The translations under genes and the position numbers were made by a program. Shown here piece by piece: positions 1 through 64,000 of a DNA stretch of 64,000 nucleotides. Source of the DNA: Capitulum mitella (taxonomy: Eukaryota > Arthropoda > Thecostraca > Pollicipedomorpha > Pollicipedidae); NCBI GenBank assembly GCA_030062745.1, contig CP099848.1, positions 3,129,501 through 3,193,500 on the forward strand, in the 5' to 3' direction. Every line of letters begins with the position of its first letter. Within the stretch, counting starts at the first letter, position 1. The notes beneath the pieces were generated by a model, which had not been told where the DNA came from, ran no database searches, and was given only the letters and a program-made list of their open reading frames with translations.

Positions 1-2044
1 TGAAAACGAAGGACTCAAGACGGATCTGAAAAACTGCTCGTTTCCAAATATCAGAAGTTTCAGTCCCCCATATGCCTCCCATTACTTGAAGGTCAGCATA
101 GTCCAGATATTGCACACATCTTTTGACGAAAGAAATCTTAGAAGGTAAACGATGAGTGACCTCATTTTATGTCATGTACTCCAAGAGCCTTAAAACCCAC
201 ATGAAAACCATGTTAAGTGCAACATTTGGAAATGGGTGAATGCCCATTACATGCACTGCAACTTACATAGTCTGAGCACAAAACGACAGAGCGATTCCAA
301 AGCCTGTTACCGAAACTGGTGGCTCCAAAAAGGACGGCAAGACCTACAATCCGGGGTCTGAGGCGTGCATCCTGCAGCCTCAGGGGAGTAAAGTCCGACT
401 CGCTCGTGCTGTAACGCTGCCGAGGCCGGGAGACGCCGCCATTGGAATAGCTCGTGATTTCTCGAAGACGACTTGAGTTGTGGGACCTGGCGTTTGCGGT
501 TGAAGAAAGCCGTCATCCCAGACCCCTACAAAACGATTTCTTGTCATCAGGGAACTGTCGTATTGCATAGCCATTATATTGGCCCAAATTTATTTAATGG
601 CTGTTTTATTAAGGTAACCTGTCCGTAGCCTGCATGGCCTTCTTGCAATGGTTAAACATCTACTGTTTTGTCATTCTGTCATTGCATGTTGTGTTTGTCT
701 TTATGTTTGCAACACTAGCTTATTTGTTGTACCCTAGGCTGTTGTGTTGTACCCCATTGTTGTTATTTCTGTAGCCCTGCTCATGGTGCACGGTTCGTGT
801 CTTTCATATGTACCATCGTCTTTAGTTGTCTTTGTTGTTCCCTGAAATATATTACATGTGGAAATGAAACTAAGGGCACTTCGCAAAAAAGGTATGATGC
901 ACAATGGAGCAGATGAAGCTTATTATCATGAGTACCACATGAACATTTGAACATGAGTCAAATGAACATGTCTTATGAACACTTCTATGCGGACATCAAA
1001 ATTACCTCCTTAACTTTGCATTGTTCACAGTTTCTGACAAGCTGGCTCAAAAGTAAATTGAAACTTGCACGATTTTCTTGCAAACTGACGATTATGGCGG
1101 GTTGCTCTTTAAGCATCCGCGAAAAATTAGTTGAAAAAAATAAATAATGCTGAACAGTTGTAGGACTGACATTTTTCTACCAATAACCATATTGGCGCTA
1201 TATTGATATGCTTACTAGCTCAGTATGAAACCTACCAGATGTTTGGCGCCCAGAACGGCATAGAATGTAATCGACTTAACATAGATGAGAAGACTGAAGG
1301 TCGGAAGACAAAATCTCGCGTAGAAGGGAAACAAACCGACTCCAAACCGGGTTACCCTTTACTTCAAAATTACTCATCATCGTCACACATTGCATGAGCT
1401 GTCGTGTCTTATGCACAGACGTCATGTAAAATTTGGCCTGAGATTCCGTCAGCCACCGATGCGACTTCACCACATTGCACAGAGCTTTGAGAAGTGGCCA
1501 GGACACAAGGCAGCACCGCTTGGCAGTGCTTACTGCGCAGTCAGCTTATGAAAACCACCGGTCCACAGCGGCCCGAATATTCGCATGCGTGTGCAACGAC
1601 ACCCACAGACCTCCATCGGGATTTAAGATCTTTAATTCTTTATCCACTTTGCAACACGTCCCACGAGCTTTGCGACCAATATGATCCTCAGAGGTGTGTT
1701 ATGAGGCACGCCTGTGATTACGGACGTGGAAAGAAATTTCCGAAAACTCGGAATAAACGAAGAGAAGGTACATCGCCAGTAACGCCTGTAAGAACATCGC
1801 CTCTGTCAGAACAAAGCGAATCATATAAGCTCGATCACGGTTACTGAGGATAAAAATTTAAACTGATCTGAAAACGCGTGACAACCTGTTAAACCTTCCA
1901 AACTTCTAAGCTTAGGTCTATCAAACGGTACTTCGAAACGCAGACGTTTTCGGCAAGTTCATAGCAATGGAAAGATTTTGAAAGCTACAAGGAAAAATCT
2001 CATTTAGTTTACCCTATGCACGTAGCCATTACGGCGAGACGCAT
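1..2044. other. No supported gene; unclassified intergenic DNA
   Basis: Short open frames occur on both strands; the longest is about 117 codons at 1494-1847. None shows a recognisable domain, a signal peptide or convincing splice context. No clear tandem or inverted repeat was seen. Confidence 0.5.
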
Positions 2045-2397
2045 TCCCGTATGGAGGATACATTTTCCCTCCCCCCCCGAGATCTCCAGAACTAAGCGTT
2101 CGATTTGATCGCAATAAATGGCATTCGATTTGTTGTGGTGTCAACTACATTTTCATAAAAGAAGTTCTCAAAATCTGTTAAGGGGCGGATACAGGATGAG
2201 AGGTAAAAAGACAGAAAAGGGATTTTTTTTTACTTGTAATAACTCCGACGCTTAGGAAGCGATTTTGATGCAATTGGCATGAATCAAGAGCTCATTGGCG
2301 GAATTTTGCTTTTTGACCCGTACGTTTTTTATTTGGAAACTTAATTGACATAAACGTTGACTATCCTGTTTTAGCTTTTGCTAGTCATTGTATAGGA
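2045..2397 (+). mobile_element. Family A TTAA-type element, old copy, left part
   Basis: This stretch aligns by eye with the left part of the complete copies at 17332 and 20261. Shared landmarks are a C-rich block followed by GAGATCTCCAGAACTA, then CGATTTGATCGCAA, then TTTTAGCTTTTGCTAGTCAT near the right edge. It is more diverged than the other copies, and its extreme left end is too decayed to show the TTAA target. The homology stops at 2397 and resumes at about 6955, so the copy has been split by the pogo-like transposon in between. Confidence 0.7.
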
Positions 2398-2709
2398 TAA
2401 ACCGGGGCAAAACCGCCCCCTTTAGGTTTTTGGCATATTTTGGAGAATATGAGCAAAATGATATTTTGGAGAATATGCTATCGTCATGAAGCTATGTTCA
2501 ACGTGTAATGCATTCATTGTGGCACAATACTGCGAAAAACCTGGGGTTTTAGACGAAATCGCCATTCGCAGCATTCATTCTAGCAGAACGCTACTTTTGT
2601 CGCGGTCAAAATTGGCACGGGGAGCACCGCAGGGGGGGGGAGGGGAGGGGTGAATGCTACCCGCTTCTCTAAGTGCCCAAATTGTTCTCCGTCATCTGTA
2701 GACATTCAA

Positions 2710-3869
2710 CCCGCGCACGACCGTCGGTCCGTCTCGAACATCAGCGACTGGGGGGGGGGCAGTTGACTGCCCCCCTCTAACTCACGAACGGTTGGTCGCA
2801 CGATAAAAATAAGCATACCGTTGGAAAGTTTGTGACGAGTAGAGCTCGAAACTGGTCTCATTTTTAGTTTTAGATAATATGTAAGCCAATTTACGCCCTA
2901 TATATGTTTTCTCATAGCTGACTGCATGAGACCGAGAAATGGCCTGAATCTCAAGGGCTGTCACTAATAACGCATAGGTAAAGGCACCAGCGCACAAGCA
3001 AATGTCCGCGGATGCCGATACACGTCTAATTTCCCCAGATCTGTTCAATATATACGCCGACACGTTGAGTTTAAGACACCGTAATTCTCCCGCCAGCTGT
3101 CAGTGTGCGCCGCTGTCGTATGCGGTACCAAATTGACGGGAACTAATTTTGGCGTTCCTTTATTTTCGCGAGAAAAGACGATCTATGCCAATTTTTGATT
3201 AGTTACCAATCTACAAAGTTGGCGGAGCTTTATTCGCGAGAGCCTGTTTATTTCCAAAATATGCTACTTTTTCAAACTTTTTGAGGTTCCTGGTATTAAT
3301 TACGTCTGTGCAAGCTAGCTGTGCCATTTTCTACCCATTCTGAGTAATTCATCGTCGATTTTAACGGTGGTACATTTTGGCCCACTACAGTTATTCGTGA
3401 CCTGACCTCAGGTCAATGGCTGGAAGTCACTGATACTTTGCCCAATGACGGTAACTATATGTCTGCTTCACTCCACACTAAAAATGTTATGGAATATTCC
3501 GTCAGTTTCCGAAAAAACGACATGTCTTAAAAATGGGCTTGACCTTAGGTCAATGACCCGGAAATTTTAGAAAAATCTGAGATAGCAGATTTGTTGCGTC
3601 TATCACGATCACTAATTCCTGAAAGTATTATTGAGATATCTTGTTTTGCGAAAAAGTTAGAGGGCGCTAAACTTTTTTGGACATAGGTCTGTTTGACCTG
3701 ACCTAGGTCAGGCACCTGACCTGACCTGAGGTCAAAATTTTGACACGAGATGTAAAATTGATAAAGCAAAAGGTGCAGGAAATTTCGTGACTCTATGTTT
3801 GTTCGTTCTCTCGCAATCCCAGAAAAACCTCGGGGGGCAGTCAATTGCTTCCCCCCAGTCGGGGACGGG
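2710..3869 (+). mobile_element. Family B TTAA-type non-autonomous element, copy 1
   Basis: The left end CCCGCGCACGACCGTCGG and the right end GTCGGGGACGGG form imperfect terminal inverted repeats, with G- or C-runs next to CAGTTGACTGCCCCCC just inside. TTAA follows the right end (3870-3873); the left flank is TCAA, one mismatch. CCCG-type ends next to TTAA resemble piggyBac-type non-autonomous elements. No transposase is encoded. A minus-strand open frame of about 93 codons at 2782-3063 is partly kept in copy 3 but has a stop in copy 2, so it is not treated as a gene. Confidence 0.7.
3691..3743. repeat. AGGTCA half-site cluster in family B copy 1
   Basis: This 53-bp stretch holds at least six TGACCT/AGGTCA hexamers, including the everted pairs TGACCTAGGTCA and TGACCTGAGGTCA. 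The same cluster lies at the matching place in the other family B copies (about 37629-37680, and inverted at about 42838-42890). AGGTCA is the consensus half-site of many nuclear receptors. The sequence is seen; any binding is inference. Confidence 0.6.
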
Positions 3870-4138
3870 TTAACATGACGGCAAATCTCTGAAGCCAATC
3901 CCATGTGGACTGGTAATTCCAAAGGCATCACATGGAAGATCAGCGTGGGAATCCAGAACATGTAACAGAGACTTGTATTTCTTGGCTTTCACCAAAAAAT
4001 TCAAGTCTGTCGGCACACACAACCGAAAAAAAACGCTTCAAAGCATCTGTGAAACCTGTGATTAAGAATGTAGTTTTACCTGTTCGGTTACGAACAGTAC
4101 GAAAGTTTACCACGAGCTTGAAACCACCACTGTTCTAT

Positions 4139-5978
4139 TTAGCTGCAGTGGAGGTCACAGCGGAAGCCTCTGGACGATGAGCCATTACTACAAGCTTCGT
4201 GTGCCCATTGCCTGCATGATTCGCACTGCAGCCAGATCTCGTCTTTACCTTGCACGCCTTCATCGCAGAACATACAGATGTCTTCTGTATCATCTTTGCG
4301 ACTGATTTTGACAATTTTCCCCTTCTTTCCATTGTTCTTTTTAACTTTTTTGCTCTTTATTTCTTGCTGTGCGGACTCCGTCCTCTTCCCGTCACGATCC
4401 TTCGCTGCCAACGTCCTTTTTGAACGGGGAGCTCGTGAGGATTGCCGACGTTCCTTTTCTTGAGCACTTTCTTCCTGGACCCTGAGGGCTCTTCATGACC
4501 AATGCAGGGGAGGGGAGGACTTGGTCAGTAACCGATTCGTCTGCGCTATCATCTGCAGACCGAACAATCAGCGGCGAACTCGCCGCGCATGCACACTGTG
4601 GTGCCGGCGAGCTCGGCGGCGCTACTGGTTTCTCTGAAGCGTTCAGTGACTTTGGTGCCACCGATGACGTTGCCGATGCTGTCAGGCCGGGTTCTGGCAC
4701 AGTATCCTCTGGAGTTGCATGCACGAGAACCTGGTTGTGCCTGAACATTTCCTCGTTACGGAGGATCTTGTCTCTGAAGATCTGCGCAATGTGGAGGATC
4801 TTGTCCGGGTTGAATGGCGCGATGCCAGACGCGACGAAGCCGCTGATGACGCCTACTGGGTTCCTGGTGACAGTCTCGTACGCTGCAGCGAAGATTCCTA
4901 GGATATCTCCGTCAGTGACACGATTCCCCGGATGGCTGTCGTGAAAGAATTGTACCTGCCGAGCCCAGGCCTTCTTCGGGCCATCAGGGGCCCGTAGACG
5001 GAGATGTCGAGCGGCTGCAAGATGTGTGAGGAGTGTGATGGCAGAGTCACAATGTCAATACCGTTCTTCCTGGCGTTGGCGATGACGTCCATACTGATGT
5101 GGCTGGCAGATTATCCATGATCAGCATTACACGTCTGGTCTGGAATGGTCCAAATTGTTCGATAAAATAATCCATCCACTGATTGAACAGACTGGTGTTT
5201 ACCCACCCATTATCACTCACTCCACCCACCGTACCAAAAGGCGCATCCCGAACGAGGTCTGGTGACATCCTCTTGCGCCCTCCGAATATCATCATCGGCG
5301 GGATCGCGACACAGGAAGCGCTGACGCATCCGATGATCGTCGTCGGTTTTGCTCGCTCAGCTGAGGTCACGCGGCCAACATGCTTGGATCCTTTTCTTGC
5401 GAGAACTTTCGGTGCGGGCATTACTGACATCAAACCCGTCTCGTCCACGTTGATTACCCTGTGTGGTGGATACGGGTCTCTGCAGTATTGCTGTAGAATT
5501 GCTTGAGACTGGCCTTGTTTATCGCCTCCAGCCTTGCCACGCTATGTCCTTCGGCTTTCCGTCGTGAGATCACAGGATGTCTCCGCAGAAAGTTCGTTAC
5601 TTATCCAGGGCCAGCGGTTCGGTTCTTCTTATTGAAGTTGTGCGTAATCCGTTGGGCCTCGGCGAATTCGAATGCCACAGAAGCAAGTTTTGCCCGCGTT
5701 ATCCCGTAGAACATATCGGAGAGATGAAGTATCCTTTGCACGAGCTCATCTTCGAAGTCTGGCGAGAAGACTGGACGTCGTCGTAGCCACGGTGGCGCAT
5801 CGGCATCCAGGGAACAAGATTCCTTCAGGCGATCGCGGAGGGAAGATCTTGGGATGACGTACCGTTTACTGGCCATGTGTACGCTCACGCCGTTTTCTTT
5901 GACACTCCTGATCGCTCTGGCCATGTTCTCCGGACTCCATTTTTCTCGATTTAATTTTCTTTCAAAATTTCTCACCAT
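4139..5978 (-). pseudogene. Pogo/Tigger-like DDE transposase with C-terminal PHD-type zinc finger, broken
   Basis: Read right to left, this is a recognisable transposase. From ATG at 5978 there is a helix-turn-helix N-terminus (FERKLNREKW...MARAIRSVKENG...RSSLRDRLK). The catalytic domain follows, with VDETGL near 5450, LIMDN near 5120 and QPLDISVYGPL near 5000, giving the D-D-D carboxylates of the pogo group. Then comes the family-typical GFVASGIAPFNPDKI (about 4800). The C-terminus (4139-4270) is a zinc finger with CMFC, LQCESC, WAHEAC and FRCDLHC, the C4-H-C3 spacing of a PHD finger. The frame is broken by a stop near 5600 and by frame changes near 5500, 5100, 4975 and 4395, so it cannot make a full enzyme. 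The finger is plainly linked to the transposase by its position and by a lysine-rich spacer. PHD-like ends are known in some pogo-type proteins. Confidence 0.85.
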
Positions 5979-6954
5979 GACTTTGCGCGAGGTAGGAATC
6001 TGAAATAAAAGCGAAGAGGAAGTCGTTAGGACAGGGATCACAAACGCCAAGGAGCTCGCAAGAGCGGGTAGTCGTGATAACCTTGAGGACGGATCTAAAG
6101 GTATGATGAGGGGGGAGCATGCTCCTCCCTCCTCCAGCGGTCCGTAAAAACGCGAAATCCTATGAGACACATGAAAATTGGACAAAAAGGTCAAACAAGG
6201 CCATTTAACCTCACCGGGAAGCCCGTTCCTGCATTCGACCCTGTCCATATATGACACCAGTTAAAATGATGTTAAACTTCGCCGTCTCGAAACATCTCCG
6301 AAACATAGTTAAGATCTCGAACAAAACTTTTCCTTTTAGGTACATAATGAAACTGTCATTCGAAAAATTGGGTTGATCTGCTCATTTTGATACGTCTACA
6401 CCCCCCACCGACGATTCAGTGTTGATAGAAATATGCTAGTTTTGCTAAGGTCAAGTCTGAACTTATATTAAAAAGAAACCAATATTGGGAAATAGTGTGG
6501 CATATTTAAACCATATCACTATCAAATTACTTAATAGCATTTCCCGTACGGGAAGCACCGACCATCCATGAGGAGCACCGCCCACCTCCGGCGGTGCTCC
6601 CCATAATCCAGTTGTTTTCTGGGAGCCGTGTTTCGTAATGAAGTCAATCGCCCATCAAAAAACGGCGCGAGTTTTTTGAACATCAACATACTGAAGCTCC
6701 ATTTTACGTTCAGGTAAGTAATTGTCGCAATCCAGGTTAGCTACCACAGGAGATCAAAGTTGAAAAAAGCTTGGAAAATCACCCAAAAATGTCAATAACC
6801 GCTAATAACTTGCGAAAAAACCTCTTAACCTTTCCTCGTCTGCTTGAGGGAGAAAGCGGACACGAAAAGACAGTCAGCTGATTATCTACGGCTTATAATG
6901 CGTCTGACATCGGCATGGGCGGTGCTCCCGGATGGGCGGTGCTGCCCCGTCTTA

Positions 6955-7763
6955 TTCTACTTGCAAAGTACAAATCCTGTTGCACTGATTGTATAACGTT
7001 GGCAAAGGCGACGCCAGGGTCATGAAAAAGGGAAAACTAACATAGTCGCATGATCGTCAGGTCAGGTTTCGACCCTTGATTTCATATGACCTAAAATGAC
7101 CTCATAATAAGCTGGAATAGCCTTGGATTCATTTCAGAGAGTTTTAGAACGATTTCAGCCATTCGACTGCATTGCTTTTCTAAAAGTTTTGTTTTTAATA
7201 TTTTTAATATATTTATTTATTTATCATAGAAAGTGTGCGCTAGGGCGTTTTAGGTGATAGCTCCTTGACTCGCATTTATACCGACCTGAAACTTGAAACA
7301 CAAGTAGAGGACATGTTGCGTCACACTGCGTCCGGATTTTTCGTTTTGAAAAAGTATGAAATATTCACTTAAAACCAACTCTTGAATCTTGACCTCGTCC
7401 TATATTAGTAAACTAACGCCAAGTCAATAAAAATATTTTTATTGCTCTCCAGTTTATCCATATGCAGAGCATTTATCCTTATGCCCACTTAAATGTTTAA
7501 GCTTTATCTCAATTACTCTATTTTTGGTCGCCATTTTTCTTTTACCTACAGCAGTGCAAAAATGACCTGAGGTGCCTCCTCCCAAAAATTTCGCCTGACT
7601 CCGCCCCTGGCCGAAATACATGTATAAAAATTGGAAATAATCTGTAGAATGAATATATCGAAAAATTTTCCATGTTTCATCAAGCTGCTTCAAAACAATC
7701 CTGGATATGGTGAATAAAAACTAAAGCAGGATAAGATTTCTGAAGCCTCCCCATACGAAAATA
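6955..7763 (+). mobile_element. Family A TTAA-type element, old copy, right part
   Basis: Homology to the complete family A copies resumes here with AAGTACAAATC and runs through GCCAGGGTCATGAAAAAGGG, several TGACCT-type hexamers, and the landmark TGAGGTGCCTCC...GACTCCGCCCCTG near 7570-7610. It fades around 7763 without a clean right terminus. Together with 2045-2397 it rebuilds one ancestral copy once the 4.55-kb transposon is set aside. Confidence 0.7.
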
Positions 7764-9041
7764 GATTTAAATAGAGTTTCACTTCAAATGTCGATTTTGA
7801 GCTGAATACAAACGTTCATGGAGAAAGCCTGTATGAATTTGGCGGTGAAAACGGGTTTCTTCTGCGTGCACCAAATGGTTCAAAATTTTCATTCAAAGAC
7901 GCCATTTTTAGGCCAAATTTTCCGAATCACCCCTATCGGCATTGGGTAATGTCGAAAAAATTTAATTGTTATGTAGTTCTTTTGGATCACAATATCAGCA
8001 AGTTTTCGTGGCACAAATCCCAAATTTACTAGTTGGGAAAGTTACAAAGCTGTACTTGAACGTCAAATTAACACTACTTACGTCATGCGCACAATGAAAA
8101 CAGACGAACGTTTTCTGAAGAAAGGGAGATTTGTCTTGGCAGTAGGTAATTTTTGTTTGCACTTCCTTAACGCTAGTCCAAAATCATAGCGATCTTTTCC
8201 GGTGTCTTGCGTTATTGTGTTCGTGGCTTGCAACCGCTGGCAGAAACAGAAGACTATCAGCCAATCACCTGGGACTTGATTATATTATCCAGTGTCAAAT
8301 CATGCTTTTATTCTCGACCAAACATAAGCCATCATCAACTGACACTTGCATGACACTGGATGCTTTCTTCTTTCAGCTGTCATCTTCATGACTGAATGCT
8401 GTTTGTCGCGGTGTAATTACCTTGAACTTATACTGATGCGGTTCGATGGCAATTCAATCCATCGAAAGTTCTGATGGCTCCAAGGTTTTTATGCCCGTCA
8501 GACACAGATATTGTTGAAGGCAGGATTCATAAATTTTGTGAACATTGATATTAGGAAAAAAAACATTTGTTTAGGGCCATGCTGAACTGAACCAAATGAA
8601 GCCAGTCACACATAAGTTACTGAAGAAAACAGACTGAAATGACTGCATTGCAAACGGACGTAAACAAGAACTGAGGTCGGAGAGTCCAGGGGAAGTAAGG
8701 TAGCCAGCGACCGGCATTTTCCTCTAGTATATGCATTAAGGATTAAACATGCATGTTTCATTTTCACTTTAAATTGCCGTCAAGGCGTTATTTGTCTTTG
8801 GCTGAACGTTCAGCTGAGATTTCTCTTTCCGCATAAGAAGCTGAAAAAGGCGAAGAGCTATGCTACAGCCATTCTGATTTGGCTAAAGCTATGGGCTGGA
8901 CATAATTCGAGATTAGGGAACGGCTTCTACGCCCCCTCCCCCTGCATGAAATGCATTTACGATAAATATAGTTAACGTCATAAAGACCTAAACCATATTG
9001 CGTCGTCTGAAGGCCGCGTCTCATTACAATTGGCGACTGTG
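7764..9041. other. No supported gene
   Basis: AT-rich unclassified sequence. No frame longer than about 75 codons and no repeat with clear boundaries was recognised. Confidence 0.5.
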
Positions 9042-9489
9042 CAACAGGGGTGTCGATTTGTATTCTTATGGGAGGGCCCTGGCCCATCCAATGTGAATTT
9101 GGGCCCCTCCTATGTTGGTTTGGACCCCTCTCCCAGTATTTTCTACCTGTTTTAAAGGGAAATGAGTAATAACAATGAAAAGAACGGCCTCGATAGATAA
9201 GAGATCGGCCTAAAGTAAAGGATAAAGTCCAAAATTATGAATCTGTCTACTTTTCTCTCTTCTCTCTATCTATTTATCTATATACACACATGTGTGTGTA
9301 TATACGCACCTATTTGCATGGGGACAAATGCCTTTTTTTAACTGATAAATAGGAGCAAAAAACTTACGAATTTCCGCTGGTCAAAACAAAGTGGGCTAAA
9401 TCCGTTTAGAAACCCAGATTTGGGGGAGGTTAGGTTGCCGGGCCCTCGGCTCGGCCCCCAATCATTTACGGACATCGACACCGCTGTTG
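9042..9489. mobile_element. Family E miniature inverted-repeat element (448 bp)
   Basis: The left end reads CAACAGGGGTGTCGAT. The right end, reverse-complemented, reads CAACAGCGGTGTCGAT, a 15-of-16 match. Internal landmarks (a GGGCCC-rich block, GTTGGTTTGG, AAAGAACGGCC, GTGGGCTAAATCC, CCCTCGGCTCGGCCCCC) recur in the larger copy at about 44070-45560, which supports it as a mobile family. It has no coding capacity. A TATA/CACA microsatellite lies inside at about 9266-9310. Confidence 0.65.
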
Positions 9490-10689
9490 TACAGGGGCGC
9501 TATGGGAGCTGTCGTAAACAGAACAAGATCTGATGTGTGCCGAGCGTGCTTTTTTGGAATACCGCCCGTGCGCTACTGCTTGGCGGCTTTATTGTTCGCG
9601 CTTCTGCACGAGTGCAGAATTACCCATGCGAGATAGCCGTTTGCGGCATGTGTAGAACGAAACCAAGGATACGGTTAGGCTGAAGCTTATGCTTCGTGTA
9701 ACCAGAAAAAAAACAGCGTTTTGTTTGATATCATCGCCTCATGGCTCACCAGACCAGCTTGGCAAGGGTGGAAAGCGGATGGATACATGTTGAATGTTAT
9801 GATAAGTCGCTGCACTGCCAGCTTATCAGGCACCTTACTTAACACAGGAAATTGAGGATCTCTGAAAACTACGCGTGATGGAAGAGGACGAACCACCCAC
9901 GATCTGAAAAATCTTAATGGACCACACAAAGCTGGCACAGTAGGTAGGGACGACACCGTCGTCTACTGCATGTAAATTTTATGACGCATAGTTAACATCT
10001 ACTACGTGAAGTGTGGTGAAGCATGTTAAAAATAGATCAGTTTCCCCTTGGTTCGGATTAAAAAAAATATTCATTTCATGAAACAAAGCGTACAATTAAA
10101 CGCTGACGGTATGTCTGACTAGACTTCCAGTAAGAAGTCTCTATTTATATTAAACAATGAAGAAGCCTATACTTATTTATACCTCTTTTTGATCTCTGGG
10201 CACTCATGTGTTATTACATACCCATAATTTATTTCACTGTATGGCTTTACGGGCGCAGTGGAGAACCAAGCGCAGTGGAAGGCGACCACCGCCTACAATT
10301 TTCAAGGCTTTAACAACTAGATACACGACATTTGCAGGGTACGTAGACAGTATAATACTCTTAGTTTCTGTTTGCATGTTCACATATACCGGGCCTCTTT
10401 CTCTTAGGTCAAATAAGATCATGTGTTCCAAGCCGACCAATATTAAGTAACGCAATTTCAAGAACTCTTGAATACAGCGGATCTGCGATGAAAAAACAAC
10501 TCAGGACATCTTTTAACATGTTGAGTGGTGGGCAGTTTGCACAGTGGCCCACAGCCCGTGCACACCAGTGATCCGTCCAGTACCCACAAGCAAAAGATGC
10601 ATTTTTAAGGATGACAATATGCGAATGCCCCTTCCAGGCGCGCAAACATGTCAATTTCTTTCATTTTTCTGCGTTTTTTTTCAAGGCAT
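9490..10689. other. No supported gene
   Basis: Only short open frames without recognisable domains were seen. No repeat boundaries were found. Confidence 0.45.
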
Positions 10690-11230
10690 TGTCTACCCTG
10701 TGTCTGTGTATTGTGTACCCTGTGCTTTGTGCGTACTTTTCTGTCCTCCCCAGTGCCTCTGTCCTATTTTGCCTGCCCTTTGCCTTGCTCTGCCCTCTGC
10801 CTTGCCGTTACCGTGCTTTGTTGTTTTCCTTGTCTTGTCCTCTCCTTCCTTTTGCCTTGTCCTGCCCTTTGCCTTGTCCTGCCCTTTGCCTTGACATTCC
10901 CTCTACCTTGCCCTGCCCTCTGCCTTGCTCTGACCTCTGCTTTGCCCTGCCCTCTGGATTGCTTTGCCCTCTGCTTTTCCATGCTCTCTGCTTTGTCATA
11001 CCGTCCGCCTTGCCATGCCCTCTATCTTGCCCTATCTTTATTTTGCCCTGCCCAGTGACTTGCCTTTGATTTTGCCTTACCTTGTCCTTTATCTTGCCTT
11101 GCCTTCTGCCTTGCCCTACCCTCTGCATTGTCCTGCCCTCTGCCTTGTTCTGTCCTCCGCCTCAGTGCCTTGCATTGACATCTGCCTTGTCGTGCTCTGC
11201 CCTTCCCTGTCTTCTGCTGCACCCTCTGCG
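10690..11230. repeat. Degenerate pyrimidine-rich minisatellite
   Basis: Imperfect tandem repeats based on about 17 bp (TGCCTTGTCCTGCCCTT and variants such as TGCCTTGCCCTGCCCTC) make one strand almost purely C/T with scattered G. All frames stay open for 70-180 codons because of the composition. The long open frames on both strands here (Pro/Leu/Cys-rich on +, Arg/Gln/Gly-rich on -) are by-products of the repeat. Confidence 0.8.
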
Positions 11231-14200
11231 TCACTCAGAAGGGTGCCTAATAGGGGTGACGAAACGATTTCGGAGTTTGGGGTCCACATCGAAAATCAGT
11301 GGTTACCAAGGATGCATGCAGACGCTTGGCCCTTGAGCCCCTTTCTCTTTCCCTCTGTTCCTCTCTCTCTCTCTCTTCTCAAGGGGCTTTTGGCAATACC
11401 GTACCAGCAAATGCCGATGGTTGCGCAAAATTTCGCTCGATTTTTGTTTGAAGTTTTTATGAAAAAAATTATAAATTATGTCGTAATGTTTGAGATTTTG
11501 CCAGGTTAAGTTTTTGCCTGAGTTCCGTGCTTGCACTCTTTTAATTACAAAGAACGTTAACAGCTTCATCTATTTTCTCAGGTAGTTCATCCGACAGACA
11601 ACGTATTCAAGGTGAAAAGTTCCAGCTTTAATAATGATAAAAGAAAATGCCAAACAAGGAAATGGTAACATTTCCATCGAAATATGAGTAACTCCGTTTA
11701 AAGACATTCCGCATGCTATGGAGTTTGAACAAAACGGACAACAGCAGTTTGTGGATACTCTGGCACATTGAGCTGGCAGCAATCTAAAGCAAAGGTATAC
11801 AGGAAGCCAACGACGTCGAACGCAAGCCAACGACGTCGAACGCATTCTTAAAATATGAATCAAACTACCCAACAGACATGAAGACCTGTATTACAAAATG
11901 CCTTGCGAACAGGACTCATAACATCTGCCGGGACTTGAAAAATCTGGGAGAACTCGCGGATATCGAAAATATTCCCCTATCGAATGGCTATCCTGCAACA
12001 CTTCATTCAAAGGGTAATGATACAAAGGACACCTACATTACTCCCAAGTACCATCTACACAAGAAAAACACCGGACGCAGCAACTCGAATGTACACCTCC
12101 ACTCCGTACGTCAAAAGTGAATGAAGTGAATGAATGTGTGAATGAAGTGAATGAAGTGAATGAAGCTACATCTTGACTCCTCCGGCCTCGTGCCATACGG
12201 GTGGCACACCGCTCCTGCAGTTAGCACGGTAGGTTCATGTCTTGTCTCCAGGAGAAATAAAGGACGTTGTGTACAAGTTTTCGCGGCAGTGCGGCACCAG
12301 TTGCGTTTGCAAGCCTGGTCGGCCGACCAACGTCCACCTGAAATCAACGACCGCCTGAAAGACCACACTGCGGACTTGAAGTTTGGGCGCCTGGACGTCT
12401 CAGTCCAGCCGTTAATGGATTCCTTATTGTTTGGACTTTGTTGCAATGCGATGTGTAATGCTGCTCTATCAGGTGAGATCAGTATTTGGAAATGTTGGTA
12501 ACACGTTTCACGTAACACGTAAATTTGTTAGCAAACATATGCACTTTCGTCATTCGCATTTCTGATATCTGAAAGGAAAATGATACACCAACAATTTTCC
12601 GGCTGAGAATATAAAAAGTCGAACGAAATTAACGCAGCCAACGACCACCCCAGAACAATGCCGGTAACCTGTACGAGCTCGGCACAAAAAATGTCATTGA
12701 TTAGGTCAGAAACCAGCTACGAAACGGGTATGTGACGTATTGTTGGAATCACATTTTTCAGTGAGAGGAGCACCGGGTCGTACTAACGTACCCCTCTCAG
12801 TCCGTTTAATGCATCTGACAAGTGTCTGCCTGTCCGTTTCATGCTTTGAGCAGTCAATATACGTGATATTTTGAACGGACATTTTTGTTGCGCACACCTC
12901 ACATCTGCGCTTATTATATGTGATAACTGCAGGATCGGTAGGTACTGTAGCGTATTAAATGCCGCTCATGACGTCAGCTTTATGTCGTGTATATCTTTTC
13001 TGGCGCTTATATGTATGTAAGTACCTACCATCAATCACGAACTTACTTTTGTAACTGCCGCTTTTTTATGCTCGTCAATCGCTGATCCCATTGGCGATGG
13101 CATATCAGGTTGCGCCTTCAGGCTTTAATACCACCAAACCCATTAGAATCGCGTCTCATCCAAAAAACTTGAGTGGTCCACGTTATGCCACCTGCAGCTA
13201 ACGGCTGAACCTTTTCGCAGTCCCAGACTAAAAACGTCGAAATGTTTACCTTATTGTCTTATTGAGGTCTTTCCAGGTCTTTCTTTTATTCATTGAAGCC
13301 AACGGGTTCGGCTGATGACGTCTCATTTCTCGGTGAACGCCGTCGTCACGTGACAACCAGAACGAAACAGCTTTCCCTTGCCACTTCCGCATCGAATAGC
13401 CTACAGGCTGCGCTACCCGTTGTCCTAACAAAAGTTTCCTTCCTTCGCCCTCCCCTCGACCTCCAATACTGGTTTGTCCTCGTACTGTTTGTTGTTTATT
13501 TTGCATGAAAGACCTAGTTTTTTATTATTATTTTTACACTCATTAACTCCTACTATTCTGTAATATGACCAAATGGCAGACAAACACACTGCATATCCTG
13601 AGCGTTGAAGAAGTTGTGGGTCAGGGGTTGTACCCTCCAGTCTGCGAGATGGAGGGACTGATGACCCTGACCCCCTGTCTCCCGCGCCCCTGCACGACAG
13701 TGCGAATCATATGAGGGCCAGTGTATAGCTATGAGTGGCAGCACACAGAGAAAGGTGTCAGTGGATGCTGGCAATTAATTCTTTAAATATAAGCGCCTTC
13801 TACGTATAACGCGGCATTTTTACTACTTCGGACCGTGCAACTGTGAGTTGTCAGGGCCAAGAAGCATCAGGGTCGCATTTTTTCACAGCAAATCCTCCAA
13901 AAGGTAAACTCCACTGGCAGCCTTGGCCGGTGAACCGTGAGCCGTATCAATACTTTTTCCACATATATATTTATTATCTTTTTTTTATTTATTTATGACT
14001 CATTTGACATGCACCGCACGCGAACTATGCATAAACTGAAAAATGAATGTCGGGACTTTGAAATGGTTGTTACCTACTGGTTAAGGTAGATTCCAAATAC
14101 GCACAAGCAGTAAATGCGCCCCTTCGCTCTCCGAAAGAGCCCATTCTTCATACCTATTTATACCCAGTAAAAATGTGCCCTTTAAGCCCTCAGAAACCCT

Positions 14201-17200
14201 TTTTATAATATTAAATGCCCTTTTCTTTTAGAGTCCATCAGTGAAAATTTCTTGAAAGATGCACTGAAACGACTAAAAGCACGTAAAAAACAGCAGTATA
14301 AAACTCGAAGCTTATCAGGGGTCATCTTTAATCATGGACAAAATGGTATAAGATTACGGAGAAAGATTACGATTATTGTGCACATCGGTTCAGCCGCAAC
14401 ATGTTGTTTGCGACCGGCCCAGAGGAATGGTCTCAGTTCAGAACTTCACTTAAGGTATTCTTAGGTTACCAAAGACAATTTATTGCCATTTTATATTAAG
14501 AGCAGTACCTGAGCCTATCAGCGATTGCCTGAAGATGTTTCTGCCTGAAGGTAACCTTAATGTACGACGTTTATTGTAACTGCAGCTGGAATATTTTAAC
14601 GAATTAAAACACCAGCACTTTGTAGTAATGTCGTAAGAAGCGATAATGACCTTGGACATGCTTAAGTTACCCGATAATTACCTTGGACATGCTTAAGTTA
14701 CCAGGTAGACTAATTGCTTTTTTGACAGCATACCACGTTTTTACAATAAATAAAAGAAGAAAAACACGCTTGACGTAAGGAAAGAAAACACACTGGTCCT
14801 CAGCGCATCAGGAAACGTTCTTAGGCTTGTCTCGTTTACTTCTTACTCAGCGTTATTAAAGATTTCTGGTCGCAGCTGAAAGTAGTAGAGGCTTATTCTC
14901 CACGCCTTTAGTTAAAGCTATTCCACGGGCCGAGTGAATAGCAGAACAAAAATCAAATTGAGACGTGGGTCTGCCACTGCCCAGGCATGACTCTTTTGCA
15001 TTGGACAAACTAATACTTTATAACAACTAGCACCGAATCATGGAGTTTCCTCCAAAAGACATATCAGCGCTGTTAACAGTTTTGCCTTTGCTTTCATATT
15101 GCGGTAGCTTCGTAGCTTTTTGTCTACAAGTATTCCGGGAGTGATATTTTCGCTTTTAAGGACGGTTTTCCATTTCTTCCTCAGTGTTTTTGGATGGCTC
15201 AGTAATGACAGAGAATAATATTACACGCGCGCGTGACGTTTAAATCTGCGATCCCTCCAGTGCAAAATAATGAGATTTACAACACTTGTTTGCATTGCGA
15301 AGTGATCATGGGAAAAATACGCCAAACAAAACTTTTAACATATGCCTCCAGTTCTGGAGAGAACAACAGTAGACCTCGCTCTCCACGTACCCACAAAGCA
15401 TCTTATTCGTTTGATTAAATGATGTGCCATTGAACGACTAAATATACATTGTTCTGGAACGCCCTTCGCGATCGTATCGTTCAATGTCCTGCGTCATTCG
15501 GTCTTGCCCACGTATGTTGTTTATTGTCGCGTGGATTATAAGCAGATACTAGCGGCACACCACGCTACATGCCTTCGGGCCTTAACGGCTACCAGCTACA
15601 ACGGACTTCTGGCTTGCAAATTTGACCTTAGTTTTAGGTAGTCTGCAATTTGCCTTGTCAAAGTACGTAAAAAAACTGCAGGACCATTCAGTTTGCAAAA
15701 GCACATAACCGAGTCGATCTGGCTTGGAGTTGTGAGACCAGCACACAAACTTGGTAACATCCTATATCGGCTCCAAGGCTACCCGTCGCACATGCCTGAA
15801 AGAGCATGGCGCAGGACTCCTGATTGTCGATGGCATCTGCTTCTTTGCTGATGAACATGACACCAATTTCGGATGACTCATTTTTAGTATTGTTTATCAT
15901 GGCAGATACGCTTCGTATGCACAGGTTATCTGATTTATTCCCCAATGCATATTGTTGTTTTCTCAAGATCTGGCGCCAAGTTAGCAAGTTCATACGATAT
16001 CCCCAGCATCTTTGGGATTTCACCAAATGGCCCATTTCATTAATTTTGAATGGTAGGTGAGCAAAAGAAAATTTCAATTATTGTTTGAGAAATTTTTCTT
16101 ACGACGGGCTGACCGAAGTTGACTCACGTGGCCGTGACGTCAAAAGTATTGTATATACAAAAAAAAAACAAATACCATTTATTTTTAGCTTTACATGATA
16201 TTGCACACCAGAAACATGGTAAAGATCAAAGGTCATGGTGCAAAAAGTCCAGATTCATCCACACTCGCACACAGTAATCAGTTGGCCAAGGCTTTCAGAC
16301 GCCATTGAAAAATCTGACCTCCATGCAGCAGGGCCGGGGACATGGTCCGACTGTGACAGGATGCCACGGTCTCGGCACTGGCGTGCAAACTGGCGCAGCG
16401 GGGTCCCACGCCTTAACAAAACGGAGCAGCATCGCGTAGTCGACCAACACGGTTTTGCCCGCCGATTGAAACGCGTTAACCCAAACATTTGTACTAATAT
16501 GCGAACTTACCAGCAAATTGTGAAAGTTTTTTGGGGCCGGTTAATGTCGTCCAGCAGTCACGCCATTTCATTTGCCTTGCACGATGGCGACTCTTAACCA
16601 CCGTGTAGATTAGCGATTCTGCAGGACATTACGAAGGGGCTGGTTTAGCCATAATTATCAGCAGCCGACATTCTGAAATGTTCATATATGATGATGATTG
16701 GGTTTCGAACAGCGCTTCGGCTACTGCGGCCATTTCGCGAAATGTTTAGCTGGAGTTGGGTTACACAATGTTCGATTTTTTGTTGAGACTCCCGAAAATT
16801 ACTCTGGGCATTTGCAAAGAAGTTCAGGCCATTTTCTTTCACTCGTTGTCGCAGGCCCAATGTGAAAACTCCTGAAAAGAGGATTTAGACCCTCCCCGCC
16901 CCACGATCTCCACGATCCCCAGCCAAGGTTCAGTCGAATTTATGTCAAGGCGTGCCAATAGCCTGTACAGTCAATCACCTGACTACGAGTTGAAAGTATT
17001 TTTCTTTCCACTGAAGAACCATTTGAAGGACAAAAGGATCATACCAGTTTAACAAGGAAAGTGTATACAGGGCAATAAAGCTCAAAGCAGAGGAAAACGG
17101 TGAGGAAAAAGTTCATGTTTGTTGGACAAACGCCAAAGAGTAGGGTTATACAGTTTTTATCACAAAGGTTTTGTTTTCCATTAAGACGTGGGCCACTTTA

Positions 17201-17327
17201 AGTAGAGGCTCAGAACCAATGACAAGGATCTGGGAATGTGAGTCACTTTTGCACGAAGAAAAAATGAAAAGATGCTGATGTACCGGAAATTCTTGATTGC
17301 AATACATTTCACAGTTCATTCTGTGCA
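11231..17327. other. No supported gene; small duplications only
   Basis: About 6 kb without a recognisable gene. Local structure includes a 20-bp tandem duplication AAGCCAACGACGTCGAACGC at 11804-11843 and a GTGAATGAA-type short repeat at about 12118-12165. A 31-bp tandem duplication ending in GGACATGCTTAAGTTACC lies at 14641-14702. Frames of up to 135 codons (12111-12518, 15688-16077, 16235-16597) have no known motif and overlap open frames on the other strand. Confidence 0.5.
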
Positions 17328-17331
17328 TTAA

Positions 17332-18542
17332 CCCTATTCCCGGAGGGCTAGACGGTATGGCCGATTCCCGGCGGGGGGGCGGATTCGGCCCCCCCCTGAG
17401 ATCTCGAGAACTACTTATCCGATTTCATCGCAACAAACGGCAATCGATTTGCCGTGACGTGAGCTACATTTTTATGAAAAGAAATTTTCAACATTTTGAA
17501 ATTTGTCGATACAGGGGGGCAAAAATGTCAAAATGGGGGGTACTTTTTGACTTCTTATAACTCCGTTGTTTATGGACCGATTTCGATGAAACTGGCATGA
17601 ATCGAGAGATTATGGATAAGGCTTTTACCATGGGTATGCGAATTTGAAATTTTGAGAAAATTCATGGGCGTTCACAGGGTTTCAAAAATAGGGGGATTAG
17701 TTTTCTAATAACGGAATGAACAAAAGAGGCCAAAACACTTTTTTAGCTTTTGCTAGTCATGTTATGCTAAAGAAGTACAAATCACATCACAATGTTTGTA
17801 TAATGTTAGCATAGGTGGTGCCAGGGACATGAAAAAGGGGGAACTGTCATGGTCACACGTTCTTCAGATCAACTTGTGACCTTTGACCTTAAATGACCTC
17901 CAGTGACCTTGGGGTCACTTGGAATGATGTCGTGTGCATTCAATATTATCTGTAAACGTTTTTAATCGATTAAATTCGCTCTATTCCAAAGAATTCATTT
18001 TTTGGCTTTTGCGATACAGGGTACGCGCACTGACATTTTAGGTCATAGCTCCGTGACCCAACCTAATATCAAGCTGAAACTTGGTACACAAGTAGAGGGC
18101 ACTCTTCTACGTCATATATATTCCGGGTTTGGCATTTGAAAAAACGGCGCCGAAATTATTGCGAAAAAAACAAATTTTGACTTTTGACCTTGACCTGACC
18201 TTTTAGAGTGACCTCAGATAAACAAAATTACATATGCACATTACCCAACTATTTAGCTATACATTCATATAAAATTTTAAGTTCTATCTTAAAAACTCTG
18301 TTTTTGGCAGACATTTTCCTTGTACCCTCAACATGGCCAAAAATGGCCTGAGGTGCCTCCCAAAAACGTTGCCTGGCTCCGCCCCTGAGCAAAATAGAAT
18401 TTCGAAATCTTGTCACGGCACGTAGAAGGAACAGCTAGGAAAAGTGACCAAGTTTCGTGAAGCTGCGTTAAAAAGCCTAGAATTGGCAAGCAAAAAACCC
18501 GTGGGGGGGGCGGATTCCGCCCCCCCCCTGCCGGGAATAGGG
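17332..18542 (+). mobile_element. Family A TTAA-type non-autonomous element, complete copy 1 (1211 bp)
   Basis: Exact TTAA sits on both sides (17328-17331 and 18543-18546). The left end CCCTATTCCCGGAGGG and the right end CCGGGAATAGGG are inverted matches over 12 bp. C- or G-runs flank both termini. The interior has no transposase frame, many TGACCT-type hexamers (about 17870-17920 and 18178-18215), and the block GAGGTGCCTCC...GGCTCCGCCCCTGAG. TTAA duplication with CCC-starting ends is the hallmark of piggyBac-type transposition, so this looks like a non-autonomous derivative of such an element. Confidence 0.82.
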
Positions 18543-18546
18543 TTAA

Positions 18547-20140
18547 GACGCTTCAAACACCATGCATTTAAATGGAATCCTTGAGGTGCACTTTCGAGCT
18601 ATAACTATGCATACCGCTGTTACATCCTTGGTTTGAGATTGCCTTTGCGCGATTACCTTTCACTTTATCACTGTCATAATTCTCTTAATTCCCTTATGAA
18701 ACTATAAATGTTACATACTTCTTGCTTTTTGTTCTCTTTGGCATGTGATCAAAAGTGATGTTGCATTCCCTAAACAACTGGGCAGCATAGAAGCACACAT
18801 GACTGATAGCGTTTCTGGACCGTTAATGATGCTTGCTGGTCAGGAATTTCCCACAACATTTCGAAATACGGCAGAGATAAGGCATAAGGCTCTGAATATA
18901 CATACCGAACTTTATTTGGAGTTGCCATCCTAAGAGTGCATGTTAACGTCATGAAAATATATGAATCCTCCGTAAAATGTAAACAAAAACTTCCAGTTGG
19001 CTCCACTTTCCTTTCTGTACTCCATAATCTTTGAGATTACGGAACGTATCAGGGAGAATAATCAGTGACATATCCGGGGCAGTCACGGAACGTCGAAGGG
19101 GCGTGGATGCGATAACAGACAATACGCCGTTTCAGACCCCACGCAGGCTATTCGGCCTCCGTCTTTCAAATGGAAGGGGCTATGCACGAGAGAACCACTA
19201 GCGATTGCCGCAGCTCAGAGGATGTCAAGCCTGGGATCCCCTCACATCCGATAAGACATGGGCTCGACTTCCCCTCGCTCCAGTGAGACCAGGGTAAGGC
19301 AAACGAAAACTCTTTTGTTAACCCATATGCATTTATGATGACCTTTAGCAAGACAAGTTTTCCTTCTTTTAAGTAAACGATGACTCAATTGGCGACTTGG
19401 CTAGAGGCTAGTATACAGTTTCCCGCATTTGTTGCTGTTTTGATTGGTTATTTGAGTTGTAGTGAACCCCGATGGCATGGTCATAGGGCAATCAATATAT
19501 TTTGTTTTCGTAACTGGAAAACATGCTTTCTTTAGAACTACTCCTGTGTAGGTCTAAGTTGTAAAAGCAGCTCAAGCAATCCTGACATCATCAGTCTTTA
19601 ATGCTATTGATACACTTTAACCCCCTTTTTGTGATACGGGTTGGGTTTGTCCTGCCCTTCATGTTGGACCGGTCACCCCTGTACTGCAGACAACATCGCG
19701 CCCATGGCGTCTCTGTCAGAAGTGTTGCACTGCTACGATAATCTTAGCATTAGGCCTATCTCACTAGTGGGCATCTAGTAGGCATCATCACCGCAAACAG
19801 GCATCTCCTTTAAATATGCGGGACGAGCAGCGCCGGAAACTGTTACGCCCTGTCAGTGGCTGAAGGAACCGACCTCGACGAGTCGCCGCTTTCGCTTGCT
19901 GGCCATTGTATTTCCGTGCAGAGTACAGTACTGGAGCACCCGAGTACTTGTTCGACTGAACCCCCACCAGAAAAAGTCATTAGCATCCGTTTGTAACGCG
20001 GGCTCTGTTGACGTCCTGCTGGCTTGCCCGGCTTTGACGTCGTGTTGCTAGCGGTTTTGGGGCCGGCGCCAGCCACCCTGGTGGGCTAAGGTAAAAATAA
20101 AAAAATGTACGCCGGCGGCCGCTCCACCAGTAACTTTGAG
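18547..20140. other. No supported gene
   Basis: Unclassified sequence between the two complete family A copies. Short open frames without recognisable motifs only. Confidence 0.45.
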
Positions 20141-20260
20141 GCCGACACCATTCTGAAAGTCCAACTGGCCCTGTTACGGGCCCATTGCCCTTCCTGAAAG
20201 CATCAAGGGCTCTTAAGGAGCCGTCCAGCGGCCAATGGGAAAGCTCACATACCCTTTTAA

Positions 20261-21473
20261 CCCTATTCCCGGAGGGCTTGACGGTATGGCCGATTCCCGG
20301 CAGGGGGGGCGGATTCGGCCCCCCCCCCTGAGATCTCGAGAACTACTTGTCCGATTTCATCGCAACAAACGGCAATCGATTTGCCGTGACGTGAACTACA
20401 CTTTTATAAAAAGAAATTTTCAACATTTTGAAATGTGTGGATACAGGGGGCAAAAATGTCAAAATGGGGGGTACTTTTGGACTTGTTATAACTCCGTTGT
20501 TTATGGACCCGTTTCGATGAAACTGGCATGAATCGGGAGATTATGGATAGGGCTTTTACCATGGGTATGCGAATCTGAAATTTTGAGAAAATTCATGGGC
20601 GTTCACAGGGTTTCAAAAATTAGAGGATTAGTTTTTTAACAACTGAATGAACAAAAGAGGCAAAAACACTTTTTTGGCTTCTGCTAGTCATGTTATGCTA
20701 AAGAAGTACAAATCGCATTACCATGTTTGTATAATGTTAGCATAGGCGGTGCCAGGGACATGAAAAAGGGGGAACTGTCATGGTCACACGCTCTTCAGAT
20801 CAACTTGTGACCTTTGACCTTAAATGACCTCCAGTGACCTTGGGGTCACTTGGAATGATGTCGTGTGGATTCAATATTATCTTTAAACGTTTTTAATCGT
20901 TTGAATTCACTCTATTCCAAAAAACTCATTTTTTGGCTATTGCGATATAGGGTACGCGCACTGACATTTTAGGTCATAGCTCCGTGACCCGACCTGATAT
21001 CAAGCTGAAATTTGGTACACAAGTAGAGGACACTCTTTTACGTCACATATATTCCGGATTTGGCATTTGAAAGAACGGCGCTGAAATTATTGCAAAAAAA
21101 CAAATTTTGACTTTTGACCTTGACCTGACCTTGGAAAGTGATTTCAAATAAACGAAATTTTCTGTGTACCTTGCCCAACTATTTATCTATACATCTATAT
21201 AAAGTTTTAAGTTCTATCTTAAAAACTCTGTTTTTGGCAGACATTTTCCTCTTACCCTCAACATGGCCAAAAATAGCCTGAGGTGCCTCCCAAAAACGTT
21301 GCCTGGCTCCGCCCCTGAGCAAAATAGAATTTTGAAATTTTGTCACGGCACGTAGAAGGAATAGCTAGGAAAAGTGACCAAGTTTCGTGAAGCTGCGTTA
21401 AAAAGCCTGGAATTGGCAAGCAAAAAACCCGAGGGGGGGCGGATTTCGCCCCCCCCCCCTGCCGGGAATAGGG
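20261..21473 (+). mobile_element. Family A TTAA-type non-autonomous element, complete copy 2 (1213 bp)
   Basis: Exact TTAA flanks both ends (20257-20260 and 21474-21477). Termini and interior match copy 1 nearly base for base along the whole length, in the same orientation, so the two copies are recent relative to the copy at 2045/6955. No transposase is encoded; an open frame of about 98 codons at 20235-20531 starts in flanking DNA and runs through the left end by chance. Confidence 0.82.
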
Positions 21474-21530
21474 TTAAAGGCTTAGGCTTGGACCATCTTC
21501 AAAGCTTGTTTGCCCTTTAAATAACCTTAG

Positions 21531-21572
21531 GCTCTTTTAGATATTTACCTGCAGGCAAATATCTAAAAGAGC
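21531..21572. repeat. 42-bp near-perfect palindrome
   Basis: Arms GCTCTTTTAGATATTT and AAATATCTAAAAGAGC (16 of 16 complementary) surround the core CCTGCAGG, with one mismatched pair next to the core. It could form a long hairpin or cruciform. It lies within the degenerate GGCTCTT array, just outside family A copy 2. Confidence 0.85.
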
Positions 21573-21830
21573 TGAATCATGCTGAAAGCCCAGGGGCTCT
21601 TTTGAAATATTAGGAAGTCTGTTCTAGTAAGCTCTGGGCTCCTTCAGAAATCCAAGGTTTTTTGAGGCCGCGTAGCCTTCGTAAACTTCTGGCACCCTTA
21701 TGAAACTTCAGAAGCCATGTAAAAAGCATTTGGTCTTGATGTAAATTCAGGCACGTTTTAAGGATTCGGGGCCTTCTAAGAACCAGGATCCTTCGAAATC
21801 CCGGAGCCTTTTTGACTTAAAGAGTACGTT

Positions 21831-24800
21831 CCATGGAGTGCGGCATCTTCTCTACATCTCTTCTCTGCCCACGTCAGAGCTGGGATCCTCGAGACTTATC
21901 AGAAATGTTCTTCTCTGGGCTGGGAACAAGGCTAGAATTGGTCCCTTGTAAGAATGAGAGCCCAGTCATTCCGTTGGACCCTGTTTATGACGAAAAACAG
22001 CTTTTCTACAAATTTTCCTTTCTTTATGTCAAAGTATTCTCTTGTTACTTTCACACTGTTTCAAGGGTCTTTCCAGCCAGAGGCTAAGGAAGGGACAACT
22101 GCGCCCTCTGTCCCTCTGCTCCCTTTGCCCTTATGACGATATGCACTCTATGATTAATGCCTTCTGATCACAGATAAAATAATGGTGCATCTCAGAAGGC
22201 GCACTGGCGTGACATGGCCCTAAAAAGTTGTTGATGAGCATCTTTGAGATGCAAAATTATATAAAAATACATATAAATATATTATATATATATATGTATA
22301 TACACACAACCATAGGTCATTGACCTCTGTCAGGTCTGGTATTCCAAAAAATGCAAGTGGCTTAACCTTTTGTGAAATGTATCGATTGACATCAAACTTG
22401 CCATATTTGCGGAACATGACAAATGGATATCCCACATAAGTAAATCATCCCACGTAGGTAAATCAGGCCTGTTAACCCCTTTGGAGCCATGTACAGGGTT
22501 TGGTTATCAAAGATTTTAGCCAAAATGTCAACAGCATAATTTGGCCTAAGATGGACCCTGGTGACCTTGATATTGACCTTACTGAAAACAATCCAAATGT
22601 TTTTTTTTTATTTTTTTAAGGGCTTTCCAACGGTGTTTTCACTTTTTGATGGGAATTGACTTATAGTTCTCGAGATCTTGGGGTGTACCCATGACTCCCC
22701 CCCCCGGCCCGGCGAAGGAGGACCTGAAGGCCGGCCGGGTGAGGTTTTATTTGATCATTTTCTTCGATTGCGACGTATGAGAAAATTATTGCCACCCGAT
22801 CAAGGAAATCATGTTAAATCGCCTTTTGTTTCTTTTTCACGAAGACCCTCGGTTCTTAGTGGAGAAAACCCTCGATGAATCGACGTTATTTCCCAGCCCC
22901 AGGCGGCAGTGTATAACGCCACACCACACTTCCATACTTGATATGTTAGTTGAGGCCTCCTCTGTATGAGGCAGACGTCGTAAGAGGCATTTAATACGCA
23001 ACAGTATTTTCTGGTCCTGCAGTTAGTAGGCTGAGATATGATAACCGTGCAGCAAAAATATGCGTTAGGAATATCGTTCATGTTGGTGTTTTTCAAGGGA
23101 TTAAACGGGCAGGAAGACGTCTTTTGGATGCTTGTAATGTACTGTGAACATAATGTCAGAAGGTCCCGGTGTCACAACCATTGAATATTGTAATTTCGGT
23201 AAAGCGAACCGTACCTGCTTCGTCGCTGATTTCTGCTTTGGCATAAACTGCGCTTTTTAAATTCGGCACCTACCGTTATCTACACTGTCTAGAAGTTGCC
23301 GTTTTTTTTGCGCTGATTTCATTTGGCATTTTTCATATTCTCGGCCAGAAAGTTATTGGTGAATCAGTTTTGTTCAAGTATTCCAAAAGTAACAGCGCCA
23401 AAGATCCAGGTGTATTTGCTTTTTACTAACAAACCTCTGAGTTATAAACAATTTGTAGATGTTGATCTCACTCAAAAGCGCAACAGCGCATATCCTTTTG
23501 TAAAAGTGCAACAGTATATTTGTTACTGCAGCATAGCCGAAACAAAAAGGAATTTGCCTCCGTAAAATTTGGCACCAGTTTGACCGTTTCTCGCAGTTCT
23601 TCACAAGAAATCTCTGAAATCCAAGCAAGCAAACACGCGTTACGACATCCATAGTGCCGCCACCTGTATGACTGCGTTCAGTCGTTGGCTGCGCTGGCTC
23701 CCTCACTCCGTCTGAAATATTGTAAAGAATAGTTCTTGAACACTATATTTTAGCGCCTGAACCAGTACCTACGAGTGATTTCTTATTTAGGTTTTCAAAA
23801 ACTGTTCAGTTTGCAAAATTGTGTTTGTCAACTGTCTTTGTCAATTCTCAAATTCTAAAAAAACACACAAAAACAAAAGTGCTTCGGTCCATAGTTTAAA
23901 AATCCTCGAAGAATGAACACTGTTTCCCAGACCTGGACGAAAATAAAACTACTAAGTTAACGGCAGGAATAATCTTTTACCACATCCCGAATATAGCAAG
24001 AACATGTGCCGTGTATTCTGCCTGTGTTAAGATTTTCGCTCCAATGCTTGCACATTCCTTCATCTATCTAGGTGAATGAGAAAATACCCGCTGTCAAACG
24101 TTAACCTGGAAATGTTGCACTGCATTGCAAAGCCCAAGAGAGTCCCATTATCTTCATTTCCTGGGACCCGAAGGACTTTTGGAATGGTTAATTCGGAGTT
24201 GTGTGCAGAGGCATTCGGAGAATGGTCTGCGATTTTAGCCCTGAAGCACACTTAATAGTGTTTATGGAAACATTATATTGCACATGCGTCATATTAGGCA
24301 TGCTTTAACATGGAATTCACCTTTCAGTATCGTGTGATCTAGATGATGGTGTTCCTCATATATACGTGTATTGGCACCCTAAGCATGTCTTTTTGCGCAT
24401 TTTCGTCTTAACCCGCCGTTCGCTGGAAGCTATTCCCCCCTCACCCTTCAGGTTTTTTAAAATTATTTCCAAGTCGTCCAGTCAAAACTTTGTCTACCCT
24501 TTAATAAGCTTTTAGCGCATGTTCTGACCAATTTTCGGGACAAGGTCATGCAAGGTTATGAAGCAAAGGCAGGTCAAAGTTGAGCAATTCCTGAACCGAC
24601 CCGTTCAAATTTCGGCTGGACTGAAAGATTCGCTAGACACTTGATTATTGGGGTAAAAACGAATAAGGTATGAATGGGTCGACTGGAATTGCATGAATTG
24701 GAGGCAGTGATTTTCATAACGAAGTCTTCTTTATCCTCAAGCTGGTGCACAGAACAATTTTGCGTCATTTGAAACTATTTTTGTAAAAACTATGGATTAC

Positions 24801-25190
24801 ACCTTTAAGCTGATCTGGTTCTTGACATGTGATTTTGACACCAAATCCTTTCTCCGACCTTTTTCGGTAACACTTCTGTAAGGTTTCAGAATAGTTCAAT
24901 GAGATAAATTCCGCTTCCGACATCTGGAATATCAACGGTGTCCTGAAGAGTGGAAACTTTTGTTTTTACAGTTTGACCTGACCTGTAACGTCATCTATGA
25001 CATTAAGAACCAAAAACCATGCATTTTCTGAAATCTCTTGTTGGGGTCTATAGTTAGATGGGGTTCGCTGAAAACTGCAGCAGACTTAGCACTGATGGTG
25101 TTCTTTGATGTTTTTTATTGTTCGTATAAGACCTTTCGCTTCCAGTGAATGTTCATGAAGAATGCCGCCACTTTTCATTACGATATAGAG
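21831..25190. other. No supported gene; TGACCT-containing unclassified repeat pieces
   Basis: No coding region recognised. About 22310-22780 has TGACCT hexamers, GTTAACCCCTTTGG, and a C-run followed by GGCCCGGCGAAGGAGG after TCTCGAGATCTTGG. This resembles end regions of the TTAA-type families, but no second end was found. Another TGACCTGACCT pair lies near 24981. A TA-rich microsatellite is at about 22260-22300. Confidence 0.4.
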
Positions 25191-26044
25191 AACAAACAAA
25201 AAATCACATTTAAGTATCGATCTAACGTTTCGTCTACACATGAGCCATCTTCAGAGACAAGTATGGGTTAACGACATTTGTCTGGTGTAAATTTCAAACT
25301 AAAGCATAGGCTAGGAAACACATGGATCTTCTGGTTCCCACACATAACTAAACACGGACAGGCAGCGCTGAAACAATACACGGTGACCGCACATACGCGA
25401 TCACGAGTGCTGGACCGGTCCAACTGACCTTTGATGTTTTGAAGAAATAGCTGGAGGAGAAGATAAAAGTTACAAAGGCTAGGGAAATAAAGAGGTAGGG
25501 ATAAGCCCTAAAAAAGTCAAAGTCAGTCAGAAGTCAGGGCTGATAAGCATGATCAAGGAACAAGGAAAGACAAAAAAGGCTAAAGAAAGATAAAGCTCTG
25601 CCTCACTAGTCATTCCTCCTTCGACCACTTCACCAAAGAACCAGAAGTTAACAACGCCCGCCACAAGCTCACGAGGCCAAGTGACATTGATCTGAAAAGT
25701 CCAATTGGAGGTTAACTCAGGTCAAGGTCGTGGCAGGGTCAGACGGCCGCAGATCAAAATCACACTTCCGATTACGAGAAGAAACATTGGAAACCCAAAT
25801 CAAACTTTAAATTAATCACTTTAATGATCATCTTATTCAATATTACGTCTTGAAACTAAAGATTCTAATTTTATTCTACCATTATGTTCCTCTAAATAGA
25901 TCGACAAAAAAAAATACAAATGCGACGCACCTCCCCAACCCACTGCTAAATTACAGCCATTACAAATCTAGCTTCTTGGTTGTGTTTTTCTTCCTGATGA
26001 TTCTGCGACTTCTTGTCTGTGTTTTTTTCCACACACGTCATATC

Positions 26045-26243
26045 AGGGCAGCACCTCTCCGCCTATTCACAATTTTGGCTCTAGTGGCGACCCTTCAAAC
26101 AACCGCAAGGTTCCCACGATTGTTAACCTGGCGGTTAATTAGTAGGTCCATATCCCGAATGAATGTGGCCTCAAGAGCCGCTTAGCGCCGTCTATCTGTT
26201 GCCTTCACCAGGATCTTTATGTTTGAGGCGATGGGGCGACGAA
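26045..26243 (+). repeat. Inverted repeat, left arm (pairs with 26411-26607)
   Basis: The arm contains CCTGGCGGTTAATTAGT, GTCCATATCCCGAAT, GCGCCGTCTATCTG and CACCAGGATCTTTA in this order. The reverse complement of 26411-26607 carries the same blocks in the same order with scattered substitutions. The arms are close to 200 bp and the spacer about 167 bp. Confidence 0.8.
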
Positions 26244-26410
26244 TGAAGTGTTCATGATGTTTTCAACGGTAACATCACATCATCCCTGACAAGACGCATA
26301 ACCATGCACTTCCGACACGGAGGCCCGCTTGTTCACACAGAACGACGCCACCATGTGTTTGATAAAGAAATCTGAGGTCTTCTTGTTTTTGTAATAAATG
26401 ATTAACTTGG

Positions 26411-26607
26411 CTCGTCGCACCGTCCACTCGAACGTAAAGATCCTGGTGAGGGCAGCAGATAAACGGCGCTTAACGGCTCTAAAGCCATACTTATTCGGGA
26501 TATGGACTCACTAATTAACCGCCAGGCTAACACTCGTGAAACCCTGCGGTTTTTTGAAGGGCCGCCACCAGGGCCAAGACTGTGAAGAGGTGGAGAGGTT
26601 CTGTCCT
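26411..26607 (-). repeat. Inverted repeat, right arm (pairs with 26045-26243)
   Basis: Reverse-complement partner of the left arm; on the + strand it shows ATTCGGGATATGGAC and ACTAATTAACCGCCAGG. See the left arm for matching blocks. Confidence 0.8.
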
Positions 26608-26966
26608 GACCAGCCGTGTATTGCTTTATCGCTGCTTGTCGGTGATGAATTATGTTTGCGAACCGGAAGATCCATGTATTTACTAACCGTGTGCTTAAAA
26701 AGATCTCACCAGACAAATTTTACATGTCACATATACCATTAGTAGGGAAATAAATGGATAGACAGGCTTATCCGAATGTTGGGTTCTTAAAGGCTTACGC
26801 CCTGCTCCCAGTAGCTCTAAGGAGATACAAGAATTCATGTGTTTTTTGGGGGGCTAGCGAGTTTTCATGAATGTACACACTCTCCCATATTTCTAGATGT
26901 CTTACGTTATAGTAAGTACGTAAAATAATCGTACTGTGCGTCAGCTGTTCTCACGTTATGGTCTCG

Positions 26967-27182
26967 TCATGTTCTTACCTCATGCGTTGTGGCGCCGTCA
27001 CGTAGGTGCATGATGAGTCTCCTTAAGAGCGTCGTTGTTGTAACACCGATGCAATGTACTAGGCGAAGTCTGCAGCCTTCGTATTCACAAGCAAATTGGT
27101 ACATGACACTGGTGCTTTGAAGTGTCTGGTCGTGTATGGTTGTTTTGACAAGGAAATCTGAGGTCTTCCTTTCTTGCAACAA
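26967..27182 (-). pseudogene. GIY-YIG-like endonuclease fragment (Penelope-type)
   Basis: The minus-strand frame reads VMYQFACEYEGC followed by GVTTTTLLRRLIMHLRDGA. This matches the known pattern of Penelope C-termini, V-Y-x-F-x-C followed by a Y-(I/V)-G-x-T-x-x-x-L-x-x-R-x-x-x-H segment; the two tyrosine positions of GIY-YIG are not clearly kept. About 70 residues survive, with no start or catalytic core, so this is a relic. Another GIY-YIG protein or chance resemblance is less likely given the inverted repeats next to it. Confidence 0.5.
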
Positions 27183-27194
27183 AGGATGAACTGC

Positions 27195-27590
27195 AGTTTC
27201 CGTCCTGTTCCGCGCCAGTTTTTCATCACTCTGAACATGAAATCCGTCCTGTTCCGCGCCAGTTTTTCATCACTCTGAACATGAAATCCGTCCTGTTCCG
27301 CGCCAGTTTTTCATCACTCTGAACATGAAATCCGTCCTGTTCCGCGCCAGTTTTTCATCACTCTGAACATGAAATCCGTCCTGTTCCGCGCCAGTTTTTC
27401 ATCACTCTGAACATGAAATCCGTCCTGTTCCGCGCCAGTTTTTCATCACTCTGAACATGAAATCTGTCCTGTTCCGCGCCAGTTTTTCATCACTCTGAAC
27501 ATGAAATCCGTGCTGTTCCGCGCCAGTTTTTCATCACTCTGAACATGAAATCTGTCCTGTTCCGCGCCAGTTTTTCATCACTCTGAACAT
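27195..27590. repeat. 44-bp tandem satellite, nine copies
   Basis: Nine head-to-tail copies of a 44-bp unit containing CGTCCTGTTCCGCGCCAG and TTTTTCATCACTCTGAACAT. Unit ends fall at 27238, 27282, 27326, 27370, 27414, 27458, 27502, 27546 and 27590. Copies differ at only a few positions (CCGTCC / CTGTCC / CCGTGC), so expansion is recent. The array starts at the edge of the Penelope-like relic. Confidence 0.95.
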
Positions 27591-27731
27591 GAAATACGAG
27601 TGTCTCGAAATGTTAGTAAGCAAATAAGTGAATAATTTTGGGCATCTGATAAGTAGTCCAGACAAATCTGCGAAACGAAAGGTCCGGGAACGTGAGCGAT
27701 GCGTCAAGAAACGAGCAAGTACAGAACATGC

Positions 27732-28276
27732 GGTCGTGGGACCACCTTGTCGTGGGGCGACCTTGTCGTGGGGCGACCTTGTCGTGGGACGACCTTGTCG
27801 TGGGACGACCTTGTCGTGGGGCGACCTTGTCGTGGGGCGACCTTGTCGTGGGACGACCTTGTCGTGGGGCGACCTTGTCGTGGGGCGACCTTGTCGTGGG
27901 GCGACCTTGTCGTGGGGCGACCTTGACGTGGGGCGACCTTGTCGTGGGGCGACCTTGTCGTGGGGCGACCTTGTCGTGGGGCGACCTTGTCGTGGGACGA
28001 CCTTGTCGTGGGGCGACCTTGTCGTGGGGCGACCTTGTCGTGGGGCGACCTTGACGTGGTACGACCTTGTCGTGGGGCGACCTTGTCGTGGGGCGACCTT
28101 GTCGTGGGGCGACCTTGACGTGGGACGACCTTGACGTGGGGCGACCTTGTCGTGGGGCGACCTTGTCGTGGGGCGACCTTGTCGTGGGACGACCTTGTCG
28201 TGGGGCGACCTTGTCGTGGGACGACCTTGACGTGGGACGACCTTGTCGTGGGGCGACCTTGTCGTGGGGCGACCTC
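27732..28276. repeat. 16-bp minisatellite, about 34 copies
   Basis: Unit GACCTTGTCGTGGGGC with two recurrent variants: GACCTTGACGTG (T to A) and GTGGGAC (G to A). The unit length is not a multiple of three, so three units encode 16 residues and every frame on a strand gives the same peptide cycle (VVGRPCRGATLSWGDL on +). All overlapping open frames here, up to 212 codons, are consequences of the repeat and not gene evidence. Confidence 0.95.
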
Positions 28277-29562
28277 GGTCGCGGCGTTCTCGTAGGCAGG
28301 GAGTTTCATGACTGTTTCTTCAATATCAACTTCAGCATGCAATGAGTGGGTGAAGGGAGCTACGTGAGTAACGCTTTTCCCGTTTTGGGATTCGTGTGTG
28401 TTTGAAAATGCTGAAATGCCTGTACGCTGTGTTTGTTTTTAGTTGAATTGTATGAAAGCCTTCTAGCGGGGGGAATGGGACTTCCCACCTTCGGAAAAAC
28501 AATAACGATGTCTGGGGAACGATGCCCGTCATGTGAAGATCCGCTGACCGAATTAATGATTTAAAGGGATTCATCAAGCCCCGAACACATTGGCAGTTAA
28601 ATGGAGTCATGCTGTCTAGGCGTTTCGCATTGGATTTGTCACGTGACCTACTGCCTACAAACTGCAGTTTGCGGTCACCGTCCACAAACAAATCTGTTAA
28701 TGGCTTTCGTCATAAGGCATGAATAAATGACGAACAGTCTTAAGTCATACACTGTATACACTGTATATACATACACACATACATACATACATGCATATAT
28801 ACACTGTGTCTGGTTTTCGTGACAAAGCGAGCCATGTTTTGACGTGAAATGCCGTTGTATCAGCCTACCCCTGCATCGCGCAGCCCTAGTCTCATCTCCA
28901 TTCAACTCATAAACAAACTCCCCACTAAGTTTGATTGAGATCGGATGAATTGATGTGTAGGGAAAACAGAACATGTTTTGTGTTTATTATTCAATTTGGT
29001 TTGTCTTGATTAGCCTGAATCAGGCTGTCTATGTCTTAGAACATATATCTGACAGGCCAACCACCTTCCATGTTTGGTAGCTGGCTGACCGGCGGCGTTT
29101 GTTCCATACGCACCATGGTGCCCGTCCTACAGCCCGGCACGCGTGCGGCCGTTCACCGTCGACGATGAATAACCTGCATGGCCAGCCTCCAGATTTTTTC
29201 AGGGTGTAGCTGAAAAAAATGACGGGCCGTCGTTAACATTTCAAACGGGAAAATTGCGATAGGAGTACCGCAGAAGAGATACAGAATGTCATCGCCCTAG
29301 CGTTTTTATCGCGAAAGTTAAGTGCAAAAACATACGTTGTGGGCAGTTTTGCCTCCACATTAATGCACGTGTTGAACCGGTCACAAAACCTTCCGGGTTA
29401 CATTTTACTTGTATGCACAGCTCGACCTTTTTCAAACGCTTTGGAAACGTTTATTTGAAAAGTTCATGGACGATTACATGAGTAGGTTCTGAACACCAAT
29501 CATTGGTATGGATTTCATGTACCATTCCTTGACCTCATCTGTCCTCTCCAATTCCTCATTGT
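28277..29562. other. No supported gene
   Basis: Unclassified sequence with a TA/CA microsatellite at about 28748-28806 (ATACATACATACATGC). Confidence 0.45.
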
Positions 29563-29864
29563 CTACAGAGAGAAAATATGCACGTACTTAACTGGCGCAA
29601 TCTTTACGCCAGAAACTGGGGCGCTTCGTGCAGTATGAGGATTTGGTTGGCATATGTCCGGACCAAGCTTTCTTCTGCATGCATCCTCCTGACGGTCCCC
29701 GATGCCGTCACGGGCACTTTTCCACGCGACGTCGCAAAAAACTGCCATTCGCACGGCACGCCAAACAAGTCCTGGTCCTGGAGCGGCGGCGGTGCCAAGG
29801 TTCCGCAGCGGGCGAGGCATTGCCGCAGCACAACTCCGTCATAAGAAGGAAAATGGTCGACCAC
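29563..29864 (-). pseudogene. Fragment of a repetitive TE-like protein with FFATSRGK motif
   Basis: The minus-strand frame contains EWQFFATSRGK followed by GTVRRMHAEESLVR. A second overlapping frame supplies DGIGD at the junction, so a small indel separates WQFFATSxGK from DGIGGTV-RR. The pattern FFATSHGKGPCDGIGGTVKR recurs in many animal multi-copy proteins of probable transposon origin; this attribution is from memory of the pattern and not from a search. The frame change and the lack of the rest of the protein mark it as a relic. Confidence 0.45.
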
Positions 29865-29870
29865 CCTTGA

Positions 29871-30599
29871 CTCTGGCCAGTGCAGGGGGTTGGCGCAAGC
29901 TATGAAGTTTTTTGCAAGGTGATCCAGAACGACTGCTTCGATCGCTTTGAAAGTTTGTTTGGCTGTGTTTTGGGCTTTCTTGCATATTCTCGTGAGAGGT
30001 GAGACCGTTACTTTGACATGTGACTGAACCAGTACTTCTTCTCCGAGAAAATGTTATTGAGAAATCACGATGCGCCGACGGTCGTCATCGGATAGCAAAC
30101 TTTTGAAGTGCTTACTTATTTATAGTCATATTCTTTCTTATGAATGACACCCATCGTTTCAGTGACCACACTTCAGTCCTTATTGCGGTCAAGGCCGTTT
30201 TAGGCCAGCATTACCTATGGAAGCCACCGACCATGTCTGATGTTTTATTGACCTCGGAGGTGCCACAGTGTAATCAGAAACACTAATTTGGATGGAAAAG
30301 CCAGCCTGAGTTCTTATTTATCTTCATAAACCATTTTGGGGCCTTCAAATTCGTCGTATATGTTGGTTCCCATAGGATTAAATCCGACGTAAACTATTTT
30401 GAGGTTGCCTGTGCGGTCACTGGGTGATTTGAGAGGATCAGACGGACTATTATTGTACAGCCAATTGAAAACGCTACACGTTCGCTTTGTTTTGTTTTGT
30501 TTATTTTGTAAAGTTTGAAATGACTGCGGGTCGTACTCCTCACTCGCCGTATACATACTATACTGTCGGAGGTCATCAGGTGACGAATACTAGCGAGGA
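29871..30599. other. No supported gene
   Basis: Unclassified sequence with short open frames only. Confidence 0.4.
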
Positions 30600-30603
30600 T
30601 TAA

Positions 30604-32320
30604 CCTGTCACTGCCTCGGGGATGTCAAAAAAGTACCCCCCTGTTTTTATTGAATAACTTCTGAATTCTGGTCATTAGAATCAGCCCGACCAGATTTTCA
30701 GCTCCTGTTCATCATTTAATTCCATATAGTTTGACATCAGAACCATTTGCATGCCACGTCAGGTCATGGGGATATGACGTCATAAGTAAACTTTTGCATG
30801 CATGTTTTCGCCTCTTCGGGTGGTTGCGCAAACATGCTTCGTTTTTTTCGATAACGTTCGCGAAAATAATGCATGAATTATTTGACTTTACATAGGATCT
30901 GGTCCCCAAAATCATATGCAACCGTAACACGTCAACAATAGACGTCCTGTTAGGTCACATATATGCTGGCAATTGGCCTGATTTACATTGTGGGTGATAG
31001 AAGTGGTTGCCGCTGACCTTCCCCGTCGTTTAAGCCAGACAGACAAATCTATATCCGCCTCCTAGAAAGATTCACTAAATGGAACGTGAATTCATGTCAG
31101 GTCACGTCATAGGTAGATGCCAAAACAAAATGAAATACAACATGGTCTGCTGAAGATCGTTCAGTACCGGCCGAAAGCAATTATTATTCTAGTCACAAAA
31201 AAGAAAAATGGCTGTCTGTCCTGAGCTGGCTTGACCTTGACTCGATAAAGAGCAGACAGCGCAGATTTAATTATCACGTGAACGTGATATTAGTTTTGTA
31301 TTTGATTCAGTTAAGAATCCCAGCGAATAATTATTGCTCGTTGTCTGGTGGAATAACGCAACCTTGTCTGACCTGACCTACACTGGCCTTGACTGGATGG
31401 AAGTCATGTAATGCAAAACTGATCATCAGAGGGCTTCACTTCGGTCCTTTTTGTCGCGTGGATTTAAGTGGCTGCGAGTAAATATCGATCTGTGGCATTT
31501 AAAGTACGACCGGTATTTCACCTGACCTAGGTTGACCTTGACCAGACATTTCTAAGATTTTGGCATGTTTCTGATATAGAAGATCGTAGCCTTTCGTTTG
31601 ATACCCATTTCAAGGCTCTAAGACCAGGACTGCTGATGATATAATGTACAAACCGATGCCAGTTTTTCCGACATCGTGTTATGCGTTTATATGACCCATG
31701 ACGTCATCAGTCGCGTGACCATGGCCGCGTTCAGCGCTCCTCCCCCTCTGCTCCCTGCTTCCAACCCGTGGCGTTGAGGAGCGGTTATGGACGCCGTTGA
31801 GCAAAACTGGTTCCTGTGCTGCGAACTTGGCGCAGTTTCGCGCCATGTCAAATCTTTTGCTGCATCGGAGTCCACACCACGTTACAACAGAACGCGTCGC
31901 TGGATCATTATTTCTGTTGCATAGACATCAGGTTTTGGATGAACAGAAATACTCTGCCGCACAGCTACATCGTAAGCCACACCGCAGCCAATGGGCGGCG
32001 CCGTAACAGTTGCTCCCTCGGCACCTGGTCGTCACCGGGAGCAGAGGGAACAAACAGGTGACGTCATGGCCTCCCCTCCCCTTCCCCCAAGTCGCCTCTC
32101 ATTGGTTCGCGCAAGGTCCAGGAAGCAGAGGGAGCTGCGGGTACGCGCCCTTGAACAGGGCCCAGGCTGACGTCACATTTTCTTAATCACAAGACTCAGG
32201 GCTAACGATTGGTGACAGACCGGTTCAGATCCGATAGTTACATCCTGGGATAACGGGGAAGTACCGTTTTTGATACCCCCAGGCGGTCGCGGATACAGAA
32301 ATACGCCAGGCGGTGCCGGG
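30604..32320. mobile_element. Family C TTAA-type element (1717 bp)
   Basis: TTAA flanks both ends (30600-30603 and 32321-32324). The left end reads CCTGTCACTGCCTCGGGG then TCAAAAAAGTACC. The right end, reverse-complemented, reads CCCGGCACCGCCTGG, then GCCTGGGGGTATCAAAAAC and GGTAC. The right terminus has CCAGGCGGT twice, 27 bp apart (32279 and 32306), as if a piece was duplicated. The interior has many TGACCT-type hexamers (about 31375-31400, 31520-31545) and a GC-rich stretch at 31690-32150. No transposase was seen. This is the only copy in the window. Confidence 0.62.
31690..32175. repeat. GC-rich insert with three TGACGTCA sites
   Basis: Within family C lies a GC-rich block with the palindrome TGACGTCA at about 31692, 32060 and 32167, the consensus CRE of CREB/ATF factors. 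It also carries CCTCTGCTCCCTGCTTCC near 31745 and inverted counterparts GGGAGCAGAGGG (32037) and GGAAGCAGAGGGAGC (32119). The inverted arrangement suggests a nested small fold-back element. Binding is inference. Confidence 0.4.
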
Positions 32321-32324
32321 TTAA

Positions 32325-35300
32325 AGCTGCTGTCCGAATTCCGACCTCCTTAATCCGCGACCACCTAGATGCTTAAAATTATCATTTTTTCGGGACACAG
32401 TCGGCTTTTTGCCGATTGTGTCCGAGCCGTACACGATGAGACCACCAAACTTCTCGCAGCTGTCAGTTGATGAATATGACACATCGTGACATAAACGTTT
32501 TGTTTATCATTGCATTTTGCCGAAATTGTAAGCAAAATAGTACCATGATGTCTGGCGATTTGCCGCCGCGAACTGTGGCCGGCGCACGGTGAGCGTCTAT
32601 TTGATGATGTAGCCATGCCTACAAGAAAAGCATGGAAAATGCCCATCAACTTCTTACAAACTGGAGAAGTAATTAAATGCTTTAGGCACCTTGTCATTCC
32701 TATGATCAAATTTAGCAGTGCAAGGCTGGGAAGTTGAAGGTCCATATATGTTACGACTTTCGAAACTTTTCTTGCAAATGACATCCAGCTAAGTCACAGA
32801 CCATGACTGTTTTCCGAAGGAGACGCTATTGTTCCATTTGGAACATGGATATACCAAAGCCATGCCACTATGAAAAAACTCTAATGTCTATGACCGGTAT
32901 ACCTTAGACGGACCGACCCGCCGAACAACGTTGACAGGGTTAACTGCCGCTGGGCGTTGGCGGGCAGCGTTTGCCGAGCGCTGCTACTGTTCGCCGAACT
33001 ATTAGCAAGACGAGATGATGATGATGATGGTGATGACACGGTGATGATCGTGTCGCGCGAGGCGCATGCGACCGTAGATGGTAACGGCACAAGAAGAAAG
33101 AGGGAAAGACGAATCTGAGAAGGAAAGAGGGGCAAGGAGCACAATAGCATTGATAGGGGTTGGCCATCACAGCCATAGCCATAACTTTAGAGATTAACGA
33201 GAGGCCAAATCTTTACAAAGAAAAGTTTCAAAGCTCTCCCAGGCTTCTTCAGGATAGCTTTTACTGTATGCGACGTCAAAGAAGATAAACCAAACTGTGG
33301 TCTTTCGTTTGGTACCAGTAATGAAGCTGTCACTCAAATGACACACTTGCTTGATCTTATTAAAAGCACGGCTTATTTTCGGGCACACATTGACATATTT
33401 GTGACTTGTGACGTCCCAGTTCGACGCTGGAGGTAAGGTTCTCGCTCTGTGATGAGAAACATACACCCCGTGGAATGCCATTGGAATAACGTAGATCAGA
33501 TTAATGCCAATAATAATGTATGCTAGACAATGCCATCATGTCATTACGTCTGCGTGACATTAGTCACGACCTGTTCAAAATGTGATGTCTTAATGTGGGT
33601 CTCGGCCGAGATTTTTATTCGATTAGTTTTTCCAGCCAATTCATAACATGAACGTGAAAGTTTCTGAAACCAAAGTATCCCCGTTTTGTTGTCAAAGCTA
33701 AGTCATAGGAACGGGGCAAGGGAACCCACATTTATCTGTATTTTTTACGTAGGCCCTATGGTTTTGCGTGGATAGAACGCCCTCAACATCTTCTACTTCC
33801 CCATCTCTTTACGCGTTCCTAGTTCATGATCAAAGTACCGAGGCGCAGTGCCCCACCCTCCAAGCATTGAGTTCCATTTGTCATTGGGATCCAATGCCCA
33901 ATGGCATTTGTGTGTGAAGAAAGAGATCCAGAGACATTACGTAGGGAGTCTCCCTCCCCCAAAAAATGTGACGACTGCAGACATGAAATCATCATCTGGT
34001 ATGCCCCATTCCCATTTTATCCCATTTTGCCCTGCTGGTCACCGATAAAGACCGGTGCTGCTCGGTGCAGAAGCATAAAATTACTCACCTAGGCTGTCTT
34101 TAGCGTTCTCTTCCTTTAAAAATGTAAAGCATTGATTTCGCTCCAAACTTTGGTAAGAATAATTAATGCAGTGGTTCCCAGCCTTCGGGTAATAATTTGT
34201 GGTAATTTGGCTTTTCCGATGGGGTAACAAACTGGAGAGGAGCCCTTTCAGGTTCAATATCTCAAGTTTAAAAGCACACAACATAATGCCGTATTTACGA
34301 CTTTTTTCTTGATCTCTTGAGTTTTGCCTTACGGGTAATAAACTGGACAGGTAATACGTGTTGTTTATCTGCGATGCAGGACGAGTGGAAGAAATATACG
34401 AGCGCAGATATACGAAATATACGAAAGCAGATCTGTTTGCTTCTTACATTTTTCGTTTGATTTCGCCATCTTGAAGGTAGATGTTAGGACTGATCTTTAT
34501 TTCTGGGATATGGAGAATCTGCTGCAGTCTCCAAAATGTCACATTTAGTCAAAATTTGAGAGCAATGACGGCTAAAAGATAGGGTTATTTTTCAACGAAT
34601 TCAGCCCGCGAAATCGCCGACTTTTAGTACCTTTCACCTTACCTTACGTGTACGTTAATGACACACGATCACAAAAGTTTTCGCACCAAAGCTGTCTATT
34701 GGGCTTCTTGAAAAACGATGTTCAAATCGGCCAACAATTTGCGAAGTTGGAGGGGTGACGGGGGTGAACCTGTCGCTCCGAATCAAAACATTTTTTGGCC
34801 CTCCTCCGTTGCGAGTGCTAAGTTGGTATGATCGTCAAAGTATCTGCTTGCATCTTGACTATTTATATATGTATGTACGTATGTATATGCATTTATTTCT
34901 GCGAGCAGGGAAAATGATGGTAAATTTAACAGAATTATTGGATTTTCCCAATAAGCTCGGCGGAGACGGGAGAGAGTGGCAATGAGTCACTCACCATTTA
35001 TAGACCGTTCATCTCATTCCACGACATATTTCATGCATTACGTTTACATTACACTCGCTAGTAGATGTTCGCCAGTAGATGTCAAGTTGCCCTTAGGGAG
35101 TAATGGCCCCCTGTCACGGTCAAAAAGGGGTAATAATGCCGGAAACTTTGGAAAACACTGGAATAATGGCAGGAAATGGATAAAATTCGGCACTGCGGGT
35201 GAATCACTGTGGATATTATTAAGATTCTCAAATAAAACGCATTTTCTTTTGTCGCTCGTTTTCCCCGTATGCATATGTAATACGGAACGTCTGCAAGGCC

Positions 35301-36547
35301 GCCGAGGTGCCCATTGTCGGTGGTTTTCGCAGGTACTTCTCAATATCCCACCACGGAATGTGGCGTACGCCCCCACACATGTATAGGGCGTTTTATGTTT
35401 TGTTTTCGTCGACATCCGTCAAACAGTGGTTTTGGGGTGAGTCCATTTTGCAACCCATCTCTCCATATGTCGAGCCATTTCTAAACAAAATCTTTAAGAA
35501 ACCTAACGTTTGCTTTTTCATTCGGACTCTTCGACCATCTTCCAAGCCACATGTTACGTCACCGTAGGATTTGCCCTGAGGCGGTTTTTCCGAGGCTGAA
35601 TTTTCAGTTGAAATAATTAACAAAATGTAGAAGTTGACACGGGAAATAAAAATTCTGGATTTTGGGGACTGTGATCACATTTCCTTCCAAAAATTAGCGT
35701 TGGTCAAATTTACGCTAAAAAGTGATTATTCTTGTCCTAGTAGTGTGTTCCAAAGCTGGCCGGCAGATTTCCGCCAATTTGGGGGTTTTGACCTAAGTGT
35801 GATGTCATCATTCATCAGTGAAACTTGAGGCCATCAGTTAGTCCATATCTTCGGCCTCAGGGTAGGATAGGCCGCCATAGGATATCGGTTTTGGGTGATC
35901 GAGGTAGGCAGAGAAGTAAACAAATTTCCATCCCAGCCCCAGGAGCTGTAAGAGGGTGAGTTACCCCAATCAAAGATAGATTAAGCCACTTCATTAGGTT
36001 ATTCCATGTTGTACCCTTACACCTGATCTCGGGTCTTTCCAGAAATAACTGATAAAACGATCATTGATGACATGTTCAACTGTAACGCAGAAACTTCAAA
36101 AACATTTAAAAGGTTTTTTACTTGCCTTTGAGTACCACAACCCAGTGAGGTTTTTAGCCCTCGCCGGACATAACGATTTTCGCCACAGGACGGGATGGTT
36201 GCCACCCCCTGCCCATTTCGCTCCTAACTGAAACAAAACGACGAAACAAAAACTAGCGTATGGCTCATTTCTTTCGGCTTCTAATGATGACCAAATCCTG
36301 CATCTCGCCTGTGAGCTTTCAGTCCACAAAGAATGAGAACATTACATTGTTTGTCGTCTCCATCGTCGTCATACTAACCACGAGTAAGGCTGAAGGCTGA
36401 GTGGGTCTTTCCTCAATTAACAGAAAAAAATCAGACTGAGCGGCCGGCCCGGCCCGGCCTGGCCATAATCCTGTCTAGAGGCTTATAACTTTGCAAGCAC
36501 TGGGCGCCGAGTCACAAAGTTTTTATTTGGGATGAACCAGTTTTTAT
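32325..36547. other. No supported gene
   Basis: About 4.2 kb without recognisable coding sequence. A short GAT/GGT microsatellite is at about 33010-33050, a TATG microsatellite near 34864-34890, and a GGCCGGCCCGGCCCGGCC block at about 36440-36460 just left of family B copy 2. Confidence 0.45.
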
Positions 36548-36551
36548 TTAA

Positions 36552-37813
36552 CCCGCGCACGACCGTCGGTCCGTTTCGAACATCGGCGACTGGGGGGGGG
36601 GGCAGTTGACTGCCCCCCCTCTAACTCACGAACGGTTGGCCGCACGACAAAAAGAAGCACACCGTTGGAAAGATTGTGACGAGTAGAGCTCAAAACTGGT
36701 CTCATTTTTTTTAGTTTTAAATAATATGTAAGCAATTTACGCCCTATATATGTTTTCTCATAGCCGATTGCATGAGACCGAGAAACGGCCTGAATCTCAA
36801 GGGCTGTGACTAATAACGCCTAGGTAAAGCCACCAGCGCACAAGTAAATGTCCGCGGATGCCGATACACGTCTAATTTCCCCAGATTTCTTCAATATATA
36901 CGCCGAAACGTTGAGCTAAAAACACGGTAATTCTCCCGCCAGCTGTCGGGGTGCGTCGCTGCCGTATGCGGTACCAAATTGACGGGAACTAATTTTAGCG
37001 TTTCTTTATTTTCGCGAAAAAAGACGATCTATGTATATTTTATTCATCTTTGTGTTTCTTGTGATGGTTTCTCATGCTTAAATTTTGGAAAAAATTCATT
37101 AGTTACCAATGTACAAAGTTGGCGGAGCTTTATTCGCAAGAGTCTGTTTATTTCCAAAATATTCTATTTTTTCAAACTTTTTGAGGCTCCTGGTATTACT
37201 TACGTCTGTGCAAGCTAGGTCTGCCATTTTCTAGTTGCCATTTTGCCATTTTCTAGTGCAATGCCATTACCTGCCATTCTGAGTAGCTCATCGCCGATTT
37301 TGACGTTGGTACATTTTGGCTCACTACAGTTATTCGTGACCTGACCTCAGGCCAATGGCTGGAAGTCATTGATACTTTGCCCAATGACGGTAACTAGATG
37401 TCTGCTTCACTCCACACTAAAAATGTTATGAAAAATTCTGCCAATCTCCGACCAAACGACATGCCTCAAAAATGGGCTTGGCCTTAGGTCAATGACCAGA
37501 AAAATTCCGAAAAATCTGAGATAGCAGATTTGTTTCGTCTATCACGATCACTAATCCCTGAAAGTATTATTAAGATATCATGTTTTGCGAAAAAGTTACA
37601 GGACGCTAAACTTTTTTTGTCATAGGTCTGTTTGACCTGAACTAGGTCAGGCACCTGACCTGACCTGACGTCAAAATTTTGACACGAGATGTAAAATTGA
37701 TGAAGCAAAAGGTACGCGAAGTTTCGTGACTCTGTGTTTGTTCGTTCTCTCGCAATCCCAGAAAAACCTCAGGAGGGGAGCAGTCAGCTGCCCCCCCCCC
37801 AGTCGGGGACGGG
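36552..37813 (+). mobile_element. Family B TTAA-type non-autonomous element, copy 2 (1262 bp)
   Basis: Exact TTAA flanks both ends (36548-36551 and 37814-37817). Termini are CCCGCGCACGACCGTCGG and GTCGGGGACGGG, each next to a long G- or C-run. The interior matches copy 1 along its length, including the AGGTCA cluster at about 37629-37680. Relative to copy 1 it holds an extra stretch near 37035-37095 (shared in part with copy 3) and a local duplication of GCCATTTTCTAG near 37225-37255. Confidence 0.8.
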
Positions 37814-37817
37814 TTAA

Positions 37818-40752
37818 TGTGTTTTTCTTTCAAGTGGGTTGGTTTGCAGGCTCTGGTCTATAGACCAGAGACTCTATCTCTGAAGGATAGAGTCTAAGGA
37901 TGGAAGACTTTATCCCTCTTAAACTATTGTTTGTTTTGTTGCCGAAGGCCATTTTCTTAAAGTGCCAGAATGATTTTGCCACGTGGATTCAAATGAGATC
38001 AATGACATTGCTACTTCTTATTACTGAAATAAATCGGTGTTCAGCATAAAAGTAAATTGTCCCACTATACATTTTAGTCTGATTGCACAAACAGTTGGAA
38101 TTTGGGCGCTTAAAAAAATGGCGTTTCGAAAAAATAAAACGAACTATACTCCGAGAGTCCTGTTAGACCCATTCTTCCAAGGTGTTTTTGGACCACTCAG
38201 TAGTTGCAATCAAGACTATCACGGGCGCGCGTGATGCATCGAATGCAACATGCTGAAGCCAATCGATAAATATCCTTTTGTACTGCGAAATATCTAAAAG
38301 AAAGACACTCGTAATGATCAACGAAACATGCATCGTTCCTGTGCGCCCCACTAAGCGTTCGTGATTTCGTAGCAACACGGCCTGCAAGCCATGGTTTTGT
38401 AGCAACATGGTTTTAGAATAAATCAATCGTTATGGTCATTGATTGCTTTTTCTTTTGGGTCTACCTTTACCTAAAAGGTTAAGGGTCAAAGGTTATGATG
38501 CTTCATCAGCAGCCGACCCCGCCATCCAGATCTGATATGTACATTTTCTCCACCATTTAACGCAAGTGAGATCATCCAATGTTATTAGACCGTAAAGCCA
38601 ACTAAAACAATCTTAGCCGTGCTCGGGGACCATCTGAAGGTCAACCGAGGCCAATGGACTTGATTTGCCCTGGACGAGCTATGATGACCATGGATTTAGT
38701 TTTTGGGGCGCCCATTCTGAATTTCACGTCCATTCACATAAATGCAATGTTGCGACACCTCTTTCCTGAAAAGTTGGAGCTGCTGTGGCAACTGGCAGGT
38801 GTGTACAAATGCACGGTTAGTGTTTTCCGACCTACGGATTCAAGGAATAGCGTTATCACTAAAAAGTAAACGCCCTCTAGGGGATATGGAAGAAATTTAC
38901 GACGTATGGATAATTTGACGAGTGAAAAATATATGAGAAATTCGGAATCAGCGCCCTAAAAACTTAAAACCATGTCCGTGTCAATGACCTTGATTAACTT
39001 AAGACGAGCATTGATGGATATGGCTTTAAGTTTTTTCTTTAGGGCACTGATTCCGAATTTGGGGTCGCGACGACTCTTCTGCATTTTGGCGTGGAATGAC
39101 CTATAGATAACATCAGCCTAAAACATTACAAAACAGTCCGGCGGGTACTCCATATTTTGAAGTAGATGCACATGGTATACCAACGACAATGCGCGGATTT
39201 CCACGTGAAATTCGGCGTGAAATCGGCTAATCGGCGGAGCAGTTCCCGCATATTCCGGGCAATAGGACGGCGCCCAGCAAGAACAGAGTTTTGGAAATAT
39301 AAAGCAGGACAACCGCGAACATGACATATTCGAAAGAACAACCCAACGTTTCGGGAGAAGGAACAGCAAAAATAAACACGTCCGTATAAAAATTCCGATG
39401 GGTGATAGACGCTACTGATGCACTGCAGACGTGAAAGGTGAAGTTAAAGAACGCTTCCCTGCGCAACGAAAGTTTCGGGAATCTCACGTTGTATAGCCAA
39501 AGCGTAACGAAAGCATTCCAAAGCCAAGGATCGTGTCATGAGTCGCTTCTGAGTCGCTTGCACACCATGGGATGCTAGATGTCTTCAGCACAGGTGGTGC
39601 GACAATGCCTTTGGGCGACAAGTGGTGCGATGCAATTGTGAAGTTTTAGATTTCATAACAAGTTAGAGGCATGTCCAGAGCAGTTTGGGTTCTACAGGTT
39701 ATTCAGAGTGGTCCGCAGCACAACCCCAGAGATATTCAACCGAGCTCCATCATCGGAAGTCTCGTTACCTTTCTCAAGACGATCTCAGTCACACTGCATC
39801 TACTCTGGGCAGCTGGCATCGAACGCGCGACTTGACACTGTAAAGTAAATCGCAGTAAGTAATCGTTTATGTGGCCTAGTGAAAACATTGTGATGCAGTA
39901 TTTGTTTTTGCGGCGTTTTTCAGCTGTGCAATGTTTCTAGCGGCGTGCCTCTGGCTAACATCTATTGGCTGTAATTGCAGGGTATGATTATAAGTTTTAA
40001 TGTGCAAGGGTGGGGCAAATGGTACTCTTGGTCGCATCCCGAAGGTTGCAATTGCAACACCAAAAACCTGAGATTTTGGTTACGCCTGTGTCATTACATT
40101 GGAATCATGGACCTGCTGACAACACTTGGGAATGGTAATATTCATGATGCCATGGCCTTTTTCAAATGAACAGTTCTGGTAACCGTTCAGTATCACAACT
40201 AGCGTAAAACTGTGTTGTTTTAGTTTGTTGTGAGTTGTAGTACAAAGAAAGGAATATTATAGCTAGTATATCTTTAGCCTGCTGTGCCCATTTGTGTGTT
40301 GACGTTGACGATGACTGGAATTCTTACAAATGGTCACAAATTGACCTATTAGCAAGCGACCATGAAATTTCCCCCTTTTTCATGTTCCTGGAGCAACCTG
40401 TCTCAACTTTATATGACCAATGCTGTGCGATTTGTGCTCATATAGCATAGAATGACTAATGGGAACTTTAGAAATATCTCAAATTTTTCCGTTATCTCAG
40501 TTCTGAAGCTATGTTCTTCTTTGTTTTCCAATTCCTGTTTCTGAACGGACATTGGGCAATTAATCTTCTCAAAATGCTCAGCGTATGAGCTAAAAGGTAA
40601 GTCCCATTGATAAGCTTGCAATTCACGCCAGGTGCATTAAAATCGGCCAGTAAACATCTGGCTTCTATCAACTTAAAAATGCCCTCTGTCTGTGTTTTGG
40701 CCGCGTTGTATCAATGCCTTAGAAGACTGTCGGAAATTCTTTTTTAATGCAG
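37818..40752. other. No supported gene; one hairpin repeat
   Basis: No recognisable coding region. The only clear structure is the imperfect inverted repeat at 38938-39060, plus a short palindrome around 37850-37875 (GGTCTATAGACC). Confidence 0.45.
38938..39060. repeat. Imperfect inverted repeat (hairpin-forming)
   Basis: The left arm starts AAATTCGGAATCAG and continues GCCCTAAAAACTTAAA (38938-38977). The right arm (39015-39060) is its reverse complement with a few changes, ending CTGATTCCGAATTT. The loop is about 37 bp. It may be a tiny fold-back element; no target duplication was found. Confidence 0.7.
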
Positions 40753-40850
40753 TTCACGTCATGACAAATCGATTGCCGTTTGTTGCGATCCAATCCGACG
40801 GGTTATGCCCGAGATCTAAAGGGGACAAATAAGCCCCCTCCCATACGGAA
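40753..40850 (-). mobile_element. Family A element fragment (left end, inverted)
   Basis: Reverse-complemented, this shows GAGATCT-like sequence, then GATCGCAACAAACGGCAATC, then GATTTGTCATGACGTGAA. These are the ordered landmarks found about 60-140 bp inside the left end of complete family A copies. The rest of the element is absent. Confidence 0.65.
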
Positions 40851-42702
40851 TGAGATCTAGTGTTATGGGCACGGGAATAAGGTTTAAGGAGCAAACCACC
40901 GTGGATGAGATGAAAAGAAAAGTGAATCAACACAGCGAGCACATACAGAGCCGGACTTCATCGCACAACGCTTGCATTACTATGAAATTAAGCTAACAGT
41001 TCGAAATGTTATCCTCTTGTTCAACGAAAACTTTGTGACTTATGCGTGCGAGGTGAAGTTCATGGTGACCTGTGCAAATAAATGCATTTGCGAGACGGGT
41101 TAAATTGCACGGCCTGGTCACAGCTAAAAAGAAGTTATCCGCAAAATAACGGATAAGGACCGTTGTATCCGACACCAGCGTTTCCAGTGAAAACTGCAGA
41201 CCTGGTCACGCGAGTGCCTGGAACCCTGCTAACGTGTCGTGTGACGCTCGCAAAAAAGCTTGCCTTTAATAGGCATGTCCGGTACGTTGGACATAAGAGA
41301 TCTAGACAGTTCCCGGAACACGTTTAAAAAATGCGTAAGTAAATTGGATGTATCAAATGCCCCGTGTGAGCACTTTTCAGTTTCGTCTTTTTGATTTCCA
41401 TTTTGCAGTTTTAACAGTGGCGCTTTAATTACAGAAGAATCCGGAACGATATACCCAGTCTGATGCATTCATGCGCCAATAACCAAGCAAATCCAAAAGA
41501 ACGTACAGGGTTCCAGAGAAAACAAACAGATAATAGGGAATGTTCCACCGTAACGTGTGTTTTTAAGGGAGATAATTATGTAGTAGCCAGTGGCTGTAGA
41601 GGCCAATCTGCAATATGCATTATGACTCAAAACTCTACAATGACGGAGGTTCAGTACAATTTCCCACGGCTTTCTCGTGTGTCATTTTCGGTTCTGTCCT
41701 TTTCGGCCCTGTCCTATTTCCAGCTGTTGCGTGACGTCGCGTTGCAACAGGGTATGGACGCTGTCCAACGAAAGATTGCGTTCATTGGTCAGCGCAGGTC
41801 GTATTGTGTCATGCTGACGGATGCCTACAGATTATAGTCTTAAATTAATCACACCCTCCGAAGCTTCTAGACATTTTCCCAGAAAAATGCTTCTGAAAAT
41901 GTTATCAGGGGCATACTTTAGACCATCCAAGCCTATTCATAAGAAAATCGATCGAGATCGAATGTTTCCTTTAAATACTTTTTGAAAGTGATTTGCTGAA
42001 GTCGGATGCTTAATCTGTGTACGATAAACTTCGGATTTCCCAAAGTTTTCGGAGCACTCTAATTGCAAAACACTTTTCTGCCAAATTTAGCCAGCTCATA
42101 TTTTGCACACACAGTATGTTCAGGCACTGGAATTGTTTTTTCGGGTGAAAATGTTTCCATTGATGTTTTCAGATGCACCTGATCAGCTGCAAAAAAAAAA
42201 CGGAACAGCTGCGGAGAGGTAAGAAGTGTTTTAACTCCCGCCGGGCCGGCCACCGGATCCACCAGCTACGACACGGGATTCATGAGATCCTCGCCCTCGC
42301 CTCCCCAAGATCTCGGAGTGTGGCAGAAAACGTGAAAGAACTACTCGAAAGACCTTGAATAGACAAGAAGAAACCACTTTGTAGTTTTACAGTCAGGTCA
42401 AAATTTAGGTCGTCGCAGGTCATCATGAGCCTACTTACAAGCAGACACTTTTTGCAGGGAAACTGCATAATAATATTTATGTGGCCGCAAAATGGGTAGC
42501 AGTGAGAGAAGACCTGATTTAGTTAAATGATCTAGAAAAGGGGCGTTTGTGGTGAGACCTGTACATCTCGGACGACGAGAAAATAAGGAAGAAATGTCGT
42601 CGTTCTGTACGACACCAGTTACGTCCTTCCGAATGCAGATACTTTCTTCTGAAACACGCTGCAAGTGTGTCTGGAATGTAAATCAAGTCTGTGATCATCA
42701 CA
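40851..42702. other. No supported gene
   Basis: Unclassified sequence. The longest frame (about 124 codons, 41463-41837 +) has no recognisable motif. Confidence 0.45.
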
Positions 42703-42706
42703 TTAA

Positions 42707-43909
42707 CCCGCCCCCGACTGGGGGGCCAGTTGACCGTCCCCTGAGGTTTTTCTAGGGTTGCGAGAGAACAAATAAACACAGAGATGCGAAACTTCGTGTA
42801 CATTTTACTTCATCATTTTTACACCTTGTGTCAAAGGTCTGGCCTCAGTTCAAGTCAGATGTCTGACCTAGGTCAGGTCAAACGGACCTATGTTCAAAAA
42901 AGTTTAGCGCCTTGTAACTTTTCGCAAAACAAGATGTCACAATAATACTTTCAGGGATTAGTCATTACGATAGATGCAACAAATCTATCTCAGATTTTTC
43001 GGAATTTTCCGGGTCATTGATGTAAGGTCAAGCCCATTTGTAACACATGTCGTCGTTGTTTCGGAAATTGGCGGAATTTTCATAACATTTTTAGTGAGGA
43101 GTGAAGCAGACATCTAGTTTCCGTCATTGGGCAAAGTATCAATGGCTTCCAGCCATTGACCTGAGGTCAGGTCACGAATAGCTGTTGCGAGCCAAAACGT
43201 ACCACCATCAAAGCCAGCGATAAATTACTTAGAATGAGTAGAAAATGGCAGAACTGGCATGCACAGACGTAAATAATACCAAGAACCCCCAAAAAAATAA
43301 AAATTGCATATCTTCGAAATACACAGCCCATCGCGAATAAAGTTCCACCAATTGTGTAGGCTGATACCTAATGAATTTTTCCCAAATTTAAGCAGCCGAA
43401 ACCATCACAAGAACCATAAAAATTAATAAAATTTGCATGGATGGGCTTATGTCGCAAAAATAAAAGAACGCCAAATTTATTTCCCGTTAATTTCTTACTG
43501 CGTACGGCTGCGGCGCCCGCCAACAGCCGGCGTGAAAATTGCCGTGTCTTTATGTCAACGTTTCGGCATATACATTGAACAAATCTGAGAAATTAGACGT
43601 GTATCGGCATCTGCGGACTTTTACATGTGCGCTGGTGCCTTTACCTATGCGTTATTAGTTACAGCCCTTGAGATTCAGGCCGTTTCTCGGTCTCATGCAG
43701 TTGGCTATGAGAAAACATATATAGGACATAAATTGCTTACATATCACCTAAAACTAAAAATGATACCAGTTTCGAGCTTTACTCGTCTCAAACTTTCCAA
43801 TGATGTGCTTATTTGTATCGCACGACCAACCGCTCGTGAGTTAGAGGGAGCCGGCCACCCCCCCCCCCCAGTCGGGCGTGATCGTCGCCGACCGACGGTC
43901 GTGCGCGGG
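42707..43909 (-). mobile_element. Family B TTAA-type non-autonomous element, copy 3, inverted (1203 bp)
   Basis: Exact TTAA flanks both ends (42703-42706 and 43910-43913). The order of landmarks is reversed relative to copies 1 and 2: CCCGCCCCCGACTGGGG is on the left and GACCGACGGTCGTGCGCGGG on the right. The AGGTCA cluster is at about 42838-42890. A + strand frame at 43625-44050 corresponds to the 2782-3063 frame of copy 1, but the matching frame of copy 2 has a stop. Confidence 0.8.
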
Positions 43910-44069
43910 TTAAGGTTAGAGACAGGATCAACATGGATGAAGGTCGCGACGGCTATGATACCTACGTTTTTCTGGTGCCTTTCATATCGTTTGCTGCTCT
44001 CTATCATTGTCCAGACACAAAACAACACACAATTTTACAAAATCGATTGATGAGATGTTTCTCGTACTC

Positions 44070-45560
44070 AGGCGCGTCGATTTGTATCCCTTTGTGAGGG
44101 TCCTCTCCCTCCCCGCTGATGTTGATTTGGGCCCTGTAATATTGGTTTGGCCCCCCATTATTTCCTGCTGGTATTAAAGAGAAATTGACAATGATAAGGA
44201 AAAGAACGACCGCAAAGGATAAGAGACAGGCAGAAGGCATGAAGTAAAGCACAGAGTGATCTACCTGTCGTTCCATTCCCTGTGTATTTATATCCATGTA
44301 CCTATTGTTTTTGTTCCCGCGATGTGTTATATCTTATATTTTATCGGTAGTTTTAACCCGCGCAGTGGAAGGGGGTTTTGTGCTAACGCACACTGGGAGG
44401 GGGGTCAAAAAGGGTCCCCCTTCCAATCCCGACGACGGAAAGAGCTGGAGACATGAAATCTTATGGACGGGGTTGGAGTATAACGATGTACATTGTGTGC
44501 AATTTTCACGACCCTAGATCAATATCTTCAACGTCAAATGGGGTGGAAAAGGTCAACTTTTGCACTTTATCGGCCCGTACAGGCCATTTCGTACAACTTT
44601 CCGAACAAAACGGGAAAAGGGTGTTTGTTTGGCCGTTAAAACGTGGAATACAATTTCGATTCATTTGGCGTCTTGACTGAGGAGGTTTCGAGCAACACGT
44701 GGCAGCTTGAGTGTAAATAAGGGCGCAACACGTATCTTTTGGCGTATTTTCAGTGAAGGCAGCCAACATCGATACATTTGGTCACTTCCAGCGTTTATAT
44801 TTACGTGCGTATGTATATGTATATATGTATATACATATTAGTATCAGTGTACCAAACGTGTTTTAGAAGGGTCTTTAAATGCATATTTCATACAAATCGA
44901 CATATTGAAAAGCAAATCTGGGTCATATTTGCTAGTTGGGCACAAAATAGTTGCCCTTGACATTTGATGACCTTGGCCTGAAATGACCCTGGAATACATG
45001 TAAGCGTATCCATTTGCGCAAACGTGTTTTTATTAGGGTCTTTGAATGCATATTTCATGCAAATCGACACGTCGCAAAACAAATCTGGGCCAGGTCGCAA
45101 GATATTTGACCTTGACCTTAAATGACATTGACCTTCACTGATTCCGGTATATGTAAGCGTATCAGTGTGCGCACACGTGTTTTTATTACGGTCTTTGAAT
45201 GCATATTTCATACAAATCGACATGTTGCAAAGCAAATCTGGATCAGGTCACAAGCTGTTTGACCTTAACCTCTGATGACCTTGATTTTTATTGATATCTA
45301 TGGCTTTGGTCTTAGTACATCAATCACTTGTGCCCAAATGGCGTCGCGTGGTTGTGTTCAAACCGTAATCTTAGGTAGAGCGCTGGTCCTTTCACAAAGT
45401 TCCCATTTGTCCCATAAATAGAAATCCCAAAAATCCTATAAATTTCTGTTGGTCAAAATGAAGTGGGCTAAATTCAACTAGAAACCAACATTTTGGGAAA
45501 TGTTAGTTTGTCTGACCCTCGGCTCGCCCCCTCCCAATCAATTGCAAACATCGGCGCCCC
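44070..45560. mobile_element. Family E element, enlarged copy
   Basis: The left part (44070-44250) matches the left part of the 448-bp copy at 9042: GTCGATTTGTATCCC, GGGCCCTGTAATATTGG, AAAGAACGACC. The right part (45430-45560) matches its right part: GTTGGTCAAAATGAAGTGGG, CCCTCGGCTCGCCCCC, CATCGGCGCC. Between them lie about 1.2 kb absent from the short copy, including three tandem units of about 150-165 bp. Either the short copy is a deletion derivative, or this copy gained inserts. Confidence 0.6.
44841..45300. repeat. Three imperfect tandem units of about 150-165 bp
   Basis: Units begin at about 44841, 45006 and 45159. Each contains GTATC, then AACGTGTTTT or CACGTGTTTT, then GTCTTTGAATGCATATTTCA, ATCGACA, AGCAAATCTGG and one or more TGACCTTGACC blocks. 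They differ from each other moderately. They lie inside the enlarged family E copy. Confidence 0.8.
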
Positions 45561-46250
45561 TTCTCCTACTTCATGATCCAAAAGAATTTTTGAGCCAGCC
45601 ACATGGGTACTTGACGATGGTGCCGCCGCGAAAAGAAGACGCGATGGAAACCTTTTTGCGGTGGGAAGGGTCGTTATTTTTGCGCTCACATAGAAGGGGC
45701 CTAAAACAGTGCAAACTGCACAGACATAAGGGTATGGATATAGTCCTTTTGGTAACATGGTGTGTTTGCATGGAACAAGAACAGAATATTTCGAAAGGAT
45801 CAACCAGCCACTGGTGTAACTTTCTGGTTTTCAATGGAGCTGCACTTATGACATCCCTTTATAACTTAGCCTACCCCGTTTTTTCTCCTCGGATTTGGCC
45901 TATCTTATTCTTTACTGCAGCAGCAACCTAGGCCTTTGGTATTCATGTACTTCGCCCATCTTATTTCGCACCCCAGCAAAAACCTTGGCCTTCGACCTTT
46001 ATGTATTGACAGCTTGTGCAGTGGCGGGAGAACATGCAATCAAGTTCAATGCATCCGCGCTGTCAGCTAACGCTTTGCATGTGCATTGTGCATGGATGAA
46101 TGGAATGAATACATATGGACCACTCTGGCTGAGACCAGGACGGACCTGTGCATGAGCATGAGCCCTGAAAAACGATTAACGCTGATGCTGAAACTCAAGC
46201 TTTCGCTAGATCCTGTGCATATATACCTTCCTATCGGTCAAAAGTATCAG
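45561..46250. other. No supported gene
   Basis: Unclassified sequence; overlapping short frames on both strands without motifs. Confidence 0.4.
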
Positions 46251-49200
46251 CCCTATTCCCGAAGGGCTAGGCGGTATCACCGATTGCCGGCGGGCGGGGG
46301 GGAGGGGCGGATTCGCCCCCTCCCCGAGATCTCGAGAACTACACATTCGATTTCATTCCAACAAACGGCAATCGATTTGCCATGACGTAAACTACATTTT
46401 TGTAAGAAGAAGTCTTCAAAATTTTGAAGGGGGTAGATACAGGGGTCAAAAAATTCAAAATGGGGATATTTTTGGACTTGTTATGACTCTGTTGTTTATA
46501 GACATATTTTGATGAAACTGGTATGAATCCAGAGATTATGAATAGGGCTTTTACCATTGGCCCATACATTTGAAATTTTCACAAAATTCATCAGTGTTTA
46601 CAAGGTTTCAAAAATAGCAGGATTTTTTTCCAAAACTGAATTAAATGGGAAGTAAAGAGGCGTTTTTTTTTGCTTCTAATAGTCATGTTATGATGAACAA
46701 GTACAAATCGTATTACAAGGTTTTGTATAATGTTAGTATAGGTGGTGTTAGGAATGTCAAAAAGGAGGAACTGCCTAGATAGAATATTAATTTGAAAAAC
46801 ATGTTGCTCATAGAAGCTATCGATTGGTGCAAAAGTGAAACACTTAAATTGAAGCACCACTCGATGACATTGGTTATGGATTATATAACATCTACACTAA
46901 ACTAAACATGGGCGTCGAATGACCTTGAAGTCGGTGCGCCCCTAAACCCCAATAACCAATCAACCAACACTAAACTAAACGTCACCGCACGCGGCAGGCC
47001 GACGCACCCGCCACAGACGAAACCTCGTGACCACACCCCGTCTACCGCCCCCGCTCAGTCGCTTAACCTCCCAGGTTTCAGGACGTATTTTTGAAACGTT
47101 CCGACTACCATCCGGCCCTCAGCGTCGGTTAGTCCGCTGCCGTAGATAAGAGTGTTCAGTGTTTTCGACGACGAAATAGCGAAGAAGCCAAAATTTAGGA
47201 TGTAAGAAATCTCCACAAACCAATGCCGTCTTAAGGTGGAATTAAAGTGAGCAATGCAAAACGAAATGGCTCACAATTTCAGATGGGTGGCCGCAGAGAC
47301 ATTTCAGAGAGGCAGAAGGCTAGATGCGAAATGAAAGGGCGTTCAATTTTGACATGCCCACTGTCAGCTGGGTATGAATAACATTACCTAATTTTGAGCC
47401 ACAGGAATATTAATTTGGGATGGGTAACCCAAGATGCTGAACCACTGCACGGTGCAATCGTCCACGAAAGGTGCAAGTGGGGACAGAGAGCGGTAGTGAA
47501 TTTCAAGGCCTTGTTGTGGCCGGCACAAAGGATCTTCGGAAAGCAGTTGTGCGGTTATCGGGAAGGGTGCGGAAATAGGCATTTCGAAGATTGAGGCCCG
47601 TGTCAGATTCCCTTGCTGGGGAAAGAATGGATCTAATGTAAGCCGGAATGTGTGACTGTGGCTCAGGTCACTTGGAAAACAATGATATTTTGTGTTTGTC
47701 ACGTCTAGTCTTGAGTGAGGCCCAGCCCAGTTCAAGTCTTAGTTTTTCGGTCGGTGTCCTCCACAGCGTTCCTGTCACAAGTCTCGCGCTCCTGTTTTGA
47801 AGCCTTTCGAGACGAAGGGCGTCGGTTACTGTTATGTTTCCGTCGAAAACAGCGTCACAGTAGTCGAAATAGGGTCTTGTGTATATCTTGTACACTGGAT
47901 CGAGAATGGATCGAGGAATTAATGGGGCTATTAGGTATAAGAAAGTAAGTGACCTGTTTACTTTTTTATAAGGTCTTGTATATGGTGACAAAAATGCATT
48001 TTTTCCGAAAGCGTAATTCCAAGATGCTTGTGACTGTCGGATAAGGGGATCTGTTGATCGTCAAATGTCAGGTATGGAGCATGTAGCGTCTTTCGGTTGG
48101 TAAATGCTTTCTGAACAGTTTTAGAGGCATTAAATCAAATGAACCATTTTTGGCAATATCTGTCAATTTCATCTAAATCGTGCTGTAATGAGTCCTGGAT
48201 TCCTTGAAGGCTGTCTGGCGTGTGATGAGCGTAGAGCGAAGTATCGTCGGCGAAGAAAAGAATGTCATTTGTATTTCTTTTTACCTAGTCCGTTGAAATA
48301 CATAAGGGATCGAGAACAGATCCTTTCGGGCAGGCGGCGTTTAACGTGCGGGTTGAAGAAATGGAGTTGCGAACTTTTACCTGTTGTGTGCGGTCTTTAA
48401 GATACGATTTAAGCCAAGACAGAAGGGAACCATTTATGCCGAATTCGATTTCGCATTTTTTTTAATAGTCCTTTGTGCCATATTTTATCGAAGTATTTAG
48501 AAATGTCGAGATAAATGGCATTAAAATCGCGACCTGTGTCCAATGTCTTGAGAAGATTATGAAAGAGATACATTAATTGGAACTGAGTGCTATGATTTGG
48601 CCGGTACACACTGTTTGTTCTTTAATAACTGATTCGCACACAAATGCCTATAAATATGTCCATAAACAAGTTTTTCGAAAATTTTCGAAAGGGACAGTAA
48701 CAACGATATGGACCGATAATTTGTGGGATCAGATGGTGAACCTTTGTTTTTAAAGGGAAGAATGGATTATTGCTTATTTCCAGGTGTTGGGAAAAATGCC
48801 TAAACGTAATGACCTGTTGGAAAGGTCGGTGAGAAGTTCGACGATTATAATCGCTTAAAGCTTGATAATTTTTGTAGGCAGTAGATCGGGACCGCTTCAT
48901 TTGTTCGGATCTCGAGCAATTACGATTCTTAGAACTTGGCGCTGGAGAACAATAAGAGCCTGAGAGTGGGCACCGGCCTGATGTCGTGAATATGTGGTAT
49001 ACCGCCCTCAGGTCAGCTTATGACCTTTGACCAGACATGACCTCCAATGACTTTAGAGTCACTTGGAATGACCTTATGTGCATGTCATATTATCTGAAAA
49101 TGTTTCCAATCATTTGAATTCACTCTATTTCTAAAATTACATTTCACGGCTGTTGTGATATAGGGTGTGCGCACTGACATTTTAGGTCATAGCTCTGTGA

Positions 49201-49680
49201 CCCCACCTGATATCAAACTGAAACGTGGTATAAAAGTGAAGGGCATTCTTTTACGTCATACATATTCTGGGTTTGACATTTGAAAAAATAGCGCCAAAAT
49301 TACTACTATAAAACCAAATTTTGACCTATGACCCTGAACTGACCTTGTGGAGTGACCCCAGACAAACAAAATTGTGTCTGTATGTTGTTCAACTATTTAC
49401 CTACACATCCATATAAACTTTTAAGTTCTATCTTAAAAAAAAATATTTTTGGAAGACATTTTCCTTTCACCCTGAACAGGGCCAAAAATGGTCTGAAGTG
49501 CCTCCCAAAACCGTTGCCTGGCTCCGCCCCTGAGCAAAATAGAATAACGAAGTTTTGTTGCAATACGCACAAACAAAAGTTAGGAAAAGTCACCAAGTTT
49601 TGTGAAGCTGCGTCAAAAAGCCCAGAATTGGCAAGCAAAAACCCGAGGGGTGGATTCTTTACCCTCTACCGGGAATAGGG
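46251..49680 (+). mobile_element. Family A TTAA-type element, copy interrupted by a LINE fragment
   Basis: The left end CCCTATTCCCG (46251) and the right end CCGGGAATAGGG (49680) are family A termini. Homology to the complete copies runs from 46251 to about 46775 and resumes at about 49010 with GACCTTTGACC. The flanks are TCAG and ATAG, so TTAA has decayed. The 2.2-kb interruption (about 46780-49005) is the reverse-transcriptase relic. This copy is more diverged than those at 17332 and 20261. Confidence 0.75.
46900..48990 (-). pseudogene. CR1/jockey-like LINE reverse transcriptase, decayed
   Basis: Read on the minus strand from about 48900, pieces of a non-LTR reverse transcriptase appear in order. 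They are a finger region (HFSQHLEISN... IIGPYRCYCPFRKFSKNLF), YRPNHSTQFQLMYLFHNLL followed by IYLDISKYFDKIWHKGLL (48409-48609), and the catalytic FADDTSLY (FADD at 48243-48254). Next are KHLGITL-like residues near 48020 and the thumb-side IYTRPYFDYCDAVFDG...LERLQNRSARLV (47668-47991). Frames shift several times, so no enzyme is made. The 5' half with endonuclease is missing. A probable 3' end containing GGTTTAGGGGCGCACCGAC lies near 46910-46975. Confidence 0.8.
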
Positions 49681-50929
49681 ATAGGTTATATGCAGTTCCA
49701 GGCACCAGTGCGACATTTTCTGTGGTGGGGTTGCACTTGCACCCATTGGGTTGCACTTTGAAAGTCTGGAGTTGCACTTACAACCTCCTTTACACATAAA
49801 GTTACACCATTGCGACCAGCTGATTGTGATGCAAATGGGATTCGGTCATCCTTGACAAATCATGGTTATGTTCTTATCAAATAATAGTTCACCCAAAGCA
49901 CATATTCTGAAAGACAAACGTTCCAGGACTGTAAACAAAACAGTTATGTTCGGTCGCTGGCCTAAGAATTTGATATAAAATGTGACGTGATCCACGATAA
50001 CAGGTCAAAAGATACAATCACATAATCGCAGAGCACAAGAGCTATAAATGTGTTTATCTAAACCCCAAAACTTCTTTGCCGGACCCATAACCTTGATGAC
50101 GAACGTGAAAAGGCGAAAATGACATAGGACAGGTTTTGCATATGTCGCGTTATGCTGATGTGGCAAGTCCCATCATAGTCAACATATTTCATAGAATGTC
50201 ATGTCAGTTTTCTTTTTTGGGAACATAGTCCTCTCTGATCTGTCCTAGTCAACGACCTGGGGAGACCACGAGTTCAACAATTTGCGAAAGATGTAAAATG
50301 ATGCATGAAAATGTTGCCGGAGTTTCCTGTTTTTGCGCCTTTCCGTTCTCGATTTGGCTTAAAAGAAAACAGAGGGGTTCTGATGAACCCCTGGGCCAGC
50401 AAGGGCTAATAGTCCAACACTCATGAAAGGAAAACAAGCTTTTATTCACACTTATGGTTATTATGTTTTACCCCTTTTTTGACGAATCACGTGGCCTTGA
50501 TCTTTCCATGTTCAAGTGAGGCCGTTGACTTGATTAGCCTGAAAATAATAATCACTGAAATCGTCTTGGCGTAATGGGTCACACTGTTACAACAAGAATA
50601 GTAGTATGGCCATTGCTATGGGATCCTTTTTTTCTGTAATCTGAAGGGTTATTCCGTGACTTCAACGGATCAAGCTAAGTATTATTCCGTGGCAAGGAAC
50701 CATGCTGCGCCCTTGTGTTTGCTTTACCATTCTGAGCTTGTTAAGGAAAAATAGGCCTGGCCACCATGTCTCGCAGCTGACACACGATAGAAATTATGAG
50801 ACTGGTGAGGGTCGAGAAGTGGTTTTTTGCTTGTGACATGACAACTTTACGCCAAGGCTGGTTCAGGTATCTCAGAAATTGTTCAAGTGAGATGAAGAAC
50901 AATCCTTGGCAACCAAGTTTCGGAAAATG
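49681..50929. other. No supported gene
   Basis: Unclassified sequence with no domain-bearing frame and no repeat boundary recognised. Confidence 0.45.
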
Positions 50930-52070
50930 TCTGATGGCATCCTAAGAACAAATCTAGGAGATAAGGCATCCAAAAAGAAAGAAACGTATTTTTGCCGAAT
51001 GACTTTTTTAAGGCGATTAGGCGAATGTTACTTTGGCGAAAGTCATTTCATCGACCGCGCAAAATGTCGAATGCAAAAAGGCAAATGACAAAATGGAGAC
51101 TGCGTCCTGTGCCGAAATGTCAAATCCCCCAACATAATTTAGCGAATCCCAATTTACTGATCATCTGCTAGTCGAATCCCAGTTGTCGAATCAACAAATA
51201 ACCCGAATATTCTATTTCTCCTGAATACAGTTAGACATATGCTATTCTGGAGATCAGTTGAAGGCGAATGGATTCAGAGCCAAGACATCGACACGACTAA
51301 CTGTGCGGAATGCCATGTGTCCAAAAACAGTTGTCGAACGTTAATCAGAACGACAGCAACTGACATCCTTATTGATCTCATCCTTACTTCTCTTATCGCG
51401 GCTCATTTAACTGAAACTGGCAGTCCCTGGGATACTCGGCCTCTCGGCACCTGTCGGGCGGGGTAGGATGGGGCGTCAGACGCCACCACTTCGGAACTCC
51501 GCAACTAACTGACTGATTCGGCTGATTCAAACGGCAATCGACTACCCCTCACGATGCAGTTCTGAACATGCCGCATTTTTGAACATTCAGACTATAGCTT
51601 AGGTCACAGGTCACGTCAGAGGTCAAATTTGACCGATTGCAGGCATGCTAGGGCCTGATACATTACAGACATACTAAGGCAAAAAAAAACGCAAAAATGC
51701 ACGCATAGGATGCCAGCACAAGTTTTTATGGGAAAATTGAAACGCAGGTCAACCCAGTTTCACCTTAAGACTAATTCATCTTTCGCCGAATTCACATTTC
51801 CTCGATTCACATTTCGTTCACATTCGGTTGAACTGGCATTCGACAAACTGATGTTCGGCTAATCAGCACTCGGCAACTTGACGTGTCCGCAAAAAAACAT
51901 GACGTCAATTCGCCATTGGACTTTTTGCCTATTCGCCTCTTTAATATGTCGGCAAAAAGACCTGCCGGCAAAAGAGCGCTGGATCCTTTCACATTCGACA
52001 GACAGCCTTTGGGTGAAAGCCTTTTGACTGTTCGTCCCACGGGAGAAGAAACGAGAAGGACGAGGGCATG
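50930..52070. mobile_element. Fold-back element with reiterated (T/G)CGAAT motifs
   Basis: The left part (50930-51220) repeats short words such as GCCGAATGAC, GGCGAATG, GTCGAATG and GTCGAATCCC. The right part (51775-52070) carries the reverse complements (CATTCGAC, CATTCGGT, GCCGAATT, TTCGCC) with similar density. The middle (51230-51770) lacks them. This is the layout of a fold-back element whose arms consist of degenerate internal repeats. No precise ends or target duplication could be set. Confidence 0.5.
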
Positions 52071-53060
52071 ACCTCCCACGTTTTGAACTTTTGAAATTAG
52101 TTCCATGGGGAAAACAGTCTTTGCCTCCTCCCCCACTATTTTTGATGTTCCTGCGCTCCTGATTCGTCCTGCAGCCATCAGATGCTTGCGCCTCTGTTTT
52201 CCTGATTTAGTTATTAGTGTATTCAGAATCGCCTTGTAAAGTTTTTTTTTTTTAAAGCATGAAGTACTGAAATCTGCCGAAGAGCCTATGCATATTCAAA
52301 TCCATTGAGGTAGGCGTATTTCCCGGTGCCAAACCTATATGGTTTTTGAAATATCATGTAGCTTGACACTACACAAATGTGCCTACCTAAGAATGTTCTC
52401 AAGAAAGCTAGAAAAAAACTATTTTCTCAACCCATTCTTGTATGGACGTCGGGCATGAAAATTAACTTTGGTTGAAAATGACGATACCAGGAGTTTCAGC
52501 ACTTTCAGTTTCGGCACAAAGCACTGATTCGAATTTACAACATAGCACCAGTGATGAGTGTTTATTTAACTTCACCGCTCTGCTGCCAACATTGCGATTT
52601 TACTTTTTCGCTTAAAATGGGTTTTAGGAGATCACAATCGACTGATTTTACGCTCCGAAACGCAACCAACACTTCTCAGCCTGGATGCACAATGCCGCAA
52701 CAACGTTGAAATCCAGTATATACGCATGTTGATTTGTGTTGGGTGGGGCGGATGATGAGGATATTTCTTTCAACACAGCACCATGCACTTCAGTCTTTAA
52801 ACAGGAAATCTAGGCACTTTGCCTCCATTAGGTCTCTTCCCCATTAATTTCTATCTTCTTTTGATTCCATCAACAACCTTTCTCTGGTGTTACAAAGTCC
52901 ACGGCTACATTTACGCTATAAGCTGCAGTCAGGACCCTTCATGTGTTGACCCGCTCAGTACTGTTCCAGTTATCCACGAAGATCTGTTAATTCGCATATT
53001 TGCTGGGTCTTGAGTGGAAAAACTAGATCGCAGATGGTTTGCAAAAAAGGCTTCGGTTCG
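52071..53060. other. No supported gene; region upstream of gene 1
   Basis: No coding region was recognised. Regulatory elements for gene 1 may lie here, but no motif is shared with the matching upstream region of gene 2 beyond the last 50 bp before the TATA box. Confidence 0.4.
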
Positions 53061-53108
53061 TGCCGTACTGAGCAGCCATGCTGGCCTTGAAGGCCAGACT
53101 GGTTCTGC

Positions 53109-53116
53109 TATATAAA
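53109..53116 (+). promoter_or_regulatory. TATA box of gene 1
   Basis: TATATAAA lies 57 bp before the ATG. About 30 bp downstream is TCAGGCACTTCCCTCC (53137-53152), the expected start-site position. GCACTTCCCTCC recurs at the same place in gene 2. GGCCTTG upstream (about 53084) is also shared with gene 2. Confidence 0.85.
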
Positions 53117-53139
53117 CGCTGCGTGCACATGAAAGTCAG

Positions 53140-53151
53140 GCACTTCCCTCC
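53140..53151 (+). promoter_or_regulatory. GCACTTCCCTCC start-site block, gene 1
   Basis: An identical 12-mer occurs in gene 2 at 61048-61059, in both cases about 30-35 bp after the TATA box and 21-22 bp before the ATG. It probably marks the transcription start and the first bases of the 5' leader. Identity is seen; function is inferred from spacing. Confidence 0.65.
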
Positions 53152-53172
53152 GTGACAACCGACACAGCCGAA

Positions 53173-55014
53173 ATGCGGACTTTGGTGAGTACCTCAGTAA
53201 CGACTGTCAAATCTGCTTTCTGCCAAAAGTGCATTACATTAAGGTTGCTGTGTCTGTGCGTCGAAATAGTTGTTGGCAATCGTTTGATTTGCAGTATTTC
53301 ATGAAAATTATTCATATTAAAGAAAACTGTTTATGTTAGCATCGTGATGCAAAATATTGGTACTATAACTAAGCAATATTCTATTGCTTTATTTGTCATA
53401 CGATTCAGCCAAGAGCAAATTAAACAAATGTCAAACATTAGTGTCGCTTGCAGCCAACAATATAGCTTTCCTAGCGTGAGGGTGTGTGCAACACTGGCGG
53501 ATAGCTATTGATCTATTCTCAGAGTAACACTGGTTCCATTGTCTCGTGCGATTATCCGTAGACACTGCTGCGTTCACAGGTAGTGACAAACTTTTCTTTT
53601 CACGCAGGTTCTAGCCTCCCTCCTTTTTTTGGTCGTTATGGCCATGGCTGCTCCACACGGCCATAAGAGCATATGCGGGGTGCATGACGACTCTTCAGGA
53701 AAAGCCGAAGCAGTAGTCAGTGATGACGGTGATGATGAAGGCAGTGTAGAAGAATCTGATTCCGATGGCCACGATAACAGTGATGGCGATGGTGACGATG
53801 ATGATGATAATGGTGATGATGGCGATGACGACGACGACGATGGAGATGACGACCATGATGACCATGAAGATGACGACGACGATGATGGGGAAGATAATGG
53901 TGATGATGATGGTGATGATGACGGTGATGATGACGGCGACGATGACGGTGACGACGACGGCAAAGATGACGGTGATGACGATGGAGATGATGACGGTGAT
54001 GATGGCGGCAAAGATGGCGGTGATGACGATGGAGATGATGATAAGGATGACGACGGCAAAGGAGATGGTGATGACGACGGAGATGATGGCGGCAAAGATG
54101 GCGGTGATGACGATGGAGATGATGACGGTGATGATGACGGCGACGATGACGGCGATGACGATGGAGATGACGATGGGGATGACGACGGCAAAGATGGCGG
54201 TGATGACGACGGAGATGATGACGGTGATGATGACGGTGACGATGACGGTGATGACGATGGAGATGATGATAAGGATGACGACGGCAAAGGAGATGGTGAT
54301 GACGACGGAGATGATGATGATGATGATGACGGTGATGACGACGGCAAAGATGGCGGTGATGACGATGGAGATGATGACGGCGATGATGACGGCGACGATG
54401 ACGGTGATGACGATGGAGATGATGATGGGGATGACGACGGCAAAGATGGCGGTGATGACAATGGAGATGATGGTAAGGATGACGACGGCAAAGGAGATGG
54501 TGATGACGACGGAGATGATGACGGTGATGATGACGGCGACGATGACGGTGATGACAATGGAGATGATGATGGGGATGACGACGGCAAAGATGGCGGTGAT
54601 GACGATGGAGATGATGACGGTGATGATGACGGCGACGATGACGGCGATGACGATGGAGATGATGATGGGGATGACGACGGCAAAGATGGCGGTGATGACG
54701 ATGGAGATGATGACGGTGATGATGACGGCGACGATGACGGTGATGACGACGGCAAAGATGGCGGTGATGACGACGGAGATGATGACGGTGATGATGGTGA
54801 TGATGATGGAGATGATGGCCATGACGATGATGATGGAGATGATGATGGAAAGAACAATGGCGGCGTCAGTAAACATAGCGGCAAAAGCAATAAGAGTGGA
54901 GATGAAGAGAGCAACAAAAGCAGTGGCGATGGAAATGGAGGTGAGGAGGACGGCGATAGCGATGGAAATAGTGGCGAAGGGAAAAATAACAACGAGCATG
55001 GCCATGACGGGTGA
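53173..55014 (+). CDS. Gene 1: secreted Asp/Gly-rich acidic repeat protein (472 aa, two exons)
   Basis: Exon 1 is only ATG plus three codons (MRTL, 53173-53184). The intron 53185-53607 starts GTGAGT and ends TTTTCACGCAG; phase 0. Exon 2 (53608-55011, stop TGA 55012-55014) begins VLASLLFLVVMAMA, completing a signal peptide with likely cleavage near residue 18. The head APHGHKSICGVHDD holds the only cysteine (Cys27). The rest is about 370 residues of DGDD-type repeats with periodic GKDGG and GKGDG, then a Ser/Lys/Asn/Gly-rich C-terminus ending EHGHDG. There is no membrane segment after the signal. The base repeat is 12 bp; the Lys modules are spaced in exact multiples of 12 bp. Variation is mostly T/C at third positions, suggesting the protein is selected. 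Such polyelectrolytes can bind Ca2+; a mineral-matrix, mucus or adhesive role is inference. Splicing is supported by the identical layout of gene 2. Confidence 0.85.
53185..53607 (+). other. Intron 1 of gene 1 (423 bp, phase 0)
   Basis: Donor TTG|GTGAGT, acceptor CTTTTCTTTTCACGCAG|GTT with a polypyrimidine tract. It interrupts the signal-peptide coding sequence after codon 4, exactly as in gene 2. Confidence 0.85.
53640..54850. repeat. 12-bp coding repeat array (GAY GAY GRN GRN)
   Basis: Tandem 12-bp units code DGDD and close variants. The marker GGCAAAGATGGCGG starts at 54007, 54091, 54187, 54343, 54439, 54583, 54679 and 54751. The gaps are 84, 96, 156, 96, 144, 96 and 72, all multiples of 12, with 96 bp (32 residues) recurring as a higher-order unit. 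Open frames on the opposite strand and in the third frame (up to 472 and 420 codons) are by-products. Confidence 0.9.
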
Positions 55015-55474
55015 AAAGGCCAGCTAGCGTGACCCGCCTCCTTAATATCGTATTCGTCTCACAGACAAACTCAAGTCATGTTACCTAGTATTTAATTCTG
55101 ACCTACGTTTTTACAAGAAGAGAATGTCGAACACCCCTCGTTCTGTCTTTTCATTCTGTTTGCCTAGACGTGTTGGGTGCATGGAGGGAAGTGCCATGCA
55201 TGTAACCGCAGGCTTAGAGGAAAACGATATGTTGCAACCGCTCTAGCGATGAGTGTAGCCTTTCCGTACCTGTTGCTGTGATCTGAGATGTGTCCCAAAA
55301 CATTGTCATGTCAACTAGCACTTAGAAGTTGTTTGTTTTCCCCTTCATGCACCGTGTTGCGTCTTTTGTCTTCTGGTGTACTAGTGCTCAAAGTGTGCCA
55401 TTTGTCTCCTCACCTCTTTGTTACGTCCGTGGTGTTTCCGTGCCTTTTTCAGTTTCATAAATTGAAGGTGTTTG

Positions 55475-55480
55475 AATAAA
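55475..55480 (+). terminator. Polyadenylation signal of gene 1
   Basis: AATAAA lies 460 bp after the stop codon and is followed by a T-rich stretch. It is the first canonical signal after the stop, giving a 3' UTR of roughly 480 nt. Confidence 0.7.
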
Positions 55481-55489
55481 ACAGTTCAA

Positions 55490-57374
55490 ACGATACAGTT
55501 TTCTTTAACCTAGTGATCCCGTCATGCGCAAAGCTCGGAACAAATAGTCAAGTACGGGTAATGGCGCAGGCGAAATTGTGTCATCGTGTGACAGTCCCAC
55601 GCAGACTGACCAGTGTCAAACTTAAGCAGGACGTCCGTTTGGACAAGACAAACGCCTGAGCCTCTCCATTATGCTCTGATCCGCATGCGTCATTACAGAC
55701 GAAACCGACTGGCATCACCGCGTCAGAATCGACAGACTTTAGCGCGCACTATCTTCTGAGAACGAAACATGTTTGAGGTTATCTTCACCAGGCACACAGT
55801 CAACCACCATCGCAGCCAAAGGGGGCCCCGACCCCAACCCCCTTTTGGCCCGTATCTGCTGTGAAAAACATTCCACACCTACTTGTCAGCAGGCGGTTTT
55901 CGTGCAATATCAGTTCACAGTGAGCTCCCCCTTAAAGGAAAACCTGGCTGCGCCCCTGCAGTAAACTGCCGGTCAATGGACACGAAAAACTGCAATGCTA
56001 ATTGACCAAAATACTCGAATCGATGTTTACCATGCACAACCCGCGTTTTATATCATGTCCTTATCCTTATCACACCCACGTCCACATTCTTCCATACCCG
56101 CCCTTATCAACCAGACATCATACTGTGAGGCCCTGTTACATCCACCGCAGGACAGCCATTGTAAAAGCTCAAAACCGAAGTTGCTAGAATAGACTTCCCC
56201 CAAATGTTGTTTGAATTGCCGCTTTTTTACATTTCTTTTCGATAACCCTGGAATTCTTATAGGTATGTCACCTTGAGGGCATAAAAATGTCGCCGTAGTG
56301 CATTAAGGTGTTTTAATCTACCGGGGGTGTGGCCGGCTCAATTCAGTACGCACAGTTATGAAGCATCTTGATGGAATGAAGCCGTTCTTCAGTTTACGAG
56401 GGCATTTCATCCGAACAAATGGTATTTCAGTATCTCCTGCATGACACCGCACTTTGCCGCAGACTATTTAGTAGCGGATGATTATATCATTGCATGAGTA
56501 ATCAGGCTGCTGGGGCCGAATAAAAAACGGATTCCAATTATCGTGAACTGGGCCAAGACCAGTTTTTAAAAGGGGTTGTTGTCTCGATCTCAACCCTTTG
56601 ATTCATTTCGTCTCCCAGGTCCGCTTCTGTGTTTTGTCATTCTGGAATTTAACTTCGGAAAAACACCGCTTCATAGCAAGTTCAAAACACGCGTCCCATG
56701 TCGATGGAGATGGAGGAGGAGCCCGAATGAAACAGGGCACGCTGTGCTTCCAAGTACGAATCGCATGGATGCGAGGATCGCCTTGCGCTGCGATACGGCA
56801 CGATGGACTTCCATCGACAGCTCTCAAACCAGGTCAGCACATTGCAGTAAGCGTTGTAGACATTGTATTGGGTTAAGTTCTTGGATAAAGTGAACGATAA
56901 AACGGTGGGGTCGGTTAAAATCCGCAATCTGTGGTATTTTGCATAGCCCTACCTACATGTGGCGTCAAACTCTTGAAACGTAATAGTATGCGTTTTAATG
57001 CGTATGCAAGGTGGTATGGCTTAGTTGAACTGTACACAGTAAAACCTGAATGAAAATGTAAATGAATGAATTTTCTAATCAAAACCCCCAAAATCCTAGC
57101 ATTGCTATCTCACGCAAATTTGAATGTCACGCCAGAAGGTCATAATAGATTGAAGTATTGATGGGTGGCACCTGTGATGCGGAAGAAAGACAGACCACGC
57201 TGGCCCAGACACGCCTGTCTATCGAAATCGTTGGCATTTTTCCGACATTTAACTTAATTATCTTGTGGTGCGTTGTGTTGTGGAAGATACGCGCGTACGC
57301 TGCGGAATGCATGCGCAACTTTGCCAAGTTCCGACGATGAAAAACTTGTCTGGCAAGCGCTTGTCAGTTATGCA
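55490..57374. other. No supported gene
   Basis: Intergenic sequence after gene 1. A splice-acceptor-like CGTCTCCCAG|GTCC at about 56617 opens a frame to 56876 (containing VDGDGGGARMKQG), but no TATA box, start block or signal peptide goes with it. Near 55800-55960 a piece ending CCTGGCTGCGCCCCTG resembles a TE end. Confidence 0.4.
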
Positions 57375-58500
57375 TTACATTTTACGAATGACTCCGCGGG
57401 TGTCGACGATGCTGGGGCAGCCACTCTTTCTGACGTGCACCAGGCTCCGATGGATTTCGCGGCGCCGCTGGGTGAGACTCTCGTTGATGTAGAGGCTTCC
57501 TTGCCGCCCCGCAGCCGCCATGATGCGGTCGTGGACGCTTCCAGGGCCAGAACGAACGGACTGTACAAACGGCCGCCCGGCCGCCGCCCCGGCCGCGGCG
57601 CGCAGGAGCTGCGCCAGCTGACCGCTGCGGCCCTCAGCCATAGCGTCGCCTCACAGGAGGAGGCACTGCAGGCGTGAATCGATTTCAGCGTTTTCCCTGC
57701 CGTCCCTGCCCATCTCCATTTCCTGCCCGGTGTCCTTTACTTTGTCAGCCTCTCTATCTTGTTCCTCCTCTTTATATGTTGTTCAACGTCCATTACTCTG
57801 CCGCCTAACGTGTCGAACTGCAAAGGGATGTTGTTGTCAAACTCGTGAATTGCTTCAGACAGCGACGCAGTCATTCCATTTTTTGTCTGTATTTACCTGG
57901 TCGTTGCCAGGTATTCCTTGAAGTATTGATATGTCTAGGAGGAGGACCTGACTCGCCACTCACTGCTTGCCGTCGGTTCGATGCCGGAGCTGCTGTTTCT
58001 CCAGGCTTCGATGTGTCGCTCTTCTCTCGCTTCTCACCGATACCATCGTCATGACCTCGACTAATGATGGCGCCGAAGACCTTACCAAGTCGCTGACCTC
58101 TGGCTGCTTGTCTGCGGTGTGCGAAGCGCCAGCTCGTCCCCTCCACCCTTCGCGTTAGAGGGCATTTTGTATGTGGTCTGGATCTGTGATGCAGCCGACC
58201 GCAGGCGCCGTCAGGCCCAAGATTCCTCTTCCCGTCCGAGCCAGGCCAGGACTGTCACGGCTCGTGCGCGTCCGGGTTCAAACTCTCCCTCAACACTCAG
58301 CCCGCACGACAGGCAGGTGCGCCTGCGCCACGACGCCGAACGCGACCGACCGGCTCGCCTCGCCGATCAAGGCTGCGAACGTCAGATCAGGACGCTGCGC
58401 ATTTGCCCAGGCTGGCCGGACATCGCGGTGGAAGATCCTAATCTGGAGTCGAATCGACGGCTGCGGATACCGTTCCGGGCCGTCATGTTGATGGCTTTGT
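57375..58500 (-). pseudogene. LINE ORF1-like protein relic (CR1/jockey type)
   Basis: On the minus strand, the frame 57375-57641 contains VHDRIMAAAGRQGSLYINE followed by SLTQRRREIHRSL and ends VDTRGVIRKM. This matches the pattern of LINE ORF1 C-termini, (F/Y)INEDLT plus an R/L-rich helix plus W/D-x-x-G-x-I-x-V/R-K. Upstream, 57737-57874 reads MTASLSEAIHEFDNN...LGGRVMDVEQHIKRRNKIERL, a coiled-coil-like segment usual before that domain. Farther upstream (about 58170-58480) other open pieces in changing frames continue. Stops and frame changes separate the pieces. The longer + strand frames here (57273-57677, 58119-58571) are its shadows or chance. Assignment is from pattern memory. Confidence 0.55.
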
Positions 58501-60960
58501 TAACAGGTCAGGGGCGTGGTTTGTGTAAATGGCTGGGGAGGGACGAGGAAGCGCCTGACAACCTAACCTAGCCTCAAGTGTGGCTTTCTGCAGGACTTTG
58601 GTCCACTTTGTGCTGACGGGCAGCACTTTTTCCAATACGTCATTGCCTTTTTACACACATTTGGGATTTTTTGCCGGAGAAGAAATTTATAGAAAACGAC
58701 ACCCCTGATCACTGTGCCTGTCTGACCACCAAATCCGTCGCTCTTTATTTTCTAAACGTCTCAGTTCATTTGATATCGTCAGTTCATTTGATTTGATATT
58801 TCTGCCTGTCTGTTACCTACTGCGGCCATTACGGTTGCCATTTTTGGCTATTTCCGTTCTTAACACTGTCAGGAAACATTGGGAGGCCAAAACCATCTCT
58901 CATTGGGCCAAAATCCACTTTGGGTAGGTCATAACCCCTCAAAAAATACAAATCGACACCCTATATCAGGTTTGTATCGCACTCGTGTTTCGTAATGTTT
59001 CCGGATGTGGGCATACATTGGTCATGAATCGTACATCACGACTCAGATGTAAGAGAGACAGAGGCCACCGCTAACTGGGCTCATCTGTAAGGAGGATTGC
59101 TGGCTTCAAATGCATCTGCTTACATCAAAAACCGTGCGTAGCTTGCGCTTTTCTGCGACGGATCAGCTGAGCGGACCACGCAATACAGCCCGGTCACCAA
59201 TGATCGCCAGTTTAAATAGGTAAAGCGCCGGAGACAGGTGCCAACAGAAAGAGCAGGAACGGCCTTTACAGACTCGATTAACTTGGAAGACTCTTAAAAA
59301 CTCTGACACAAATCGGAAATGGCCTGGTCCCGATGGACGGAACGCGATACCAGCCTAAATGAAGATAACGCGGCTTATCTTGCTGATGCAAGTTAAAGCT
59401 AATGTTCTGAACAGACTATCGCCTTCACAGTACGCATTCCGTACTTTCGTTTCAGAAGGCAGACGAAAGAACACTAATGAGCAGGTGAAGGTGGAATGTA
59501 CTTGGTTGACTATCCAAATATGATGGCGCCGCCACAATGTCGGTTAGTTTAGAAATCACATAGTTAAACCTGCATAATGTACCTAGATGAGGGGCCCATG
59601 CCATCTTACCATAGCCATCATGGGAAGGGGTAGAGCCCAAAACCGTGTGGTGTGGATGTCATCTAAGTGAAGATTGCTGCATCTTTTGCAAAATTTTACC
59701 TCTCCCCCTCTCTCTCTCCCTATCGCGACTTTTTCAGATTTTCGAGAAGGCTACTTGTTTGCCTCTGATATAGAAGTCAGTGAGCAGTGCATCCATATAC
59801 CTGAAAATGGGTTCTAATGAGTTTGTACCACAGCTCCTCATTTCATCCCGAATAGCTGGATTCCACTTGACATAACATCACTGGAGTTCGTAATGCCGGA
59901 GCGCCAGTGTCATAGTTTTCGAGGCGTTTTTTAATCAGTCAGGGAAAGTGCCATCTTGACACAGTTTCTTTGCATGTAGTGCCAAGTGGGTTAGGGCCGC
60001 TACACCCGTTGCAGCGCGTCCATCTTCTCACAATTTACAGATCAGGAATGGTTTACCCGGATTAGATCTAATACCGATTATCATTTTCCCGAAACAAAAT
60101 GGCATGGGAAGGGCAAATGCGTTTTAGCTTATCACTCACCACCTGTTGGTTCACAATGCCATTTGTGAGGGTATTATTATGGAACAAGGCATTGTTCTTC
60201 CCGAAAAAATTAACATCATTTCGTTCGCCGCAACACCAATAGTATATACAGTAAAGCAGTAAAACAGGGCACACATACGCAAACACGAGTGCACAAGATG
60301 TTTAAAGACTGCACTATCGCTTGTGTGTCTTTGCACATGCAAGCCAAGAATACAAAAATTTACGAAGCTTGGAATTTCAAAGTTCTGGTGCATAATATGT
60401 GCACTAGGAGTTTTTGCAGAGACAATGAAGGCAGCTGCTTGACTTGCGTTTTTCTCGTATTATTACTTAAGCTATTACTTCCATCGCGCATTAAAAATTG
60501 AGGGATTTGGTTTACGGTTGTTTGTGGTAATGAGTGTTCAACGAAAGTTTCGCCACACGTCAAAATCTGGTAAGACATCAACGATTTCAAGGCATCTCTT
60601 TCCATGAAATGCCCAAATGCTTAGAACGGAATCCTACGAAAGATGGAGGTGCGCGTCACAGTTTCTTTCATGAAGAAACTATGGTTTCTGTGGAGGTTGC
60701 ATGTTAGGAAATTAACGGTATCCGTCCTTGAGGAAGTGAGCATGAGTGCATGGAACGATGTGCATAGCAATGACATGTCACCATGCCGCTCTCCAGCGAA
60801 TCAGAAGATGAATTTTACATCGAGAGTGGAAACTGCATGCACCAGTGCCGGCAGCCCACATCCGAGGGCCTCCTCTGGCGCCCCAGCCAGCGCGGTGAAG
60901 AAACAGGTTTGGCGAGAGAGGAGGAGGAAACATCCGGTCTCGATCTGCGTAATCGTCCTC
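58500..60960. other. No supported gene; one family E fragment
   Basis: Intergenic sequence before gene 2. Apart from the family E fragment at 58850-58961 and a CT-rich run near 59700-59722, nothing recognisable. A frame at 60783-60986 (67 codons, acidic and Arg-rich, ATG in ACC context) ends 29 bp before the gene 2 TATA box; it has no known motif. Confidence 0.4.
58850..58961 (-). mobile_element. Family E element fragment (left end, inverted)
   Basis: Reverse-complemented, it starts GGGTGTCGATTTGTATTTTT, then GGTTTTGGCCTCCC, with AAGAACGG farther in. This is the order seen at the left end of the 9042-9489 copy. Only about 110 bp remain. Confidence 0.6.
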
Positions 60961-61014
60961 GTCCTTGCTGTTTCGGGCAGTTCTGACCGGCCTTGGTCCC
61001 TGCCGCGGCTCGGC

Positions 61015-61022
61015 TATATAAA
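61015..61022 (+). promoter_or_regulatory. TATA box of gene 2
   Basis: TATATAAA lies 57 bp before the ATG, exactly the distance seen in gene 1. The extended block GCTATATAAAC and GGCCTTG upstream (about 60989) are shared with gene 1. Confidence 0.88.
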
Positions 61023-61047
61023 CAGCGGCGTGGGCCTCATCCAGAAG

Positions 61048-61059
61048 CACTTCCCTCCA
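61048..61059 (+). promoter_or_regulatory. GCACTTCCCTCC start-site block, gene 2
   Basis: Identical to 53140-53151 of gene 1, at the expected distance after the TATA box. The leader that follows (GACAAC, CACAG, CG) also matches gene 1 up to the ATG. Confidence 0.65.
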
Positions 61060-61079
61060 GCGGAGACAACACAGTCGCC

Positions 61080-62112
61080 ATGCGCGCTCTGGTGGGTACA
61101 TGCAGAGGTGTCAGTGCTTCTGGGCATTTCGCTGTCGTTCGTTTGTCCAGACTGCGGCCTGCTGTGTTTGACTGGCTCAATTGCGCTCTGACATCGAAGG
61201 CGCTCTTATCGCACAATGACTGCTTAAACGGAAGGACTATCGGCCATGTCCACTTAGCCAAACAGCGGCGAGTGTGGCGCCTCCTGTGCTGACAATCCGA
61301 CCGCGGACTGAGTTGCACGTGTTCCGCAGGTCCTCATCTCGGCGGCGCTGACGCTCGCCCGGGCGATGCCGAATCCTGTGCACCACCACGGGATGCTCTG
61401 CGTGCCAGAGCCTGCTCACGCGGCGGCGGCCGGGCCGGCTCCTCCGGCCGCCGCCGCCGCTGCTGTCGACACGACCGCTGCCGAGGCCGCCGCCGCCACC
61501 ACCCCTGGGCCCGACCCTGCCGCCGCTGCTGGAGTCGCCCCTGCCGCTGCTCCTGAGGCTGCCGTCGCTGCTGGCGACGCCGAGGCCGGAGAAGTGGTTG
61601 AGGCTGCCAATGCTGGAAAGGCTGCTGGAGCTGCTGAAACTGCTGAAGCTGGCGAGGCGGCTGAGGCTGGAGAGGCTGCTGAAGCTGCTGAAGCTGGTGA
61701 GGCGGCTGAGGCCGGAGAGGCTGCTGGAGCTGCTGAAACTGCTGAAGCTGGCGAGGCGGATGAGGCCGGAGAGGCGGCTGAGGCTGCTGAGGCTGGTGAG
61801 GCAGCTGAGGCTGGAGAGGCCGCTGAAGCTGCTGAAGCTGGCGAGGCGGCTGAGGCCGGAGAGGCGGCTGAGGCTGCTGAAACTTCTGAAGCTGGCGAGG
61901 CGGCTGAGGCCGGAGAGGCGGCTGAGGCTGCTGAGGCTGGTGAGGCAGCTGAGGCTGGAGAGGCCGCTGAAGCTGCTGAAGCTGGTGAGGCGGCTGAGGC
62001 CGGAGAGGCTGCCGAAGCTGGTGAGGGTGCCGAGGGTGCTGAAGCCGGTGAAGCAGGAGAAGGTGGTGAAGGCGGTGAGGCTAGCGAAGGCGATGCTGGC
62101 ATGAGGCGCTGA
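61080..62112 (+). CDS. Gene 2: secreted Ala/Glu/Gly-rich acidic repeat protein (264 aa, two exons)
   Basis: Exon 1 is ATG plus three codons (MRAL, 61080-61091). The intron 61092-61329 starts GTGGGT and ends TGTTCCGCAG; phase 0. Exon 2 (61330-62109, stop TGA 62110-62112) starts VLISAALTLARA, completing a signal peptide with likely cleavage after residue 16. The head MPNPVHHHGMLCVPEP carries the only cysteine (Cys28). Next is an Ala/Pro-rich segment of about 70 residues, then repeats of a 15-residue unit (AEAGEAAEAAEAGEA and variants; 45 bp) with Glu as almost the only charged residue, and a Gly/Glu-rich end (GEGGEGGEASEGDAGMRR). No membrane segment follows the signal. Ala/Glu repeats may form acidic helices. 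It shares promoter, exon layout, leader and single Cys with gene 1 but not the tail, so the tails were probably replaced or grown separately. Function unknown; a secreted structural or matrix role is inference. Confidence 0.83.
61092..61329 (+). other. Intron 1 of gene 2 (238 bp, phase 0)
   Basis: Donor CTG|GTGGGT, acceptor GTTCCGCAG|GTC. It sits after codon 4, within the signal peptide, as in gene 1. The acceptor is followed by GTYCT in both genes (Val-Leu). Confidence 0.83.
61610..62060. repeat. 45-bp coding repeat array (Ala/Glu/Gly)
   Basis: Imperfect units built from GCTGAGGCTGGAGAGGC and GCTGAAGCTGCTGAAGCTGG, read as AEAGEA and AEAAEA modules alternating to about 15 residues. The opposite strand (Ser/Leu- or Ala/Ser/Pro-rich frames of 228-294 codons) and the +2 frame (Leu/Arg-rich) are open as by-products. 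Confidence 0.88.
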
Positions 62113-64000
62113 ATATCTCAATTGCCATAATTGTTGTCAGCTAGCATAATTTCGGTCATTTGACCGGAATTGGTCCCTGCTGGCTTATCATTGTCACTCG
62201 ATGTCATTGATCGGTCATCGGCAGTCGCGTCATCTTCCGTGTGGCGCCATCCTCAGTCAACGTTGTTTTCGTGGAGTGGAAGTGCTCTGTGTATTATTGT
62301 CCGCTGGCCGTGTGGAATTGGTCCCACTATGTGGGAAGCATTCCAGAAGAGTACGGGCAACGTGGCTCCATTTCCTTGTCTTTAAATGTCTTTTTCTTCT
62401 GCGCATGTCATTTATTAACCGTCTTCGACACTGCGGATTTCCTTTTCTGTCATGTCCATTGTCAAATGCATGTATCAAAAGTTGTACATATCCCCAAGAA
62501 ATGAGTATACGCAATACAGCGTAAACCACGGAAAGGTTTTGAAAATATGGAATACGCCAGGAATGAAACATTCAAGAATGAGACCTTGCACCGGCATACG
62601 GTTTCCACTGAAATCGCGTTTTTTCGTCATAGGAATAGACCGTAAATTGTCTCCAAACCTTACGCAACGTGCTGACGAGAAAAGGAATGCCAGAGAAAGC
62701 TATAGGCTGCACGAGGTTCAAAGCATAAACAAATGTTTTTAGTGGGCTCGTCATTCCTTAGCCAACGTCATGTTTCAGCATGACACCCTCTGATTTGCGC
62801 ACTTTCTCCCCCGGCATGAAAAGCCAATGTCTCAGAACATCTTGAGCATATCAGGACGATATTAGTCAGACCTCACCAACAAAAACTCATGGTTTGGGGC
62901 TTATGCGGGGGACATAAATCAGGCCTGAAAGCACCGGGCTGCGAAGTGTTAGCATTCGAGTTTCTGTACAAGGACATGTTTGCTATCTTCTGCATTTTTC
63001 AGCGTAACTGCCAAACTGCAAACGTCGGCGGCCCCACTTTTCAGTGAAACCCATTTCGTGTCAAAACGATAAAAAAATAAAAACGTAAGATAAAATAAAA
63101 AACAAAAAATGATTGGCATGATAACCACATCATGTCCTACAACGCCACAAGCTGAGTCGATGATGCGGTTCCTGTTCATATGAAAGGCCATGTGAAAGTA
63201 CATGTCAAAGGTCATAGATCAGGCCATAGCCTAGTTTGAATTCGTGATCTTAATCGAATTCGCGTGACTATTGCGAAAAAAACAAATATCTGTGACAACA
63301 CAAATTTGTTTAACGCTGTATCTTGACAGGACGTACAAAATCTTGCCAAATTCGACCATTCTTGCTTTGAATGTGCTTTTGGAGCACAGAGCGCCGTCAA
63401 ATGTAGCGTTTTGACCCTACCTGTGGCGTCGTTGGTTAACTGGAGGTCAACCGATGAGGAATATCTGGTGACACAGGGTGACAGGCTATCGATTGTCGCT
63501 TGAATCATCAAAATCGGACAATTAGTCCTCGAGATAGGCGGGGGAGGGACTAAAAATTGGACCTCATACCCCGAAGCCACCGAAATACCTCAGTCAGTGC
63601 CATGTGTTATGGTCAAGCCGACTCAGGCCTGGATGGGCCGGCCACACAATTGGGTTTTTCTTCGGTCACTTGGTGTGTAGACTATTCTACTGTGGACTGT
63701 ACAAAGACTACAGTAGAATGTACTCTACTGTAGACTCTGCAACCGAGCATTTGTTGTCCCAGGACTCTGCGTTGTCCTGGGACAACTAGGCAGGTGAGTT
63801 TTGTGTTCTGTTGCCTAAACCAGCCGAGAAATGCGAAGATAGGTAGGATGTGTTTTCACTGCATCCCAAATGAGCTCAAGCCAAACATAAATCAGTTAGG
63901 TAACTGTGAGGCATTATCCAATCAAATGCCCTCGGAGGCGCATAGGCAGTATCTTTTTCATACAAGAATCCAGATATGAATAAAATATGTTATCACGCTT
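62113..64000. other. No supported gene; downstream of gene 2
   Basis: No AATAAA is seen within about 900 bp of the gene 2 stop; the nearest are in an A-rich run at about 63073-63100, so the 3' end of gene 2 is unresolved. No further TATA plus GCACTTCCCTCC promoter was found before 64000. Short open frames lack motifs. Confidence 0.4.
63684..63786. repeat. Two adjacent hairpins
   Basis: GTTGTCCCAGGAC (63753-63765) and GTCCTGGGACAAC (63774-63786) are perfect 13-bp inverted arms with an 8-base loop. Just before, ATTCTACTGT (63684-63693) pairs with ACAGTAGAAT (63710-63719). No T-run follows, and nothing suggests a known RNA gene. Confidence 0.75.

Follow-up and report, generated by a model that had tools for sequence, protein, structure and literature searches.

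Two acidic repeat-protein genes of Capitulum mitella with a common start cassette and predicted leaders complementary to their own 3'UTRs

How two genes can begin almost alike and end in acidic repeats without resemblance to each other is the question raised by a window of 64,000 nucleotides from Capitulum mitella, the whole stretch of DNA analysed here. Both genes lie on the + strand (gene 1, 53109-55014; gene 2, 61015-62112; Table 1), and a preliminary description had proposed that a common promoter, leader and first-exon cassette stands before unrelated acidic tails, which proved to be real. The reading preferred here, with a probability of roughly 0.5, is that the two are coregulated, diverged paralogues for secreted acidic matrix proteins, and that pairing between their untranslated regions may control translation.

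Table 1. Features of the two genes, in positions of the window
Feature	Gene	Position	Strand	Remark
GGCCTTG proximal element	1	53083..53089	+	26 nt 5' of TATA start, as in gene 2
Palindrome enclosing GGCCTTG	1	53082-53096		
TATA box TATATAAA	1	53109-53116	+	
Leader / 5' duplex arm (25 bp)	1	53139..53165	+	begins 30 nt past TATA start (inferred cap site)
Leader block GCACTTCCCTCC	1	53140-53151	+	
Exon 1 coding part MRTL	1	53173..53184	+	ATG 53173
Phase-0 intron (predicted, 423 nt)	1	53185..53607	+	GT donor 53185, AG acceptor 53606-53607
Exon 2	1	53608..55014	+	carries the remaining signal peptide, a head with His and Cys, the Asp/Gly tail and the stop
3'UTR arm complementary to leader	1	55170..55195	+	
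AGGGAAGTG, open loop of 8-bp hairpin in 3' arm	1	55185-55193	+	
Poly(A) signal AATAAA	1	55475..55480	+	motif match
GGCCTTG proximal element	2	60989..60995	+	at -26
TATA box TATATAAA	2	61015-61022	+	
Leader / 5' duplex arm (24 bp)	2	61046..61070	+	begins 31 nt past TATA start
Leader block GCACTTCCCTCC	2	61047-61058	+	
Exon 1 coding part MRAL	2	61080..61091	+	ATG 61080
Phase-0 intron (predicted, 238 nt)	2	61092..61329	+	
Exon 2	2	61330..62112	+	carries the remaining signal peptide, a head with His and Cys, the Ala/Glu/Gly tail and the stop
3'UTR arm complementary to leader	2	62262..62286	+	
TGGAAGTG, possible loop of 7-bp stem in 3' arm	2	62277-62284	+	3/7 pairs G-U

The GGCCTTG element, TATA box, leader block, start context and exon 1 stand in common register across both genes. 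The leader block is shared as an exact 12 nt, and the four-codon first exon MR(T/A)L with a predicted phase-0 intron within the signal peptide is found in both, as is the single cysteine per protein (residue 27 of 472 aa in gene 1, residue 28 of 264 aa in gene 2), all as previously claimed; the distance from TATA to ATG, which had been called equal, is 64 nt in gene 1 and 65 nt in gene 2 and so differs by one. ACACAG..ATGCG and MR.LVL are also common to the two. This anatomy is read directly from the sequence, and from it we infer the transcription start and the splicing. The pattern CTATATAAA-N(10-40)-CACTTCCC matches twice in the window and never in 100 shuffles, and the promoter/leader alignment of the two genes scores 37, against a shuffle maximum of 24 (n=100). 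A scan of both strands of the window for anatomy only (TATA, short exon 1, splice, hydrophobic start and an ORF of at least 80 aa, the hydrophobic start, or signal peptide, being called by hydropathy alone) returned three rows, all from gene 1 or gene 2, one of them an alternative gene 1 acceptor. A simpler scan (TATA, ATG, about four codons, GT) added a match at 48649, rejected as spurious owing to a stop inside the exon. The cassette pattern matched nothing in viral contigs and twice in prokaryote contigs; the latter were judged chance, because ATGCG was missing at the expected place in the stretches read and three to four chance matches were estimated.

The claim of a conserved head is supported by DNA and exon anatomy but not by the protein, where no significant similarity extends past the signal peptide. 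Of 5000 regional shuffles, 95 reached the similarity of the whole head and 1147 that of the segment past the signal peptide; tblastn of both heads against the window gave, below E 1, only their own genes (14 best rows). It could be proposed that the genes are not homologous and converged, in one tissue, on a common core promoter and a secretory layout with a short first exon: BLASTP aligns nothing between the two heads, similarity of the introns and 3'UTRs, as of the exon-2 head DNA, does not rise above shuffles, and the layout is common among insect cuticle genes according to the available part of PMC2259329. Against this convergence, which we consider clearly unlikely, stand the exact leader block, GGCCTTG at -26 twice, ACACAG..ATGCG, MR.LVL and the matching 3' arm described below. 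For the 5' part of both genes the sequence is best explained by common descent.

It had also been stated that no named family shows this combination, which has to be tempered, since the layout is known in Anopheles CPR genes and acidic repeats are known in shells. In the text available for the former (PMC2259329), a TATA box with a 12-nt first coding exon is the commonest arrangement of CPR cuticle genes, 12 nt being both the median and the mode of first coding exon length, and the TATA box occurs with an initiator. As in those genes, there are here a TATA box, a short first coding exon, an intron inside the signal peptide and a predicted secreted structural product. Unlike CPR proteins, both products carry acidic repeat tails, and neither their exon-2 products nor their heads have a Pfam family above cut-off, including the R&R chitin-binding domain. 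Weak matches to HRP (gene 2 repeat) and DUF3679 (gene 1 head) fell below cut-off and were taken as compositional. A PDB search, made for the gene 1 head only, returned no match, and neither the family nor the structure searches lend support to a matrix role.

Gene 1 is 53.2% Asp and 24.6% Gly, and the gene 2 tail is 43% Ala, 21% Glu and 14% Gly; acidic residues outnumber basic ones by 263 to 23 in gene 1 and by 61 to 4 in gene 2. Entropies at the three codon positions of the tails are 0.23/0.32/1.03 bits in gene 1 and 0.13/0.43/1.01 bits in gene 2, highest at the third position, and both tails look constrained as protein. In a single-sequence AF2 model of gene 2, residues 74-236 of its exon-2 product form a helix, with pLDDT of 86-94 in the blocks of ten residues between 81 and 220. 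Secreted proteins of very acidic, repetitive sequence are known from mollusc and barnacle shells, and the accessible portion of PMC4519255 gives 57.6% Asp and 15.5% Gly for Aspein of Pinctada and 41.2% Asp for a barnacle acidic shell protein. Like these, gene 1 is dominated by Asp, whereas gene 2 has no such composition; furthermore, Aspein is poly-Asp punctuated by Ser-Gly, whereas the gene 1 tail is built of DDDG/KDGG units, with 3.8% Ser and five SG dipeptides per 472 residues. Asprich proteins are defined in the same source by DEAD motifs, of which both proteins here have none, and the part of that article at hand does not describe one promoter behind unlike tails. The repetitive low-complexity proteins of the mollusc mantle (PMC4897951, as far as its text was available) are likewise novel and secreted, here by prediction, with fast-evolving repeats in the mantle set; the difference is that two dissimilar repeats here follow one promoter, leader and exon-1 cassette. 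The repeat strings themselves had a sole match in the literature searched, which was unrelated. Among the literature matches listed, by titles and beginnings of abstracts, the combination is not described, a statement that reaches as far as those matches and claims no wider absence.

The leader block is also found once inverted, at 55183-55193, which is how the pairing between the UTRs was noticed; it was found post hoc, not predicted, and in two genes. In both mRNAs the predicted first 25 nt or so are complementary to the 3'UTR of the same message, over 25 bp in gene 1 and 24 bp in gene 2, and the 3' arms lie about 150-180 nt past the stop in both. This complementarity is new relative to the preliminary description and is the most unusual feature of the locus; like the anatomy and the tail constraint, it is present in the letters themselves, whereas the duplex in the cell and its function are what we infer from it. 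The leader pairs with its own 3'UTR at -47.6 kcal/mol in gene 1 and -40.4 kcal/mol in gene 2, equalled in none of 359 and none of 342 shuffles, respectively. In both genes no other part of the mature mRNA pairs as well with the leader as the 3' arm does (-47.8, next -26.3, in gene 1; -39.8, next -33.2, in gene 2), and the + strand of the window has two copies of GGAAGTGC, 172 nt (gene 1) and 165 nt (gene 2) past the stops.

The most serious competitor holds that these are ordinary coregulated cuticle or shell matrix genes whose UTR complementarity is due to chance and has no RNA function, and a sizeable minority chance must be granted to it. A TATA box with a 12-nt first coding exon is, in the available text of PMC2259329, standard for insect cuticle genes, and the window holds 34 inverted matches of at least 12 bp whose starts lie 200-3000 nt apart; 18 of these, including that of gene 1 itself, reach 13 bp or more. 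Moreover, the partners are interchangeable, the gene 2 leader pairing slightly better with the gene 1 3'UTR (-41.8) than with its own (-39.8); specificity is thus poor, so that covariation of leader and 3' arm with their own partners is not demonstrated. Against chance, none of 1500 real-sequence controls reaches -47.8 for gene 1 and four of 1500 reach -39.8 for gene 2, which makes it unlikely, and the arms occur in both genes at a near-identical place past the stop.

Folding of the full-length mRNAs was divided. The duplex was kept in all three assumed 3' ends of gene 2, where AATAAA or ATTAAA is absent until 63076 and the end therefore had to be assumed, and in one of two in gene 1, forming only with the end set at 55300; with the 3'UTR extended to 55495 it was missing from both MFE and ensemble (constrained -464.0 vs -489.9), which speaks for chance. 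A stem of seven to eight pairs with the seed entirely in the loop can be drawn in both genes, a placement possible at 1.2% of the positions in the window and 2.6% of those in the 3'UTR. In gene 1 this 8-bp hairpin has a local energy of -12.7 kcal/mol and also appears within the 3'UTR MFE. The gene 2 hairpin is weak, another point for the chance account: three of its seven pairs are G-U, its local fold (-4.8) leaves a loop of 4 nt, and the MFE of the 288-nt 3'UTR piece lacks the hairpin, the seed there being partly paired elsewhere. Structure z values of the 3'UTRs are 0.75 in gene 1, which is not unusual, and -2.69 in gene 2, and Rfam gave no match at the gathering threshold.

An origin in DNA rather than RNA, with the 3' arm as an inverted copy of the leader (the relic of an inverted gene, a foldback or the terminal inverted repeat of a mobile cassette), would agree with the frequency of inverted repeats in the window and with the inverted block in both genes. 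However, the complementarity starts with the inferred cap site and takes in neither the TATA box nor the DNA upstream; the 3'UTRs do not align elsewhere, so that an unselected relic should have decayed; and of the substituted positions in the two duplexes, five in all, four are G-U, which sense RNA permits. As the folding method favours G-U pairs, their excess was set aside as weak support for RNA pairing. Overall, such a copy seems highly improbable.

Under the preferred reading of diverged paralogues with paired UTRs, the same TATA core promoter would coregulate both genes, a predicted signal peptide would export each protein, and the lone cysteine in a short His-bearing head could form a dimer or an anchor. 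The Asp/Gly tail of gene 1 would probably be flexible and the Ala/Glu/Gly tail of gene 2 probably helical, and the polyanionic tails could bind cations, Ca2+ among them, in a shell or cuticle, a tube, cement or mucus. The cap-proximal 25 nt or so would pair with the mRNA's own 3'UTR, the core of the gene 1 arm being displayed in an open hairpin loop, and the likeliest role of the contact would be to gate cap access or circularise matrix mRNA, thereby controlling translation or stability.

A review, in its available part (PMC6468297), says that a double strand between the 5' and 3' UTRs of p53 mRNA matters for translational control; the present case would likewise be a cellular message with such a duplex, here predicted, whereas that of p53 is mammalian and mediated by RPL26 and the one here concerns two unlike genes, is cap-proximal and has no known protein partner. 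The 3' cap-independent translation elements of plant RNA viruses also have a 3'UTR loop that pairs with the 5' end, as far as PMC5382211 was available; these are viral, whereas here there is no sign of cap-independence and only gene 1 has a convincing hairpin.

Since leader and 3'-arm partners are interchangeable, mRNAs could also close on each other. A more far-reaching and rather doubtful version sees a portable cassette, made up of core promoter, leader and exon 1 together with a leader-complementary 3'UTR element that was once a hairpin loop in the ancestor, as the basis of a family of secreted-polyelectrolyte genes, in which tails are replaceable and mRNAs close on themselves or cross-pair as a translational or mRNA-packaging switch.

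Real pairing would give an endogenous example, from an animal, of a contact between leader and 3'UTR that resembles viral 3' elements, on genes for structural proteins; the conserved part of the family would be an expression device rather than a protein, which would help to explain the origin and joint expression of new low-complexity matrix proteins. If the protein part alone stands, the locus is another acidic matrix gene pair without known relatives.

As for the rest of the window, a search for tRNAs with bacterial settings found none, and a sigma-70 scan was set aside as inapplicable to an animal gene. The window contains 89 ORFs of at least 100 aa, and among 18 further ORFs searched against Pfam, matches at or above cut-off occurred only in three ORFs of a pogo-like element.

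Both genes placed in the window by the preliminary description, one with an Asp/Gly tail (gene 1) and one with an Ala/Glu/Gly tail (gene 2), were confirmed, with TATA box, leader block and both exons all located and with the single cysteine that had been ascribed to each predicted protein at residue 27 (gene 1) and 28 (gene 2). The predicted spliced products comprise 472 and 264 residues, respectively. The window contains two instances of TATA box plus block, against none in 100 shuffles, the promoter-leader alignment of the two genes scores 37 (maximum among 100 shuffles, 24), and GGCCTTG lies exactly 26 nt upstream of the TATA box in both. This motif is also half of a near-perfect palindrome with an unpaired central base, TGGCCTTGAAGGCCA (53082-53096), just upstream of the gene 1 TATA box, and occupies the same position in gene 2. 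Searching both strands for gene anatomy alone, with no knowledge of the sequences, returned three rows, all belonging to gene 1 or gene 2 and one of them an alternative acceptor of gene 1; since it recovers just these two genes, both predicted models are credible.

Coordinates of the predicted elements of genes 1 and 2
Feature	Sequence	Position	Strand
Gene 1 TATA box	TATATAAA	53109	+
Gene 1 leader block	GCACTTCCCTCC	53140	+
Gene 1 exon 1 and donor	ATGCGGACTTTG / GTGAGT	53173	+
Gene 1 exon 2		53608-55014	+
Gene 2 TATA box	TATATAAA	61015	+
Gene 2 leader block	GCACTTCCCTCC	61047	+
Gene 2 exon 1 and donor	ATGCGCGCTCTG / GTGGGT	61080	+
Gene 2 exon 2		61330-62112	+

According to the accessible part of PMC2259329, an intron falls within the signal-peptide region in 86% of the intron-bearing Anopheles CPR cuticle genes, first coding exons have a median and mode length of 12 nt, and a TATA box plus INR is found in 93%, so that a 4-codon exon and a TATA box are ordinary for secreted structural genes.

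The head (signal peptide plus a short His/Cys part) had been proposed to be conserved. The shared promoter, leader and exon-1 layout support this, the mature protein does not: BLASTP of one head against the other gave no alignment, and the part after the signal peptide was matched by 1147 of 5000 regional shuffles (signal peptide and head together, 95 of 5000). As introns, exon-2 head DNA and 3'UTRs also gave no alignment above shuffles, the case for homology is built on promoter, leader, exon-1 layout and the 3' arm (see below) rather than on the mature protein. Pfam returned no family above cut-off for either predicted protein, and a PDB search with the gene 1 head found no match.

The tails are strongly biased, gene 1 containing 53.2% Asp and 24.6% Gly, and gene 2 43.2% Ala, 21.2% Glu and 13.6% Gly. 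Across repeat units, variation at codon positions 1/2/3 of the predicted frame is 0.23/0.32/1.03 bits (gene 1) and 0.13/0.43/1.01 bits (gene 2); the third position is by far the most variable in both, which agrees with constraint on the protein. An AlphaFold2 model of the gene 2 exon-2 product predicts one helix over residues 74-236 (pLDDT 86-94 between 81 and 220), which is only indicative, since it was built from one sequence. Asp-rich shell proteins are known in bivalves and a barnacle (PMC4519255), but the defining features of Aspein and Asprich, as far as given in the accessible part of that source, were not found in genes 1 and 2. Both genes would most likely be co-expressed from one promoter type in a secretory epithelium, their products delivering polyanions to an extracellular material.

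Absent from the preliminary description was a third, inverted copy of the block at 55183-55193, within gene 1's own 3'UTR, and a matching inverted site in gene 2 (62262-62286). The gene 1 leader (the start of the predicted mRNA, holding the block), from 53139, forms 25 pairs with its 3' arm at 55170-55195, and that of gene 2, from 61046, forms 24 pairs with two bulges. Duplex energies are -47.6 kcal/mol (gene 1) and -40.4 kcal/mol (gene 2), values that no dinucleotide-preserving 3'UTR shuffle equalled (359 shuffles for gene 1, 342 for gene 2). In 510 half-overlapping 500-nt windows on both strands, excluding the four antisense windows of both leaders, the best partner of the gene 1 leader is its own 3'UTR (-47.8; next -38.7). 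The gene 2 leader has two leading partners, the 3'UTR of gene 1 at -41.8 and that of gene 2 itself at -39.8, followed by one at -36.4. When the search is confined to each predicted mature mRNA, the leader pairs best with the 3' arm. Among 1500 real-sequence controls (34-nt x 500-nt pairs of similar GC, offset by 900-2000 nt, from the whole window including repeats), none reached -47.8 and four reached -39.8, at least two of these falling in dispersed repeats with inverted ends. GGAAGTGC has only two + strand occurrences in the window, at 55187 and 62278, 172 and 165 nt past the stops. In both genes the paired stretch begins 30-31 nt past the TATA box, counted from its first T, which should be the transcription start, and the similarity of leader and 3' arm does not continue upstream of it.

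This evidence comes from two genes, the pairing was noticed post hoc, and inverted matches of at least 12 bp are common in the window (34, including 18 of at least 13 bp). Because either leader can pair with either 3' arm, the two genes give no evidence of compensatory evolution; such cross-pairing could also bring together mRNAs from different family members. In full-length folds, gene 2 retained its full 24 pairs with each of three assumed 3' ends, and gene 1 kept all 25 with its end at 55300 and 0 with its end at 55495, after AATAAA, where forcing the duplex cost 26 kcal/mol. In the latter fold the 3' loop AGGGAAGUG is open and the leader's complementary stretch partly paired (nt 1-5 and 10-15 bound elsewhere); a contact between the two, beyond scoring by nested folding, is possible.

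In gene 1, an 8-bp stem with one G-U pair exposes the seed, GGAAGTG, in an open loop of 9 nt; both the local fold (-12.7 kcal/mol) and the 3'UTR fold contain this hairpin. Gene 2 allows a 7-bp stem whose 8-nt loop holds the seed; such a placement is possible at 1.2% of window and 2.6% of 3'UTR positions. A hairpin common to both is a suggestion, because three of the seven gene 2 pairs are G-U, the loop narrows to 4 nt in the local fold (-4.8), and the hairpin is absent from the fold of the 288-nt 3'UTR, where part of the seed pairs elsewhere.

The 3' arm and the cap-proximal leader may bring the two ends of the mRNA into contact and then zip to about 25 bp. Such a duplex could act in repression, by masking the cap until the strands are unwound, or in protection or re-initiation, by keeping the ends together. 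In the accessible parts of the sources, a 5'-3' UTR duplex is reported as important for translational control of p53 mRNA (PMC6468297), and plant viruses are known in which a 3' loop pairs with the 5' end (PMC5382211); by analogy, the pairing described here may work like either, and we assign it to neither.

Between the two genes, GC-rich open frames on the + strand (57258-57677 and 58068-58571) are possible exons of an unknown gene; Pfam gave nothing above cut-off for them, with a weak Speriolin_N match (E 0.077) in the first. Two dispersed repeat families of about 1.2 kb (2704-3873, 36546-37817 and 42703-43911; 17328-18553 and 20257-21483) show 82-93% identity between these copies, the second also having shorter, more diverged pieces at 46251-46773 and 49008-49650. 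Adjoining minisatellites comprise nine 44-bp units (27199-27595, 98% match) and thirty-four 16-bp units (27733-28275, 95% match). CpG is not depleted in the whole window (observed/expected 0.93), and AGGTCA/TGACCT occurs 115 times against roughly 31 expected, an estimate assuming equal base use. Pogo/Tigger-like DNA transposon remnants lie on the - strand at 4139-6260, where DDE_1, HTH_psq and a PHD finger each have an ORF of their own.
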